Origin: Planctomycetaceae bacterium
GTDB lineage: Bacteria > Planctomycetota > Planctomycetia > Planctomycetales > Planctomycetaceae
DNA length: 64,000 nucleotides
Direction of reading: 5' to 3'
NCBI GenBank assembly: GCA_016795145.1
Contig: JAEUII010000188.1
Span: forward strand, 1-64,000
Under the pieces are notes generated by a model. That model made no database searches and was not told the DNA's origin. It saw only the letters and a list, made by a program, of their open reading frames with translations. A program made the translations under genes and the position numbers. Shown here piece by piece: positions 1 through 64,000 of the stretch. Each line of letters begins with the position of its first letter. The first letter of the stretch is position 1.

Positions 1-2
1 GC

Positions 3-128
3 GTGCTCAACTTCCGCAAATGGTGCCGCTCCACTGTCGTCGTCCCGGGAACAACGCCCGGCAGGAACGAAGCTCGCAGCACAACGAGAGTGGCCTCCCC
101 GAAATCGTCTCGCCGCACACAGGCATAG
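3..128 (+). pseudogene. 3' tail of a REP-associated (HUH) transposase, cut by the window edge or truncated
   Basis: Read in frame from base 3, about 41 codons ending at TAG 126-128 match the C-terminal tail of the intact transposase at 37329-38495 (shared stretch VLNFRKWCRS, then VVVPGTTPGR). The DNA after the stop also matches the DNA after the stop of the intact copy, in opposite orientation. Because the window starts here, I cannot tell whether a full gene lies upstream or this is another truncated 3' copy like those near 36.8-37.2 kb. Confidence 0.7.
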
Positions 129-424
129 CTGAGGGGAACACGAACCGCAAGTTGAGGCTTGCTGTGACTTTGCGATGTGAGGACAAAGGTGGATGGCACC
201 AGATTCGCCAGTTTCCAGATGGCACCAGTTTCCCTGGCCCAGTTTCCCTGGAGCACCAGTTTCCCTGGACGATCTCGCCCATCAAGGATTAGCCAGCCTG
301 TTAATCATCTGGCAGACGCTTACTGCGAAAGATCTGAACCGCCCGCTGCGGACCCGCACGCCGGGTGGTGTGGGAGGGGCTCAGCCGCAAGGCTGACGCC
401 TATCCCGATCTTTGTTCGCCCTCT
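129..424. repeat. REP-like motif cluster downstream of transposase tail
   Basis: No gene is seen here. Bases about 150-280 hold reverse-orientation copies of the REP-like motif whose forward core is GGTGCCATCCACC (here AGGTGGATGGCACC near 187-200). These are followed by degenerate tandem forms of GGCACCAGTTTCCCTGG to about 270. A short perfect hairpin, TCAGCC-GCAA-GGCTGA, lies at 381-396 beyond the end of the minus-strand HD gene. It has no T-run on either strand, so it is not a convincing terminator. Confidence 0.6.
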
Positions 425-979
425 CTATCCGATGATGTCTGCTGCCGTGAAGGTCGAGTCAACTCTGCCATCGAGTTCCCTAAACAGCCATTGCAATGGC
501 TCACGACTTTTTCCGTCCGTACACCCATCGATTATGTTGAAGGCCAAAAACAAGTTCCAATCCGTGATGTTGCCACGCAATGCAGCCATCCGTTGTTGAT
601 TGTATGAACCTTTTGACTCGAACTGACGCCACAACGCAAACGGCTCATCGTGGAATTGGACCATCGCTAGCAAGTCGACATCATCACAAAAGTCGGCGAG
701 GAATGATTTGGCCAGCGATGCATGGCTGGCGGGATCAGTAATCGGGACACCTGGCTTTGAATCGGCCTTGAACGAGTCATGCGTATGAATCAAGAGCTTA
801 AGTTTCCAAACCTCCGTATCGGACAGCTTTGGCTTAAGCACCTCGAGGTTGGGTTCGATCTCTGCGATGTGTGCGCGAACAGTGCCTTCCGGATGTCCCG
901 GGCGCGCCTCGCCCCAGTCAAGATTGCGCTGGTATCGCGGGTCAGCGATCACCAATTGAAATGCCGAGGCATAGTCCAT
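425..979 (-). CDS. HD-domain protein (putative phosphohydrolase)
   Basis: 184 residues from the ATG at 979; an in-frame start at 1027 would add 16 residues of low-quality sequence. Visible HD-type residues are H37 in an RAHIAE helix and H67-D68 in LIHTHD, followed by an acidic FCDDVD segment and FHDEP. HD proteins bind divalent metals and hydrolyse phosphoesters of nucleotides or other small substrates; the substrate here cannot be read from sequence. The C-terminus (DWNLFLAFNIIDGC) looks complete. It stands alone between repeat clusters in an accessory-looking region. Confidence 0.6.
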   Translation of the reverse strand: MDYASAFQLVIADPRYQRNLDWGEARPGHPEGTVRAHIAEIEPNLEVLKPKLSDTEVWKLKLLIHTHDSFKADSKPGVPITDPASHASLAKSFLADFCDDVDLLAMVQFHDEPFALWRQFESKGSYNQQRMAALRGNITDWNLFLAFNIIDGCTDGKSREPLQWLFRELDGRVDSTFTAADIIG

Positions 980-1094
980 GGAGTTTCTTCGTGTGCTTGT
1001 GGGCGAACGCTGGCCATCACCCGGCACGCGCGAGTGAGGCCACCATGTAAGAAACGCCCGATCGCGTGCTCGGGTGGATGGCTTTGTTCGTCAG

Positions 1095-1385
1095 CTACAT
1101 TTCGGCGTCACGAATCTCGCACTGCAACGCCAGCGAAAGTCGTGCGCACAATGTTGAGATCCAACCGGTCCAGTGCGATTGGTCTAGATTTCCATCAATC
1201 AGCAGACCGCTTGGTTCAACAGATGCCCAAACATATTTTGGGGATGATAAAGTTCCATACCACTGCGGAGTATTGTCATCTTCTGCGTGACCAACCCAGC
1301 CATCCATTTCCCGGAATACTCGGTCAACGGCGAGCCATTGTTCCTCATCAAGATCGTATGGGAGCTTGAGGGTTATAGAGGGCAT
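1095..1385 (-). CDS. Small conserved hypothetical protein
   Basis: 96 residues beginning MPSITLKLPYDL. The composition is that of a real globular protein: few rare residues, well-spaced acidic and aromatic positions (MDGWVGHAED, SVEPSGLLIDGN, HWTGWISTLCARLSLAL). There is no signal peptide or membrane segment. It resembles short cytosolic proteins that I associate with planctomycete and related accessory regions, sometimes next to immunity-type genes, but I do not recognise a characterised family. No function is assigned. Confidence 0.6.
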   Translation of the reverse strand: MPSITLKLPYDLDEEQWLAVDRVFREMDGWVGHAEDDNTPQWYGTLSSPKYVWASVEPSGLLIDGNLDQSHWTGWISTLCARLSLALQCEIRDAEM

Positions 1386-2297
1386 AACGTTGATCAGGCA
1401 GTTTCCGAGTTGTCGTTAGTTGGATGAAGTCATTGCTGACGAACGAATTGCGATCTATGCGTCGGGCGATTAGCCGACGCATAGATCGTGCGTTGAACTT
1501 TGCCGCTTTGTGAGCGGTGTGGGCTCTTGCGGGATTCATCACTGTGGCGAATCCTCTCACGGTGCACTTTACCGATGGGGGACCGCGTTGTCACCCTTTG
1601 TTTGGATTGCGGAAAACCTTGGCCGAGTGCCGAGGCGCGAGGCGATCTGCGCAAGATTCGCTTTGCGTTATCTGCGTTAATCCGCGTCCATCTGCGGTTT
1701 CAAACCGGTGTTGGTTTCCGATTACGCGGGAATGACATTGGATGTTGTACCGGGAAGCTGACGCATCCCGCTCGCCGGAGCGGCAGAGGAATCGCGAAGA
1801 GCAGAAACGCAATCAGGGGACTGACGTCGCCCCGCTCGCCTTTTTTTTGTCCCGCATTTTTTGCCCGCACGTTGATCTCATTGCGGCTGCAGTGGTTTTA
1901 CGGCGTGCACACTCAGGCTTCCGGCGCCTGCGGCACACGCACTGCGTACGTGCTACCCGATGGGCGCTGGGGACGGGGTAGTGCAGAGGCCGTTTTCCAC
2001 CGGGGTGAACCCGGTGGGGAAGGAAGAGTGTGTGTGTTCTCGGAGGACTGACGTCCTGCCGCTCGCCTTTATCTTTCTGCCCGACATTTTTTTGCCGGAT
2101 GATGAACTCGTCGCGATCAGTGGTGTGGAGGAATCGCGTAGTACAAAATCGCAATCAGGGGACTGACGTCGCCCCGCTCGCCTTGGTTTGTGGCACAGCT
2201 TTGTGGAACGTTGATTGCTGGTGCCCGGGGATCTTTGGCAAGATCCACTACCGCGAAGGCAAGAGTCGCGACCTAAACTCTTTGTCGTCAGGGCGCA
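1386..2297. repeat. Gene-free region rich in dispersed repeats and a strong hairpin
   Basis: No convincing gene on either strand. Contents: a perfect 15-bp inverted repeat (1451-1465 and 1474-1488, 8-nt loop); a dispersed repeat at about 1655-1703 with GTTAATCCGCGTCCATC followed by TGCGGTTTC, also seen near 9089 and 39900; and three copies of a repeat built on GACTGACGTC then CCGCTCGCC (1816-1840, 2045-2067, 2157-2182). The first and third of these share a further upstream block (GGAATCGCG, then GCAATCAGGGG), and the first two share a downstream T-rich block. Confidence 0.6.
1451..1488. repeat. Perfect 15-bp-stem hairpin
   Basis: The left arm CGATCTATGCGTCGG (1451-1465) is exactly complementary to the right arm at 1474-1488 around the loop GCGATTAG. 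There is no T-run on either side, so an intrinsic terminator is unlikely. It may be a REP/BIME-type palindrome or a protein-binding site. It lies upstream of the minus-strand gene starting at 1385. Confidence 0.75.
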
Positions 2298-3659
2298 TTA
2301 AAAGATGTTGCTGAAGACGCTGGCTTTTTCGCAGACGAACGTTTGGTCTGGGTCCTGAAATGGCGTTCCTGGCGTGGGTTGTGTTTCACTTGAAACGACT
2401 GTCTGGTCACTTGCCAGGGTAGAGGTGTGATCGGGATTCGATCTCCACCAGGTCTCTGCATCTTTCCAGGACCAGTCCGAAGCGCAGCTGCAGGCTTCAA
2501 GAGCTTCCTGAAGTTCTCGCGCGGATCCGAAGCGACATTCGGGCTTCTTGTGAAGGCAGCGCAGGATGATCTCCGCCAGGTCCTCGGGAACGGCGACGCC
2601 CAACTCCTGAAATGTTGGAGGTGAAGCGGTTGCGTGGGCGACAACCAGCATGACAGGGTTGTCATCTTCAAACGGTGCTCGACCAGTCAACAGGAAATAG
2701 GCAACACAGGCCAGTGAATACAGGTCGCCGCGGATGTCCGGCTTCAACCCCTGGGCCTGTTCAGGACACATGAATCGTGGTGAGCCTTGCAATTGAGTGC
2801 TCACGGAACGAATGCCAACATTCCCCATCGAAGCAGGAAGCACGAGTCCGAAGTCCAGCAACTTGGCGACGTCATACATCTGCCCACGTTCAGCAAGGAA
2901 GATATTGCTGGGCTTGATGTCACGATGAACCAGGCCGTACTGACCCGATTCATGCAGTGCGCCGCAGATCTGACGCAGAATGTAGACGACTCGCCCCGGA
3001 GGCTGCGGGCCGTATCGATCCACCAACTGGCGAAGATTCAGGCCCTCGAGGTATTCCATCGCGTAGTAGAACACGCCGTCAGCAGTGCGACCGTAGTCAT
3101 AAACCTGAACGGTGTTCCAGTGAGTCAGCTTCGCGGTCGCTTTCACTTCACGTTCGAAGCGAGCCAGCATCCTTCGGTCTGATGCTTTATCCTTTCGAAT
3201 CAACTTGATCGCACATCGGCGTTTTAGAAGCTGATGTTCTCCCAGATAGACATCTCCCATTCCGCCAGAGCCAATCAACTGAAACAGACGGTACGGTCCC
3301 AGTTGTTCCTGCTGGCGGATTTGGCGGTAGAGTTCTCGATTCAGGTAGCACAAATAAAAGACGATCCCAAATCCCACCAGGATCGTCGCAGTATGACGAA
3401 CCAGAAAGTCCTGCATGGCGAATGGTACGCTTTGCCACGTGGCAATCGTGGAGATGATGACCCGTTCAAGAATCAGCCCTGTGACCAGAATCGCAAGAAG
3501 CACACCCGCGTGGTACCTCAGTGACCGGCGCTGAGGCGTTTGGAGATCACCCACAGGCTTCACACAACTGCTGCCGCCAATCACCGATGCGTCTTCCGTC
3601 AGACCATCCTGGATGGCTGATTTGGATTCCGCGTTTGTTGTGAGGACACCGGTTGGCAT
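2298..3659 (-). CDS. Ser/Thr protein kinase with N-terminal membrane segments
   Basis: 453 residues. The catalytic domain is complete: glycine loop GSGGMG (130-135), AIKLI lysine K152, HRD at 245-247 with DIKPSN, DFG at 269-271, and the activation-segment end MCPEQ. Before it lie two hydrophobic stretches (about 52-72 and 90-106), so the kinase is anchored through its N-terminus rather than by the C-terminal segment of classical PknB proteins. The C-terminal tail after the kinase (about 400-453) is Thr/Ser/Pro-rich with no sensor domain. It should phosphorylate cytoplasmic Ser/Thr proteins; the signal it senses is unknown. The gene stands alone. Confidence 0.93.
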   Translation of the reverse strand: MPTGVLTTNAESKSAIQDGLTEDASVIGGSSCVKPVGDLQTPQRRSLRYHAGVLLAILVTGLILERVIISTIATWQSVPFAMQDFLVRHTATILVGFGIVFYLCYLNRELYRQIRQQEQLGPYRLFQLIGSGGMGDVYLGEHQLLKRRCAIKLIRKDKASDRRMLARFEREVKATAKLTHWNTVQVYDYGRTADGVFYYAMEYLEGLNLRQLVDRYGPQPPGRVVYILRQICGALHESGQYGLVHRDIKPSNIFLAERGQMYDVAKLLDFGLVLPASMGNVGIRSVSTQLQGSPRFMCPEQAQGLKPDIRGDLYSLACVAYFLLTGRAPFEDDNPVMLVVAHATASPPTFQELGVAVPEDLAEIILRCLHKKPECRFGSARELQEALEACSCASDWSWKDAETWWRSNPDHTSTLASDQTVVSSETQPTPGTPFQDPDQTFVCEKASVFSNIF

Positions 3660-4017
3660 TGTGAAGAAGCACGATGAAGGGTATTTGCGGAGTTCGCATG
3701 GACAGCAGGATTTCTACCCTGATGTCCGGAAACTCGGAGTCAATTCATCGAGCAACCATAATGCGCTGTTCCCGGGATGCTTCAGAGAAGTCCACAGATT
3801 TGCAGTGTCTCCTGATCAACACACTCTGCTGTCTAAATGCCACATCGGTTGTGGTTGATTCCGGGAAACAGAAGTTCAAACACTGATGACTCACAGTGAC
3901 TCGGTGGCCAGAAATGATGCAATCTGGCAACATGTGGAGCCTGCACTTGCCGGAAGTTGCTTCCGGGAAGTTCCCCCATGTCGATTTCCCTCCGTTCTGA
4001 CTATCCAGGCTCCACGT
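3660..4017. other. Intergenic region between divergent kinase and heme-protein genes
   Basis: 358 bp between two divergently transcribed genes, so it should hold both promoters. I see no credible small gene, no obvious sigma-54 site and no strong hairpin. An upstream in-frame ATG at 3886 would add 44 residues before the signal peptide of the next gene; that extension lacks protein-like character. Confidence 0.5.
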
Positions 4018-7000
4018 ATGAGAAATCTGTGCGCACTTACATTGGCCCTCGTTGTCCTTGGGCCCTCGGCGAACGCTCAGCAGAAACCCGTTCTGCAGTC
4101 CTTCGAGCGTCAGCAATTGTCAGATGTCTACTATTCGGAGGGAATCTCCGTCGGTGATCTGAACAACGATGGCAAGACCGATGTCATCTACGGACCACAC
4201 TGGTATGCCGGCCCGGACTTCAAGACGAAGAACGAAATCTATCCGGCGGTCCCTCAGAAGCGTGAAGGGTACGCGGACAATTTCTTCAACTGGGTTCACG
4301 ACTTCGACAAAGACGGATGGAATGACATCCTTGTCGTCGGCTTCCCCGGAACGCCTGGATTTGTCTATCGCAATCCGGGCAAGGATGGCATCACTGGTCT
4401 GTGGGAAAAGCTCCAGGTCGCTGATTCTGTCAGCAACGAAGCGCCGCAGTTTGCAGACATCACTGGCGACGGAGTTCCAGAACTCGTTTGTACTCGACAG
4501 GGCCGTTACGGCTTCTACGTGCCAGAGAAGTCGAATCCCCTTGGCGCATGGAAGTTCGTGAACATCTCAGAAAAGATTGCTCCGGTTCCATTCGGACATG
4601 GTCTGGGGGTTGGTGATGTCAACAGCGACGGTCGAATGGACATGATTGCGACGGATGGCTGGATGGAGCAGCCTGCAGAAGGTGCCGTCGAAGGGGTTTG
4701 GAAATTCCGCAAGTATCCGTTCGCCCGAGCGGGTGCGGATATGTTCGCGTATGACGTCGATGGCGATAAGGATGCCGACATCATCACGGCTCTCAGTGCT
4801 CACGATTTCGGGCTGGCCTGGTATGAAAACACAGGAGTCGACGGAAACGGCGACACGACCTTTGAAAAGCACCTCCTGATGGGGGAAACCAAGGAAGACA
4901 GTCCCTACGGGCTGCTCTTCACCGAACTGCATGCCGTCAAGCTGGCGGACATGAACGGCGACGGACTGCAGGACATCGTGACGGGCAAGACGTACTGGTC
5001 GCACCATACTCAGAGTCCATTGTGGGATGCCGGCGCGGTGGTGTATTGGTTTGAGCTTCAGCGAAACAAGGATGGCGTCGACTTTGCTCCTCACCTGGCA
5101 GATGACAAGTCTGGCATCGGCCGCGGTCTTGTTGTTGAAGACATCAATAAGGACGGGCTGATTGACATCGCCGCCGGCGGTATGGTTGGCGCCAGTGTGC
5201 TAATGCACGCCGCGAAGGAAGTGTCACAGGAAGAGTTTGAAGCGGCTCAGCCTCAGAAGCGAAAGGAAATGGCGGAAGGCCTGAAGCCGGAAGACGCGGC
5301 AAAGCAGATGACGGTGCCTCCTGGATTCAAGGTTCAACTTGCAGCCGGCGAGCCGATGGTTCACCAGCCTGTGGCGATGTGCTTTGACCACAAGGGACGT
5401 CTTTGGGTCGCGGAAGCTCATACGTATCCGCTTCGAGCTCCGGATGGAGAAGGCAAAGACAAGATCCTGATCTTCGAAGATGTCGATGGCGATGGGGTCT
5501 TTGATACGACAAAGACCTTTATCGAAGGCCTTAATCTGATCAGCGGACTGGAAGTCGGCTTTGGCGGAGTCTACGTCGGGGCGGCGCCTTACCTGATGTT
5601 CATTCCGGACCGCGATGGAGACGACAAGCCGGACGCTCCTGCGAAGGGTGAAGTCGCTCAGGCCTCGGTTCAGTTCCCAAAAGACGTTCCTCCCGGCGCC
5701 GTTGTTCTGCGAGATGGTTTCGGCTGGCAGGATACTCATGAAACTCTCAACGCATTCATCTGGGGACCCGATGGCTGGTTGTACGGCTGCCACGGCGTAT
5801 TTACTCATTCCAAAGTTGGCAAGCCTGGCGCTGCCGATAGTGAACGACTGCCGCTCAACGCCGCCGTCTGGCGTTACCATCCGAAGAAGGATGTGTTCGA
5901 AGCCTTCATGAACGGAACGAGCAATCCCTGGGGAGTCGACTTCAACGACAAGGGTCAGGCATTCATCACAGCGTGCGTGATTCCTCACCTTTGGCACGTG
6001 ATTCAGGGTGCTCGTTACCATCGACAGGGCGGTCAGCATTTCAATCCCTACACTTACGATGACATCAAGACGATTGCAGACCACGCACACTATGTTGGCA
6101 ACATCGCTGACCATGCGTGGTGGGGACACGAACCACGAGCCGCCGGAGCGACATCGGATGCAGGCGGTGGTCATGCGCACTGTGGCGGAATGATTTATCT
6201 GGGCGACAACTGGCCGGATGATTACCGAAACCAGATCTTCTTCAACAACGTGCATGGCAATCGAATCAACTGTGACATTCTTGAGCCAGTGGCCGGAACA
6301 TCTGCGTGGGTTGGCCATCATGGCAAAGACATGATGCTGGCGAACGACCATTACTTCCGCGGCATCAATCTGCGGTACGGTCCCGATGGCACTGTGTACC
6401 TGATTGACTGGTACGACAAGAATGCCTGCCACCGAACGAACCCGGAAATCTGGGACCGCAGCAACGGCCGGATCTATCGCATCTCCTATGGTAAGGTGGC
6501 TGGCCAGAACGTTGATGTCAGCAAGTGGTCTGACAAGGAAGTCCTCGCATCGCATGAACATCGCAATGAGTGGTTTTCACGCATGGCGCGAAAGATCACG
6601 ATGCAGAAGGGTTGTTCGGCTGAACTCGCAAAGGGCCTTTGGGACGCAGCAAGTGACAGCACACGGTCCGTGGAAACTCGTCTTCGTTACCTGTGGACGC
6701 TGCACGCTGCTCATGGTCTGAGCACTGATCAGATCCAGTCGCTGCTGGCGGATAAGCAGGAGTACATTCGTGCATGGGCGATTCAGCTGGAGCTGGAAGA
6801 CCAGACTGCAGATGCGCCGATCGTGAAACAACTGGAGAATCTGGCCGCAACGGATTCTTCAGCGACCGTTCGACTCTATCTGACCTCCGCATTGCAGCGA
6901 CTGCCGCTCGAATCACGCTGGGGAATCGCCACAGCATTGGCAGCCCATGAAAATGACGCCACGGACCATAATCTCCCGCTGATGCTCTGGTACGGCACCG

Positions 7001-8709
7001 AGCCACTCGTTGCACAGAATCCGGAGAAGGCCATTCAGCTGGCGCTCAGCACGAAGATTCCTCTGTTGCGATCGTACATTTTCCGACGAGCCGCCGCTTC
7101 GAACGAAACACTTCCTGCGGTTGTCGCAGCGCTGGGTAAGGCAGATTCTGTCGACCTGCAGAGGCAGATTCTGGACGCCATGATGGCCTCGTTTGAAGGT
7201 CGCGTGGATATCCCGATGCCGGATTCGTGGAAAGCCACCTATGAAGCTCTGCTGAAGAGCGATCAGCAGGATATCGTCGATCGTGCCAATCAACTGGCCG
7301 TTCTGTTTGGTGATCAGCGAGTCTTTCCGCCGATGCGAGCTTTGCTTGGTGACAAGTCACAGGACATCGGACGTCGTCAGCAGGCATTGAGCGTGCTGGT
7401 GAAGGGACAGGATAAGGCCGCGGCGGATGTGCTTCAGGGAGATTCCGTTCTGGGCAACCCGGAACTTCAGGCCGCGGCGATCCGAGCCCTGTCGATCCTT
7501 GGCAATGATTCGACGCCGAAGGTCCTGCTTGGAAACTACTCAAGCCTTGGCAACAGCGTCAAAGGTGACACCGTCAGCACTCTGGTCTCACGTCCCGCGT
7601 GGACTCGTCTGCTGCTGACAGCAATCGCCGACGGAAAGGTCCCCAGCAGTGATTTGCATGCGTACCATGTTCGGCAGATTCTGGCCTTCAACGACGCTGA
7701 ACTGAACGACCTCCTTAAGAAGCATTGGGGCGAGATTCGCGAATCTTCGGCGGACCGCAAGGAACAGGCGGCGGCACTGAAGAAGCAGCTGACACCACGA
7801 GTGCTCACCAGGGCCAATCTGGGGAACGGCCGACGTGTGTACTCAAAAACCTGTCAGAACTGTCATCGGCTCTTTGGAACCGGTGGTGAAATTGGTCCTG
7901 ACATCACGGGTTCAAATCGCGCGAACATCGATTACGTACTTGAGAATGTTCTCGACCCCAGCGCGGTGGTTGGACGTGATTATCAGATGACGGTGCTTGC
8001 ACTGGTGGATGGCCGAGTCATTCAGGGGCTTCTGAAGCAGGAGACCGACAGTGCTCTGACCATTCAGACGATCAATGACAAAGTGGTTGTGCCAAAGTCT
8101 GAGATCGAAGAACGAAGTCTCTCCAGCGTCTCCATGATGCCTGAACGTCAGCTGGATACTCTGACACCCGATGAAGTGCGTGACTTGATTGCCTACCTTG
8201 CAAGTCCGGCTCAGGTGGGAATCAGCGGTCCGTCCGCTCCGATTGATCCAAAGACGGGAAAGGTCCCGGACGCCGTTGAAGGCGAAGCGATGAAGATCAT
8301 TGGCAAGACCGGCGGCACCGCGGCCAGTCAAAACATGAGCGGTTTCCCGGCTGCAAAGTGGAGCGGCAATGATCAGCTGTGGTGGACCGGTGCTAAGCCG
8401 GGCGACACGCTGAGCCTTGAAGTTCCAGTTCCTGCTGATGGAGCGTACGACGTGGAACTTGTGATGACGAAAGCACGGGACTACGGCATCGTTAAGGTCA
8501 CATTGAACGACACGGTGCTCGACCCCGGCGTCGATCTTTACAACAACCCGGAAGTGATCACGACGGGCGTGCTGTCGTTCAGCAAAGTCCTGCTGAAGAG
8601 TGGCGCAGGAAAGCTGACGCTGGAGATTACCGGGGCGAATGCGGAAGCGGTCAAGGGCTACATGGTGGCAGTTGACTATGTCCGGCTCGTGCCTTCTGAG
8701 AAGAAGTAA
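4018..8709 (+). CDS. PVC-type multidomain heme protein (FG-GAP, dehydrogenase propeller, HEAT, CxxCH cytochrome)
   Basis: 1563 residues from ATG 4018, chosen because it opens a clean signal peptide (MRNLCALTLALVVLGPSANA). Domain order: FG-GAP/VCBS calcium-binding repeats (about 30-430; motifs such as DLNNDGKTD and DVNSDGRMD); a membrane-bound-dehydrogenase-like beta-propeller typical of Planctomycetes/Verrucomicrobia (about 450-870); helical HEAT-like repeats (about 870-1240); a cytochrome c domain with heme motif CQNCH at residue 1279 and downstream methionines; and a C-terminal jelly-roll-like carbohydrate-binding domain (about 1410-1563, ending MVAVDYVRL). It is probably periplasmic and oxidises a sugar or polyol with electron transfer to heme. 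The substrate is unknown. No operon partner. Confidence 0.88.
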   Translation: MRNLCALTLALVVLGPSANAQQKPVLQSFERQQLSDVYYSEGISVGDLNNDGKTDVIYGPHWYAGPDFKTKNEIYPAVPQKREGYADNFFNWVHDFDKDGWNDILVVGFPGTPGFVYRNPGKDGITGLWEKLQVADSVSNEAPQFADITGDGVPELVCTRQGRYGFYVPEKSNPLGAWKFVNISEKIAPVPFGHGLGVGDVNSDGRMDMIATDGWMEQPAEGAVEGVWKFRKYPFARAGADMFAYDVDGDKDADIITALSAHDFGLAWYENTGVDGNGDTTFEKHLLMGETKEDSPYGLLFTELHAVKLADMNGDGLQDIVTGKTYWSHHTQSPLWDAGAVVYWFELQRNKDGVDFAPHLADDKSGIGRGLVVEDINKDGLIDIAAGGMVGASVLMHAAKEVSQEEFEAAQPQKRKEMAEGLKPEDAAKQMTVPPGFKVQLAAGEPMVHQPVAMCFDHKGRLWVAEAHTYPLRAPDGEGKDKILIFEDVDGDGVFDTTKTFIEGLNLISGLEVGFGGVYVGAAPYLMFIPDRDGDDKPDAPAKGEVAQASVQFPKDVPPGAVVLRDGFGWQDTHETLNAFIWGPDGWLYGCHGVFTHSKVGKPGAADSERLPLNAAVWRYHPKKDVFEAFMNGTSNPWGVDFNDKGQAFITACVIPHLWHVIQGARYHRQGGQHFNPYTYDDIKTIADHAHYVGNIADHAWWGHEPRAAGATSDAGGGHAHCGGMIYLGDNWPDDYRNQIFFNNVHGNRINCDILEPVAGTSAWVGHHGKDMMLANDHYFRGINLRYGPDGTVYLIDWYDKNACHRTNPEIWDRSNGRIYRISYGKVAGQNVDVSKWSDKEVLASHEHRNEWFSRMARKITMQKGCSAELAKGLWDAASDSTRSVETRLRYLWTLHAAHGLSTDQIQSLLADKQEYIRAWAIQLELEDQTADAPIVKQLENLAATDSSATVRLYLTSALQRLPLESRWGIATALAAHENDATDHNLPLMLWYGTEPLVAQNPEKAIQLALSTKIPLLRSYIFRRAAASNETLPAVVAALGKADSVDLQRQILDAMMASFEGRVDIPMPDSWKATYEALLKSDQQDIVDRANQLAVLFGDQRVFPPMRALLGDKSQDIGRRQQALSVLVKGQDKAAADVLQGDSVLGNPELQAAAIRALSILGNDSTPKVLLGNYSSLGNSVKGDTVSTLVSRPAWTRLLLTAIADGKVPSSDLHAYHVRQILAFNDAELNDLLKKHWGEIRESSADRKEQAAALKKQLTPRVLTRANLGNGRRVYSKTCQNCHRLFGTGGEIGPDITGSNRANIDYVLENVLDPSAVVGRDYQMTVLALVDGRVIQGLLKQETDSALTIQTINDKVVVPKSEIEERSLSSVSMMPERQLDTLTPDEVRDLIAYLASPAQVGISGPSAPIDPKTGKVPDAVEGEAMKIIGKTGGTAASQNMSGFPAAKWSGNDQLWWTGAKPGDTLSLEVPVPADGAYDVELVMTKARDYGIVKVTLNDTVLDPGVDLYNNPEVITTGVLSFSKVLLKSGAGKLTLEITGANAEAVKGYMVAVDYVRLVPSEKK

Positions 8710-9269
8710 GCGACTGTCACGCCCGCACTGAGAGCAGCAGCGACGCGGTTCGGAAAGCGGGTCAATCGTCTGATTGGCCCGCCGAAACGCCTGGCGTTAA
8801 TTGTCTGCCAGGTGAAAAACGATGTCATTCCCGAGTAGACGTGAATCTATGCTGGGTTCCCGCCCTGTTGTCTATACATAAGTGGCTTGCTGCCGCTTGC
8901 GAAGGACTGCCAGAAGGGTTCGGGAGTGATTTCGATATCGATGACCCACTTCTCACGAGGCTAAACGGCCGCCCCGTTTGGGGCTTTGCAACCATGTCGG
9001 ACCGAAAACCTGGGCCGAATGGCGCCGAATGGCCCAGGCTAGGCAAATGGCTGGGCCTTTGGCCCGTAACAGCACAAGACCATTTCAGAGATTTGCTGTG
9101 CGTTATTCGCGTTAATTCGCGTCCATTCGCGGTTTCAACGTTCTGGGTTCCCGCCGTTCCCGCCTAATCGGGAATGACAAGTTGGAGGTCTTCTACTTCT
9201 GCAAACAGCTGAAAACTGAACACTGAAAACTGAACACTGGTATCAGGCGATTGACATCCCCCGCTCGCC
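8710..9269. repeat. Intergenic repeats between the heme-protein gene and the SDR gene
   Basis: No credible gene. A second copy of the dispersed repeat seen at 1655 lies at about 9089-9180 (GCGTTAATTCGCGTCCATTC, then GCGGTTTC) and ends in an inverted pair built on TGTCATTCCCG (near 8822) and CGGGAATGACA (9169-9179). A short tandem of GAAAACTGAACACT occurs at about 9210-9239, and a truncated CCCCGCTCGCC block at 9259-9269. CCTGGC/GCCAGG (about 8790-8815) can pair just after the heme-protein gene but has no T-run. Confidence 0.55.
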
Positions 9270-10067
9270 TTAGCGGGCGGTCCAGCCGCCGTCGACGGTC
9301 AGAAGGCTGCCTGTCATGTAGCTGGCCGCGGGGCTTGCGAGTAACAGAGCCGCGCCCTGGATTTCGCTGAGCTGTCCCCAGCGTTCCATCGCGACCGCGC
9401 CGAGAATGTTCTTCTTTGCTTCCTCGGAATCCGCGATGGGAAGATTCATGGGAGTCAGAAACGGGCCGGGGCACAGGGCATTGCAGGTGATTCCTGTTTG
9501 AGCCAGCTCCAGTCCGAGGGCTCGAGTCATTTGCACCACCGCCCCCTTACTGGCTGTGTAGGGAGTTCGGTTCGCCAGCCCCACAACGCCCAGGGTGCTG
9601 GCAATGTTCACAATGCGTCCGTACTTCGCATTCTTCATTGCTGGCAACACGGCTTTGCAGCACAGCCAGGTTCCATCTACGTTGGTCTTCTGAACCTGCT
9701 GAAACTGATCGTACGTCAGACTGTCGATGCTGCCTCGAATGTTGATGCCGGCACTGTTGACCAGCACATCGATTCGTCCGAACTTCGCAAGCACTGCGCT
9801 GACCATGGCGTCAACACTTTCGGGACTCGTGACGTCGCAGGCCACTGCCATTGCTTCGACGCCAAACCCTTTTCGAATTTCCGCCGCAATCTGTTCGGCT
9901 TCCGCAAGTCCGCGGCTTGCGATCACCGGAGTTGCTCCGGCTGACGCGAGGCCTGCAGCAATTGCAGCCCCCAGACCTTTGGAACCTCCGGTGATGATCG
10001 CGACCTGCTGGTCCATTCGAAACTGTCGAATGCCCGGCAATGCGGCCAGTTCGACCTGAGGAAGCAT
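9270..10067 (-). CDS. SDR-family oxidoreductase
   Basis: 265 residues from ATG 10067. An upstream start at 10112 would overlap the preceding gene by 40 bp, whereas this one leaves 5 bp. Classical SDR signatures are present: TGGSKGLG (26-33) for NAD(P), NSAG (104-107), catalytic S157, Y170 and K174 (YTASK), and a C-terminal GGWTAR end. It most resembles gluconate 5-dehydrogenase or 3-ketoacyl-ACP reductase type enzymes. It lies directly downstream of a KAS III-like gene on the same strand, so a ketoacyl or related product of that enzyme is a reasonable substrate guess, not shown by sequence. Confidence 0.9.
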   Translation of the reverse strand: MLPQVELAALPGIRQFRMDQQVAIITGGSKGLGAAIAAGLASAGATPVIASRGLAEAEQIAAEIRKGFGVEAMAVACDVTSPESVDAMVSAVLAKFGRIDVLVNSAGINIRGSIDSLTYDQFQQVQKTNVDGTWLCCKAVLPAMKNAKYGRIVNIASTLGVVGLANRTPYTASKGAVVQMTRALGLELAQTGITCNALCPGPFLTPMNLPIADSEEAKKNILGAVAMERWGQLSEIQGAALLLASPAASYMTGSLLTVDGGWTAR

Positions 10068-10072
10068 GGTGC

Positions 10073-11230
10073 TCACAAGCTGACTCCAGCCATTGTCGGC
10101 AATGGCGACCATTCCAGGCAGGCGCAGCCAGCGGTCATCTGTTCCGCGATATCTTCCATGCAGATGCCAGCGCCAAGAAGAATGAGCATGTCTCCGGATT
10201 CCGGAGGCTGACGACCATTCGCAGCCAGAACCTCAGGCAGTCTCGACAGGATCAAAGGGATCCCGGCGGAGATCATGTTGCCGTATTCTTTGAGGTTGTT
10301 CAGGAACTCAAAACGAGGAAACTCGGAGCGAGCTGCAGCGATCAGCGCTTTGAGTAACTTTCCGCTTGGCTGATGCGGAATCACAATGACTCGGCGTTCA
10401 TGAATTTCGGGCGATGCCGTCACAGTGGTTCGCAGGCAGTTGAGCATTAGCTCGATGCCGTTCAGGAAGACGGCTTCCGCATTCATTCGCATCACAGTTC
10501 TTGCGACCTGCTGACCTCGGAATGAATAGAACGGCCCCTGTTCCTTCCAGAACAATGGACCTGGAGCGGGACGAAGTTCGGCGTACGGAGGAAAGTGATC
10601 GGCCTGTGCTCGTGACAGAACCCAGCCACGGCCTCGCTGAATGACAGTTGCCGTGGCGCCAGCAGCGACGATTCCGCAGAACAGTCGATCGGCAGCGTCA
10701 TGCCAGAACTCAGGAGTCTCCACGTTCAGCAGCAGCACTTTCGGGTCCGGCCGATCGTCGACTTCGTCCAGGAACCGACATGCTTCATCGACCAGAAGCA
10801 GGTAGCCCGCACAGCCGCCGTTCAGAGCACGCAGCTTTTGAAGAGACAGTGAATGGTCATCCGCAATCTCTTTGGCCAGTCGTCCCGCGGCCTGAGTGTC
10901 GCAGTGAGAATGGCAGAGGAAGATCTGGTCAAAATCGCGGAGTTCCAGACCGGTCTCGGCCTTCAGCTTTTCGATCAAGGCTGTTGCCACAATGAACGGT
11001 GTGATGCCCGGACGCAGAATTCTTCGGTGAGCAACACCGGTGGATTTCTGGATGGAATCGACACAGGCAAAGCCCGTTCCTTCACCCATCGACGACAGCT
11101 GACAAATCTGCTGATTGTCGAGCAGTTCAAACAAATCCGTTCGGTCACAAACGTCCACGACGCAACGAATCGCTGGCGCAGTCTCTCCGTGAGGTGTATC
11201 CGCTTCGGAAAACGCAGACGAATCCGACAT
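10073..11230 (-). CDS. 3-oxoacyl-ACP synthase III-like (thiolase-fold) protein
   Basis: 385 residues. The three catalytic positions of the KAS III/FabH group are present in divergent surroundings: Cys140 in NGGCAGYLL, His286 in PHQPSGK and Asn318 in EYGNMISAGIPLIL. The rest diverges from housekeeping FabH, with longer insertions between Cys and His, so it is more likely a secondary-metabolism or specialised acyl-condensing enzyme than the fatty-acid initiator. It starts 93 bp after the end of an oxidoreductase gene and is followed after 5 bp by an SDR, suggesting co-transcription. The acyl substrate cannot be predicted. Confidence 0.8.
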   Translation of the reverse strand: MSDSSAFSEADTPHGETAPAIRCVVDVCDRTDLFELLDNQQICQLSSMGEGTGFACVDSIQKSTGVAHRRILRPGITPFIVATALIEKLKAETGLELRDFDQIFLCHSHCDTQAAGRLAKEIADDHSLSLQKLRALNGGCAGYLLLVDEACRFLDEVDDRPDPKVLLLNVETPEFWHDAADRLFCGIVAAGATATVIQRGRGWVLSRAQADHFPPYAELRPAPGPLFWKEQGPFYSFRGQQVARTVMRMNAEAVFLNGIELMLNCLRTTVTASPEIHERRVIVIPHQPSGKLLKALIAAARSEFPRFEFLNNLKEYGNMISAGIPLILSRLPEVLAANGRQPPESGDMLILLGAGICMEDIAEQMTAGCACLEWSPLPTMAGVSL

Positions 11231-11323
11231 TGTTGTATCAGGCCAAAATCAACAGGGTGATATGAGTGCATCAACGAAAACTCCGGTGCCGACCGTCTTC
11301 GGGTCAGCACCGGACGGGTCCAA

Positions 11324-12706
11324 TCAGACCTGGATCTCGTAACCCTTGCGCTGCTCTCGCGCCTGCCACACTGCTGCGGCGGGATCATTGACAATCTGTT
11401 CTGTTTCCGGATCCCACTGAATCGTGCGATCCAGGCGAATCGCGATATTTGCCAGGTGGCAGACGGTCATCGCCCGATGATGACTGTGGACGTCGCTGAT
11501 TGGCTGAGTCCGATCGGCAATACACTCGAAGAAGTTCTTCATGTGATTGCCAGGCTCTTTGCCCTTGTAGAGAGCCTTCAGAGTCTCTTCCTTCAGTGGC
11601 TTGTCCTTCATGCTGTCGACTGCGGCACCGGTGAGTTTGCCGCGGTTCACGAAGATGCGTCCTTCTGTTCCTTCCAGCATCAGGCCGTTGTCGAAGCCAA
11701 GGTCATTTGCCGTGTCGCGAATATGCAGAACGGAACCATTCTTGAAGGTTGCCGTGACATGGAAGTTCGTCGCGGTGTTGTACTGCGAGGGATCAGTCGG
11801 CAGACCGTCCTTGAATGGAACAGGATGTTTGGCCATCACAGGTTCCACTTTCACAGGGCCCGTGTTTTCCAGATTGAAAGCCCATGCTGCGATATCGACA
11901 TGGTGAGCACCCCAGTCGGTCATCTTCCCGCCGGAGTATTCGTACCACCATCGGAACTCATAGTGGCAGCGGGAATTACCGTACTTGCTTCCCGTGTCCT
12001 TGAATCGATACTCGGTCATCGGAGCCTGGCCGAGCCACATGTCCCAGTTCAGACCTTTCGGCACATCGGCCACATTGATCGGTCCGCTGGAAGGAGCACC
12101 GCCGATGGCACAGGTGACGGTCTTCAGTTCACCAATTCGACCTTCACGCACCAGAGCGACAGCGTGCAGGAACCGAAGTCCCATTTCACTGCGCTGCTGA
12201 GTCCCCACCTGGAAGACTCGACCGGTTTCATCCAGCACCTTACGAATCTGTTTGCCTTCTTCGATTGTCAGAGTCAGCGGCTTTTCGCAATACACGTCCT
12301 TACCGGCTCGCATGGCTTCGATGGCAATCTTGGAATGCCAGTGATCCGGAGTCACAATCGTGACGACTTCGATATCCTTGCGGTCCAGCAGTTTGCGGTA
12401 GTCTTCGTACATGTCGACTGTTCGCTCAGCCCCGGCTTTGCTCTGCTTGCTGAGAGCCGTGGCTTTTCCTTTTTCCACATGAGCGGCATCAACGTCGCAC
12501 ACTGCCACACAGTCGCTGAAATTCATCGCCGCGGGGCCGACGGAATCCCATCGGTCGCCGGTCCCAATGCAGCCAAGCACCGGGCGGGCATTGGGGCTTC
12601 GGAATGGGTTCGCCATCGAGGATGGTGCGAACCAATACGGCAGGCTGGCGGATGCGAGTCCGGCAAGACTAGCCTGTTTCAAGAAGCTGCGGCGGGTATT
12701 GGACAT
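11324..12706 (-). CDS. Tat-exported Gfo/Idh/MocA-family oxidoreductase
   Basis: 460 residues. The N-terminus NTRRSFLKQASLAGLASA is a Tat signal. The Rossmann motif GCIGTGD follows at about 45-51, then the family's CEKPLTL substrate/cofactor motif and MTDWGAHHVDIAAW in the C-terminal domain. Members use NAD(P) to oxidise sugars and sugar derivatives; the many secreted planctomycete paralogs are thought to act on polysaccharide breakdown products. It is first in a minus-strand run with the KAS III-like and SDR genes. The 93-bp gap leaves open whether they form one operon. Confidence 0.93.
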   Translation of the reverse strand: MSNTRRSFLKQASLAGLASASLPYWFAPSSMANPFRSPNARPVLGCIGTGDRWDSVGPAAMNFSDCVAVCDVDAAHVEKGKATALSKQSKAGAERTVDMYEDYRKLLDRKDIEVVTIVTPDHWHSKIAIEAMRAGKDVYCEKPLTLTIEEGKQIRKVLDETGRVFQVGTQQRSEMGLRFLHAVALVREGRIGELKTVTCAIGGAPSSGPINVADVPKGLNWDMWLGQAPMTEYRFKDTGSKYGNSRCHYEFRWWYEYSGGKMTDWGAHHVDIAAWAFNLENTGPVKVEPVMAKHPVPFKDGLPTDPSQYNTATNFHVTATFKNGSVLHIRDTANDLGFDNGLMLEGTEGRIFVNRGKLTGAAVDSMKDKPLKEETLKALYKGKEPGNHMKNFFECIADRTQPISDVHSHHRAMTVCHLANIAIRLDRTIQWDPETEQIVNDPAAAVWQAREQRKGYEIQV

Positions 12707-13080
12707 TGAGGGCCCCCTGAGGTGTCGTAGGAGTGAGCGAGGCAGTCTCAGAACTCAAAACTGCCGCACGGAAGGTCAAGCCGAGAGTCTAACGGACGAT
12801 TCTATCTGATTCCAACAGGATACAGCCTCCTCGCACGCTTCTGTGAAAAGCGCTGAACCGGATATCGGTCCGGCGGACCGGGCAAGTCGGAATGACTGGC
12901 CTCGAATCGCAAAACGACTAATCTCCCATGGCCGAACGACCAGACGACAGTGCAGAAAACGCAGTGTTTTTGAACGTTTTGAGGCACCTGGAGAAAACCA
13001 GACGAGATTGACGGTCTGCTGCTCAACCAGCAATCTCTGACCGATGTGGTAAACCCACTTGAAAAGACGAGAACCATCCG
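12707..13080. other. Divergent intergenic region
   Basis: 374 bp between the divergently transcribed oxidoreductase and formate-tetrahydrofolate ligase genes. It should hold both promoters. Short open frames here on both strands lack protein-like composition. I see no strong hairpin or repeat. Confidence 0.4.
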
Positions 13081-14772
13081 ATGACAAGTTCGACAGGCAA
13101 ACGGGTTCCAGAGCCCATTACTCGCATCGTCTCGAAGCTGGGGCTTGGCGACGACCAATTTGACATGTACGGTCGTTATGCAGCCAAGCTTTCGTTAGGC
13201 CTGCTGGATGGGATCGAGTCGCGGCCGAAGGGGAAATACGTTGGAGTGACTGCTATTAATCCGACACCGTTCGGAGAAGGGAAAACGGTCGTTTCGATTG
13301 GCTTGTCGATGGGACTGTGCCGGCGTGCGAAGAATGCGATCGTGACTCTCCGGCAGCCGTCACTGGGGCCGGTGTTTGGAATCAAAGGTGGCGGGGCCGG
13401 CGGCGGATGCTCACGGGTTCTGCCGACCGAAGACATCAATATTCACTTTACCGGAGACCTTCACGCGGTCGCTGCGGCGAACAACCTGCTGGCGGCCATG
13501 ATCGACAATCACAGTGCCCGAGGCCTCAGCCCGGAAGTTCGCCCCGAAGACATCACGTGGCGACGGTCGCTCGACATCAATGACAAAGGTCTTGCCGATA
13601 TCGAAACGGGACGGAACGACGTGCCCATGGCGCCTCGGCGAACGACGGGCTTCGACCTGACAGCAGCCTCGGAAGTCATGTCCGTGCTGGCTCTTGCTTC
13701 GGACATGCAGGACCTTCGACGTCGACTGGGACGTATCGTTGTTACGTCGCCAAATGCAGCGATTCCCGTCACCGCTGATCAAATTGGAGCAGCCGGTGCG
13801 ATGGCCGTTCTTCTGCGCAAGGCACTTCAGCCAAATCTTGTGCAGACCTGCGAGCAAACGCCGGCGATCGTTCACGCGGGGCCTTTTGCCAATATTTCTC
13901 ACGGCAACAGTTCTGTGATTGCCGACCGAATCGCGTTGAGCCTGGCGGATTATGTGGTCAGCGAGAGCGGCTTTGGTTCCGACCTCGGAGCCGAGAAACT
14001 GATGAATCTCAAATGTCCGATTGCCGGGATCTCACCTTCGGCGGAAGTGCTGGTTTGCACTGTTCGCTCATTGAAGTATCACAGCGGCCGGTTTGACGTT
14101 CGCCCAGGCAGACCTTTGCCGGAATCGCTGCTGAAAGAAGATCTTGCAGCACTGGAAGCGGGCATCAGTAATCTCACCGGACATCTGGCCAGCCTTCGTA
14201 GCTATGGGATTCCAGTCGTTGTCGCGATCAACCGTTTTCCAACAGACACCGAGGCTGAACTGTCGCGAGTGCGCGAGCTGGCTTTGAGTGCAGGAGCACG
14301 GCATGTTGTCCGAGTCGATTCCTTCAGCAAGGGCGGCGAAGGCGCACTGGAGTTGGCAGACGCGGTGATCGAGGCGTGCAATGAACCGTCACAGTTTCGG
14401 CCACTCTATTCTGTGTCAGATACGTATGAGAACAAGTTGAATCTGATTGCGAGGAAGGTCTATGGGGCCGACGGAGTCGATCTGGCTCCGGACGTCCAGG
14501 AGAGAATTCGTCGGTGGGAACAGTCGGGGTTCGGAGGGCTTCCGGTTTGTGTCGCGAAGACTCAGTACTCGCTGTCCCACGATCCAAAGTTGCTGGGTCG
14601 CCCGACTGGTTTTCGAGTCCCCATTAAGGATGCTCGCCTTAGCGCGGGTGCGGGGTTCCTGCTTGTGATGACCGAGGGAATCAGCCTGATGCCGGGCCTT
14701 CCCAACCACCCCGCGGCCATTTCGCTCGACATCGATCCAGCCGGCGAAATTGTTGGCCTGAAAACCGAATGA
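13081..14772 (+). CDS. fhs: Formate-tetrahydrofolate ligase
   Basis: 563 residues, about the usual 555-560. It makes 10-formyl-THF from formate, THF and ATP, feeding purine and one-carbon metabolism. The ATP-binding P-loop is TPFGEGKT (62-69, the usual form being TPLGEGKS/T). It is followed by LRQPSLGPVFGIKGGGAGGG, the N-terminal family signature, and by the DIN-HFTGD segment. The C-terminal region includes KTQYSLS and the end LDIDPAGEIVGL. Complete, single gene, no operon partners. Cytosolic. Confidence 0.97.
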   Translation: MTSSTGKRVPEPITRIVSKLGLGDDQFDMYGRYAAKLSLGLLDGIESRPKGKYVGVTAINPTPFGEGKTVVSIGLSMGLCRRAKNAIVTLRQPSLGPVFGIKGGGAGGGCSRVLPTEDINIHFTGDLHAVAAANNLLAAMIDNHSARGLSPEVRPEDITWRRSLDINDKGLADIETGRNDVPMAPRRTTGFDLTAASEVMSVLALASDMQDLRRRLGRIVVTSPNAAIPVTADQIGAAGAMAVLLRKALQPNLVQTCEQTPAIVHAGPFANISHGNSSVIADRIALSLADYVVSESGFGSDLGAEKLMNLKCPIAGISPSAEVLVCTVRSLKYHSGRFDVRPGRPLPESLLKEDLAALEAGISNLTGHLASLRSYGIPVVVAINRFPTDTEAELSRVRELALSAGARHVVRVDSFSKGGEGALELADAVIEACNEPSQFRPLYSVSDTYENKLNLIARKVYGADGVDLAPDVQERIRRWEQSGFGGLPVCVAKTQYSLSHDPKLLGRPTGFRVPIKDARLSAGAGFLLVMTEGISLMPGLPNHPAAISLDIDPAGEIVGLKTE

Positions 14773-15182
14773 CGCCCGTTGATTGGCCTTCAGTCATCTC
14801 CGAGTCCTCAAACCGTCGGTGGTGGAAAAATGAGGGTCCGCGGGGATCGAAGCGACAGGAACAATCGTTCTCCATGAGTGCGGAAAAGTGGGTTCGGTGA
14901 GTTCCAGCAACGTTTTCCGGGCGAGAACTGTTCCAGCGCCGCAAACTGTGCAGGTCGTAGCGGTGGCATCCGAGTTGATTCGGTCCAAATCGCGGGAGGA
15001 ATGTTGAGTTGAACAATGGCCCTTCGTAGAGTCTGCCCGCTGAAATTCCGGCTCGCGGTACTGAACAAAAGCGGAAAAGTGCCAACACTTTCCGGGTCAT
15101 TACCGTATACGTCAGAGCGGGAGTACTGCGCTTCCTGCGGGCAATCCGTCCCGAAAACACGATTTTCAGAGCGAAATACGAA
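14773..15182. other. Intergenic region upstream of ABC transporter operon
   Basis: 410 bp. I find no supported gene. A minus-strand frame at 14794-14988 carries one CxxC and some protein-like residues, but has no continuation or family match that I can defend. The promoter of the ABC operon should be here; no recognisable box was seen. Confidence 0.4.
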
Positions 15183-16088
15183 ATGTCTGACGCGGTCATC
15201 GAAATTCGAAACCTGTCCAAGATTTACCGGGACTTCTGGGGTCGTAAGAAGGTGCAGGCCGTCAAAAGCCTGAGCCTGGATGTGATGAAGGGCGAGGTTT
15301 TCGGCCTTCTGGGACCAAACGGTTCCGGTAAGACAACCACCATGAAGATGTTGCTGGGACTTTTGTTCCCGACATCCGGCGAAATGAAGATTCTGGGCAA
15401 GCCAGCATCTGACGTTTCAAAGAACGAGAAGATTGGTTACCTGCCGGAAGAGTCTTACCTCTACCGCTTCCTGAATGCTGATGAAACGCTCGACTTCTAC
15501 GGTCGCCTGTTCAACATGACAGCCGCAGAGCGAAATCGCCGTGCTGATGAGCTGATCGAAATGGTCGGCCTCGGTAAGGCTCGCCGCCGTCAGCTGAAAG
15601 AATACTCCAAGGGGATGACTCGCCGAATCGGTCTGGCCCAGGCATTGATCAACGACCCGGACCTTGTTCTGCTCGACGAGCCAACCAGCGGTCTTGACCC
15701 AATCGGTACTCGGGAAATGAAGGACCTGATCGTTCAGTTGAAGGCTCAGGGCAAGACCGTCGTGATGTGCAGCCATCAGCTGGCCGACGTTCAGGACGTT
15801 TGCGACCGCATCGCGGTATTGTTCCAGGGTGAACTGAAGGTTCTTGGCCGAGTCGATGAACTTCTGGAAATGCGAAACGAGATGCAGATCCGAACCAGTG
15901 CACTCAGCGACGAAGCCGTTGCTGATATTCGCAAGGTTCTGGAGAAGCACAACATTAAGGACGCGGAGTTCAGCCGTCCTCGGGCCGACCTGGAGCAGCT
16001 GTTTCTGCGAACGGTCCGCGAAAGCGGCGAGCGTCCGGGCCGTCGATTCTCAACCGAAGAAGTGGCCGCATCAGGTCGCAAGAGCTAG
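15183..16088 (+). CDS. ABC transporter ATP-binding protein (ABC-2 type)
   Basis: 301 residues. Walker A GPNGSGKT (44-51), signature motif in the variant form YSKGM (141-145) rather than LSGGQ, Walker [11 protein letters not shown] (161-170) and a switch histidine in MCSHQL. The C-terminal extension (about 215-301) is the regulatory tail common in ABC-2 exporters. It is the first gene of a four-gene plus-strand run with two permease-like proteins and one anchored protein. The layout resembles Nos/Gld-type ABC-2 systems; the substrate is unknown. Confidence 0.93.
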
Positions 16089-16213
16089 TTCGGAGGCTGC
16101 ACGACGCAGCGACCGCGAGAAGGGAACAAGACTCAGCGTCTGATCCCGGTTTTGATCGTCAGGGTGTCGAAGAGAATACTCACTTACTTCGCGAACCAGC
16201 AGAATACTGAGCC

Positions 16214-18547
16214 ATGGATTTCGATATTCGTCCCTATGATTTCGCTCTTGCAACCCGGTCGTGGCTGATGCTTGCAGGAGCGTTAACAGTCATCTGTCTT
16301 GCACTAGCGCTGGTGCTGTCGGTCGCTCGAAACGGAGCACGCGGGATCGGCATTTTCACATCGGGTCTGAAAAGTTATCTCGATGACCTCGTTTCCATTT
16401 CACCGCGCCGAATTCTGGCACTGACGAACCTGACATTGAAAGAAGCGATTCGTCGCAAGGCACTTCTGGTGTTTGTGGCATTCGCCGTGTTGCTGATGTT
16501 TGCAGGCTGGTTCCTTACGGATGCCAACGAGCGTCCGGAACTTCAGGTCAGCGTTCATGTGACATTTCTTTTGACGGCGATCTCGTGGCTGATTCTGCCG
16601 GCGGTGATCTTCCTGAGCGTCTGGGCTCTGCCGGAAGACATTCGAATTCGCTCGCTGCATACTGTCGTGACAAAGCCGGCCCGCCGACTGGAAATCGTAC
16701 TCGGGCGAATGACAGGACTTGGCATCGTTGCGATTACGATGCTGGTGGTGATGGGCGTTGTCGGACTTGGTTGGCTATATCGAGCTATTCCTTCGACCTC
16801 TCGTTCCGCTCTCGAATGCCGTGTTCCGCTCTTCGGTGAATTGTTCTTCATTACAGCGGACGGACAGCCGGCAGACAAAGGTCTGAATGTCGGTGACGTA
16901 TGGGCGTATCGCTCCCATATCGCCGGTAATACTCGAGCCCGTGCTGTTTGGGTTTTCCCAGGTTTCAATGAATCCGCTCTGACGACAAACGAACAGGGCG
17001 AGAAGGATCTTCTGCTGGAGTGTCGCTTCGAAGCATTCCGAACGATCAAGGGCAGTGAAGCGAGCATTAAGAAGGGGATCGAAGCCCAGTACACAATTTC
17101 TCACAATCCTCGTGAAGAAGCTTTCGGCTCTCTATCACAGAGTGAATCGCTCCGTCCTTTGGCAGATGCGTTGCGGGACGGACAGTTTCGCAACGCGGCT
17201 GACCGCATGAAGGAACTTGCTCAGCGGATGCGAACCGCTCCGGACGAACTGCGTCCGCAGGACTATGCAGGTTTGCAGTTTGGACTGACGATTGCCGGGG
17301 CATTGTTGAAAGAAATGAAGAATGATTCGTTCGGTGACGTACCGGACGCGTTTATTGCGGCATCAACAGCTGGCCAGGACTTGATCATTCAGCTCCGACG
17401 CAAGGCGGAAACACAGTCGCGGGAAGCAGTGTCTCACGAAGAATTTGCAGCCACGCTTGACCGTGTCGCAGCGGGCCTGGCAGAGAACGCTGACGGACTT
17501 CTGGAAGGCATGCCTCGCACAGAAGTTCCACTGCCCCACTTTCATGTGTCCGAGTATCACGACGGTGAAGAATCGATCAACGTGACTGCAGTGCCACAAA
17601 CACTACGCTTTGTGGCAGACTATGAGACACTGGCACGATTTCTCGCTCGAATCGTCGACGAATGGAATGCTCAGGGAAAACTGCTGGATGGCTCCAGCCT
17701 CAAGCCTGGCCTTGCTGAAACGCTCGCTTCTGAAGCGAAGATTTCTCAACTGAACGCTGAACGATTCGTCGAGGTTCTGCAGGAGCAGTTGACGGCAGGA
17801 ACGGTGCAGGTCGCTGACAACCAACTCAAGGTTGCGAACGGCAAGACATGGTTCATCTTCCTTGATGAATTGATCCGCGGCGAGAAGCTGGTTTCTCAGG
17901 ACCCGCAGGGCTGGATGATCGAAAAAGACCTGATGAAGGACATGGCCCCCAACGGTTACCTTCGAGTCGAAGTGGCCTGTGTGAACGATCAAATGTACCT
18001 TGGGATGGCCCGTCCAGACCTGTTCATTCGCAAGGCGAATCAGTCATTCGCGGTTGGATACAGCAAGGCCTTGATCAACATCTCGCTGATGCTTCTGCTG
18101 ATTATCGTGCTGGGTGTCACGGTCAGCTGCATCGTGAAGGGCCCTGTGGCTCTGTTCTTCACTCTCACGTTCTTCCTGGTGGGTCAGTTCTTCCACGAGT
18201 TCATGCTTCGAAAACTCTCCGGGGTTGAACAGGGGATGGGAACGTTTGAGTCTGCGGTTCTGCTGGCCCAGCACCGCAATCCTCAGGTCGGCATGGACGT
18301 TTCCGAAACCGCTCAGGCAGTGGTGAAGGGAGCAGACAAGGGTCTGGAAGGCGTTCTCTGGGCGTTCAGCAACATTGTGCCAGACTTTACGATCTTTAAC
18401 CGAGCCTCCGCGTATGTGGAGAATCGGTTTGACGTGCCACTTATGGAATGTGTCATTCCGGCAATTGTCGTATTCTTCGGTTTTCTACTTCCCTGCATTC
18501 TGATTTCCGGTGCACTGCTCAAGTTCCGTGAACTGGAGTCCAAATGA
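16214..18547 (+). CDS. Large ABC-2 permease-like membrane protein
   Basis: 777 residues. Hydrophobic segments occur near 15-40, 75-100, 110-135 and 160-190, then a long soluble middle (about 200-610) rich in charged helices, then three to four C-terminal membrane segments (about 620-775) including LMLLLIIVLGVTVSCIV and a final FFGFLLPCILISGALL. The large extracytoplasmic insert distinguishes it from simple ABC-2 permeases. The gene ends in ATGA, overlapping the next start by 4 bp, so translation is coupled. Substrate not predictable. Confidence 0.8.
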   Translation: MDFDIRPYDFALATRSWLMLAGALTVICLALALVLSVARNGARGIGIFTSGLKSYLDDLVSISPRRILALTNLTLKEAIRRKALLVFVAFAVLLMFAGWFLTDANERPELQVSVHVTFLLTAISWLILPAVIFLSVWALPEDIRIRSLHTVVTKPARRLEIVLGRMTGLGIVAITMLVVMGVVGLGWLYRAIPSTSRSALECRVPLFGELFFITADGQPADKGLNVGDVWAYRSHIAGNTRARAVWVFPGFNESALTTNEQGEKDLLLECRFEAFRTIKGSEASIKKGIEAQYTISHNPREEAFGSLSQSESLRPLADALRDGQFRNAADRMKELAQRMRTAPDELRPQDYAGLQFGLTIAGALLKEMKNDSFGDVPDAFIAASTAGQDLIIQLRRKAETQSREAVSHEEFAATLDRVAAGLAENADGLLEGMPRTEVPLPHFHVSEYHDGEESINVTAVPQTLRFVADYETLARFLARIVDEWNAQGKLLDGSSLKPGLAETLASEAKISQLNAERFVEVLQEQLTAGTVQVADNQLKVANGKTWFIFLDELIRGEKLVSQDPQGWMIEKDLMKDMAPNGYLRVEVACVNDQMYLGMARPDLFIRKANQSFAVGYSKALINISLMLLLIIVLGVTVSCIVKGPVALFFTLTFFLVGQFFHEFMLRKLSGVEQGMGTFESAVLLAQHRNPQVGMDVSETAQAVVKGADKGLEGVLWAFSNIVPDFTIFNRASAYVENRFDVPLMECVIPAIVVFFGFLLPCILISGALLKFRELESK

Positions 18548-19953
18548 GCAAGCTCAATTCCAAACAATCCAAACTGGCTTACGGCATTGGGATTATCCTT
18601 CTGCTTGGGCCGATTGTGTATCTTGGCTTTCCATCATCGCAGACAGGCGGAGCAGACCGTTCCGGGGGGCTCGGCGTTCTGTCACAGATGCGACGTGACT
18701 ACGACCTGGGCGAAGCGACGCTGGGTAAGGTTGATCCTTCCAGCGCTGCAATGAACCTGGTCCTGCTGGGACTTCGAGGCCCGGCGGCGAGCGTGCTGCA
18801 CCTGAAAGCGATCGAGTATCAGGAACGCAAGCAGTGGGCAAAACTGCGCACGACGGTGGATTCCATCATTCTGCTGCAGCCGCACTATGTTCAGATCTGG
18901 AAGTTCCAGGGCTGGAACCTGGCCTACAACGTTTCACGTGAATGGGACAAGGTTGACGACCGCTTTTACTGGGTCAAGGAAGGGATCAAGTTCCTGATTC
19001 GAGGTACTGAGCGTAATCAGTCTGTGCCAATTCTCTTCCACGATGTTGGTGAGTTCACTTCGTCTAAGATGGGTATTTCTGACGAGAAGAAATTCTTCCG
19101 CGAGTTCTTTGAGAAAGACCCGGATCCAAAGTACGAAACTGCACCTGGCGTTGCCGGACCAGACCCGATCACAAACCCGGAAGGAAAAGACAGCTACCTC
19201 GTCGCGTTTGACTGGTTCACGAAGGCAAACGAGAAGGACGACAACGATGGAGCCATCGGTGTTGAAGGCAAGACGCACGTCTTCTTCCGACAGGGGCCGG
19301 CAAGAGCGTTGATGAGCTATGCTCAGACGCGTGCGGAAAAAGGACTATTTGATGAACACATCGCCGCATTCGATCGTGCGTACAAAGAATGGATGGATGT
19401 CTACGGCAAGATGGACTTCTACGGTCTGTACAATCACAAGTACCGTCTGAACAGTACCGAAGATGAGCTGAAGCAGCTGGCGGATGAAAACGGCATCCCG
19501 CTCAACGAACAGCGACGGATCTGGGCTCAGAACCTGGACATGACAAACTTCCGTTACTGGCGAGACTTCGCGGACGTTGAACGAGATCCGCTCATGCTGG
19601 AAGCTCGAAAGTCCCTCTTCCTTGCGAAGAAGGCCTACAACGAAGGTCGAGGGTTTGACCGAGTTGGAGCTGACGGCTCACTGGAAGTTTCCGACGCAGA
19701 GAAGTTCCTCAACGATGCTCAGAAACACTGGGCTGAATTGGAACAAAAGTATCCTCACATGTTCTATGACGGCGACTATGTGGATCAGTGCATGCTGGTC
19801 GTCCAGTATTGGCTGGCTGTGCACCAGCAGAACAGCCGTGAAGTTCCGAAGGAATATCCACTGAAGAAGATCTGGGATTCCAACGAGAATGCCCGACCTG
19901 ACGCAGAGCGAACGTTCCTGATGGAAACACGTAATCGTTCGGTCGGTGGCTAG
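18544..19953 (+). CDS. Anchored periplasmic protein of the ABC-2 operon (conserved in planctomycetes)
   Basis: 469 residues. One N-terminal anchor (about 12-30, GIGIILLLGPIVYLGFP), then a mostly helical soluble domain that begins like TPR repeats (VLHLKAIEYQERKQWAKLRT, then YVQIWKFQGWNLAYNVS). Proteins like this have carried the misleading label 'iron responsive element' in planctomycete genomes; nothing here supports that name. The ATGA overlap with the preceding permease and the 22-bp gap to the next permease argue that it is a dedicated partner of the transporter. The role is inferred from context only. Confidence 0.75.
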   Translation: MSKLNSKQSKLAYGIGIILLLGPIVYLGFPSSQTGGADRSGGLGVLSQMRRDYDLGEATLGKVDPSSAAMNLVLLGLRGPAASVLHLKAIEYQERKQWAKLRTTVDSIILLQPHYVQIWKFQGWNLAYNVSREWDKVDDRFYWVKEGIKFLIRGTERNQSVPILFHDVGEFTSSKMGISDEKKFFREFFEKDPDPKYETAPGVAGPDPITNPEGKDSYLVAFDWFTKANEKDDNDGAIGVEGKTHVFFRQGPARALMSYAQTRAEKGLFDEHIAAFDRAYKEWMDVYGKMDFYGLYNHKYRLNSTEDELKQLADENGIPLNEQRRIWAQNLDMTNFRYWRDFADVERDPLMLEARKSLFLAKKAYNEGRGFDRVGADGSLEVSDAEKFLNDAQKHWAELEQKYPHMFYDGDYVDQCMLVVQYWLAVHQQNSREVPKEYPLKKIWDSNENARPDAERTFLMETRNRSVGG

Positions 19954-19975
19954 ACTGTCACTGGGAGTTTGAGTT

Positions 19976-21727
19976 GTGGCTGTTGGACCAATTTTTGAAC
20001 GAGAAGTTCTGACAGCCCCGCGCCGGCTCAGCCATTACATGATGCGGTCCGGATTCGTCGCCGCTCTGCTGATACTGTTTTACAGCATTCGGCAGGCGAC
20101 GATCGGATTCCAGGATGTCCTCTTTGCCAGCGACGTCGCTTCCTTCAGTGCGCTGACGTTTCGCGTCTTCGCGCTGCTTCAGCTGACTCTTAGCCTGTTC
20201 TTTGCGACACTGTTCTCCGCCTCTCTGGTTGCGCAGGAGAAAGACAGAAAGACTCTGATTCTTCTGTTGATGACCGACCTGCGCAATTATGAACTGGCAA
20301 CTGGAAAGCTCCTCGCCAGTCTCTTGAATGTGGGCGTACTTCTGGCGGTGTCATGGCCAGTGTTCTGCTTTCTGAAGCTGTTGGGCGGAGTGACCTGGAG
20401 CCAGATCCTGTGGTCGCAGGCCATCGTATTGTCGGCAACGCTGGCGGCAGGAAGCTGGGGTTGTCTGGTTGCGTTCTGGCGCGAAAAGACATTCCAGACG
20501 CTTGCAATCAGCGTGCTTGGAGTTGTCCTGTTTGTCCTGGTGGCCGAGGCAACCGGTTCGGCACTGGGCGGATCATTCAGCGCTGTGTCTCCGTATTCAG
20601 GACTGTTCAAAGTCCTGAGTCCGCTGAATGCGGATGTTCCCGGAGTGATCCATGTCTCTGCGTGGCCCTGCGTGCTGACTTTGCTTGCGATCGCCGGGTT
20701 CCTGAGCTTCTGGACTGTATTCCGACTGCGAGTCTGGAATCCTTCGAAAGACGTATTTGTCTCTGTCGCAGAAGAGAAGCCTGCCGGGGACGCCGAAGAG
20801 AAAGAGTCCAAACCTGTTTCCGGCCGACAGCATCGCAAGGTCTGGAATCAGGCTGTGATCTGGAGAGAAATGCGAACTCGCGCTTATGGGCGCAGAATGA
20901 TCTGGATCAAGCTCGCCTACGTCGCGCTTGCATTGATCATCGCCGCCGGGTCAATCCTTCGCAGCTCTGCGGGCGACCAGGCCGGGCTCGTTCTGGGAAT
21001 GGTCTCCGCACCGGCGTTTTCACTGCTGGGTGTCGGCATTCTCAGCTTGCTGCTGTGCAACGCTCAGGCGGTCACGTCCATCACAAATGAACGCGACGGA
21101 AGAACACTTGAGATCCTGCTCGTGACCGACTTACGCCCGTGGGAATTCATCCTCGGGAAGATCGGCGGGGCCCTGTGGAATGCCAGAGAGATGATCCTGT
21201 TGCCACTGGCATTGATCATTCTGATGTTGAGTACCGGTCGTATTCCTGGGTTAACGGTTGAGAACGCGATTTACCTGGCCACGACGTACCTGGTGCTTTC
21301 GATTTTTGCAGTGACACTTGGACTGCATGCCGGATTGAGTTACGAAAATTCCCGCCAGGCCATCGCACACAGTCTGGGCACGATGTTCTTCCTGTGCATC
21401 GGGATCTTTGTGTTCATGCTTCTGCTCGTTGAAGCTCGCTCATCGTTTGCAATTCAGCTGCAGAGCTTCATTCTGTTCATCGGCTTCGGCAGTCTGGGTT
21501 TGTATTCGTCTCTGACCTATCGCAACCCATCGAATGCGCTCACTCTGGCATCGCTCGTGCTGCCGTTCCTGACATTTTATGCCATCACCGAATTCCTGCT
21601 GGGCGGCAACCTCGGAGTTTCCTTCTGGATCTGCCTGGCTTACGGCTTCACATCTGTCGCGATGATGGTGCCGGCAATGAATGACTTCGACATTGCCCTC
21701 GGACGCAATGCCCAGGAAGCAGGCTAA
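19976..21727 (+). CDS. ABC-2 type transporter permease
   Basis: 583 residues from a GTG start (19976), the first codon of a clean N-terminus MAVGPIFEREVLTAPRR. About twelve hydrophobic segments in two blocks: six before and six after a charged loop at about 260-300 (EEKPAGDAEEKESK). Each half carries the ABC-2 signature of an early KDRKTLILLLMTDLR or ERDGRTLEILLVTDLR segment, so it looks like an internal duplication. Last gene of the ABC operon; it is followed by a direct repeat at 21728-21802 rather than a clear terminator. Confidence 0.87.
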   Translation: MAVGPIFEREVLTAPRRLSHYMMRSGFVAALLILFYSIRQATIGFQDVLFASDVASFSALTFRVFALLQLTLSLFFATLFSASLVAQEKDRKTLILLLMTDLRNYELATGKLLASLLNVGVLLAVSWPVFCFLKLLGGVTWSQILWSQAIVLSATLAAGSWGCLVAFWREKTFQTLAISVLGVVLFVLVAEATGSALGGSFSAVSPYSGLFKVLSPLNADVPGVIHVSAWPCVLTLLAIAGFLSFWTVFRLRVWNPSKDVFVSVAEEKPAGDAEEKESKPVSGRQHRKVWNQAVIWREMRTRAYGRRMIWIKLAYVALALIIAAGSILRSSAGDQAGLVLGMVSAPAFSLLGVGILSLLLCNAQAVTSITNERDGRTLEILLVTDLRPWEFILGKIGGALWNAREMILLPLALIILMLSTGRIPGLTVENAIYLATTYLVLSIFAVTLGLHAGLSYENSRQAIAHSLGTMFFLCIGIFVFMLLLVEARSSFAIQLQSFILFIGFGSLGLYSSLTYRNPSNALTLASLVLPFLTFYAITEFLLGGNLGVSFWICLAYGFTSVAMMVPAMNDFDIALGRNAQEAG

Positions 21728-21802
21728 AGTCGTTGTTTGCTCCGCCGAACAGAACGCCTTCCTCAACCCATAGTCGTTGTTCGCTCCGCCGAACAGAACG
21801 CC
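21728..21802. repeat. Two-copy direct repeat between convergent genes
   Basis: The sequence AGTCGTTGTTTGCTCCGCCG and the following GAACAGAACGCC (21728-21758) recur with one change at 21772-21802. Each copy contains the near-palindromic core GTTCGCTCCGCCGAAC. It lies just after the stop of the ABC permease and 26 bp before the end of the convergent DinB-like gene. Confidence 0.7.
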
Positions 21803-21828
21803 AAACGGCCCGCGGTCAGGCAACCACA

Positions 21829-22338
21829 TCACATCCCAAGTCTTTTGCGCAGTATTTCGTCGTGGTGACGAACGTGCCCTGCCAGAATCCAGGCCAGTGC
21901 TCGAACGGAAATCCGGCAATTGCTGGCCGTTCCTGTTCGTTGCCATGCTGACGGTGCAAGATTCTTCAGGAAGAGGATGTTGACTCGTCGAGTCTGCTCG
22001 AACATCTCGATGATGTCTGCCAGCGGCGCTGGATGTTCCTCGGACGCCAGTGAGTATGCGTTTTCGTCGAAGCCAGGCAACGGCGTCTGATCTCCACGTC
22101 CGATGCGATGAAGTCGATGCCCGAAGATCCGCTCGCCATCCAAAAGATGATCCAGCACCTGGCGAACATTCCACTGATACGGTGGATGAACGATGGTCGC
22201 CGCGCTTTCCGGAATAGAACGCCAGAACAGAACAACATCTGACAGTTGCTCTTTCAGGACAGGCATGATTTCCGTCTCCGGAACCTTCGCAACGTATCCC
22301 GCATAGAACTCCGCATACTCATCGCTGCTCGGTCGCAT
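21829..22338 (-). CDS. DinB-like (DUF664/DinB_2) protein
   Basis: 169 residues from ATG 22338, which has AAAGGGTG about 7 bp upstream; a start at 22365 is possible but weaker. The protein is a helical bundle with the metal-ligand histidines of DinB/YfiT proteins: LDHLLDGER near residue 62 and HVRHHDEIL near the C-terminus. Members act in thiol or stress metabolism or have no assigned role; the substrate cannot be named. Cytosolic, single gene. Confidence 0.85.
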   Translation of the reverse strand: MRPSSDEYAEFYAGYVAKVPETEIMPVLKEQLSDVVLFWRSIPESAATIVHPPYQWNVRQVLDHLLDGERIFGHRLHRIGRGDQTPLPGFDENAYSLASEEHPAPLADIIEMFEQTRRVNILFLKNLAPSAWQRTGTASNCRISVRALAWILAGHVRHHDEILRKRLGM

Positions 22339-22558
22339 TGCTGCACCCTTTAAGAACTGCACCATCCTGAAGACTGGCTGACATGATTCCGGCAGGATGA
22401 TCGGCTCGCGGAGTGGTTAAGTCAAACCCCCGGAAACTTGTTGTGATCCCGGACACCGTAGTGAACAGGCTGGCCGTTTTCCGGCGACTGCCTATAACCA
22501 TCGCAGTGATCTCTTTGCGCAGGTTGAACACGGAATCCGTGGTTGAAAAGGACGCCGA

Positions 22559-23902
22559 ATGAAATCTCTTCCCCTCCTGAGTCTCTGTCTTCTTGTGACT
22601 CACGGCCTCGGCTATTGTGAGGATTTCACCCAGTTTCGCGGGAACATGGGGAATGGCGTTGCTGAAAAGACCGAGCTTCCTGAAACATGGTCGAGCGAAG
22701 CGGGTCTCACATGGAAAATCAGCAGTCCATGTGCGGGCTGGTCGCAGCCGGTGATCTGGAAGGATCGTATCTATCTCACCGGAGCTGTTTCCGAAACTGA
22801 CATTCGCCCCGCCAACTTTGCTGACGGCCTGAAGTCTCCGCAGAGTATGGGTGTTTCGCTGTTCGCGAAGGCACCGGATGTCACGATGCAGTGGAAACTG
22901 TTCTGTCTGGAGCTGGCGACTGGCAAGACGGTGTGGGAACAGACGATTGTCGAAGGGAAGCCAAAGTTCCCGATCCATCCTTCAAACTCCTGGGCCACGG
23001 AAACCCCAACGGTTGATGACACGGGAGTCTGTGTCCTGTTTGGTGCCGCAGGAATCGTGGCTGGTGTCTCGCACGACGGCAAAGTCCGGTGGACGAAAGA
23101 CGTAGGCGTCTTCAAGACTTCGAACGGATTCGGAACCGGCAGTTCGCTGACCTCTCACGACGGTCTTGTTTTCGTTCAGAACTACAACGAAGAGTCGGCC
23201 ATCGTTCATGCGTTTGACATTCAAAGCGGCGAAGAGAAATGGAAGTATCAGCGTCCTGAAAAAGTCACTTCGTGGAGTACACCGCTGATCTGGAAAAACA
23301 CGACACGGTCAGAACTGGTTGTTTCCGGAGGAGAACAGATCGAGAGTTTCGATCCTGCAAGCGGCAGAGTTTTGTGGACTCTGCGCAATGTGAAAGCGCC
23401 GACGGCATGTTCACCGTGTTGCGATGAGAAGCATCTGTACTTTGGCGGCAGTGATCCGTTCTCGAAGGGTCCTTTGTTCGCTTTGAAAGCAGGAGCGAAC
23501 GGGGACGTTGGGCCGGAGAAAAAGAACGCTGAGTTTGCGGAATGTGCGTGGCTGCAGGAACGCCAGGGCCCAGGAATGTCGTCGCCTGTTTCAAACGGCG
23601 AATTCGTTTACGCCACGGAGAACAATATTCTGAAGTGCTTCCGAGCCGCAGATGGTGAACGCCTCTATCAGACACGTCTGCCCGGCCTCGACCTGATCGC
23701 CGCATGCCCGATTCTGATTGGTTCGAACCTGTTCTTTATTGATGAAACAGGAAAGTCGCTAACCGTCAAAGTGGGGCCGGAATTCCAGGTCGTGGGCAAA
23801 GCGGACATTGCCGAAACCGTCTGGGCCACACCCGCTGTCGCCAACGGGGCATTGATCATTCGCGGCGTGAATTCGATCTACTGCGTTCCAGCCAAGAATT
23901 GA
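22559..23902 (+). CDS. Secreted PQQ-like beta-propeller protein
   Basis: 447 residues with signal peptide MKSLPLLSLCLLVTHGLGYC. The mature start FTQFRGNMGNGVA is typical of planctomycete PQQ-repeat proteins, and blades recur as W-containing units (LATGKTVWEQ, DGKVRWTKD, SGEEKWKYQ, SGRVLWTLR). Despite the name, such proteins often lack PQQ ligands and may be scaffolds or binding proteins. No catalytic residues can be assigned. It is probably periplasmic. Not in an operon. Confidence 0.87.
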   Translation: MKSLPLLSLCLLVTHGLGYCEDFTQFRGNMGNGVAEKTELPETWSSEAGLTWKISSPCAGWSQPVIWKDRIYLTGAVSETDIRPANFADGLKSPQSMGVSLFAKAPDVTMQWKLFCLELATGKTVWEQTIVEGKPKFPIHPSNSWATETPTVDDTGVCVLFGAAGIVAGVSHDGKVRWTKDVGVFKTSNGFGTGSSLTSHDGLVFVQNYNEESAIVHAFDIQSGEEKWKYQRPEKVTSWSTPLIWKNTTRSELVVSGGEQIESFDPASGRVLWTLRNVKAPTACSPCCDEKHLYFGGSDPFSKGPLFALKAGANGDVGPEKKNAEFAECAWLQERQGPGMSSPVSNGEFVYATENNILKCFRAADGERLYQTRLPGLDLIAACPILIGSNLFFIDETGKSLTVKVGPEFQVVGKADIAETVWATPAVANGALIIRGVNSIYCVPAKN

Positions 23903-24115
23903 GCTCCCAGCGGCCGCCGTCGCGGTGCAGCTCAGCCACATTCCGAGATTTCAGCGCCCCCCGCTGAGAGCTGCTTAGAGTCATTACCGTAACCAGCTGC
24001 GTCATTTCGACGCCATTCGTCGCTCACCGCCTTCGGAGCGGCTGAAAGTTCGGACGGCTTTCGCTATCCTCCTGTGCTGATTGACTTTGGCTTCGTCAGA
24101 GGAGGGGCACCGATC

Positions 24116-24622
24116 ATGTCTCGCGGTGAGACGACAGCATGTTACGTGGGTAGTTTTGACCCGATGACATTGGGGCATCTGGACATCATCCGTCGCGCCT
24201 CACGGATCTTCAGCCATGTGACTGTGGGCATTGGAATTAACCCCGACAAAAACTCGCTGTTCACCCCCGCGGAGCGCGTGGAACTGTGTGCAGCTTCGGT
24301 CTCGGACCTTCCAAATGTGGACGTCCGAACGTTTGACGGACTCGCCGTCGAGTTTGTTCGGCAGTGCGGCAGCCGCATCCTTTTGCGAGGTGTGAGAACC
24401 CTGTCTGACATCGAAGCCGAGTTTTCGATGACGCTGACCAACCGTGTTTTGGACGAAGAAATCGAATCGGTCTTTCTGATGTCAGCCGAGCGATTTGCCC
24501 ATATCTCCAGTTCGCTCATCAAGCAGATCGCGAAAATGGCCCGAGAAGGTGTTCGCGAACGATTGAAGGATTTCGTTCCGGTCCCCATCATCGAACCTCT
24601 GATTCGTCGCCTGAACGAGTGA
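24116..24622 (+). CDS. coaD: Phosphopantetheine adenylyltransferase
   Basis: 168 residues from ATG 24116, preceded by GAGGAGGGG as ribosome binding site; a start at 24074 would add 14 residues. It transfers AMP from ATP to 4'-phosphopantetheine in CoA synthesis. The nucleotidyltransferase motif is GSFDPMTLGH (12-21), a variant of GSFDPVTNGH. RGVRTLSDIEAE carries substrate-binding residues, and ISSSLIKQIA corresponds to the conserved ISSS-VKE-A end. Length is normal (about 160). Cytosolic. Confidence 0.96.
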   Translation: MSRGETTACYVGSFDPMTLGHLDIIRRASRIFSHVTVGIGINPDKNSLFTPAERVELCAASVSDLPNVDVRTFDGLAVEFVRQCGSRILLRGVRTLSDIEAEFSMTLTNRVLDEEIESVFLMSAERFAHISSSLIKQIAKMAREGVRERLKDFVPVPIIEPLIRRLNE

Positions 24623-24701
24623 ACCGAACCAGGGACTTCGGGAACAGTCAGGCTGAACATTCCCGACGTTCAATGAAACAAATCTCTTCCGGAGAATCCA
24701 T

Positions 24702-25292
24702 ATGGTAAAGACCGCATCCACGATGTTGCCTCTGGGCACAGAAGCTCCCGATTTTTCTCTTCCTAACGTTGATGGAAAAACTGTGACTCGTTCGCAGTTT
24801 GTCGGTAAGCCCCTGGTGGTTGTCTTCATGTGCAACCATTGCCCGTTTGTGGTCCACATTCGGTCGGCTCTGGCAGCGTTTGCAAAAGAGTATGCAGCAA
24901 AGGGTGTGGCGGTCGTCGGGATCAGCAGCAACTACACTGGGACTCATCCCCAGGATGGTCCTGAACTGATGAAAAAGGAAGCCGCTGCCGCCGGTTATGA
25001 TTTCCCATATTTGTACGACGAAACTCAGGCGGTCGCGCGAGCGTACAAGGCCGCGTGTACTCCGGACATTTATCTGTTCGACGCGGATCATTCGCTGGTC
25101 TACCGCGGACAGTTCGATTCCAGCCGTCCGGGTAACGGGCTCCCGGTCACTGGAGCTGATCTGCGAAGTGCCTGCGATTCCGTTCTGGCAGGAAAGTCGG
25201 TTGCCGGAGATCAGCGTCCAAGCATTGGCTGTAACATTAAGTGGATTCCTGGAAAGGAACCGGAGTATTTCACTGGCATTGCCGCCGGTTGA
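24702..25292 (+). CDS. Peroxiredoxin-like thioredoxin-fold protein
   Basis: 196 residues. AhpC/TSA fold beginning APDFSLPNVDGKTV. The redox motif is CNHCPF with C44 and C47, the pattern of the PRX-like1 group. A second half YDETQAVARAYKAACTPDIYLF carries the cis-proline region. There is no signal peptide, so it is cytosolic. It probably reduces peroxides or acts as a thiol oxidoreductase; the partner reductant is unknown. A likely ribosome binding site, TTCCGGAG, precedes the start at 24702. Confidence 0.9.
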   Translation: MVKTASTMLPLGTEAPDFSLPNVDGKTVTRSQFVGKPLVVVFMCNHCPFVVHIRSALAAFAKEYAAKGVAVVGISSNYTGTHPQDGPELMKKEAAAAGYDFPYLYDETQAVARAYKAACTPDIYLFDADHSLVYRGQFDSSRPGNGLPVTGADLRSACDSVLAGKSVAGDQRPSIGCNIKWIPGKEPEYFTGIAAG

Positions 25293-25394
25293 GTTTCTGC
25301 AAAGATCCCGGTCACCCTAAGCTGCTGGATCGGTGATCAGTTCCTGCTTTTGTGTGTTTGAGTGTTCATAACGTCGATCAGAAAGACAACCATC

Positions 25395-26090
25395 ATGTCG
25401 TCCGAAATGTCTGCCGGTTTGAAGCTGCTGCACGATTTGCTTTTGAAGCTGGCGGAAGCGGAGGGCGCGATGGCAGAAGGGCCGCGGCTCATTGGAGTTG
25501 CTGAGCGACAAGTCGCACTTGGAGAACAGCAGATCGAAGCGCAGAAGCAGACAATCAAGGATGTGCGAAAGGCGGCAGACGACTTCAACCTGAAGCTGAA
25601 GACTAAAGAAGGTGAAATCTTAAAGCTCCAGGGTCAGCTGAATACTGCGACATCGAACAAAGAATACGACATCATCAAAGGTCAGATCGAAACGGGAAAA
25701 CGGGACAAAGGCGACATTGAAGAACAGGGCCTGATGGGACTGGAAGCCGTCGATCAGGCTCAGAAGAAGCTCAAAGAACTGGAGGCCGAGCTGCAGAAAC
25801 GCAAGCAGCAGGTTCAGACTGCAAAGGCAAACTTCGACGCGGAGAAGCCAAAGCTTGAAGGGAACATTACGTCGCTGCAGACTCAGATCGCTGAATGTGA
25901 AAAGGTGATTCCGGCGTCTGAACAGGCCACATGGAAACGGCTACGTGCTGCTCATGGGTCCGCGGCTTTGTCTCCCCTGGATGATGATTTCTGCGCCGCG
26001 TGCAGCAACCGAGTGAACACTCAGGACCAGGTGCGGATTCGAACCGGGAACCTGGTACTGTGCCGCGGCTGCGGTCGAATCCTCTACTAG
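25395..26090 (+). CDS. Coiled-coil protein with C-terminal C4 zinc ribbon
   Basis: 231 residues from ATG 25395; an in-frame start at 25362 is less likely. A long coiled coil (about 10-170, with heptads such as LGEQQIEAQKQTIKDVRKAA) is followed by a zinc ribbon CAACSNRV...CRGCGRIL at the end. This architecture matches the bacterial DksA-like/CT398 C4-type zinc-ribbon family, reported to bind sigma-54 or flagellar export factors in some species. The role in this organism is unproven. Cytosolic. Confidence 0.85.
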   Translation: MSSEMSAGLKLLHDLLLKLAEAEGAMAEGPRLIGVAERQVALGEQQIEAQKQTIKDVRKAADDFNLKLKTKEGEILKLQGQLNTATSNKEYDIIKGQIETGKRDKGDIEEQGLMGLEAVDQAQKKLKELEAELQKRKQQVQTAKANFDAEKPKLEGNITSLQTQIAECEKVIPASEQATWKRLRAAHGSAALSPLDDDFCAACSNRVNTQDQVRIRTGNLVLCRGCGRILY

Positions 26091-26292
26091 TCATCACTCC
26101 TGCCAGCTCAGTCCTGAAGACAACGAGGCCAAGCACCGAAGGTTCTGTCGCGAGCCTGAAACCAGTTCTTAATTCCGCCTGCCGCCAATTGTTGAAAAAC
26201 TCGTTTTTTCTCGGCCAATTTGCCAGGATTCGAAGCCACAATTCGAATCGACGATGTGGTTCCGGCTGAATGTTAGACACAAGGACTCGCCC

Positions 26293-28062
26293 ATGCCTTC
26301 CCGCTCCCGAATCGGCGTTCATCCTCTGCAGTCACTTGTGACAATCGCAGTCATCCTTGGGCTGTCAGCCGGGGTCGCAGCGTCGGCCATGGCACAGGAG
26401 ATCCATCCGGAGAATCTTCTGCCACGTTCGACCGTGCTTTACGTTGCGATGGATGCACCGCCAGCCGTCATGGCCAGCATCCTGGATCATCCTGTCAGCA
26501 AACAGATCCAGACGCTGGACGTATATCAGAAGGCAACGCAGAGCCAGGAATATCGAAACTTCCTGACGGGTCGAAAGCTCTTTGAAATCCAGATTGGCGG
26601 GGAGTGGCGTGCAGCGATTGAAGCCGTTGCCGATAAAGGACTCTATGCCGCCTATGACGCGGAAACAAAAGGTGGTGTGTTGCTTGTCCGAGGTAAGGAC
26701 GAAGCGACGATGGAGAATTTTCGCACGAAGATTCTTGAACTGACTCGGCTGAATGGCGGCGACCAGCAGAAGATCACCGATTACAAAGGCGTCGCCGTCT
26801 ACCGGCTACCAGAAGGCGGTGCTGCGGTTTACAAGGACTGGCTGATCGTTACGAACAAAGGCGATCTTGGAAAACAAGTGATCGACCGAATCGTCGCGAT
26901 GCCTGGCGAAAAGCAGGAGTCGCTTGCAGACAACCCGATCTATCAGCAAGCCAGCCAGACTCGCCCTGCGTCGCAGGTCTGGTCGTTCGTTGATCTTGGC
27001 ACCATTCGCAGCGGTGGCGGCGCTCAGAAGGTCTTCGAAGGTCAGGCGGAAAACCCGCTGGCAGAGTTGATTGTCGGTGGGATTCAAAGCGTTCTTCAAC
27101 ATGCGGACTGGGTCACTTCTGATCTGTCTGTTGGAGAAACTGGCCTGACATGGAACTTCACTTCTCCACTGGCACAGGACTGGATTCCGGAGCAGCGGCA
27201 GTACTACTTCGGGCCGGCGAATTCAGGACTTGCTCCGGCACTCCCGGAGGCAAAGGATACTCTGCTGACACTTGCGGCATACCGCGACGTGTCCGCCATG
27301 TGGGTTCGCGCTGGGGATCTGTTCAATGAACAAATGAACGACAAACTGGCGGAAGCTGATGCCGGCTTGTCAACGATCTTTGCCGGTAGAGATTTCGGCG
27401 AGGAGATCCTTGGGTCGTTTGCGCCGGAAATCGGTGTGGTTGTCGTTCGCCAGGACTTTGCGGACACGAAGCCGACGCCTGCTCTTCGACTTCCTGCGTT
27501 CGCGATGGTCTTGAAGCTCAAGGATCCGGAAACGATGCGAGGCGAACTGCGTCGAACATTCCAGAGCGCAATTGGTTTCTTCAACATCGTCGGTGCTCAG
27601 AACGGTAATCCTCAGCTTGAAATGGATATGCAGAAAGTCGGCGAGACCGATTTGATTACGTCACGCTATCTGCCCGAGAAGAAGGACAAGGATTCCACAA
27701 CCGCGCCGATCATCTACAACTTCTCTCCTTCAGTGAGTTTCACCGGTGATCGATTCGTTCTGGCTTCGACGGCCAAGCTCGCGGAGACACTCGGAACGGC
27801 TCCTTTGAAAGAGGCGGCTTCGGTCAACACCGCCGTCGAACTTCATGCGGACATTCTTCGAGACGCTTTGATGGACAATCAGGAACAACTGATAACCCAG
27901 AACATGCTGACCGAAGGACATTCCCGTGAAGAAGCTGAAGCCGCCGTCGGACTGCTTCTGGAGGTCATGAAGAACTTCAAAGGCGCCGGGTTGCAGTTGA
28001 AGGCTGACAAAGATCGATTGAACCTTCAGTTCCACATCGACACGAACACACCGGTGCGATAA
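26293..28062 (+). CDS. Secreted DUF3352-like protein
   Basis: 589 residues from ATG 26293, which opens a signal peptide (TIAVILGLSAGVAASAMAQ). The start of the mature protein, LLPRSTVLYVAMDAPP, is the usual opening of DUF3352-type proteins, which contain repeated alpha/beta units; TKGGVLLVRGKDEA and GGAAVYKDWLIVTNKG fit those units. No catalytic motif is visible. Probably periplasmic or surface. Function unknown. It stands alone upstream of the DUF1800/DUF1501 pair. Confidence 0.7.
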   Translation: MPSRSRIGVHPLQSLVTIAVILGLSAGVAASAMAQEIHPENLLPRSTVLYVAMDAPPAVMASILDHPVSKQIQTLDVYQKATQSQEYRNFLTGRKLFEIQIGGEWRAAIEAVADKGLYAAYDAETKGGVLLVRGKDEATMENFRTKILELTRLNGGDQQKITDYKGVAVYRLPEGGAAVYKDWLIVTNKGDLGKQVIDRIVAMPGEKQESLADNPIYQQASQTRPASQVWSFVDLGTIRSGGGAQKVFEGQAENPLAELIVGGIQSVLQHADWVTSDLSVGETGLTWNFTSPLAQDWIPEQRQYYFGPANSGLAPALPEAKDTLLTLAAYRDVSAMWVRAGDLFNEQMNDKLAEADAGLSTIFAGRDFGEEILGSFAPEIGVVVVRQDFADTKPTPALRLPAFAMVLKLKDPETMRGELRRTFQSAIGFFNIVGAQNGNPQLEMDMQKVGETDLITSRYLPEKKDKDSTTAPIIYNFSPSVSFTGDRFVLASTAKLAETLGTAPLKEAASVNTAVELHADILRDALMDNQEQLITQNMLTEGHSREEAEAAVGLLLEVMKNFKGAGLQLKADKDRLNLQFHIDTNTPVR

Positions 28063-28209
28063 CCATCCAGCACTCACCCGTTCAAGATCTCTGTTGTTGA
28101 TCAGGCAGTACCGAATGGCCAGGCTGTCGCACGTGGCTTAACAACCAGGTTCGCCGCCTAACTGCGTGCACCCTGGCCGGATTACTCCGCCATTGTTGGA
28201 GACGCTTCT

Positions 28210-29559
28210 ATGAACTTCGAAATCGATCCGGAATGGGCGTGGCGAGAATATTCACCAGACAATGAGACTCCATGGAATCTTCGGACCGCTTCGCATCTGT
28301 TCCGAAGGCTGGGCTTCGGGGCCAGTCAGAAGGATCTTGATGCGGCTCTGCAGCGAAAGCCATCGGAACTCGTTGACGACCTGCTGAACATCAATGAACC
28401 AGTCGATTTTCAGAGGGAAATGAAGTCGCTCGCTGATTCAGCACTGGCGACCGGCAATGTGAAGCAACTGTCTGCCTGGTGGGCCTATCGAATGCTGGCG
28501 TCGCCGGCTCAGGCACTTGAAAAGACCACACTGTTCTGGCATGGACATTTCGCAACGAGTGCTGAGAAGGTCACTGAGGGTCAGCTGATGCTGACTCAGA
28601 ACGAGCTGCTCCGTCGCTATGCGTTCGGTGACTTTTCGCAAATGCTGCTGGAGATATCTCGCGACGCAGCGATGCTGATTTATCTTGATTCGGCGACTAA
28701 CCGGAAGGCCCACCCGAACGAGAATTATGCTCGCGAGATTATGGAGCTGTTCTGCCTTGGCGAAGGCAACTACTCCGAGACCGACATTCGTGAACTGGCG
28801 CGATGCTTTACGGGTTGGGAAGTTCGCCGCGGCGAGTTTCGCTTCAATCGTTTCCAGCATGACACAGGCACAAAGAATATCCTGGGAAAGTCTGGTGACT
28901 TCGGCGGTGAGGATGGTGTAAGGATTGTGCTTGAACAGAAATCCGCGCCAGAGTTTCTGGTATCAAAGCTGATTCGGTATTTCGTCATGGATGAACCAGC
29001 GGCCTCGCGGGAACTGATCGCGCCTCTGGCGAAGGAGATGCGGGAATCCGGGATGAAGATTCGCCCGGTACTGCGAAGAATCCTGACAAGCCAGTTGTTC
29101 TATTCACCACTGGCAATCGGACGGAAGATTAAGTCTCCGGTCGAGATGGCCATCGGACTGCTTCGTTCGCTGGAAGGCACCACAAACAGTTTTGAACTTG
29201 CAGAGTCACTGCAGCAGCTCGGGCAGGGGCTGCTATACCCTCCAAGCGTTAAGGGCTGGGATGGCGGTCGAACCTGGATCAATTCTTCGACGCTACTGGG
29301 ACGCAGTAATCTGGTGCGAGACCTCATCACGCACGAGAAGACTCGTTTCGGACGAACTTCGCTGAAGCAGTACCTCGCTAGTCAAAAGGTGACACAGCCG
29401 CGAGCGATCATCGATCATCTGGAAGAACGATTGTTCGCCGTGGCGATACCGGAAGCGGCGAAAGACAGAATTGCCAGGCTCATGGCAGCGGCTTCAGGCA
29501 AAGCAATTGTGGAGGGTCTGCATGCTCTCTGCACACTTCCGGAATTCCAGATTGCGTGA
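28210..29559 (+). CDS. DUF1800-family protein
   Basis: 449 residues. The family hallmarks are LFRRLGFGAS near the start, WHGHFATS, the NENYAREIMELF segment (about 175-186), LARCFTGWEV and GWDGGRTWINSSTLLGR near the end. There is no clear signal peptide. DUF1800 proteins occur beside DUF1501 proteins throughout planctomycetes and other bacteria, and the pair here follows that pattern, with a 95-bp gap. Biochemical role unknown; some members are linked to surface assembly or polymer handling. Confidence 0.93.
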   Translation: MNFEIDPEWAWREYSPDNETPWNLRTASHLFRRLGFGASQKDLDAALQRKPSELVDDLLNINEPVDFQREMKSLADSALATGNVKQLSAWWAYRMLASPAQALEKTTLFWHGHFATSAEKVTEGQLMLTQNELLRRYAFGDFSQMLLEISRDAAMLIYLDSATNRKAHPNENYAREIMELFCLGEGNYSETDIRELARCFTGWEVRRGEFRFNRFQHDTGTKNILGKSGDFGGEDGVRIVLEQKSAPEFLVSKLIRYFVMDEPAASRELIAPLAKEMRESGMKIRPVLRRILTSQLFYSPLAIGRKIKSPVEMAIGLLRSLEGTTNSFELAESLQQLGQGLLYPPSVKGWDGGRTWINSSTLLGRSNLVRDLITHEKTRFGRTSLKQYLASQKVTQPRAIIDHLEERLFAVAIPEAAKDRIARLMAAASGKAIVEGLHALCTLPEFQIA

Positions 29560-29654
29560 CAGCCAGCAAGAGTTCTCCCTCATCATCGTTGTCGGAAGAT
29601 GATGTCCAGAGTTCAAATACAGACGGCCTGAAAAGTACAAACCCGAGGTGACTG

Positions 29655-30884
29655 ATGCGAAACTCTTCACGACGCAGCTTTCTTCGCCATGCGTCTGCTG
29701 GCACAGCCGTATTGACCTTTGGCGGCATCGCTCCGAAAGCACTGCAGGCCGCTGCGATGGCTCAAAAGAGCGAACGAATCCTTGTTGTGATCGAACTGCA
29801 GGGAGGGAACGACGGGCTGAATACTGTCGTTCCCTTCGCAGACTCTGCCTATCAGAAGCTCCGCCCAAAGCTGGCGCTGAAAAAAGATGACCTGCTGACA
29901 ATCAGCGATGGGCTCGCGTTTCATGGTTCACTCAAAGGCTTTGCGGATCTGCTCGAGGCAGGCCAGTTGGCGGTGATCCAGGGCGTTGGTTACGAGAACC
30001 CAAACCGCAGTCACTTCGAATCAATGGATATCTGGCACACATGCCAGCGGAAAGAGGAGACTCGAACCGACGGCTGGCTTGGTCGGTTCTTTGAAAAAGA
30101 AGCCGCGGTCGCGGGAACGGATCCCGCAGCCCTGCACCTGGGCGCCGACAAGCAGCCGTTTGCATTGATGTCTCGCACAGTACGTACGCCGTCCATTCGT
30201 TCGCTGGAACAGTTCCGACTGCAGGGGGCGGATGATGCAGACTTCAGAAAAGCCGTTCAGGAACTCGCGGATGCAAAACGAGGCGGCGGGAACGACCTTC
30301 TGGACTTCGTGCAGACAAGCACCAGTTCGGCCATTGCCGCGAGCGAACGACTCAGCGGAGCCGCCAGCAAAGCTACGACTTCAGTCGTGTGGCCGACAAG
30401 TCCTCTTGCGGATCAGTTGCAGACTGTCGCACGGCTGATCCGGTCCGGCCTGACCACGTCTGTCTATTATGTCACTCTGAACGGCTTTGATACTCATTCA
30501 CAGCAGCCTGACGTTCACGCTGCTCTGCTGCGCCAGCTGTCTGATTCTGTGAAGGCTCTGCTGGATGACGTCAAGGAACAGGGCCAGTCGGAGCGAGTCG
30601 CCGTGATGTGTTTCAGTGAGTTTGGGCGTCGAGTGGAAGAGAATGCGAGTGATGGTACGGACCATGGAACCGCCGGACCAATGTTCATCGCCGGCGCTGC
30701 AAGCCAGATTCACTCCGGCCTGATCGGGGATCACCCAAAACTGAATGATCTGAAGGATGGTGACCTGAAACACCATACCGATTTCCGTCAGGTCTATGCG
30801 GCAGTCATCGAAAAGTGGTTTCAAACGCCCTCGTCCGAGATTCTGAAGGGCACATGGACACCCACTCCTGTCTTTCGGTCGTGA
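29655..30884 (+). CDS. DUF1501-family protein, Tat-exported
   Basis: 409 residues. N-terminal Tat motif [13 protein letters not shown], then [20 protein letters not shown], the start of the DUF1501 (sulfatase/alkaline phosphatase-like) fold. C-terminal [20 protein letters not shown] holds the conserved metal-site-like D/H residues. Together with the DUF1800 gene just upstream it forms a standard two-gene module. It should act outside the cytoplasm. Substrate unknown. Confidence 0.95.
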
Positions 30885-30949
30885 TGGAATCGCCCATTCC
30901 TGTTTGCCTGATATCCAGCCCATTCGCGGATGCCACACACCTTGAAACC

Positions 30950-31141
30950 ATGAGAATGAGATCAGTGGGTAAGTCGCCAAAGAGCAACCTGCCTCAGAAG
31001 GTCTGTCGCGTTTGCGGCAGACCTTTTTCATGGAGAAAGAAATGGGAGAAGTGCTGGGATGAGGTGCTGTACTGCAGTGATCGCTGCCGCACTCAGCGAA
31101 AGTCTGAACGACACGGAATGACGGGACCTGGAACGGATTGA
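30950..31141 (+). CDS. DUF2256 small zinc-finger-like protein
   Basis: 63 residues from ATG 30950, or 61 from ATG 30956. The signature is C-x2-C-x-RPF-WRKKW ([20 protein letters not shown]) followed by CSDRC, the pattern of DUF2256. Small and basic, with four cysteines able to bind zinc; function unknown. Longer in-frame starts upstream (from 30815) overlap the end of the DUF1501 gene and give non-family sequence. It may be co-transcribed with DUF1501 (65-bp gap). Confidence 0.85.
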
Positions 31142-31177
31142 TCCTGCCAGTTTGAACGAAGCGGAAGTCTGGTTCGT

Positions 31178-31594
31178 CTATTCGGTACGCTCTGGGGAAC
31201 GAGACCTCGGCGAGACCAGGAGCCAACTCCCCAGCACCAATGCAAAAAAGCACGAATAGCAAATCGTGAACACCCAGGGCGGAAACTGGAAGAAGAACAG
31301 CCTCCGCACCCAAAATGCAATGAAGTCATCGCTGGACACGATCTGGCCAGCGGACTGTCGAAGCTGATTTTCAAGCTTCGTCAGCGGGCAAGTGACCCCA
31401 AGCCACGATTCTGCTGCTACAACGGCGATCGCAGAAACATGCAGCAGTCGAAACCAGAGATTCCTGACCCAGTCCCATTTTCGAATGCCGCCCACGACCA
31501 CCAACAGCAGTCCGACGACCACAAACAGAATGAATCCGATGTGCACAATGAGCACGGCATTGGCCAGCCATCGGAGAAGCGTCGAGCTGAACAT
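31178..31594 (-). CDS. DUF2784 membrane protein
   Basis: 138 residues with four hydrophobic segments (about 10-35, 45-62, 100-115, 118-130). Between segments 2 and 3 is the DUF2784 signature CPLTKLENQLR. Inner-membrane protein of unknown function. It ends 36 bp from the convergent DUF2256 gene. Confidence 0.88.
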   Translation of the reverse strand: MFSSTLLRWLANAVLIVHIGFILFVVVGLLLVVVGGIRKWDWVRNLWFRLLHVSAIAVVAAESWLGVTCPLTKLENQLRQSAGQIVSSDDFIAFWVRRLFFFQFPPWVFTICYSCFFALVLGSWLLVSPRSRSPERTE

Positions 31595-31725
31595 TGCATG
31601 GCCCCTTTGACGAACAAAACGAAGACACTGGGACGTCTTCTGTTAAGTGGCAAACAGGGGTAAATGGTTCACAAAAACTCTGACAATGTTCTGTGCTTAT
31701 TGACCTCGCATCACAGAAACGACGA

Positions 31726-32652
31726 TTACTTCACCGAAAACCCTGTGATCAATGGCCGATGATCGCTGGTCTTTTCTGTGTCTGGAAAATCGTTCGGGCG
31801 CACAATCACTCGTGACACACCGTTCCATGATTTGGCTTCGTTCGCGACGAAAACGAAGTCGAGGATGGAATCGGGATACCGGTCGACTCGCTTGTCGGTC
31901 ACTCGTCGATCGTCTGACCAGTTGGAATCAATCAGAGGATCCGGCTTCAGCCACTGCCAGGTTCCGCCTTCCATCATGGCGTCAAATCCGGCATTGCCCT
32001 TTTGAGTCTTGAACTCATAGTCAAAATTGAAATCGCCAGCGGTGATGACAGGCTCCTTGTTGGTGTCGGCCCACTTGCGGAGCATTCTGGCCTGCTCGGT
32101 TCGAAGATCCGCTTCTCCTCGAGCCAGGTGGTTGGCGATCACCCAGAAGGACTTATTTCGGGCTTTGCTCAGTAGTTTCACGGCGAGTGGTGATCGGGCT
32201 CGAAGAGCACCCGGGTCAGAAGCATCAGCCGGGTTGTTGAAGTTCCCTTTAATCCCACCAAAGCGATGCAGTTCCATCGCGTCAACGATTTCGAACTGCG
32301 TCGTATCGACCAGCAGCATCAGGCTGTCACTGTCAGCAAATCCGCCGCTTGCCGACGAAACATAATCGACCGGCTTTCCAATGCCTTCTGCGACCGCAGT
32401 TCGAAAAGTCTCCATTGACTCTGGAGCACACTCGCTCAGGACAAGAATTCCGAACTTTGTCTCCGCTGTCTGGGCAAGCACCTTCAGCTCAGCCGCGATT
32501 GTCGCTGGATCACTCACAGGATCCTGCCCCGGGCGATTGCTCTCAACGTTCCAGGAGAGGATTCGGAAGTCTTCACCGTGAGCTACTCCTGCCAGAACCG
32601 TCATGACCAACAAGAACCGAACGCAGCCGAACTTCACAAGACTCAAATGCAT
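31726..32652 (-). CDS. Secreted endonuclease/exonuclease/phosphatase-family hydrolase
   Basis: 308 residues from ATG 32652. The signal peptide is in the first 30 residues (VRFLLVMTVLAGVAHG). EEP fold motifs: FRILSWNVES at the start of the mature protein, an E in SECAPESME, AGDFNFDYE, and SDHRPLI at the C-terminus with the catalytic Asp-His pair. Metal-dependent phosphodiesterase or nuclease likely acting in the periplasm or outside; whether it cleaves DNA or phospholipid headgroups cannot be told. Confidence 0.88.
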   Translation of the reverse strand: MHLSLVKFGCVRFLLVMTVLAGVAHGEDFRILSWNVESNRPGQDPVSDPATIAAELKVLAQTAETKFGILVLSECAPESMETFRTAVAEGIGKPVDYVSSASGGFADSDSLMLLVDTTQFEIVDAMELHRFGGIKGNFNNPADASDPGALRARSPLAVKLLSKARNKSFWVIANHLARGEADLRTEQARMLRKWADTNKEPVITAGDFNFDYEFKTQKGNAGFDAMMEGGTWQWLKPDPLIDSNWSDDRRVTDKRVDRYPDSILDFVFVANEAKSWNGVSRVIVRPNDFPDTEKTSDHRPLITGFSVK

Positions 32653-32748
32653 AGTGTCTACTCTGTTAGATGTCACTTGTTAAAGAATACTCGCCTGTCG
32701 ACGCAGCATTCTACTGACCTCGCACAGACTCACCAGCTTCACATGCCC

Positions 32749-33963
32749 TCAGAATGCCAGGCTCAGTTTCCCTGCATCGAAAGTCACATCGACCGGCTCC
32801 GGGTCGACTGAACACAGCCGATGAGATTCCAGTTCTTGCTTCAAGTCACCTGTAACAAACAGCGTTTCCAGGTGCAGAGTGTTCGGAATGAACATCCAGC
32901 GCTGGGCTCCGTAGCGTTCTCCAATGACCTGCACGACGGTCTGGTCGTCCTTCAGCGTCGCGGGGATTTTTGCTCGATCCATGTCGCCCGTCGTCAGAGT
33001 ATTGATCAGCGTTTTGTGTTCATCGATCGAACCACGAAGGCGCTGAGTGATGAAGTCCGCGTTGCCGACACCGAGTGCATTCCCCTGTGACGAAGCAGAA
33101 AGCTCCAGAGCTGCGATCACTCGAATCCGGGGAGTCACAAGATCCTCGAAGTCATGAATCCCGCGTCGACCAATGACGTTTGTGTCCATCCCGGTACCGC
33201 TGTACGTCTTGCCGATGGTTCGCACGATCAGCACGTTCAGGTCATCGACCGGAAGACGCGGGAAGTACGAACGATGATGTTCCAGCAGCTCGGCTTCACG
33301 GCGAAGAATGTCGCCAGGAGCCAGAGCGTGGAGTTCAGCGGTTTGATCATAACCGTCCTCCAGGATTCCAATCCCGCCGATGATCTTGCCGGAGTCCAAA
33401 ACGAACTGCCCCATTTCCAGCAGCATGTCTTTCATCGCGGCTGGACGAGCGGAATGAAACGTTTGAGCAGACCGGATCTTTCCCATCCCGACGACCATCA
33501 TCTTCGTCAGCCCACTTTGAATCGGGCCGGCGAAGCACGTGTGCAGCTTGATGCGGTTCAAAACCAGGACGCCGGCGGCTTCGAAGCAATACCGATCCAT
33601 AAAGACTGGACCGGTTCGAACCTTGCCGATCTCGACCACTTCCATGCTGGCACGGATCGGCATGTTCATTGCCGCTTCGGTTATCCCTAACGATTCGACC
33701 ATGGCTCGCTGGCCTTCAGCCGTCGCTCCGTTGTGAGAACCCATGGCCGGGACGATGAATGGCTGAGCCCCCTTGCTGCGCAGCCAGTCACCACAGGCTC
33801 GGACTATCTGCGCCAGATTGCTGATGCCACGACTGCCCACCGTAATCGCCACCTCGCCGGAAGGCACCGTGCGGATCTGCGATTCCAGTTGAGCATGAAC
33901 TTCGGCAGAGATGTCCTGCAGGGGATTTGAAATCAGTTTCTGATGGACTCGAAACACCTTCAT
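32749..33963 (-). CDS. LarA-like (DUF2088) protein
   Basis: 404 residues. The N-terminal half carries VPAMGSHNGATAEGQ, which matches the lactate-racemase catalytic-domain signature, followed by LNRIKLHTCFAGPIQSGLTKM. LarA enzymes bind a nickel pincer cofactor and racemise 2-hydroxy acids; many LarA homologs act on other substrates or are not assigned. No larB, larC or larE gene is near here. Cytosolic, single gene. Confidence 0.78.
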   Translation of the reverse strand: MKVFRVHQKLISNPLQDISAEVHAQLESQIRTVPSGEVAITVGSRGISNLAQIVRACGDWLRSKGAQPFIVPAMGSHNGATAEGQRAMVESLGITEAAMNMPIRASMEVVEIGKVRTGPVFMDRYCFEAAGVLVLNRIKLHTCFAGPIQSGLTKMMVVGMGKIRSAQTFHSARPAAMKDMLLEMGQFVLDSGKIIGGIGILEDGYDQTAELHALAPGDILRREAELLEHHRSYFPRLPVDDLNVLIVRTIGKTYSGTGMDTNVIGRRGIHDFEDLVTPRIRVIAALELSASSQGNALGVGNADFITQRLRGSIDEHKTLINTLTTGDMDRAKIPATLKDDQTVVQVIGERYGAQRWMFIPNTLHLETLFVTGDLKQELESHRLCSVDPEPVDVTFDAGKLSLAF

Positions 33964-34235
33964 GACGTTCTTCCAAACTCGCAGGAATCAGTTCGCCGCA
34001 GCAAGGCTCGTTCGTGAATTCCACACCGGAACCTCCGAAACCAACTGTCGCTGGCAGAGAGGGAGCTTTCGGGATTGGCCCATTTTCCAGCAATACTCGA
34101 CATTCAAGGAACCTCGGAGGGCACAGCTTGACCGTGTTTCTCCTGGATTTCTATACTCCCCGGCTTGTTTCGGCCCGGAGTAAAGGATGTTCGGGCGTTT
34201 GAAAATGTCTCTGTTTGTTTGGAAAGCTCCCGACG
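33964..34235. other. Divergent promoter region between the LarA-like and membrane-protein genes
   Basis: 272 bp. No gene or clear hairpin. GGAAAG at 34221 is the ribosome binding site for the start at 34236. The upstream in-frame ATG 34215 lies before that site and would give a seven-residue extension. Confidence 0.4.
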
Positions 34236-35288
34236 ATGTCGGACCGTCATTTCGTTCACCATGAAGATGAAGTCCAGCTGGCCAAGATTCTGAAGGAATC
34301 AAAACCATGGCTGGAACGTTACGGCACGACAGTCATCTACGGTCTGGCGGCTATTCTGGCAGTGGCGGCAGTGGTTGTGTACATCGGCCGCCAGCCGCCG
34401 GCGACCGCGGTTGAGTCTGAGAAGTTGTTGCTGGCCAAGTCAGCCGAAGACTTCCGTGATCTTGCGGATAGTACTCCGGATTCACCGATCGGCATTTCAG
34501 CTCGCCTGAAGGAAGCCGAAATGCAGCTGAGCTCAGCGATGGGCAACCTGTATTCGAATCGCAAAGTCGGCCTCGAAGAACTTGACTCCGCAGAGAAGGT
34601 GTTCAAGAAGCTGGAAGAACGCAAAGACCTGAACGATGAAACTCGCCTGCGAGTTCTCGTGGGGCTCGCGCGAGTCATCGAAGCTCGCTGTAACGGCAAC
34701 GACGAAACCGTCAAAGCATCGATCGATGCATGGGACCGAATTCTGAAAGAGTTCCCTGACTCAAAGATGTTCAACAAGGTAGCCGAAGATCGCAAGAAGA
34801 AGCTGAACGAAGAAACTACCAAGTCGTTCTACGCATGGTTCCAGCAGCAGGATCCAAAGCCAGGCGATGATCTGCTTCTGCCACAGGACGGACCAGGGAA
34901 AGTTCCTGACATTCCGAACCTGAACATCCCGGACTTCACAACTCCAGTGACTCCTGAAAAGGATGCACCGAAGGACGGAACAAAGCCGGAAGGCGCTGCT
35001 CCTGCAGAAGGGTCTGCACCAGTCGAAGGTTCAGCACCAGCTACTCCAGCGGAACCTTCAACGCCTGCAGAACCAGCAAAAGAAGGCGCAGCCCCAACTG
35101 TTGAACCAGCGAAGCCAATCGAAGGTGCTGCACCTGCAACGCCTGCACCTGCAACGCCAGCTCCTGAAGGCACTGCGCCAGCACCTGCGACACCTGCATC
35201 CGCCACAGAAGGCGCAGCTCCAGCAGCCGACCCGGCAGCTCCAGCTGCACCACCCGCACCTGCCACTCCGGAAAAGTCCGGAGAATGA
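34236..35288 (+). CDS. Membrane-anchored helical protein with Ala/Pro-rich tail
   Basis: 350 residues. A cytoplasmic N-terminus (MSDRHFVHHEDEVQLAK) precedes one membrane segment (about 35-52, TVIYGLAAILAVAAVVVYI). Next is a TPR-like helical region (about 60-210), then a low-complexity tail (about 240-350) of PAPATPA and EGAAPAE units. Topology resembles YfgM/BamD-like or tetratricopeptide scaffold proteins; the tail may span peptidoglycan-like space. The stop overlaps the next gene's start by ATGA (35285-35288), so it is coupled to the pseudouridine synthase. Confidence 0.75.
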   Translation: MSDRHFVHHEDEVQLAKILKESKPWLERYGTTVIYGLAAILAVAAVVVYIGRQPPATAVESEKLLLAKSAEDFRDLADSTPDSPIGISARLKEAEMQLSSAMGNLYSNRKVGLEELDSAEKVFKKLEERKDLNDETRLRVLVGLARVIEARCNGNDETVKASIDAWDRILKEFPDSKMFNKVAEDRKKKLNEETTKSFYAWFQQQDPKPGDDLLLPQDGPGKVPDIPNLNIPDFTTPVTPEKDAPKDGTKPEGAAPAEGSAPVEGSAPATPAEPSTPAEPAKEGAAPTVEPAKPIEGAAPATPAPATPAPEGTAPAPATPASATEGAAPAADPAAPAAPPAPATPEKSGE

Positions 35289-36352
35289 CAGAGGATCTGT
35301 CGCAGGAAATTTCTGAAGACGACGAAGATGCTTCGGTAACCGCCGAAGCATCTGGCGTTTCAGAGTCTGTAGATGTCACGGTCGAGTCTCGCGCTCATGG
35401 CTGGCGGCTGGATCATTATCTCAGCCGACTCTTCCCCAATCACAGCCGCTCGCAATTGCAGAGAATCATCGAAGCGGGTGGCGTTCAATTGAACGGCCTG
35501 GCCCCTCGCGCATCCCGTCGCTTAAGAGTCAATGACCGCCTGCAGGTTCAGCTGACTGACTGTGAACGCCCGGGGATTGAGCCGGAGAATTTGCCGATCG
35601 ACATCATTTATGAAGATGATGTGATCGTCGTTGTGAACAAGGCCGCCAACATGGTGGTGCATCCCGGACGAGGCAGCTCGCGCGGGACACTTGCGGCGGC
35701 TTTGCAGTTTCACTTCAACAATCTCTCCGATGTGGCAGGGCGTCATCGGCCAGGCATCGTGCATCGTCTGGACCGCGACACGACCGGAGTCATCCTGATT
35801 GCCAAAGACAATCAGGTGCACCAAAAGATCGCCGCTCAATTTGAAAAACGCGAAGTCCGGAAAGAATACCGAGCGATCGTTCGTGGAGTTCCCGAGCTGG
35901 CATCCGACTACATTCGAACCTTTATGTGTACTCACCCAAGAGTCCGCGAGAAGATGATGGTCTGCCCAGAAGGTGGAAATGCTCGCGAAGCCGTCACGTT
36001 CTACAAAACTGCAGAATCATTCGGACGCTATGCACTGATGGATTTGCATCCCAGGACCGGCCGGACTCATCAGCTTCGGGTTCACATGCAGCACATTGCA
36101 ACTCCGATTGTTGCCGACAAGCTTTATACGGGAAGTAGTGAACTGCGGAAGTCGGAGATTCGACCAGAGTTGCGGCTACCCTCCGCCGCACCCGATGATG
36201 TGCTGATTTCTCGCCAGGCACTGCATGCATTTCGACTGACGATTCGACATCCCGTATCCGGTGCGGAAATGCAGTTTGAAGCCCCGTTACCCGAAGATTT
36301 TCAGCGTACGCTGGACTATTTGCGATCGATCTCCGACAGCTTGCGACGCTGA
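35285..36352 (+). CDS. RluA-family 23S rRNA pseudouridine synthase
   Basis: 355 residues. Acidic N-terminus (1-35), then an S4 RNA-binding domain (about 36-95: RLDHYLSRLF, then SRSQLQRIIEAGGVQLNG). The catalytic domain has HRLDRDTTG at 160-168 with catalytic Asp163, and RTGRTHQLRVHM near 255-266. RluD-type members modify 23S rRNA helix 69; length and S4 domain agree, but a precise site cannot be read from sequence. The last 16 codons reappear, diverged, at 40509-40556. Confidence 0.95.
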   Translation: MTEDLSQEISEDDEDASVTAEASGVSESVDVTVESRAHGWRLDHYLSRLFPNHSRSQLQRIIEAGGVQLNGLAPRASRRLRVNDRLQVQLTDCERPGIEPENLPIDIIYEDDVIVVVNKAANMVVHPGRGSSRGTLAAALQFHFNNLSDVAGRHRPGIVHRLDRDTTGVILIAKDNQVHQKIAAQFEKREVRKEYRAIVRGVPELASDYIRTFMCTHPRVREKMMVCPEGGNAREAVTFYKTAESFGRYALMDLHPRTGRTHQLRVHMQHIATPIVADKLYTGSSELRKSEIRPELRLPSAAPDDVLISRQALHAFRLTIRHPVSGAEMQFEAPLPEDFQRTLDYLRSISDSLRR

Positions 36353-36600
36353 TTTGCAATCAAGCCAGGCCTGTTCTGCACGCGTTTTGCGACCGGGCGA
36401 CAAGGCTCCATGGTGTCAAAGTAGGTCCTTTCTGCCGGAAAGGACTTTCGCCGCCAGGCGAACCTTGCGCGGACGCGGAGCATGGGTTATTGCAAATTGA
36501 ATATTGAATATTGAAAAATGCAAAGTGGCATCGCACTTGCCCTCAGTTCATTTTGCATTTTTCAATCTCCAATACTCATTAATCATTTCTTCCACCTCCG
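36353..36600. repeat. Left boundary of accessory segment: rluA 3' flank, hairpin and inverted repeat
   Basis: 36353-36413 is the part of the rluA 3' flank that recurs at 40557-40617. A hairpin GTCCTTTC-N5-GAAAGGAC follows at 36425-36445; with no clear T-run, it may terminate the rluA transcript weakly. 36488-36524 and 36550-36585 are imperfect inverted arms: AT-rich units built on TATTGAAAAATGCAAA and its complement TTTTGCATTTTTCAAT. No gene. Confidence 0.7.
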
Positions 36601-37020
36601 GGTGCGAAACTAACAAAACTGGTGCTAACAAAACTGGGAACAAAACTGGTACGAACAAAACTGGTGCCATCCCCCTTTGACCTGAAAAAACTGGTGCTGA
36701 AAAAACTGGTGCCATCCACCTTTGACCTCACATCGCAAAGTCACAGCAAGCTTCAACTTGCGGTTGATTTTCTTCCCAGCTAAGCCTGTGTGCGGCGAGA
36801 CGAGTTCTGTTCAGCCACTCTCTTTGTGCTTCGACCTTGGTTCCTGCTGGGCGTTGTTCCCCGGACGACGACTGCGGAGCGGCACCATTTGCGGAAGTTG
36901 AGCACGCTCTCGATCCATAACTCTGCCGAGACCTGAAGGCGTTCAAGGAACTGGTGCCATCCACCTTTGCCATGAAACTGGTGCATCGAAACTGGGAAAC
37001 TGGTGCCATCCACCTTTGAC
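36601..37020. repeat. REP-like motif cluster, direct copies
   Basis: The core GGTGCCATCCACCTTTG, or a one-base variant, occurs in the same orientation at about 36660-36680, 36705-36725, 36950-36969 and 36999-37020. Degenerate tandem AACAAAACTGGTGC units precede it at 36610-36660. Each core can form a short GGTG/CACC stem. Further copies lie at 37230-37250 and 37254-37274, and a reverse-oriented copy at 38611-38624 on the other side of the transposase gene. Confidence 0.8.
36780..36947 (-). pseudogene. Truncated 3' copy A of the REP-associated transposase
   Basis: The minus strand encodes LQVSAELWIESVLNFRKWC and onward to RTQA-stop, about 55 residues matching the C-terminus of the intact transposase at 37329 with several substitutions. 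It is preceded (in gene direction) by REP-like motif instead of transposase sequence, so only the gene's 3' end and downstream flank were copied. The downstream flank of copies A and B, CTCACATCGCAAAGTCACAG, is the same. Confidence 0.8.
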
Positions 37021-37080
37021 CTCACATCGCAAAGTCACAGCAAGCTTCAACTTGCGGTTGATTTTCTTCCCAGCTAAGCC

Positions 37081-37196
37081 TGTGTGCGGCGAGACGAGTT
37101 CTGTTCAGCCACTCTCTTGTCCTGCGACCGTGGTTCCTGCCGGGCATTGTTCCCGGGACGACGACTGCGGAGCGGCACCATTTGCGGAAGTTAGAA
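37081..37196 (-). pseudogene. Truncated 3' copy B of the REP-associated transposase
   Basis: The minus strand encodes NFRKWCRSAVVVPGTMPGRN, then a frameshift relative to the intact gene (one A lost in the region giving AGGACAAGAGAGTGG), then the same tail DNA. About 38 codons of similarity, followed by the shared 3' flank (36999-37075 part). Shorter than copy A and clearly broken. Confidence 0.75.
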
Positions 37197-37328
37197 AAAG
37201 GAGAAAAAGATCAGGAACTGGTGCGTGGAACTGGTGCCATCCACCTTTGCGGAACTGGTGCCATCCACCTTTGCCATCAAATCGCAAATTCACAGCAAGC
37301 TTCAACTTGCGGTTGATGTTCCCCCAGG

Positions 37329-38495
37329 CTAAGCCTCTATGGGGCGAGACGAGTTGTGTTCAGCCACTCTCTTTGTGCTGCGACTGTCGGTCCTGCCGGG
37401 CGTTGTTCCCGGAACGACGACTGCAGAGCGGCACCATTTGCGGAAGTTGAGCACGCTTTCGATCCACAACTCTGCCGAGATCTGAAGGCGTTCAAAGATC
37501 GGGGCGAGTTCCTTCGGTGTCGAGCCGCGTTTGTCAGTGCGAATCTGGCGAGCCGTCCAGTCCAGCAACTGCAGGTATTCACCAAGGCTCATCTCAAGGA
37601 TGCCCTTGTTTGATGCTCGACGCGAGCTGCTCTTGGCCCGCACGGACTGTCGTTTTGATTCCAGAGGCACCGGAGACAGCCAGCCTGCCCGTTCACCATG
37701 TTCCACCGCCGAGTCGAACCGGTTCCGTTCCGCTGTGCTTGCCGATGCGGGTTCCTCCAGGGCTTCTGTGGCGGCAATCACTGTGGCTACCGACAACGGC
37801 CGGCTGTCATCGGAAGTCTTTCGTTCGGCAGAATGCTCAGTGACCGCTTGCTGAAGATCCCGAATGCGATCCTGCACGCTTGTAAAATCGCTGGCTTCCA
37901 GACTCTTTGCAATCCCCGCTCGAATCGGATTCAGGTCCACATACTGCAGACACGCCAGAATCGCTGCATCATCCTTCAGCACCTGAGCCTTGAAGCGGCC
38001 TTCCCAGAAGCGGCCAGTGCATTTGTCTTCTTTATTCGAATCCTTCGCGATACGTTCGCAAAGAAAACGCATGAACCACGAAATGCTGGAGAGGCGACGC
38101 CGCTTTTCTCTTAACTCACGACGGTTTGTCCGAAGTTCCTTCAGTTCCAGCTCCGTCGGTTCTGCGGGACTGCCGTCTGGATCTCTTCGAGCCGGACAAA
38201 GCATCCACCATTTGCGAGCCACATCTTCGTCGGACCATGTCTCCACAATATCCGGCCGGTTTCGAAGGATCGTGTGAAAGTGGTTACTCAACACCGCATA
38301 GCCAAGAACTTCAATCCCCATGATGCCGGCGAGAAACTCAAGCCGCTGCCGAATCATCTGACGACGATAATCGTAGTCCCTCCCCGACACCTCATCTTTC
38401 CCGCACAGAAACGCTCGCCGCACGCAGCGATTGACACAATGAGCAATCTGAACTTCTCCATCCGCCAAAACGTCCCGCCGATTCTTCCGAGCCAT
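37329..38495 (-). CDS. REP-associated tyrosine transposase (RAYT, HUH type)
   Basis: 388 residues from ATG 38495; an in-frame start at 38558 adds 21 weak residues. The HUH motif is HFH at 72-74 (LSNHFHTIL), and the catalytic tyrosine is probably Y185 in LQYVDLNPIRAG, with the TGRFWEGRFK segment just before it. The family cuts and joins single-stranded DNA and is thought to mobilise REP/BIME sequences. The C-terminal part (about 200-388) is longer than in small enterobacterial RAYTs. REP-like motifs lie on both sides, in opposite orientation. It appears intact. Confidence 0.88.
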   Translation of the reverse strand: MARKNRRDVLADGEVQIAHCVNRCVRRAFLCGKDEVSGRDYDYRRQMIRQRLEFLAGIMGIEVLGYAVLSNHFHTILRNRPDIVETWSDEDVARKWWMLCPARRDPDGSPAEPTELELKELRTNRRELREKRRRLSSISWFMRFLCERIAKDSNKEDKCTGRFWEGRFKAQVLKDDAAILACLQYVDLNPIRAGIAKSLEASDFTSVQDRIRDLQQAVTEHSAERKTSDDSRPLSVATVIAATEALEEPASASTAERNRFDSAVEHGERAGWLSPVPLESKRQSVRAKSSSRRASNKGILEMSLGEYLQLLDWTARQIRTDKRGSTPKELAPIFERLQISAELWIESVLNFRKWCRSAVVVPGTTPGRTDSRSTKRVAEHNSSRPIEA

Positions 38496-38610
38496 CGCTG
38501 TTGTCTCCTGTGTTGCTGTACCCTGATGACCAAGATAGCATGATTTGAATACTAGCACCTAAGCGACATTTGCGAAAGCGTTCTGGCGTTGACAGAATGG
38601 ATGGATCGAT

Positions 38611-38624
38611 AGGTGGATGGCACC
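38611..38624. repeat. Inverted REP-like motif at the 5' side of the transposase
   Basis: AGGTGGATGGCACC is the reverse complement of the REP-like core GGTGCCATCCACCT found in several copies on the 3' side (36660-37274). The start codon of the next open frame (38617) lies inside this motif. Confidence 0.75.
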
Positions 38625-38931
38625 TGCTTATGTTTTCCATGGACTGTTCGATTCTCACCACGGCACTCCGTCCGAAGTGATCGGAATGGCTGCTGAACGG
38701 TGGGGAGTAGCAGCAAAGGAAATCATGGGGAAAGCGGGACGACCTAACCGGATCGATATCGCACAGGAACTACACAGACTCGCTCACGCCGGAACGTTGA
38801 ATGGTCTTCCCAAGTACAATGAGGAGTTCATTCGAAGACTGGAATTAATTGAGGACGCCGGTAGACAAGTGACAGCAGATGACTTTTGGCGAATTAGGGA
38901 CGAGCTGTTGCGGCTCTATTTTGGAAAGTGA
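38617..38931 (+). pseudogene. Probable C-terminal remnant of a polymorphic toxin
   Basis: 104 residues. The only ATG at the N-terminus sits inside a REP-like motif, so the true 5' part of the gene has probably been lost to transposon activity. Remaining sequence is histidine-rich and helical (HGLFDSHHGTPSE, IAQELHRLAHAGTLNG, then PKYNEEFIRRL), reminiscent of HxxH nuclease-type toxin ends such as the SitA6/AHH-like group. Its stop is 2 bp before the ATG of a double-CxxC immunity-like gene. Toxin identity is inference; it could also be a complete small protein of unknown function. Confidence 0.45.
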
Positions 38932-38933
38932 CA

Positions 38934-39560
38934 ATGGCCAAACTAAAGATCCGCAACGTGTTTGCAATCGGACGTGAGCATTATGCTACTTACGCTTCAG
39001 CATACCACAAGATCCCTATCTCTGAGCAAATGACTTGCGGCATCTGCAGGAGGGTTCTAGATCATTGTCGTCGACTTCCATTTAGAAAACTGATTTGGTT
39101 CACGACGTCACAAGGTGCCAAGCGAAAACGTGGTCAGCTCGGCGATTTCACTTGGCATGGTCGAAGCGATGAGGCATTGATCTCAGACCGTTTGAAAACT
39201 GAACTGCAGAAGTTTCTTGAAGGTTATCCGCTCAAGGAGGTGCCCTACGAGAATCGTTTTGAATTGCCAAGCGTGAACGCTGGACAGCCGATCTGGGAAC
39301 TTACGGATCTGCCATTCGCGCAGATCGATCTCGCAAAAACAGGTGCAGAGTTGATTAAGGTGTGTCCGGAATGTGGTAACAGGACGTTCAATTTCAATGC
39401 AGAAATGAATCTTGTTGTTAGCCGAAAATCATGGGACAACTGGCACTTCTTCTCCGTGAGGGAGTTCGAAATGATGTTTGTGACCGAACCTGTCCTTCGT
39501 TGTTTGCAAGAATTTGGAGCTACCAACTTTCAGATCCGACGCACAGCCACACTGGGCTGA
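38934..39560 (+). CDS. Double-CxxC protein, probable immunity protein
   Basis: 208 residues from ATG 38934; a GTG at 38928 overlaps the upstream stop. Two cysteine pairs are seen: CGIC at about 35-38 and CPECG at about 145-149, followed by an FFSVREFEMMFVTEPVLRCLQ helix that resembles the C-terminal end of Imm11/SitI6-type immunity proteins. No signal peptide. In myxobacteria, double-CXXCG proteins protect against partner SitA-like toxins, and the tight coupling to the upstream remnant fits that pattern. Family assignment is by motif only. Confidence 0.6.
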   Translation: MAKLKIRNVFAIGREHYATYASAYHKIPISEQMTCGICRRVLDHCRRLPFRKLIWFTTSQGAKRKRGQLGDFTWHGRSDEALISDRLKTELQKFLEGYPLKEVPYENRFELPSVNAGQPIWELTDLPFAQIDLAKTGAELIKVCPECGNRTFNFNAEMNLVVSRKSWDNWHFFSVREFEMMFVTEPVLRCLQEFGATNFQIRRTATLG

Positions 39561-40065
39561 TCATACAAATTTGCGACTGCGCGCGACCCAAGGCTTCATA
39601 GCCATTGCAGAAAAAGGGCCCATCCATCTGTCAGCCCTCCCCAACTCGGCATGAGCGATGGCCGCAAAGGAACACGAAAGGACACAAAAGAAGGGACGCA
39701 TGGATAGAGTCGCAAACACAAGGTCGACCGATTGACAGTCGAACGAAGTCGTTTTTCCTTTCGCGTCCTTTTGTGCTCTTTTGTGGCTATCCCATCGCCA
39801 TATTTAGAGTGACGGAGAGGCGGGGCCATGCGCGGTATCGTGGTTGGGCGAATGATGATGAATGCAGACCGGCGTGTTGACACGCGCCGCTCGCCGTTGT
39901 GCTGTGTTGCGTTGTTCGATCCGCGTTCATCCGCGGTTTCGGAGTTGCAGTTTTGTTTTCCGGTGTTCGCGGGACGGACGAGAACTCAGGAAATAAGGGG
40001 CAAGGATGTGTCGGCGCTCCGGGCCTGTGAGATATCGAATCACAGAACCGGGGCCTGACGACCCC
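39561..40065. repeat. Gene-free region with dispersed repeats
   Basis: No credible gene. 39656-39692 (GGCCGCAAAGGAACACGAAA, then GGACACAAAAG) and 39753-39795 (TTCGCGTCCTTTTGTGCTC, then TTTTGTGGC) form an imperfect inverted repeat of about 33 bp with a spacer of about 60 bp. 39899-39940 is a third, shortened copy of the dispersed repeat that includes ATCCGCGTTCATCCGCGG. Confidence 0.55.
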
Positions 40066-40485
40066 GGCAGGGGTTGTGTCAGCCCGCTGGGCTTGAACCG
40101 CATTCTGTCGAGTGCTGCAATGGGTGCAGTTTGTTGGTAATGGAAGAACAGATGGCTGGCCCCTATGTCTACGGTAATGGAAGAACAGATGGCTGGCCCC
40201 TATGTCTACGCCGGCCCCTATGTCTACGCCGGCAGGCAACGCTGTGAAGGATTCATGACCGAAAGAAAAAGGGAAACACCCCTCATCCGGCCTGTCGGCC
40301 ACCTTCTCCCCTTGCCAGGGGAGAAGGGACATTCACGAAGCTGCTGAAAACACAACGAAAAATCCTTCACAGCGTTGCCCGGCAAGGAATGTGTCAGCTC
40401 GCTGGGCTTGAATCGCGATCTGAGGACTGCTGCAATGGGTGCAGTTTGTTGGTAATGAAAGAACAGATAGCTGGCCCCCATGTCT
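40066..40485. mobile_element. Nested MITE-like element (direct repeats around inverted repeats around a hairpin)
   Basis: Outer direct repeats of about 105 bp (40066-40170 and 40381-40485, roughly 85% alike by eye) start GGCAGGGG/GGCAAGGA and share GCTGCAATGGGTGCAGTTTG. Inside are perfect 19-bp inverted repeats, GGCAACGCTGTGAAGGATT at 40235-40253 and its complement at 40361-40379, and at the centre a 9-bp-stem hairpin (40303-40326, CTTCTCCCC/GGGGAGAAG). A 35-bp tandem duplication (AACAGATGGCTGGCCCC unit) sits at 40138-40209. No open frame. It looks like one non-autonomous element inserted into another. Confidence 0.65.
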
Positions 40486-40508
40486 GGCCTACATGTCTCC
40501 ACGGGCCC

Positions 40509-40617
40509 CGCACTCTGGACTATTTGCGGTCGAACTCCGACAGCCTGCGACGCTGATCGGAATGTGACCTGGGCTTCGTTTTGACCTCGTTTGTAACCAG
40601 GCGACTAGGCTCCCCGG
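40509..40617 (+). pseudogene. Diverged duplicate of the rluA-type gene's 3' end and flank
   Basis: Reads RTLDYLRSNSDSLRR-stop (40509-40556), matching RTLDYLRSISDSLRR-stop of the gene at 36305-36352 at 43 of 48 bases; four of the five changes are synonymous. The similarity continues through the 3' flank, with ACCAGGCGACTAGGCTCC at 40596-40613 versus ACCGGGCGACAAGGCTCC at 36392-36409 and identical spacing. The rest of the gene is absent. It marks the right boundary of the accessory segment. Confidence 0.8.
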
Positions 40618-40665
40618 CTGAACGATTGTCTTGACAAGTGTCGTCGAAACGGGCATGCTCCGGCC

Positions 40666-41157
40666 ATGGCATCATCACTTCGATCCCGGAGCACTAAGCG
40701 GTTTGATTCGCCGGAGCAGGAAGCATTCCTGAACCTGTGGCGAACGTACGACTGTCTGAAAGCTCTGGAAGACGAGCTGTTTTCCAAATACCAATTGTCT
40801 GCTCAACAGTACAACGCCCTGCGCCTGCTCAGGTCAGTATCTCCGGGGTCGATGCAGACACTGGCTCTTGGGAAACGATTGATTTCTCGCGGACCTGACA
40901 CCACGAGGATGCTGGATCGACTGGAGCAGAGGCAACTGGTTGTCAGGACTCGCAGATCGGAAAATCGGCGAGTTGTGGAGATAGCCATCACTTCTCAGGG
41001 GCTTGAGCTTCTGGAGGAGATGGCCGCTGCGGTGAAAGCGATGCATGAAAAGCAACTGGGCCACCTGAGCCGACCGGAGCTTCAGGAACTGACCGAGCTG
41101 CTCAAACGCATTCGAAAACCGCATGAAGATGCCAGCTGCGACTGGCTGGATGAATAA
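40666..41157 (+). CDS. MarR-family transcriptional regulator
   Basis: 163 residues. Winged-helix region: LSAQQYNALRLLRSVSPGSMQTLALGKRLISRGPDTTRMLDRLEQRQLVVRTRR (about 45-99), with the recognition helix at DTTRMLDRLE and the wing at RSENRRVVEIAI. The C-terminal dimer helix is at about 115-150. It would bind an operator as a dimer and respond to a small ligand. The next gene (a PQQ propeller) starts 108 bp downstream on the same strand, so local regulation is possible but not shown. Confidence 0.92.
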   Translation: MASSLRSRSTKRFDSPEQEAFLNLWRTYDCLKALEDELFSKYQLSAQQYNALRLLRSVSPGSMQTLALGKRLISRGPDTTRMLDRLEQRQLVVRTRRSENRRVVEIAITSQGLELLEEMAAAVKAMHEKQLGHLSRPELQELTELLKRIRKPHEDASCDWLDE

Positions 41158-41264
41158 GTTCTCAAATCACGTTGAGTTGACTCAAAGCGATTCGGCCGGA
41201 GCGTCTGCGAGAATTCTGATCGCAGATTGATCTTTGTGGCCTGTTTCGGGAGGGAGTGGAAGAA

Positions 41265-43442
41265 ATGAAACGACTTTGGAGCACGCTGTTCTGCTGCGGT
41301 CTGATCTGCGGAACAGTTCAGGCAGAAGACTGGGCGCATTGGCGAGGACCGAACAATGACGGACAGTCTGCCGAAACAGGACTTCCGGACAAGTGGTCAC
41401 CCAAGGGAGAAAATCTCCTTTGGCACAAGGCGGATTACGCGTCTCGATCAACACCGGTGGTGATGAACGATCGAGTGTATCTTGTCTGCCGCGCATTCCC
41501 GGAAACAAACAAAGAAGGTGAAAAGACTGTCTGCGTTGATGCGAAGACAGGCAATCTCCTTTGGGAAAGCGTTCACAACATTTATCTGTCAGACGCGCCG
41601 GCAGAACGAGTCGGTTGGTCCAGTGTCGTTGGCGACCCTGAGACTGACACCGTCTTCGTACTTGGTCTCGGATGTGTGTTCCAGTGTCTTGATGGCAAGA
41701 CCGGAAAGACCATCTGGGAACATTCGATGAGCGAAGAGTTCGGGATGCTGTCCACGTACGGCGGCCGAACCAACTTTCCAGTTGTCTTCGAAGATACAGT
41801 CATCATCAGCGGCGTCATGACAGGCTGGGGCGAAACAGCAGTCCCTGCTCATCGATTCATCGCGTTCGACAAGAAGACCGGCGTGGCACAGTGGCTGATC
41901 AGCACTCGAGTTCGCCCGGAAGACACGACCTACAGCACTCCTGTCTTTACGACTTTCAAGGGACAGGCGGCAATGGTCTTTGGAGCGGCCGACGGAGCCG
42001 TTTACGCGATTCAGCCACGTACTGGAAAGACCATTTGGAAGTACCAGGCTTCAACACGCGGGATGAACTCCAGCCCACTGGTTGATGAAAACGGTATCGT
42101 GTACTGCGGCCACGCTGAACAGAATTCCAACGACACAACGACGCTGGGCGCCGTGTTCGCGTTCGATGGCAACGTCGAAGGGGAAATCACCGAAGACAAA
42201 CTCCTTTGGAAAGTGCCAAAGCGAACGGTCGGGCGTAGCAGTCCTGTCAAGATTGGCGATCGCCTTTACGTCATCGAAGACGGTGCTTTGCTTGTGATCC
42301 TCGATGCGAAGACCGGCGAAACCGTTGGTCAGAAGAAACTGGGCCGAATCATGTTCGGCAGTCCGGTTGTTGCTGACGGTAAGATCTATGTTGCTGAAAA
42401 CACCGGTCGGTTTTATGTGCTGAAGCCTTCCGACAAGGGCGTCGACGTCGTCAGCGAAGCACGACTGGCTCAGCGTGAAGAAGTGTTCGGTTCGCCAGCG
42501 ATTTCCAATGGTCGCATCTTCCTGCCATCAATCGAAGCTCTGTATTGCATCGGAGCAAACACGAAGGCAACGAAGGCGACTCCAACAGCACTGAAGCGTG
42601 AAGCCGCAAACACTGACAAGACCATTGCTCAGATCGTTCTGACACCAACAGAACAGCTACTTGCCAGTGGCCAGAAGCTGAACCTGACGGTGAAGGGCTA
42701 CAACAAGGCTGGTCAGTATGTCGGCGTTGTGAAAGACGCAGTCATCACCGCTGAAGGTGGCGGCACGGTTGGCAAAGACGGAGTCTACGTGGCTCCGGCG
42801 ACTGGGCTGGGCGGCGTTATCCTGACTGCAAAGTCCGGCGAAATGACTGCGAAAGCGCGTCTTCGCGTTGTGCCAACACTGCCATGGAAGTTTGATTTCT
42901 CCGACGAGAAGGTACCGCCAGTCTGGATCGGTGCGGACTATCGACACAAGCCGGCTCCGCTGGATGGTGAAAAGGGACTCGTCAAAATTAGCACGATTCC
43001 CAAGGGGACTCGAAGCCAGTCGTGGATGGGCTGGACGACTCTGCATGATTACACCGTCCAAGCCGATTTCAAAGCCACAAAGAAGGGTGATCGTCTTCCC
43101 GACATGGGTCTGATCAACCAGCGATACACGCTGGACCTGCAGGGCGCACAGCGTCTTCAGATTCGCTCGTGGACAGCTCGACTGGAACTGCGATTCGCCA
43201 AAACGATCGACTTCCAGTGGGCAGCAGACACCTGGTACACCATGAAGTTCCAGAGCGAAACCAAGGGTGACAAGGTGACTCTGCGAGGCAAGGTTTGGAA
43301 GCGTGGTGAAGCGGAACCAAAGGAATGGCAGATCGAAGCGACGGACGAAACCCCCAACTTCCAGGGAAGTCCTGGTCTGTTTGGAAATGCCACCGACGCG
43401 GAATTCTTCATCGACAATGTGCAGGTCACTCCCAATAAATAA
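41265..43442 (+). CDS. Secreted PQQ-like beta-propeller protein with C-terminal extension
   Basis: 725 residues from ATG 41265, with GGGAGG at about 41250; a GTG at 41256 is an alternative. Signal peptide LWSTLFCCGLICGTVQA, mature start EDWAHWRGPNNDGQS. Propeller blades recur (DGKTGKTIWEHS, PRTGKTIWKYQ, DAKTGETVGQKK) to about residue 430. A linker with a bacterial Ig-like segment (about 455-535) follows, then a concanavalin-like beta domain (about 540-725, ending FFIDNVQVTP). It is probably periplasmic. It is followed after 48 bp by a second propeller gene, likely one operon. Confidence 0.88.
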   Translation: MKRLWSTLFCCGLICGTVQAEDWAHWRGPNNDGQSAETGLPDKWSPKGENLLWHKADYASRSTPVVMNDRVYLVCRAFPETNKEGEKTVCVDAKTGNLLWESVHNIYLSDAPAERVGWSSVVGDPETDTVFVLGLGCVFQCLDGKTGKTIWEHSMSEEFGMLSTYGGRTNFPVVFEDTVIISGVMTGWGETAVPAHRFIAFDKKTGVAQWLISTRVRPEDTTYSTPVFTTFKGQAAMVFGAADGAVYAIQPRTGKTIWKYQASTRGMNSSPLVDENGIVYCGHAEQNSNDTTTLGAVFAFDGNVEGEITEDKLLWKVPKRTVGRSSPVKIGDRLYVIEDGALLVILDAKTGETVGQKKLGRIMFGSPVVADGKIYVAENTGRFYVLKPSDKGVDVVSEARLAQREEVFGSPAISNGRIFLPSIEALYCIGANTKATKATPTALKREAANTDKTIAQIVLTPTEQLLASGQKLNLTVKGYNKAGQYVGVVKDAVITAEGGGTVGKDGVYVAPATGLGGVILTAKSGEMTAKARLRVVPTLPWKFDFSDEKVPPVWIGADYRHKPAPLDGEKGLVKISTIPKGTRSQSWMGWTTLHDYTVQADFKATKKGDRLPDMGLINQRYTLDLQGAQRLQIRSWTARLELRFAKTIDFQWAADTWYTMKFQSETKGDKVTLRGKVWKRGEAEPKEWQIEATDETPNFQGSPGLFGNATDAEFFIDNVQVTPNK

Positions 43443-43490
43443 TCAGACGAGTCATCAATCAGAATCGATTTTCTTTCAGGATATCTCCCT

Positions 43491-45149
43491 ATGAAAAAGC
43501 TTGGACAAGTACTCGTGACGGCAATCGCCATCGCGGCACCGTTGTTCAGTCTGCCGGCAGTGTCAGCAGAAGATCCAACGAAGCTGGTGATGGAACAAAT
43601 TGCGAAAATGAAAGTGGGAAAGAATGACTGGCCCCAGTGGGGCGGCAGCTATTCCCGAAACAACACTCCGGAAGGCAAAAACATTCCTGTGAAGTGGGAT
43701 GTGAACACCGGGGAGAACATTCTTTGGTCAATGCCACTGGGCTCCGAAACCTACGGCAACCCGGTCGTTGCCAACGGTCAGGTTTACATCGGAACCAACA
43801 ACGGCAACGGCTACATCAAGCGTTATCCAAGCTCGGTGGACCTTGGCTGCCTTCTCTCCTTCAATGAGAAGGACGGAAAGTTCCTGTGGCAGCACAGCCA
43901 GGAGAAACTTCCAACCGGCCGAGTTCACGACTGGCCGCATCAGGGAATCTGCTGTGCTCCGTTCGTTGAAGGCGATCGAGCATGGTATGTCAGCAGCCGA
44001 GGCCTCGTGGTGTGCCTGGATACTCAGGGATTCCGCGATGGTGAGAACGACAGCCCGGTCGTGGATGAAAAAGTGTCCGATGAAACGGAAGCGGACGTCG
44101 TCTGGGTTCTGGACATGATGAAGGACCTGAACGTTTCACAGCACAACATGTGCAGCTGTTCTGTGACGTGCGTCGGCGATCTGCTGTTCGTGATCACTGG
44201 CAACGGGGTGGATGAAAGCCACATCACGATTCCGGAGGAGCGAGCTCCCAGCTTCATCTGCGTGAATCGAAACTCCGGCGAAGTGTTGTGGACGGACAAT
44301 TCCCCAGGAGCCAACGTGCTCCATGGTCAATGGTCCTCTCCAGCCTACGGAGTCTTCAAGGGCGTTGCTCAGGTGATCGTCGGTGGTGGTGACGGATACC
44401 TGTACGGTTTCGCTGCCGAAGGCAAAGATGGCAAAGGCGAATTGCTGTGGAAGTTTGACTGTAACCCAAAAGACTCGATCTACCTTCTCGGTGGTCGCGC
44501 GACTCGTAATCACCTGATTGCGACCCCGGTGGTTTACGACGGCTTGGTTTACGTTGGTGTTGGCGAAGACCCGGAACACGGTGAAGGCCAGGGACATCTT
44601 TGGTGCATCGATCCAACCAAGCGTGGCGACGTCAGCCCGACACTGGTTTACAATTCCAAGGACCCAAAGACGCCAATCCCACACAAGCGCCTTCAGGCAC
44701 TTGTGGACAAGGAAGGCGACTTCGAGCGAGAGAATCCGAATTCCGCTGCGGTCTGGCATTATGTTGGTGCAGATCCGGAAGTGTTCGAAACCACGATGCA
44801 CCGCACCTGCGGTACTGTCGCGATCAAGAACGACCTGCTGTACGTTGCCGACTTCAGCGGTCTGCTGCATTGCCTTGACGCCAAGACTGGCAAGCCTCAC
44901 TGGACTTACGACATGTTCGCAGCCAGCTGGGCTTCGCCTCTGATCGTCGAAGACAAGGTGTACATCGGCGACGAAGACGGCGATATCTCCATCTTCAAGC
45001 TGTCAGCCGAAATGGAAATGGTCGGCGAGAACAACATGGGTTCCTCGGTCTACACCACTCCGGTGATTGCCAACGACACAATGTTCATCGCAAACCGAAA
45101 TCGCATCTACGCGATCAAGGAAGGCGCAAGCAGCAAGCCTGCGAAGTAG
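43491..45149 (+). CDS. Secreted PQQ-like beta-propeller protein
   Basis: 552 residues. Signal peptide LGQVLVTAIAIAAPLFSLPA, then DWPQWGGSYSRNNTPEGKN, the usual entry to this family. W-containing blades recur (NEKDGKFLWQHS, NRNSGEVLWTDN, GELLWKFD, DAKTGKPHWTYD). It includes a Cys-rich CCAPF and MCSCSVTC, unusual for these proteins. Catalytic ligands for PQQ are not evident. It shares the operon with the preceding propeller and ends just before an intrinsic terminator at 45172. Confidence 0.9.
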   Translation: MKKLGQVLVTAIAIAAPLFSLPAVSAEDPTKLVMEQIAKMKVGKNDWPQWGGSYSRNNTPEGKNIPVKWDVNTGENILWSMPLGSETYGNPVVANGQVYIGTNNGNGYIKRYPSSVDLGCLLSFNEKDGKFLWQHSQEKLPTGRVHDWPHQGICCAPFVEGDRAWYVSSRGLVVCLDTQGFRDGENDSPVVDEKVSDETEADVVWVLDMMKDLNVSQHNMCSCSVTCVGDLLFVITGNGVDESHITIPEERAPSFICVNRNSGEVLWTDNSPGANVLHGQWSSPAYGVFKGVAQVIVGGGDGYLYGFAAEGKDGKGELLWKFDCNPKDSIYLLGGRATRNHLIATPVVYDGLVYVGVGEDPEHGEGQGHLWCIDPTKRGDVSPTLVYNSKDPKTPIPHKRLQALVDKEGDFERENPNSAAVWHYVGADPEVFETTMHRTCGTVAIKNDLLYVADFSGLLHCLDAKTGKPHWTYDMFAASWASPLIVEDKVYIGDEDGDISIFKLSAEMEMVGENNMGSSVYTTPVIANDTMFIANRNRIYAIKEGASSKPAK

Positions 45150-45171
45150 GCAGCTGCTCGGATCTCAAGAC

Positions 45172-45210
45172 AAAAGGCCGTCGCGTGAATTCGCGGCGGC
45201 CTTTTTTGTT
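45172..45210 (+). terminator. Intrinsic terminator after the PQQ-propeller operon
   Basis: Stem GGCCGTCGCG (45176-45185) pairs with CGCGGCGGCC (45192-45201) around TGAATT, then TTTTTT. The A-run before the stem makes it potentially bidirectional, which suits the convergent ATPase gene ending at 45240. Confidence 0.9.
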
Positions 45211-45239
45211 TCCGGATGACAATGACGGGCCTTTGCGTG

Positions 45240-46031
45240 TCAGGCCAGCTTCAGTACACGACGATTCAGGAGGTCTTCCTGAGGAGCCAGGTTGATTTCT
45301 CTCGCAAGCTGTCGAACGGTCGCTGTTGTGATCAGCGCAGTTGGCCATGCACGATGAAAGACCGCCATGACTTCGGCAAGTCGGCAGAGTGTTTGCATGC
45401 GGCCACGGCACATTTCCACTGCTGCGCGAACTCCGGCTTCTTCGCACACGGAGTACGAACATCCCAAACGTGGAAGCAGCTGACGCAGGAAGTCAGACGC
45501 TTCAACAGCATCGAGTCGTTCCAGAGAGACGGGGAAGGATACAGTCTGCGAGAGAATCTCAGGCAAGGAATCTGTACCGGCGGCGATGACCGTGACACCA
45601 CGCGTCATTCGGGCAATGGAGATCAGAAAACGGAGAAACGTCTCCTTGGAGAAGTCCGCGAGGTGTACGTCATCAAGCAGAATCTGAGTTGTCAGACCAC
45701 ACTGAGAACGTCCCTGAAACTCCGCTCGCAGAGACGACATCAGTTCATGCCGGGACATCGCCGGCCGCGCCTGTTCGCTCATTCGTTCCGCCAGCTGGAA
45801 CAGCGCTGATTCTTCCGTGGCTCCTGCCAGATTCAGCGAAACCGCCTGCAGCCCTGAACTCTGCAGTTCGGCAGCGAGTTTTTGCAGGACGCGCGTTTTT
45901 CCGGATCCCTGAGGTCCAGTCAGCAGTCCGCTCGATTCCCTCTGCTCAACCAGGTACAGCAAGCGGTTGACTGCTTCAACGTGTCCGGTGCTCTCAAAGA
46001 ACCAGGGGGTTATCGAATCCGGTCCAATCAT
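45240..46031 (-). CDS. ExeA-like AAA ATPase
   Basis: 263 residues from ATG 46031; a longer start at 46124 adds 31 unconvincing residues. Walker A GPQGSGKT, Walker B ILLDDVH, then sensor-1-like TVIAAGT. The N-terminus begins PWFFESTGHVEAVNRLLYLV, the entry helix of the ExeA/GspA and TniB-like group. Such ATPases serve secretion or DNA transposition assemblies; no partner genes are adjacent, so the role is open. Cytosolic. Confidence 0.8.
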   Translation of the reverse strand: MIGPDSITPWFFESTGHVEAVNRLLYLVEQRESSGLLTGPQGSGKTRVLQKLAAELQSSGLQAVSLNLAGATEESALFQLAERMSEQARPAMSRHELMSSLRAEFQGRSQCGLTTQILLDDVHLADFSKETFLRFLISIARMTRGVTVIAAGTDSLPEILSQTVSFPVSLERLDAVEASDFLRQLLPRLGCSYSVCEEAGVRAAVEMCRGRMQTLCRLAEVMAVFHRAWPTALITTATVRQLAREINLAPQEDLLNRRVLKLA

Positions 46032-46487
46032 GGGCTGTTCCGCAGTGAATTCACAAGAATCAGTTGAGGCGCTCGAGCCGGGTTCGTAACCGGGATTGCG
46101 AGCAGCCTGACCCACCAGCCCCAAAAAGGGCTCAGAGTCTTCCTGATCGGCGCAATCGGCAGAATTCGCTTAAGTTCATCAGCAAAAAGTCGGCATTCCG
46201 GGACATGGTACGAATTCGCAAATGCAGTCAGTTGATGAGTCTGCGGCTTTGGCCGCTTGACAGTCACTGTGGCAACACGTGCAATCCGTGTTCAGCGGTT
46301 TGACTTGCCCAATCGGGCCCTGACGGGTTGTTGAGTCCTCACGTGTCGCAACACGACACGTGGGTGGTGGACAAGAATCGCAATGATATCCCCATCAGCC
46401 CCTCGCTGATGCAACGGGTTGGGATAACATTCAATCGCTTTCAAAACCTCCGTTTGTCTTTCATTGAACCTTTGTCGCAGATAACGA
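46032..46487. other. Divergent intergenic region with a 9-bp-stem palindrome
   Basis: 456 bp between the ATPase gene (minus) and purM (plus). A perfect inverted repeat, CACGTGTCG-CAACA-CGACACGTG, lies at 46340-46362, about 125 bp before the purM start. It has no T-run and looks more like an operator than a terminator. Nothing else is recognised. Confidence 0.5.
46340..46362. promoter_or_regulatory. Candidate operator upstream of purM
   Basis: Perfect dyad of two CACGTGTCG arms around CAACA. The position between divergent genes and lack of T-run favour protein binding. The regulator is unknown; purR-type boxes have a different sequence. Confidence 0.4.
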
Positions 46488-47543
46488 ATGACTGAACTGA
46501 CGTATCGATCCGCGGGTGTTGATCTGGAACTCTATGAGCAGGCGATGCAGAAGCTGCCTCGGCTGATGCAGAGGACGTTTACTCCTGGAGTGATGGAACT
46601 TCCCGGCGGCTTTGCGGGGCTGTTTCGTCTCAACGCGGAACGCCAGTGGAAGGACCCTGTTCTGGTTTCCGGAACAGATGGTGTCGGCACGAAGATCAAG
46701 GTCGCGATCCATGCAGGTCGCTATTCCACGATCGGAATCGACCTCGTCGCAATGTGCGTCAACGACTGCCTGTGCCTGGGTGCTCAGCCACTGTTCTTCC
46801 TGGACTATGTGGCCCTTGGAAAGGACGACCCAATCCTGCTTGAGCAACTGGTTTCCGGTGTCAGCGATGGCTGTCGCCAGGCGGGAGCCGCGTTGCTGGG
46901 TGGTGAAACCGCCATCATGCCGGACCTGTATGCCGCCGGTGACTTTGACATGGCTGGCTTCTGTGTCGGTGTGGCCGAACGCGACGAACTGGTCGATGGC
47001 CGCTTCCGAGTTCAGCCCGGTGACGTTCTAATCGGAGTGCCATCTTCCGGATTCCATTCGAACGGCTACAGTCTTGTGCGCAAGGTTGTGTTTGAGCATG
47101 CGAAACTCACGGTGGATGACACCGTTCAGGAGCTTGGCTGCACCGTTGGTGATGCACTTCTGAAGCCGACTCGAATCTATGCTGACACTGTCGCGGCCGC
47201 GCGAAAGGCAGCGGGTGTTGAGAATCTTCATGCGATTGCTCACATCACCGGTGGCGGCATCGCCGACAACTTTGAGCGAGTTCTTCCGAAGCAGACTCAG
47301 GCCGTAATCCATCGTTCGGCATGGCAGATTCCTGCGGTCTTTCAGTGGCTGCAGAAGCTCGGCAACGTGGCTGAGTCTGAAATGTTCAGCGTCTTCAACA
47401 TGGGCATCGGACTGATTCTTGTCGTTCCGGAATCTTCTGCGAAGGCTGTCCAGACCGCTGTTTCAACACAGGAGTATCCAGCAGTGATCCTGGGAGAAAT
47501 TCGCTCACAGGAAGCAGAAGAGCCAACCGTCGTCGTCGAATGA
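46488..47543 (+). CDS. purM: Phosphoribosylformylglycinamidine cyclo-ligase (AIR synthetase)
   Basis: 351 residues, close to the usual 345. It makes aminoimidazole ribonucleotide from FGAM and ATP in purine synthesis. Motifs: SGTDGVGTK (61-69), the DLVAMCVNDCLCLGAQPLFF segment, LLGGETA and GLPSSG-like VPSSGFHSNGYSLVRKV; C-terminal HITGGGIADNFERVLP. Complete. No other pur gene is adjacent. Cytosolic. Confidence 0.96.
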   Translation: MTELTYRSAGVDLELYEQAMQKLPRLMQRTFTPGVMELPGGFAGLFRLNAERQWKDPVLVSGTDGVGTKIKVAIHAGRYSTIGIDLVAMCVNDCLCLGAQPLFFLDYVALGKDDPILLEQLVSGVSDGCRQAGAALLGGETAIMPDLYAAGDFDMAGFCVGVAERDELVDGRFRVQPGDVLIGVPSSGFHSNGYSLVRKVVFEHAKLTVDDTVQELGCTVGDALLKPTRIYADTVAAARKAAGVENLHAIAHITGGGIADNFERVLPKQTQAVIHRSAWQIPAVFQWLQKLGNVAESEMFSVFNMGIGLILVVPESSAKAVQTAVSTQEYPAVILGEIRSQEAEEPTVVVE

Positions 47544-47631
47544 TCCTGTCGCAGGAACGACGCAGAGACTGAGCGGTCGACGGTTCTGGTGAGAGACGGA
47601 AACCTGAAACGAAAGAATGTGAGGTCCCTCC

Positions 47632-48900
47632 ATGCTCAGAAGTTCTCGTCGAAGCCACCTGCGTCAAATTGCCGGCGCGGCGTCTGCAGCGTTTCTTCCG
47701 AATGCGCTGTGTTCAGCGGCATCACCCTTTGGCTCAACCGTCGACCGTGTTCCAAAGATCGCCGCCGTGGTGACGATCTATCGACCGTTTTCGCACTCTG
47801 ACGTCATCCTTGGAAAGATCCTGGAAGGCTGGAAACAGGACGGGGGTCCCGGACCTGGTTTGAAGCTGGTTTCCATGTACGTTGACCAGTTCCCATCCGA
47901 CGATATGGCGCGGAAGATGTCGGCGAAGCACAATGTGCCGATCGTCGATTCCATTGAAAAGGCGATTACTCTCGGCGGCGATTCCGTGGCCGTCGATGGC
48001 GTGCTGAGCATCGGTGAGCATGGAGATTACCCGTTCAGCAAACTTGGACAGCAGCTTTACCCACGGCGTCGATTCTTCTCGGAGATCGCAGCGACGTTTG
48101 AGAAGTTTGGCAAGGTCGTGCCGGTCTTCAACGACAAACATCTGGGACCCGCCTGGGAAGACGGACTGTGGATGTGGAATCGGGCCAAAGAGCTTCGGAT
48201 TCCGTTCATGGCAGGTTCTTCAATGCCTGTGGGTTACCGAAAGTCCGACGTTCTGCTTCCGATGAACAGTCCCATCGAAGCCGCAGTGGGGATCGGCTAT
48301 AGCGGGCTCGACGTCTACGGTTTCCATGCTCTGGAGTTTCTGCAATGGCATCTTGAACGACGCCCTGGTGCTGAGCAGGGTGTCAAGAATGTGCAGTGTC
48401 TTCAGGGCGAGAGACTCTGGAAGGCGGTCGATGACGGAACTGTGCCGGTCGATTTGCTGAAGGAAGCGTTCGCCGCGATCCCGGGCTCAACCGGTGTCGA
48501 TATGCGAACCGACAAAAATGCCACGGCGTTCCTGTTTGAGTATCACGATGGTCTGAAAGCCGCACAGTTCATGTTTCAGTGCGTCGCTGGCACCGGCTGT
48601 GCACTGCGAATCAAGGGGCAGCCGACCTACACGAACGTCTTTGATGAACGCACCGAGCCGATGTATCCTCATTTCGCCTATCTGCTCAAAGCCATCGAGC
48701 GAATGATGCACACGGGCAAGCCAACGTATCCGGTTGAACGCACCGTTCTGACGGGCGGTGTTCTGGATCGCGCACTTACCTCGCTGGCCGCGGACGGCAG
48801 GAAGCTGGAAACTCCGGAACTGAGCATCTCCTATCGACCGATCGATTATCCGTTTGCTCAGCACGTCGACCTGCTCACACCGCCCTACGGCCAGCTGTAA
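47632..48900 (+). CDS. Tat-type secreted protein of unknown function
   Basis: 422 residues. N-terminus SSRRSHLRQIAGAASAAFLP resembles a Tat signal. The mature part starts VPKIAAVVTIYRPFSHSD, then SIGEHGDYPFSKLGQQLYPR, GSSMPVGYR and YSGLDVYGFHALEFLQ. It resembles a planctomycete group of secreted proteins that are distant from Gfo/Idh/MocA oxidoreductases but lack the glycine-rich NAD motif. No catalytic residue can be assigned. It follows purM by 88 bp but is functionally unrelated. Confidence 0.65.
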   Translation: MLRSSRRSHLRQIAGAASAAFLPNALCSAASPFGSTVDRVPKIAAVVTIYRPFSHSDVILGKILEGWKQDGGPGPGLKLVSMYVDQFPSDDMARKMSAKHNVPIVDSIEKAITLGGDSVAVDGVLSIGEHGDYPFSKLGQQLYPRRRFFSEIAATFEKFGKVVPVFNDKHLGPAWEDGLWMWNRAKELRIPFMAGSSMPVGYRKSDVLLPMNSPIEAAVGIGYSGLDVYGFHALEFLQWHLERRPGAEQGVKNVQCLQGERLWKAVDDGTVPVDLLKEAFAAIPGSTGVDMRTDKNATAFLFEYHDGLKAAQFMFQCVAGTGCALRIKGQPTYTNVFDERTEPMYPHFAYLLKAIERMMHTGKPTYPVERTVLTGGVLDRALTSLAADGRKLETPELSISYRPIDYPFAQHVDLLTPPYGQL

Positions 48901-48925
48901 TCAGGCCTCAGTGAAGGCGAGCGGC

Positions 48926-48956
48926 AGAGTGTCAACCCTCCGAGTCAACTCTGCAA
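48926..48956. terminator. Weak hairpin between convergent genes
   Basis: GCAGAGT (48926-48932) can pair with ACTCTGC (48950-48956) over a 17-nt loop, between the stop at 48900 and the convergent stop at 48965. No T-run; a weak bidirectional terminator at best. Confidence 0.3.
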
Positions 48957-48964
48957 AGCCCAGT

Positions 48965-50077
48965 CTATTTCTGCGCTGGCTTTAGTGGTTTCGCAAGTTG
49001 CTTCTCAAGCCACTTGTACGCTCGCTCTCTCACATCATCGGGAAAGTCATGCGCACAGTCCGGGTATTCAGCGACAAGTGAATTATCCGAAACGCCAGCG
49101 ATGGACAGCAGAGGACGAACCTCGGCAATCACCTTTCGCACTCCCTGATTGTCGAAGTTGTCGTCATTAAGCGGCGCGTTGACGAAAATGGCGCGAGGAA
49201 CAATCGCTGCAAGGATTTCGGGAAAATCGAACGGCACCTTGTCGGGATCGTTCCCGTAGATCTCACGGATTCGAGGCATGTAGCGATCGCTCGTCCAGCC
49301 CTGCAGGTTGCCCTTGTAGTAGTCATGGAATCCTGTGAACCCGCAGCTTGTCACCACGGCACGGATTCGCTGGTCAAATGCTGCCGTGAACAGCGTGTTA
49401 TGCCCGCCAAGAGAATGGCCGATGCAGCCGATGCGTGATGGATCGACTTCCTTCATTTCACACAGCAGATCGACCGCTCTAATGTTGTTCCAGATCGCCT
49501 TCATGGAACCGCTGGCGTAGTGTTTCCCCTGTGTCCTGAAGTCATACGGATAGTCACCAAACGAAGGGTAATCCGGGACCAGACACACAAAGCCTCGCGC
49601 GGCCAGTTCCTTCGCGTAATGCAGATTCTCCAGCCCGCCGAGCCCTGCTGGTTCGCCTTTGCCGATCCCCGTGGTCTGATGAAGACACAACATCGCTGGG
49701 GAATCTGATGCGATCGACTTCTTCATCATCACCAAAGCGGGAACCCGGTCGCCCTCTTCAGGAGCAAACGTGATCCTGCGGAGAATCACACCGTCAGATT
49801 CCGATTCACTTTCAATCTTCACATCCAGCGGACATCGTCGATCCGACGACGGCAATTCTCCCATGGCCTTTTGCATGCCCAGCAGCGTATGAGTCCGACG
49901 CAGCAGCAAGTCGTCCATCGACTTGATCGGCTGTTCGTGGCCATCCCTGCAGACAACACTGACCTTCGTATGGTCATACTTCGCAGCAGAGCTTTCATCA
50001 CCTGGCGGTTGAGCTGCAAACACCGCGGCCAATACACCGATCCCGAAACTCCCCACCACCCACATCGCGCGAATCAT
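48965..50077 (-). CDS. Secreted alpha/beta hydrolase
   Basis: 370 residues from ATG 50077, which opens the signal peptide MIRAMWVVGSFGIGVLAAVF. Nucleophile elbow GHSLGG with Ser in CIGHSLGGHNT; catalytic His probably in CAHDFPDD; acid in the APLNDDNFDN region. It resembles acetyl-xylan esterase/dienelactone-hydrolase type enzymes of planctomycetes. Substrate unknown, probably a carbohydrate or lignocellulose ester. Single gene. Confidence 0.85.
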   Translation of the reverse strand: MIRAMWVVGSFGIGVLAAVFAAQPPGDESSAAKYDHTKVSVVCRDGHEQPIKSMDDLLLRRTHTLLGMQKAMGELPSSDRRCPLDVKIESESESDGVILRRITFAPEEGDRVPALVMMKKSIASDSPAMLCLHQTTGIGKGEPAGLGGLENLHYAKELAARGFVCLVPDYPSFGDYPYDFRTQGKHYASGSMKAIWNNIRAVDLLCEMKEVDPSRIGCIGHSLGGHNTLFTAAFDQRIRAVVTSCGFTGFHDYYKGNLQGWTSDRYMPRIREIYGNDPDKVPFDFPEILAAIVPRAIFVNAPLNDDNFDNQGVRKVIAEVRPLLSIAGVSDNSLVAEYPDCAHDFPDDVRERAYKWLEKQLAKPLKPAQK

Positions 50078-50206
50078 CAGCGGATCCTCCGAAAGACGCG
50101 CTGATTCTGCTCTGTGTCGCCGGTGAGTCAAGCCTGAGCCAGACTCGACTGTTGCACGTGCCTTATCGGCAATCGAGGATCCTTGCGGCTACTGCGGTAG
50201 ATTCCA

Positions 50207-51181
50207 CTAAACCGGCTTTGCCGACAACCCACAGGCTTCGCGCACGCGGGCGACGACCTGCTGGCACTTGGCTCGCGCAACACGGGCTCCCTGGACCAGA
50301 ATATCCTCAACGTCAGCCGGACGTTTTTCCAGATCCGCTCGGCGTTCGAAGGCCGTACCGAAATGCTGCATGGCGGCTTCGTACAGAGTCTCCTTTGCGG
50401 CACCGTAGCCCATTCCTCCAGCACGATAGCGCGCTGCCAGTTCCTGCTGCTGTTCGGATGTGCCGAAGAGCTTGTACAACTGAAACACCGCACAGGTGTC
50501 CGGATTCTTAGGAGCTTCCATCGGTGTCGAATCGGTTTGAATCGACATGATCAGCTTTCGAAGCTTCTTCGGAGTTTCGAAGATCGGGATCGTGTTGTTG
50601 TAGCTCTTCGACATCTTCTCGCCGTCAGTCCCGGGGACCTTTGCCGAGTCATCCAGGACGTACGGTTCCGGCAGAACGAGGGATTCACCATAGAGCTGAT
50701 TGAATCGCTGCGCCAAGTCACGAGTAACTTCAATGTGCTGAATCTGGTCGGCACCGACGGGCACATGAGTACTGTCGTAGCCGAGGATGTCGGCGGCCAT
50801 CAGAACCGGGTACGTGAACAGTCCGGCATCTGCGGCGATCCCTTTGGCTTTCTTGTCCTTAAACGCATGACATTTCTCGAGCAGGTGCATCTGAGTGATC
50901 GTCATGAGCAGCCATGTGAGTTCCGTGACTTCCGGAACATCCGACTGGCGAAACAGCGTTGCCTTTGATGGTTCCAGTCCCAGTGCCAGCAGATCGAGCG
51001 CAGCGTCAGCCACGTTTTGCCTCAGCACCGCTGGCTCACGGACCGTCGTCAGCGCATGAAGGTCGGCGATGAAGTAGAACGACTGTTCGTTGCCCTGCAG
51101 CGCGATGTACTGACGGATGGCCCCGAAGTAGTTGCCCCAGTGAAATCGTCCGGTTGGCTGAATCCCAGAAAGAACCTTCAT
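50207..51181 (-). CDS. trpS: Tryptophanyl-tRNA synthetase
   Basis: 324 residues from ATG 51181. Class I signatures: [13 protein letters not shown] with the HIGH-like HWGN at 14-17, and KMSKS at 189-193. It charges tRNA-Trp. Its start overlaps the end of the upstream ATPase gene by four bases (ATGA), so the two are translationally coupled. Length is normal for bacterial TrpS (about 330). Cytosolic. Confidence 0.97.
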
Positions 51182-52050
51182 AGAAAGCAAATTCCCTGCT
51201 CGGTGATTTGATACGGCATGATGTCTTCAGAGCACGCACTGCCTCGGTGTTTTGCCACGTACAGGGCCCGCCCGATTTTTGTCTCGTTCCGAATCTTACC
51301 CATCATGATGATCGTATTGGCGTTCGACAAAATGTCCCCGGAACGAATTGGACGTGAAATCAGATCATCCAGCATGACTTCATGACTGGTGTAAAGGAAC
51401 AAGCCACCGATGCTGCGGCAATCGTATGCGTGAGCATTGATGGTCGGTTCCTGAGCACGAAAGTGGACTCGGAACAGATCGCGGGCCAGCCAGTCGTGAT
51501 CCTTTCGAAGGACCTGATGGTAGACGTAATCAAACAGATGAAACTGGAATGAGTCAGAGTCCTGATTGGTCGGTTCGACACCATCGATTACACAACGGCG
51601 GACACCATGGACAAAGTTTCCGTAGAAGAAGGCAATCGTCTGATCCAGCCGGCGCATGAGGTCGGCTTTGAATTCCTGCCACTCTTCCGGCTGCATGTCA
51701 CCAATGGTGACTCGACGACCGCCGCGAGTAAACACGTGCAGATAATCGGAACGAACCTGAGCGGCGTCCCAGACCGAGGCTGGATCAAAATGGTCGACGA
51801 ATGTTCGTTCTGACATCTGCCAGCCAAACATCCTCTTTGCATACTCAGACTGGTTTTGGCTGTCCCCGCGAGTCGTCAGGTCGAAGATGATTCCTCGCTG
51901 GCCTTCCTGAGCAAGACCGGACTGACAGTAGCTCAGTCCCAGCTGCGTCTTGCCAATGCCGGTCGCGCCCATGACCACTGTCAGAGTTCCTGGCAGCAAC
52001 CCTCCTCCGAGCGCTTCGTCGAGTTGTGGAATTCCGGTCGATTGTCGCAT
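51178..52050 (-). CDS. KaiC-like RecA-superfamily ATPase
   Basis: 290 residues from ATG 52050. Starts [20 protein letters not shown], the classical KaiC-domain entry, with Walker A GATGIGKT (28-35) and a Walker B-like [10 protein letters not shown]. Single KaiC domain, no second repeat, so it is not a clock protein; such ATPases are usually of unknown role or act as regulators. It overlaps trpS by 4 bp. Confidence 0.85.
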
Positions 52051-52490
52051 CGTCAATTCAGCTTCGAGCAGTGAGCATCAGTTCAAATTGTGGAAGGGAG
52101 CGAACGATAGCGAGGTTTAGCGGAGATTTCACAGAATCAGCCAGAAGTTCCCATCGACTACACAGTTTTGCCCTGAAACGACCTCGTCGCCTTCACAGTG
52201 ACAGCCCGGCCTGCGGTGTGGTTCGTGGTTCGACGGACAAGCATCTGACAGGGTTACCGAATGATCCCCCTGTTTTGAATTGCCACAAGCAGAATTGATC
52301 ACCCCTGCAGAATTCCGCATGGTGCATCGGCCAACTTGCAGAAAACACGACACAGAACCTTCAAAACTCCGCTGATTTTGGCATTCACCAAAGAAATCCG
52401 ACGGTGCGAGATTTCGGCACGTTGGTTGCATTTAGTGGAGTCCGGTGAATGAAGTGAGTCATGGCCCGCCTCACCTCAAAAACCTCGGAA
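52051..52490. other. Intergenic region, possible small RNA before an orphan terminator
   Basis: No credible gene on the plus strand, yet a strong plus-strand intrinsic terminator follows at 52491. A short RNA ending there would explain it; a promoter cannot be placed with confidence. I searched by eye for RNase P, SRP and tmRNA signatures and did not see them. Confidence 0.35.
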
Positions 52491-52522
52491 GCGACCAGAT
52501 CACTCTGGTCGCTTCTTTTTTT
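52491..52522 (+). terminator. Orphan intrinsic terminator
   Basis: GCGACCAGA (52491-52499) pairs perfectly with TCTGGTCGC (52504-52512) around TCAC, followed by TTCTTTTTTTT. No coding region on the plus strand precedes it within about 450 bp. Confidence 0.85.
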
Positions 52523-52638
52523 GCGCCAGTGTAGAGCCGTTGTCCCCAACTGCTTGTTGTTTGTGCCAGTGTAGAGCAGTTGTCCCCAACTGCTTGTTGT
52601 TTGTGCCAGAATAGAGCAGTTGTCCCCAACTGCCTCGT
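52523..52638. repeat. Three-copy 40-bp tandem repeat with a hairpin in each unit
   Basis: Units at 52523-52562, 52563-52602 and 52603-52638 (last one shortened). Units 2 and 3 hold the hairpin CAGTTG-TCCC-CAACTG, and unit 1 a one-base variant. It starts immediately after the orphan terminator and lies about 320 bp before the DUF4175-like gene. Confidence 0.85.
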
Positions 52639-52956
52639 GCCCCACATAGCCGAATCGAACACCAGCGGAGCATGGCCCGGAAGCCCGCCGCGTCGGCATC
52701 CCGCCAGCGCTCAAACCCAAACGTTCAACCCCAATTGTCACTTGCATTTATGTGCGAAATACGGGGAAAATGCCGCTCGTGATTTGGGATCGTGCGTGAG
52801 CACGATCCAGCAGCAGACGGATGCCCACTCATGGTCTGCTGGTCCGCATTCACAGCGAGAAACTCGCTCCCCTGCAGGGCGCATGATTCGAACGAATGCC
52901 AGTGCTGTCTTGAACTGCGTAGTTTGAAACTCGAACCTCGATATTGGAGTCGAGCG
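52639..52956. other. Upstream region of the DUF4175-like gene
   Basis: 318 bp with no credible gene. An open frame continues upstream of the chosen start to 52792, but it lacks protein-like composition. The real start at 52957 has TTGGAG just upstream. Confidence 0.4.
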
Positions 52957-55900
52957 ATGTCCGGCTTGTATCTCGAACGGAAGCTCCAGGCAGTCAGCCA
53001 GCGTCTTCAGAAGGTCCGAATCCTTCGGCGCCAAGCGCTTGTCTGGTTGCTGCTGCTGATCCCAGCCATCGCAGTCACTCTGTACCTGCCTCGCCGAGAA
53101 GGTGCGATTGGACCTGAAGTTCCGGTGGTGCTGATTGCCACTCTTCTTGGAATTAGCCTCTCCCGCGTTCTCGCGCGTCGCCCGTCACTCAACGAAGCCG
53201 CTCGCCTGATCGAACAGGCCGACAGTGAAGTAAACGATGCGGTACTCACTGCCGTCGAAGTCATGCAGACTCCCGCGAAGCAATCGTCGGTCCTGGCCGG
53301 AATGGCCGTGATGGATGCCGAGAAACTCGCGCGACAGCGCGACTGGTCGGCCGCAGTTCCAGGTCGACAAATCGCTGGCTGGACGGTTCTCAGCTTTCTG
53401 ACATTCCTGCTGATGGCCTCCAGCGTCACCGCCGCCAGCCGATTCGTTCGAACGCCTGCCACTTCAGATGCAAATACAGCCAAAGCAGAAGCGGACTCCG
53501 AAAAGAAGCCGCCGGTAACAGAGCTGGTGATCGAACCAGGTAACACAGAAATTGAATTGGCCACGGCGCTGACGGTCGTCGCAAAATTCCCGGGCACCGT
53601 TCCGCAAAAGGTTGTGCTGGAGTTTGAGGATGCAAAGAAGCAGGTTCGTCAACTCTCCATGACCGAGACGGTCGATGTGGGCGTCTTCGCAGCACGAATG
53701 GAGGAGATCACGTCAGACGGAGTTTACCGGGTCCTGTATCTGGAAACGGAAGACTCTTCTGCGACTCAACCGAACCGATCTCCGGACTATCTCGTGAAGA
53801 CATTCGTCCGCCCCCGCCTGGAACAGATCGACGCAACCGTCACACCTCCGCACTGGACTCGAAAGTCCGAAGAGACCATTGAGGATATTGCCAGAATTAC
53901 AGTCACGGAAGGCTCCTCCGTTGTGTTCCGTTTTCAACTGAACAAACCCGGGGTGAAGGCGGAGCTCCGTTCCGAAAATGAAGCCGCTATTCCGCTCACG
54001 GTATCTGCCAGCGATCCAACCGTCGTGGAATCCAACCAGGTGGTGAAAGCAAATCACTCGTGGACAATCCATCTGACGGACGCAGAAGGCCGAACGGCTG
54101 CCGATGAGGAAACACTCACCGTCAAAGTCACACGCAATCAGCCGCCAGTCATCAAGCCCACTTTCCCGGGCCGCGACGTCAATGTTTCGGCGCTCGAAGA
54201 GTTTCAGATCGAAGCCAGCGCGAAAGACGACTTTGAGCTTCTGGATTACGGAATTGAGTATTCACTTTCCGGAAGTGAGCCCGTCAACGTCAGCACCAGG
54301 ACCACCATCGCAGAAGGTGCCAGCGCGGGCACTGGCGACATCGAAACGGCAGCAACGATTTCGGGGCAGATTCAGCTCGAGACCATGAATGCGGCTCCCG
54401 ATGATCTTGTGACTTACAGTTACTGGGCCAAAGACTATGCGTCAGACGGAACCGTGCGAACCACGTACAGCGATTTGATGTTTGCGGAAGTTCGTCGATT
54501 TGAAGAGATCTTCCGTGAAGGTCAGCAACAGGGTCAGCAGCAGCAACAACAGCGTCAACAGCAACAGCAGCAACAACAGCAGCAGCAAGGCGGGGCGGCG
54601 GACGAGCTTCTGAAAGTGCAGAAGGAAATTCTGTCGGCCACCTGGAATACTCTGCAAACCGAAGCGATCAAGCGGGACGCGGGAACGTTCAGCGAAGACG
54701 TGGGCGTCATCGCAGAATCGCAGGGCCAGCTCATTCAACAACTCCAAAGTACCCTCGCTGAACGAGAAATGACTCCGGAAATTCAGGCGCTGGCCACGGC
54801 GGCTGCGGACCTGATGACTCAGGCTCAGAGTCAGCTTCAGGAAGTCCGCGACGGCAAAGAAGGGACCACACTGCGAAACGCGATGGCAACAGAAAGCCGC
54901 ATCCTCGCCGCGCTGTATCGAATGCGTGAAGCCGAATACAACGTTCAGCGCCAGCAGCAACAGGGTGGCGGTGGCGGAGGAGGTGGCGGCAGCGCATCGG
55001 CTCAACAGCAGCTTCAGCAGCTGGAACTGGACAATGAACGCAACCGCTATGAGTCCGAGCGTCAGGCTCAGCAACAGCAGGAAGCGAACTCAGCACAGCG
55101 TGAGGAGCTTCAGATCCTGAACCGCCTGAAAGAACTGGCTCGCCGGCAACAGATGGTGAACGAGCGATTGAAGCAACTCGAATCTGAATTGCGAGCTGCT
55201 CAGTCGGACAAAGAGAAGGAAGAAATCGAACGAGAACTCAAGCGACTTCGGGACGAACAGCGAGACTTGCTGCGTGATACGGACGATGTCGCCGAACGCA
55301 TGGAACAGTCGCAACAATCCCAGCAGTCTCAGCAGCAGCAGCAGTCTCAGCAATCCCAGGAGTCGCAGGGTGCGGATCGGGAGCAAATGCAGCAGGAGAT
55401 TCAGGAAGCTCGAAATAACGTTCAGCAGGCATCCAGAGCTATGGATGAAGGACGGTTGGCGGAAGCGATTTCGGAAGGGACTCGCGCTGAGAGACAGTTT
55501 GATGATCTGAAGGAAGACTTCCGAAACCAGACATCGAATCGCTTCGACGAAGCGGCTCGGGACTTGCGTGATGAAGCAAGAGAACTGGCAGATCAGCAGG
55601 AAAAGATCGCTCGTGAACTGTCAGGTGAATCCGAGGGAGACGATTCCAAATCAAAGAGCCCTTCGCTCCGGTCAGAGCGGAAGAAAGAAGATGTCGAACA
55701 GAAACTTCAGGACCAGCAGGATCGCCTGAATAAGATCGTTGAAGATTCAAAGAAACTGATCGAACAGGCCGAGGAGACGGAACCGCTTTTGTCGAGCCGG
55801 TTGTACGACGCCGTTCGCGACCTGAAAGATTCAAAGCCAGAAGAGGCCCTCGAAGCGGCCGAAATGCTTGCAGGCCGTGGCTTGTGGCCTCAAACCCAGG

Positions 55901-56802
55901 AAGCGGAGCAACAGGCTCGCAAAGGGATTGAGCGGCTGCGAGAAGGCATCGAGAAAGCTGCCGATGCCGTCGTCGGTAGTGAAGCCGAATCTCTGCGTCG
56001 CGCGCAGGAGCAGCTCGAGGGAGTCACGGAACAACTCGCTAACGAAGTTCGCAACGCGACTGGCGAGGAGACTGAGAACGGGCAACAACAGAACGGGCAA
56101 CAACAGAACGGGCAACAACAGAACGGGCAGCAACAGAACGGGCAGCAGCAGAACGGACAGCAGCAGAACGGACAGCAGCAGAACGGACAGCAGCAGAACG
56201 GACAGCAACAGAACGGACAGCAACAGAACGGACAGCAACAGAACGGGCAGCCGCAGAACGGGCAACAGCAGAACGGGCAACAGCAGAACGGGCAGCCGAA
56301 GAACGGGCAACAGCAGAACGGGCAGCCGAAGAACGGGCAACAGCAGAACGGACAACAACAGAACGGACAGCGTTCTGCCTTGATGAATGGCGGCCGTGAG
56401 AGCAACGGCGGCTTAGGGGCTAACAACACTCCCGGCCAGCCTTTGACTGGCAATGAGTTTGGTCAATGGTCTGATCAACTGCGTGATGTTGAAGAGATGC
56501 TGGACGATCCGGAGCTGCGAAACCGAGTTGCCCAGGTTCGTGATCGAGCTCGAGCCATTCGCTCGGAATTCAAACGCCACGGAACCGAGCCTCAGTGGGA
56601 TCTGGTCAAGTCTCAACTGCTTGGCGAACTTCAATCACTTCAGCAAAGAATCGCGGAAGACTTGCAGAAGATGAAGTCGGACCGAGCCATGGTGCCAATC
56701 GATCGCGAGCCGGTGCCGGAAGAGTTCGATTCGATGGTTCAGCGTTATTACGAATTACTGGGCCAGGAACGGCTGAAGGATGAGCCAGCCGGAAAGAAAT
56801 AG
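52957..56802 (+). CDS. DUF4175-like membrane-anchored coiled-coil protein with NGQQQ repeats
   Basis: 1281 residues from ATG 52957 (TTGGAG before it). N-terminus with hydrophobic segments at about 28-45, 54-69 and 140-160, then Ig-like beta repeats (about 180-500: VTPPHWTRKSEE, FQIEASAKDDFELLDYGIEY), then long coiled coils (about 520-1040) with Gln runs. A block of 19 NGQQQ-type pentapeptides (DNA 56077-56361) and a conserved C-terminus (to 1281) follow. DUF4175 proteins are envelope proteins of uncertain role. Its N-terminal LIEQADSEVNDAVLTAVEVM segment resembles that of the minus-strand gene at 59858. Confidence 0.8.
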   Translation: MSGLYLERKLQAVSQRLQKVRILRRQALVWLLLLIPAIAVTLYLPRREGAIGPEVPVVLIATLLGISLSRVLARRPSLNEAARLIEQADSEVNDAVLTAVEVMQTPAKQSSVLAGMAVMDAEKLARQRDWSAAVPGRQIAGWTVLSFLTFLLMASSVTAASRFVRTPATSDANTAKAEADSEKKPPVTELVIEPGNTEIELATALTVVAKFPGTVPQKVVLEFEDAKKQVRQLSMTETVDVGVFAARMEEITSDGVYRVLYLETEDSSATQPNRSPDYLVKTFVRPRLEQIDATVTPPHWTRKSEETIEDIARITVTEGSSVVFRFQLNKPGVKAELRSENEAAIPLTVSASDPTVVESNQVVKANHSWTIHLTDAEGRTAADEETLTVKVTRNQPPVIKPTFPGRDVNVSALEEFQIEASAKDDFELLDYGIEYSLSGSEPVNVSTRTTIAEGASAGTGDIETAATISGQIQLETMNAAPDDLVTYSYWAKDYASDGTVRTTYSDLMFAEVRRFEEIFREGQQQGQQQQQQRQQQQQQQQQQQGGAADELLKVQKEILSATWNTLQTEAIKRDAGTFSEDVGVIAESQGQLIQQLQSTLAEREMTPEIQALATAAADLMTQAQSQLQEVRDGKEGTTLRNAMATESRILAALYRMREAEYNVQRQQQQGGGGGGGGGSASAQQQLQQLELDNERNRYESERQAQQQQEANSAQREELQILNRLKELARRQQMVNERLKQLESELRAAQSDKEKEEIERELKRLRDEQRDLLRDTDDVAERMEQSQQSQQSQQQQQSQQSQESQGADREQMQQEIQEARNNVQQASRAMDEGRLAEAISEGTRAERQFDDLKEDFRNQTSNRFDEAARDLRDEARELADQQEKIARELSGESEGDDSKSKSPSLRSERKKEDVEQKLQDQQDRLNKIVEDSKKLIEQAEETEPLLSSRLYDAVRDLKDSKPEEALEAAEMLAGRGLWPQTQEAEQQARKGIERLREGIEKAADAVVGSEAESLRRAQEQLEGVTEQLANEVRNATGEETENGQQQNGQQQNGQQQNGQQQNGQQQNGQQQNGQQQNGQQQNGQQQNGQQQNGQQQNGQPQNGQQQNGQQQNGQPKNGQQQNGQPKNGQQQNGQQQNGQRSALMNGGRESNGGLGANNTPGQPLTGNEFGQWSDQLRDVEEMLDDPELRNRVAQVRDRARAIRSEFKRHGTEPQWDLVKSQLLGELQSLQQRIAEDLQKMKSDRAMVPIDREPVPEEFDSMVQRYYELLGQERLKDEPAGKK
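56077..56361 (+). repeat. 19-unit 15-bp coding tandem repeat (NGQQQ type)
   Basis: Nineteen 15-bp units encode NGQQQ, NGQPQ or NGQPK. Units differ mainly at synonymous positions (GGG/GGA, CAA/CAG), and adjacent units share the same variants, as expected from recent slippage or unequal exchange. Confidence 0.95.
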
Positions 56803-56908
56803 CCGTTCACAATGAAACTCGTGCGGTAGTGGATCTTGCTAAAGATCCCATTGTCGCAGCACCTCGCGCAAAGTCCTCGCCCCGAAATTCAAAACGCAAC
56901 GAAGTACA

Positions 56909-57838
56909 CTACCGCGCCTCCACATTTTCTGAACTGACTGGTCCCAGATGCCGGTCCAGCCATTCGACGGAGGCAAAACGTCCAAGAGCCCAGCGGAATG
57001 ATTCCAGTGGTTTCTGAAGCTCATCCTCACCAATGTCCTTCATCCCATTCAGGGAATGAAACCCATCGATGTCGAGTGTGACGGTCCAGTGTTCCGCGCG
57101 CTGAAACTGCATCATTCGATCCTGAACTCGGCGAGCCCAGATCAGTCCATAGCACGTCTGAAAACGCAGCCAGACCTGATTCATTCGCTGATGCGTCGAG
57201 ACTTCTTTCAGGGCCTTGTCATCCCAGCGTCGCAGTTCGTACAACAGCATTCGGGAACCCCACACCAGCAGGAACGGAGTCAGAAGCGGCATCCAGTGAA
57301 AGGAAGGACTCAGGCACGGCCAGACGCAGCAAAGGACCGCGATCAGGTGAACCAGGGCCGGTGCCGTCGCAGCGGTCCCCATGCCCGGGGCCGCACTCAT
57401 CACGGTCACGAGACAGAAACCTGCCATGGCAGGGCCGCTCAGCTGGATCGAATCTCGTCCGTGGCTGTTCACAACCTGAGAAAGCCCCGGCCAGAACAGA
57501 ACAAAGATCAAAGGCAGGACAACAAACCACTGCCACGGCCCCGCCCCCGGCTTTCGTGCGCCCAGCGTACAAACCTGAGGAGTCAGAAGCAGAATACTGC
57601 TGACATATTGAAATGCAGAGACCCATCCTTCAGTCAGGTACGAACCTTCCAGAGACATTGCCAACAGGCAGAGAATCTGCCCAGCCAGTGCGACAGCAGC
57701 CCAGTACCACGAATAAATGATGACAAGTCCATTGATCACGCGGCGCAACTGAACCATCTGCCAGACGAGCAGCAGAAGGCAGCCCGCAGCGGCGAGATAC
57801 ACAAAGGGTGGGGCAGGCAGGACGGCCAGTGATTGCAT
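56909..57838 (-). CDS. Multi-pass membrane protein of unknown function
   Basis: 309 residues from ATG 57838; an in-frame ATG at 57880 adds 14. About seven hydrophobic segments cover residues 10-210 (YLAAAGCLLLLVWQMV, IIYSWYWAAVALAGQILCLL, FVVLPLIFVLFWPGL and others), then a soluble C-terminal part with LDIDGFHSLNGMKDIGED, which superficially recalls the metal site of GGDEF proteins but lacks the GGDEF motif. I do not recognise the family. It is convergent with the DUF4175-like gene. Confidence 0.7.
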   Translation of the reverse strand: MQSLAVLPAPPFVYLAAAGCLLLLVWQMVQLRRVINGLVIIYSWYWAAVALAGQILCLLAMSLEGSYLTEGWVSAFQYVSSILLLTPQVCTLGARKPGAGPWQWFVVLPLIFVLFWPGLSQVVNSHGRDSIQLSGPAMAGFCLVTVMSAAPGMGTAATAPALVHLIAVLCCVWPCLSPSFHWMPLLTPFLLVWGSRMLLYELRRWDDKALKEVSTHQRMNQVWLRFQTCYGLIWARRVQDRMMQFQRAEHWTVTLDIDGFHSLNGMKDIGEDELQKPLESFRWALGRFASVEWLDRHLGPVSSENVEAR

Positions 57839-58140
57839 TTCAATGCGCACAAAGCTGATGAAGCGAAACACGCGGAACACAGCTCCGACAGTCTACCGAG
57901 GGCAATGTCAGGGGGAACGATGCTCTCGTGTTTTTCCAAATTGGCGGGCAACCCGGAACCCGTTCGGCTGCAGGAGTGTCCCATAAAGTCAGGTTATTCG
58001 GATTGTGACTGACATGCCGTTTCAGAACCGGTATTTCGCGGTGTCCGAGTTGCCATGGCACTCAGGATGTCATACCGATGTGGAATAATCTGACTGAGTC
58101 CAGTCGACTCGCTCCGCGTGTCCCCAAGGTAACAACTCGC
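57839..58140. other. Divergent promoter region upstream of hisB
   Basis: 302 bp between the membrane-protein gene and hisB. No gene or strong hairpin. A plus-strand frame extends hisB upstream to 58078 but without family similarity. Confidence 0.4.
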
Positions 58141-58734
58141 ATGCCCAGAACAGCTTCCATCGTCCGAAACACGGCTGAGACACAGATCGAACTAACCCTG
58201 AATCTCGATGGCTCCGGCATTGCTGATATTTCAACCGGCGTCGGTTTCTTCGATCACATGCTGACGTTGCTGGCAAAGCATGCTCTGTTTGACCTGAAGG
58301 TTCATGCCACGGGCGACCTTCATGTTGATCATCACCACACGGTTGAAGATGTCGGCATTTGCCTGGGACGCTGCCTGCTGCAGGCACTGGGTGACAAGAA
58401 GGGAATCTGCCGATACGGCCACATGACTCTGCCGATGGAAGAGACTCTCGTTACCACGGCCGTTGACCTGAGCGGGCGGATTGCGTTCATCTGGAAAGTT
58501 CAGTTTCCGACCGAGAAGATTGGTGTGTTCGACACGGAACTTGTTCAGGAATTTTGGACGGCGGTTTCTTCAAATGCTCTGATGAATTTCCACGTCCTGC
58601 TTCATCACGGCACGAACAGCCACCACATCTCTGAAGGGATTTTCAAGTCCGCTGCGCGATCACTTCGGATGGCGACCAGCCAGGATCCTCGGCAGACCGG
58701 CGTTCCTAGTTCCAAAGGAACGCTGACTGGCTGA
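58141..58734 (+). CDS. hisB: Imidazoleglycerol-phosphate dehydratase
   Basis: 197 residues from ATG 58141, the usual length of monofunctional HisB. It removes water from imidazoleglycerol phosphate in histidine synthesis, with Mn bound by histidine clusters: [13 protein letters not shown] (about 39-51), [14 protein letters not shown] (about 60-73), and [16 protein letters not shown] near the C-terminus. Complete. No other his gene nearby. Followed by map after 211 bp. Confidence 0.96.
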
Positions 58735-58945
58735 CCCCGGGCACATCGGAATCGGCAGGCCAGTTTGTCACGGAAATGGCCGCAGAATCTCGACGGAACA
58801 GGTTCGGAATTGAGATTGCCGGTCGAATTGCCCTGGAATTGTCTGCCCCGATTGACTTGATTGTGCCAGGCGCAATAATCGCGTTCCTTTCGACGGCCTG
58901 CTGTGTAAAGCCGGGCCCAAGACCTGTCCCGAATGGAAAGATCCC

Positions 58946-59752
58946 GTGTCAGCGCTCAAGAAAACCATCCCGCTGTACCTCAGCGAAGAAGAACGAAACG
59001 GTCTTCGCGCCGCGGGACGATTCAACGCGCAGCTCATGGACTTCCTGCGGCCTCATGTTGTGGAAGGTGTCTCCACGGACAAGCTTGATAAGCTCGCCTA
59101 TGACTACACGATTCAGCATGGCCACAAGCCGGCGTGTCTCGGATACAAAGGCTATCCCAGGACGATCTGTACCAGCGTCAACGAGGTCGTGTGTCACGGC
59201 ATCCCGAATACTCGCCCTTTGAAAGATGGCGACATCATCAACGTCGACATCACAACGATTGTCGACGGCTGGTATGGCGATCAGTCAGAGACATTTCTGA
59301 TCGGCAACATCAGCGCTGCAGCTCGCAAGCTGGTTCAGACAACGTTCGATTCACTCTGGATTGGTATTCGAGCCTGCAAGCCGGGATGCACGGTCACTGA
59401 AATTGGCCGAGCTATTCAGGCCTATGCAACCAAAGGCGGATTTTCAGTCGTCCGTGAATACCAGGGACATGGCATCGGCCGTGACTTTCACCAGGAACCT
59501 GGCGTCCCGCACTTCCCGTCGCTGAATTCGAACCGCGATATCCTTCGCCCCGGCACCTGCTACACGATTGAGCCAATGTTGAACATTGGCACGTGGGAAA
59601 CTCGGGTCGACAAGAAAGACAAATGGACCGTCCGCACAAAAGACGGAGCACTGTCAGCGCAGTTCGAGCACACGATTCTGATGACCGAAGAAGGTCCTGA
59701 GATTCTGACGCTCACTAAGAATGGACCGCAGGAAGGCCATTCGTTCGGCTAA
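58946..59752 (+). CDS. map: Methionine aminopeptidase, type I
   Basis: 268 residues from GTG 58946, with GGAAAG upstream. Removes the initiator methionine. Metal ligands D101, D112, H175, E209 and E241 are all present ([39 protein letters not shown]), and H84 in VCHGIPN is the catalytic site entry. The N-terminal extension of about 25 residues lacks the zinc-finger domain of eukaryotic type I. Cytosolic. Confidence 0.97.
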
Positions 59753-59857
59753 TGCCTGTTACTCGCGCGGCCGATTTCCGACAGGGCGAGAGGAATCGCG
59801 AGGCTCAGAACAGTGAGTGACGACTATTGCCATCACTCGCTGTTCAATTCAGCTCGA

Positions 59858-61345
59858 CTACTTCTGACCTTCAGATTTTTCGTTAACCGCGTCCATTTCC
59901 GAGCCTGTCGGTCGAATCAGCTCGAAGTACTTGCGAATGGTCTGGCGGTGTCCGAGCGGAATTGATTCTGACTCCAGTGCTGATTCGCTAAGAGCTTCGT
60001 ACTTGTCCGCATTCTGCTGGTACTGACGAACTGCTTCCTGAGTTTGTTCGGGGGCTGTTTCATTTTCAGTTTCTGAATCACCCTGTCCGGAATCAGTGCC
60101 GGTCAGCTTCATTTCTTTCTGTGTCTTGTTGCGAGCAGTCTTTTCTCCCTGAGGATTGCCGCCAGACCCTTTTCCAGCCTTCTTGCCGCCTGGCTTATTT
60201 CCCTGAGCCACCATTCGGCATTCACTCTCGCACTCCGACTTGCACTCACTCAGACACTGGCACTGCTTCTTCAGGAGGTCAGCCAGTTTCTTCTTCTGAC
60301 CCTGCTTCTTGCATTCTGAGGCAAGTGATTTTGCACCATCCTGAAACTTGCTCTTGTCACCAGAACTTACACCCTGGGCCATTTTTTGAGCCGCATCCTT
60401 GATTGCCTCGCTGGATTTCTTTGCCCCTGCGTTCTTCTGTGCCTGGTCAAGCTTTTCTGTGACGGCCTTCTGAGTCTTTCGATCCATCTCCGGCGTTTCA
60501 AGCTTTGAAAGTTCCTGAGCCGCCTTGTCCATTTCCCCCTTCGACAGAGCCTCGCCAGCCGACTGCATGGACTCAGACAATGACAGTGCTTCGCCGATTT
60601 CCTTTAGAGTCGCTTCGGATGACTGTTCCTGAAGTTGCTGCTGCATAGCCTGTAGTTCAGCTTCCATCGCTGAGAGCTTTGCCAGTGCTTCCTTGGGGTC
60701 GCCCGAGTGTTCCTTCAACCCTTTCAGTTCCTTGTTCATTTCCTTCAGGAGCTTCTCCAGCTCCGGATCTGCTTCTTCTTTCTGAAACTGCTCCAGTTCG
60801 GCAAGGCTCTCAGCAGCGCGGTCCGCCTGCTCAGCAACCACAGCATTTCCTTCTTCCCCGGCCTGCAGCGGCTGGGCGGGCGTTGCCACAAAGATCAGGA
60901 AGATCGCAACAACGGAACTCACCAATCCCCATCGCCACATTTTGGGTTCAGCGACAGGAGCAATCTTCTGCACATCAATCGCGCTGAGGTGAGCTTCCGT
61001 ATCTTCAATCTGAAGTCTTCGCACCGAATCATCAGAAGGGCTGGCCAGAAACTGAAGCGCTGTCTGAACACGATCCTTCAACTGACATTCATGGTCAATC
61101 AGTCGGGCAGCAGACTGCTCAGACTTTGATTTTGAAAACGCATACGCCATCGAAACAGCAACGGGCGTAAAGACGCTGACGGGTACCCAGTACCATCCAA
61201 AGCCCGCATGCGTTGCAACCCTAAGAAGCGCAGTGGCACATCCGAGCATTCCCCCGGTCAACATCCCACCTGCGGCACAGTGCCACAGCCATTGCATTTG
61301 CTGTCGTTCACGAACCTCTTTGACACGGCTCTGAATCGTATTCAT
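59858..61345 (-). CDS. Membrane-anchored coiled-coil protein with Cys cluster, related at N-terminus to the DUF4175-like protein
   Basis: 495 residues from ATG 61345. Hydrophobic segments at about 20-45, 55-70 and 135-155 (GLVSSVVAIFLIFVATP), followed by coiled coil (about 170-345). A cysteine cluster QCQCLSECKSECESEC sits near 365-380 and a Lys/Gly/Asn-rich linker after that. Between the second and third segment is SAARLIDHECQLKDRVQTAL, which aligns with EAARLIEQADSEVNDAVLTA of the gene at 52957. No known enzymatic motif; probably a structural envelope protein. Confidence 0.7.
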   Translation of the reverse strand: MNTIQSRVKEVRERQQMQWLWHCAAGGMLTGGMLGCATALLRVATHAGFGWYWVPVSVFTPVAVSMAYAFSKSKSEQSAARLIDHECQLKDRVQTALQFLASPSDDSVRRLQIEDTEAHLSAIDVQKIAPVAEPKMWRWGLVSSVVAIFLIFVATPAQPLQAGEEGNAVVAEQADRAAESLAELEQFQKEEADPELEKLLKEMNKELKGLKEHSGDPKEALAKLSAMEAELQAMQQQLQEQSSEATLKEIGEALSLSESMQSAGEALSKGEMDKAAQELSKLETPEMDRKTQKAVTEKLDQAQKNAGAKKSSEAIKDAAQKMAQGVSSGDKSKFQDGAKSLASECKKQGQKKKLADLLKKQCQCLSECKSECESECRMVAQGNKPGGKKAGKGSGGNPQGEKTARNKTQKEMKLTGTDSGQGDSETENETAPEQTQEAVRQYQQNADKYEALSESALESESIPLGHRQTIRKYFELIRPTGSEMDAVNEKSEGQK

Positions 61346-61891
61346 CGGGAGTCCCCAGGCCACATGATTCCAGCGAGACGCCTGCTGTGGCTCTTGAATT
61401 GAAACTACGCGGATCAGCACCACTTCCGTTGCCTCGGAGACCTCAGTGATCTCCCCTGGGGATAGTATCGGCTCAACATGCCTTTGACCAGAGCCTTCCA
61501 GGATGGTCTGTGCAAATCACCAGTGGAATTGACCGGTTGAAAACTCTGCTTCCCCGAAAGGAATGGCGGGAAAACACTGCCAGAGAACGTTGTGTGAAGA
61601 ATGTCGCATTTCCAGTGGCCAGGTTTTGTGACTGGAATACAACGATGCAGACAGGAAGTCGATTCGCGAATCTTCTACCGCATTTTCGGACAATGGCCGC
61701 TTTTCGTTTTCGTTGGATGTCATACCAAAGTTTGTCGTCCCGCAACGATTGCTTCGCTGGCTGTTCGAGTTTCATGAGATGAGCCTGCCGGATGTCACGG
61801 CGAGCTCGCAGCTTTCAAACGTTCTCGTTTTCCGGGGTCTTCGTACGTCCCGACGGGAACATATTCGATCAACAGTGCAAGGATTGTTTCA
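61346..61891. other. Intergenic region upstream of the fasciclin gene
   Basis: 546 bp between a minus- and a plus-strand gene. No credible gene: an open frame at 61510-61782 has no protein-like composition. No strong hairpin or repeat recognised; promoters for both genes should lie here. Confidence 0.4.
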
Positions 61892-62872
61892 ATGAAGAAT
61901 TTGACTCTTCTGCTGTGCTTTTCTCTTCTGTCTTCAACGGCGTTTGGAGATCGTCATGGGCGAGCTGTTCGCCGGACGTGCTCGAGCTCTGCAGCAACCG
62001 TCACGGTCGTTCACGCTCGGCCAGTTCACACATCAATGCCGGTTGCGGCATCCGACATTGTCGACACCGCAGTGAGTGCGGGTTCATTCAAGACTCTGGT
62101 TGCAGCAGTGAAGGCTGCAGGTCTGGTAGAAACCCTGAAGGGCAAGGGACCGTTTACAGTATTTGCTCCAACGGACGAGGCATTTGCAAAGCTTCCGGCT
62201 GGCACTGTTGAAACTCTGCTGAAGCCAGAGAACAAAGAGAAGCTTGTCGCAATCCTTACCTACCACGTTGTGCCAGGCAAAGTGATGGCCGCGGACGTCG
62301 TCAAGGTAAAGGAAGCAAAGACTGTTCAGGGTCAGTCAGTTGCCGTCACCGTCACCGACAAGGGCGTGAAGATTGATAATGCCAATGTTGTGAAGACCGA
62401 TATCGCCTGCAGCAACGGCGTGATTCATGTTATTGATCAGGTGATTCTGCCAAAAGAAGACGTTAAGGGTCCGGACCTTGTCGACACAGCAGTGAAGGCA
62501 GGCAAGTTCAATACTCTCGTTGCGGCAGTGAAGGCGGCAGGACTTGTGGAGACACTGAAGGGCGAAGGTCCTTTCACCGTGTTTGCTCCGACCGACGAAG
62601 CATTCGCGAAGCTGCCAGCTGGCACGGTCGAGTCTCTTCTGAAGCCGGAAAACAAGGACAAGCTGGTCGCGATCCTGACGTATCATGTCGTCCCAGGCAA
62701 ACTGCTTGCCAAGGACGTCGTCGCTGCTGGTGAAGTAAAGACCGCCAATGGAAAGACCGCAAAGATCTCTACAGAGAATGGTGCAAAGATTGACGGGGCC
62801 ACGATTTCAGCAACCGATGTCGAATGTGCGAATGGTGTTATCCATATCATCGACGCAGTGATTCTGCCGTAA
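61892..62872 (+). CDS. Secreted two-domain fasciclin (FAS1) protein
   Basis: 326 residues with signal peptide [19 protein letters not shown]. Two FAS1 domains at about 52-188 and 192-326, with the H1 motif ([14 protein letters not shown]) and H2-like motif ([11 protein letters not shown]) in each. FAS1 domains mediate adhesion to cell surfaces or polymers. The two copies are near-identical over much of their length ([20 protein letters not shown] in both), indicating a recent tandem duplication. Followed by a strong intrinsic terminator. Confidence 0.95.
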
Positions 62873-62903
62873 TCCGTCAGATTCCGCAGGAACGAAATGG
62901 TGA

Positions 62904-62936
62904 GGGGCGATGTGTGTTGCACATCGCCCCTTTTTT
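62904..62936 (+). terminator. Intrinsic terminator after the fasciclin gene
   Basis: Stem GGGGCGATGTG (62904-62914) pairs with CACATCGCCCC (62920-62930) around TGTTG, then TTTTTT. It may also terminate the convergent kinase-like gene ending at 62958. Confidence 0.92.
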
Positions 62937-62957
62937 CATTTGCACAGGCAAACACTT

Positions 62958-64000
62958 CTAAACGACGTCCTTTGGAAACTCATCTTTCCGAACGACACGA
63001 TGCCATCCGAGCTTATTGCAGTCTGGACAATACAGAAACCGAAGGGGCTCGCCAGCTGCCTTATACCGGATGCCTCCGAGGTCCCAGATTGACCGTTCAC
63101 AGCCACAGCGACACCGAGCGTGCCAGGAACGGGACTCAGCCTCAATATCGTCGCCAAGTCCAGCGGGTAGCAGCTTGACGACTTTCTGAAGCAGACTTGC
63201 CGTGTCCCGCGACTTCGCTGCTGCAGGCTTCTTTTCCAGGTCGTCTTTCTCTTCCGGAGCACGGGATGGCTTTGTCTTTTTCATATCAGACGAGTTATCC
63301 GATGGGATCAGGAAGAAGAAGATGAACACAATCATTCGCCACGCGAGTTCTATCTGCTGAAGCACAAGCATCGCGAGTAACAAGTAGGGGATGACATTGA
63401 GCTTGGTGAGTACCTGCAACCCATCTGTCGACACAGCGGGACATCCGCGAGACACCAAAGCAATCAGATGAATTACAGATGCGAAGTTCAGTGCATTCGC
63501 AAAGAGCAGTGAGCGAAACGGGTGAACAGCTTCTCGCCATCTCAACAGGATGAAGGTCGTCACAGCTCCGACTGCCACCAGCCAGTTTGGCACCACGACA
63601 TCTTCCACTTGAATGGCAAGCGACATGCCATCAAGCCCCACGGGTTCAATAGTCCAGGTCATGAACAGCCCGAAGCAGGTGGCGCAGGCAATAAACAGAC
63701 TCATGTTCGTACTGCGGATCGTGCCCTTCTCATCGATTGGCCGAGCCACCTTTCGCTTTGCAACCGGGGCCGGCTTCGGTCGACTCACGAGGCCTCCCAA
63801 ATTCACGATCCGCGTGAACGTCCCAAAGTGGATAGCCTCATTCGTAACACCCGGTGCTTCGGCACTGAGAGCCTGTACCATTTCCATCACTGACTGATAA
63901 CGAAGTGCCGGATCCACCTGCAGCGCTTTGTTGATTACCGAATCAATCGCTGGCGGGCTTCCGCACAAACTGGAAGCCGGAGGAAAACTTCCGCGCGGAA
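62958..64000 (-). CDS. Kinase-like membrane protein with C-terminal zinc-ribbon-like end, partial
   Basis: Runs off the window; at least 345 residues are visible on the minus strand. The first residues (IDSVINKALQVDPALRYQSV) match the last helices of a bacterial Ser/Thr kinase domain, so the catalytic core should lie outside the window. After a linker come about four hydrophobic segments, then a cytoplasmic tail with charged repeats and a cysteine set CRCGCE...YCPDC that could bind zinc. The tail architecture is unusual for PknB-type kinases. An internal TTG at 63968 is not a real start. Confidence 0.7.
   Translation of the reverse strand, partial: PRGSFPPASSLCGSPPAIDSVINKALQVDPALRYQSVMEMVQALSAEAPGVTNEAIHFGTFTRIVNLGGLVSRPKPAPVAKRKVARPIDEKGTIRSTNMSLFIACATCFGLFMTWTIEPVGLDGMSLAIQVEDVVVPNWLVAVGAVTTFILLRWREAVHPFRSLLFANALNFASVIHLIALVSRGCPAVSTDGLQVLTKLNVIPYLLLAMLVLQQIELAWRMIVFIFFFLIPSDNSSDMKKTKPSRAPEEKDDLEKKPAAAKSRDTASLLQKVVKLLPAGLGDDIEAESRSWHARCRCGCERSIWDLGGIRYKAAGEPLRFLYCPDCNKLGWHRVVRKDEFPKDVV

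Follow-up and report, generated by a model that had tools for sequence, protein, structure and literature searches.

Downstream of a stretch of DNA without a convincing gene, a strong intrinsic terminator runs directly into three short hairpin repeats, which raises the question of whether the locus encodes a small RNA, carries a mobile unit that includes the terminator or combines two unrelated features. We addressed this question in a stretch of 64,000 nucleotides, here called the window. The terminator (52487..52522, plus strand) has a stem of 13 pairs over 52487-52516 with a 4-nt loop, TCAC, an inner stem of 12 perfect pairs (52488-52499/52504-52515) and a tail of seven T residues at 52516-52522. 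Stem, loop and T7 tail are those of intrinsic (rho-independent) terminators, but the hairpin differs from these in that no convincing same-strand gene precedes it. The first-pass annotation, which had placed a plus-strand terminator at 52491-52522, was right about its existence and strength and put its start 4 nt too late. Three plus-strand hairpins with at least 13 pairs and a T-rich tail were present in 44001-64000, this terminator among them. A scan of the whole window, with open frames as a proxy for genes, gave 12 strong terminator candidates; 6 of the other 11 start 10 to 113 bp past a same-strand open frame of at least 200 aa, and the remaining 5 lie 858 to 2310 bp from such a frame. 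Among the three candidates with a perfect stem, the two others lie 10 and 113 bp past a frame and the terminator studied here 1519 bp, and this distant frame is probably spurious because it is antisense to a longer frame (50207-51190, minus strand).

The gap before the terminator (52057..52486, no strand assigned), a candidate small-RNA or gene-relic region, measures 430 bp from the minus-strand gene at 51178-52056 to the hairpin. The earlier estimate had been about 450 bp without a gene; the nearest gene boundary is 430 bp away. Neither of the two open frames in the gap matched Pfam, and peptides of 52057-52956 gave a best match of only E 0.07 against open frames of the congener loci that carry the flanking genes. 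The minus-strand gene (51178..52056) encodes a KaiC/RecA-type ATPase (Pfam PF06745; ATPase, KaiC). The plus-strand gene on the other side (52957..56802) is DUF4175-like, with a match to PF13779 (E 3.6e-6) of 25.7 bits, below the cut-off of 27.3; its product carries a long NGQQQ repeat run near the C-terminus (window about 55890-56360).

Directly behind the terminator lies a head-to-tail array of three 40-bp units with REP copies (52517..52636, plus strand), the first of which overlaps the T tail. The units (52517-52556, 52557-52596 and 52597-52636) have a period of exactly 40 and are 100, 93 and 83% identical to unit 1, confirming the three 40-bp hairpin repeats that had been reported right behind the terminator. 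Their palindrome is of the type GTAG-AGCAGTTG-TCCC-CAACTGC. Copy 1 (52531..52554, plus strand; GTAGAGCCGTTGTCCCCAACTGCT) has one stem mismatch, copy 2 (52571..52594, plus strand; GTAGAGCAGTTGTCCCCAACTGCT) has a perfect 8-bp stem, and in copy 3 (52611..52634, plus strand) the tag has decayed to ATAG and the outermost stem pair is lost. The core GCAGTTGTCCCCAACTGC was matched 3 times in the window with up to 2 mismatches, versus 0.01 matches expected from shuffles, and as single-stranded DNA the three units fold into a hairpin (z of -4.2, -6.2 and -5.9). The window copies, for which position was read, sit between open frames that are likely to be genes.

The core recurred at other loci of the window's genome, and at each of the seven further loci inspected it formed a palindrome preceded by GTAG or a close variant (ATAG, GTTG or GCAG). 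A genome-wide count of the repeat, proposed by the first-pass annotation as a check, yielded 289 core copies with a strict pattern (GTARANCNNYTGTCCYCARNNGNT; 141 on one strand, 148 on the other) and 0 with the reversed control. In the 43 distinct copies with flanks at hand, the three free stem pairs were Watson-Crick in 42, 42 and 43 copies, with two or three pair types per position, and stems were perfect in 41. The tag was GTAG in 36 of these copies and GTAA in 7, the pattern itself demanding GTAR. Among the 100 copies listed of the 289, 69 had a neighbour within 300 bp; the 32 pairs within 100 bp in this set comprised 21 head-head (GTAG outside), 7 tail-tail and 4 tandem pairs, so that 28 of 32 were inverted, the window array itself being tandem. 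At one other locus (L010, about 1525-1595), a second type of GTAG-tagged hairpin (GTAGTGGATCTCGCCAGAGATCC) adjoins a copy of the window REP.

These repeats are GTAG-tagged REP elements with a TCCY loop, since their tag, palindrome, copy number, covariation and paired arrangement match the description in the text of PMC3733652 (Di Nocera et al. 2013). According to that text, GTAG REPs share a GTAG foot outside a palindrome of 6-13 bp, complementary stem changes and hundreds of copies, as well as head-head dimers and an association with RAYT genes. It also names Planctomycetes among the bacteria with GTAG REPs, R. baltica having several families. From that paper without its consensus figure, the TCCY-loop family could not be assigned to any of the 24 published GTAG REP families, and it may be among them; the literature searched gave no description of it outside that figure, which may list it. 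The family is of a known kind and apparently an undescribed member. The usual arrangement of REPs is head-head, and the head-to-tail 40-bp tandem of the window is unusual.

Since the repeats abut the terminator, and the first overlaps its T tail, terminator and repeats might form one mobile unit, as the first-pass annotation had considered in proposing that the terminator is part of a mobile repeat. By BLAST against the window's genome, however, similarity at other loci was limited to the repeat and excluded the terminator, which is single-copy in that genome at BLAST sensitivity. None of the other repeat loci inspected contained the terminator hairpin, and its arm occurred in no other locus fetched. 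In four settings of side and direction, terminators lay beside 1, 5, 2 and 1 of 43 REPs, versus 9, 3, 6 and 7 of 693 random positions in a control that included genic DNA. The idea of a mobile repeat therefore stands for the 40-bp repeats and fails for the terminator, which did not recur with the repeat at any locus read, and a single unit comprising both is extremely improbable.

A search of the genome collection for the exact 23-nt core returned 56 stretches, belonging to 13 assemblies by accession prefix and titled Pirellula, Pirellulaceae, Planctomycetaceae or Planctomycetota. Of 170 genomes retrieved for the order, 5 contained the strict pattern, each of them a member of the same family (289, 30, 4, 1 and 1 copies, the last single copy having a poorly paired stem), and 17 other genomes of the genus gave no match; this distribution rests on one strict pattern, which degraded or variant copies escape. 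Eight congener loci (L171, L172, L173, L174, L175, L181, L182 and L184) carry transposases related to that of locus L084, described below, flanked by other GTAG hairpins, mostly on both sides. By this one pattern, REP types are seen in the sequences to turn over fast between species, given 289 copies here versus none in 17 congeners and the different GTAG hairpins there.

A Y1 profile built from the Y1 transposases of the genus was run over the 56 core-bearing loci and detected Y1-type open frames in three of them (L084, L060 and L093). In L084, which belongs to another genome, a 233-aa transposase of the Y1/REP type is flanked on each side by the REP together with a partner REP in inverted orientation. 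At 27.2 bits the protein exceeds the Pfam Y1_Tnp cut-off of 23, and it scores 65.7 bits, below the cut-off of 80, against NCBIfam NF047646 (REP-associated transposase). It resembles the REPtrons and their RAYT (TnpA-REP) as outlined in PMC6006769 in exceeding the Y1_Tnp cut-off and in lying between head-head REPs; it differs in falling under the NF047646 cut-off, and the window's genome yielded no REPtron that carries this REP. In L060, the frame for a relative of the L084 protein (70% identity over 183 aa) comes after three REP copies and runs off the locus, and the Y1-type frame of L093 lies more than 2 kb from the repeats. From its position between the REPs, the L084 protein is the likely cognate transposase of the window REP.

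In the draft genome of the window itself, no RAYT flanked by the window REP turned up, and the two best-matching relatives of the L084 transposase there are bordered by other repeats. The seven stretches with the 8 Pfam Y1 matches of this genome yielded one window-type REP, at a distance of about 2.9 kb from the gene; the scan was restrictive and recovers a single one of the three copies in the window. The cognate gene of the window's genome has therefore been lost, is unassembled or was missed. In the same genome, L170 and L179 (contigs C61 and C237) hold transposases of the L084 type, each bordered on both sides by direct copies of its own, different hairpin repeat.

We then considered which transcription unit the terminator might serve. 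A strong terminator without a preceding gene points to a plus-strand transcript that stops here or did so in the past, and beyond this the small RNA proposed by the first-pass annotation has no positive support; conservation, folding and Rfam gave none. Together with the terminator in its gene-poor gap, 52380-52522 folds at a z of -4.17, as a lineage-specific plus-strand small RNA transcribed from the gap and ending at 52522 might. This low value is due to the terminator hairpin: without it, z was -1.18 (52380-52486), and the preceding 320 nt (52060-52379) gave +1.56. Conservation of the leader, which had been suggested as a check, was not found, 20 relatives containing no similar DNA. The 169 other genomes of the family gave a single 39-nt match, at chance level, in a search that scored only three candidates per genome and may thus miss weak homologues. 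Rfam at gathering score gave no match in the whole window, and a permissive search of 52000-52800 returned STnc240 (24.1 of 55 bits) and CsrC (14.1 of 61 bits), both far under their cut-offs. No sigma-70-like promoter was found in 51000-54000, a negative result that says little because the scan yields fewer sites than shuffles in the surrounding 20 kb. A structured or conserved small RNA is not supported, since the leader is without homologues, the one chance-level match apart, and outside the hairpin folds no better than shuffles. Species-specific RNAs need not be conserved in sequence or structure, and a lineage-specific small RNA, to which the REP hairpins would be incidental or a back-up, is a doubtful reading, although less so than the other alternatives. 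That the REP hairpins were kept behind such an uncharacterised RNA as back-up terminators or 3'-end protectors is distinctly improbable.

The terminator might instead be the end of a decayed gene, with 52380-52418 as a stub of a glycosyltransferase-like 3' end and a stop at 52452, 35 nt before the stem. In one family member, a 482-aa frame on the same strand is identical to these 39 nt at 33 positions, at the 3' end of its coding sequence (L210 1501-1537; the name glycosyltransferase-like was assigned by eye), and the alignment score to this tail exceeded 100 of 100 block shuffles, because the tail contains the 39-nt match itself. However, the E-value of 7.2e-4 translates into an expectation of about 0.12 matches of this kind across the 169 genomes, the match breaks the reading frame, and its extension to either side was reached by 25 and 52 of 150 shuffles and by 66 of 150 random window segments. 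The other 26 gene tails were unremarkable, 2 to 73 of 100 shuffles matching their scores; within the genus the protein was partially matched only in one genome (G021), the window's genome having none. Viral contigs scanned with a pattern derived from the 39-nt match gave nothing. The glycosyltransferase stub was inseparable from chance, and we consider a decayed gene of this kind unlikely. Being upstream of the DUF4175-like gene (52957-56802) and on the same strand, the terminator could also act as a conditional attenuator in the leader of that gene, but the gene starts 435 bp downstream, beyond the REP array. Of 14 congeners, only 4 had plus-strand terminator-like sites within 1 kb upstream, the distances differing from that seen here, and congener upstream DNA was without similarity to the window leader at E 0.1, which leaves an attenuator very improbable.

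The neighborhood of the flanking genes bears on what the terminator may once have served. Strong matches to the ATPase (76-84% identity) came from 14 further genomes of the genus, and the N-terminus of the DUF4175-like protein was absent beside it in the 14 congener loci, with a reach of up to 1.5 kb upstream; one of these loci (L135) begins inside the gene, with nothing visible upstream. In the reverse search, the ATPase was present in 0 of 16 loci of the DUF4175-like gene. Both genes occur in 12 congeners, always on different contigs. Since they lie on different contigs there and are never adjacent in the flanks, the ATPase/DUF4175-like junction looks lineage-specific by this comparison. In two congeners (L196 and L200), a terminator stands ahead of the DUF4175-like gene, about 30 nt past the end of a plus-strand frame.

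We conclude that the locus probably combines two independent features side by side, a REP trimer and a separate, ordinary-looking, single-copy intrinsic terminator. The terminator would most likely have ended a plus-strand unit since lost or moved away in this lineage, having arisen, as in L196 and L200, close behind a plus-strand frame; the main alternative for it would be a short, unconserved transcript. The REP would be a short non-autonomous repeat that depends for its spread on a REP-associated HUH/Y1 tyrosine transposase (RAYT), an enzyme that would act on the single-stranded hairpin and its GTAG foot, and the trimer may have grown by local tandem duplication after a REP inserted directly behind the terminator. 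Against this reading of two independent features, a RAYT gene lies close by in no more than 2 of the 56 loci with the core (between copies in L084, beside them in L060), none flanked by the REP turned up in the window's genome, the head-to-tail tandem departs from the usual arrangement, and no lost gene was identified among the gap peptides. With the terminator set apart from them, the repeats can be assigned to a known class, and the transposase of L084 is their likely cognate enzyme, which makes the family testable.
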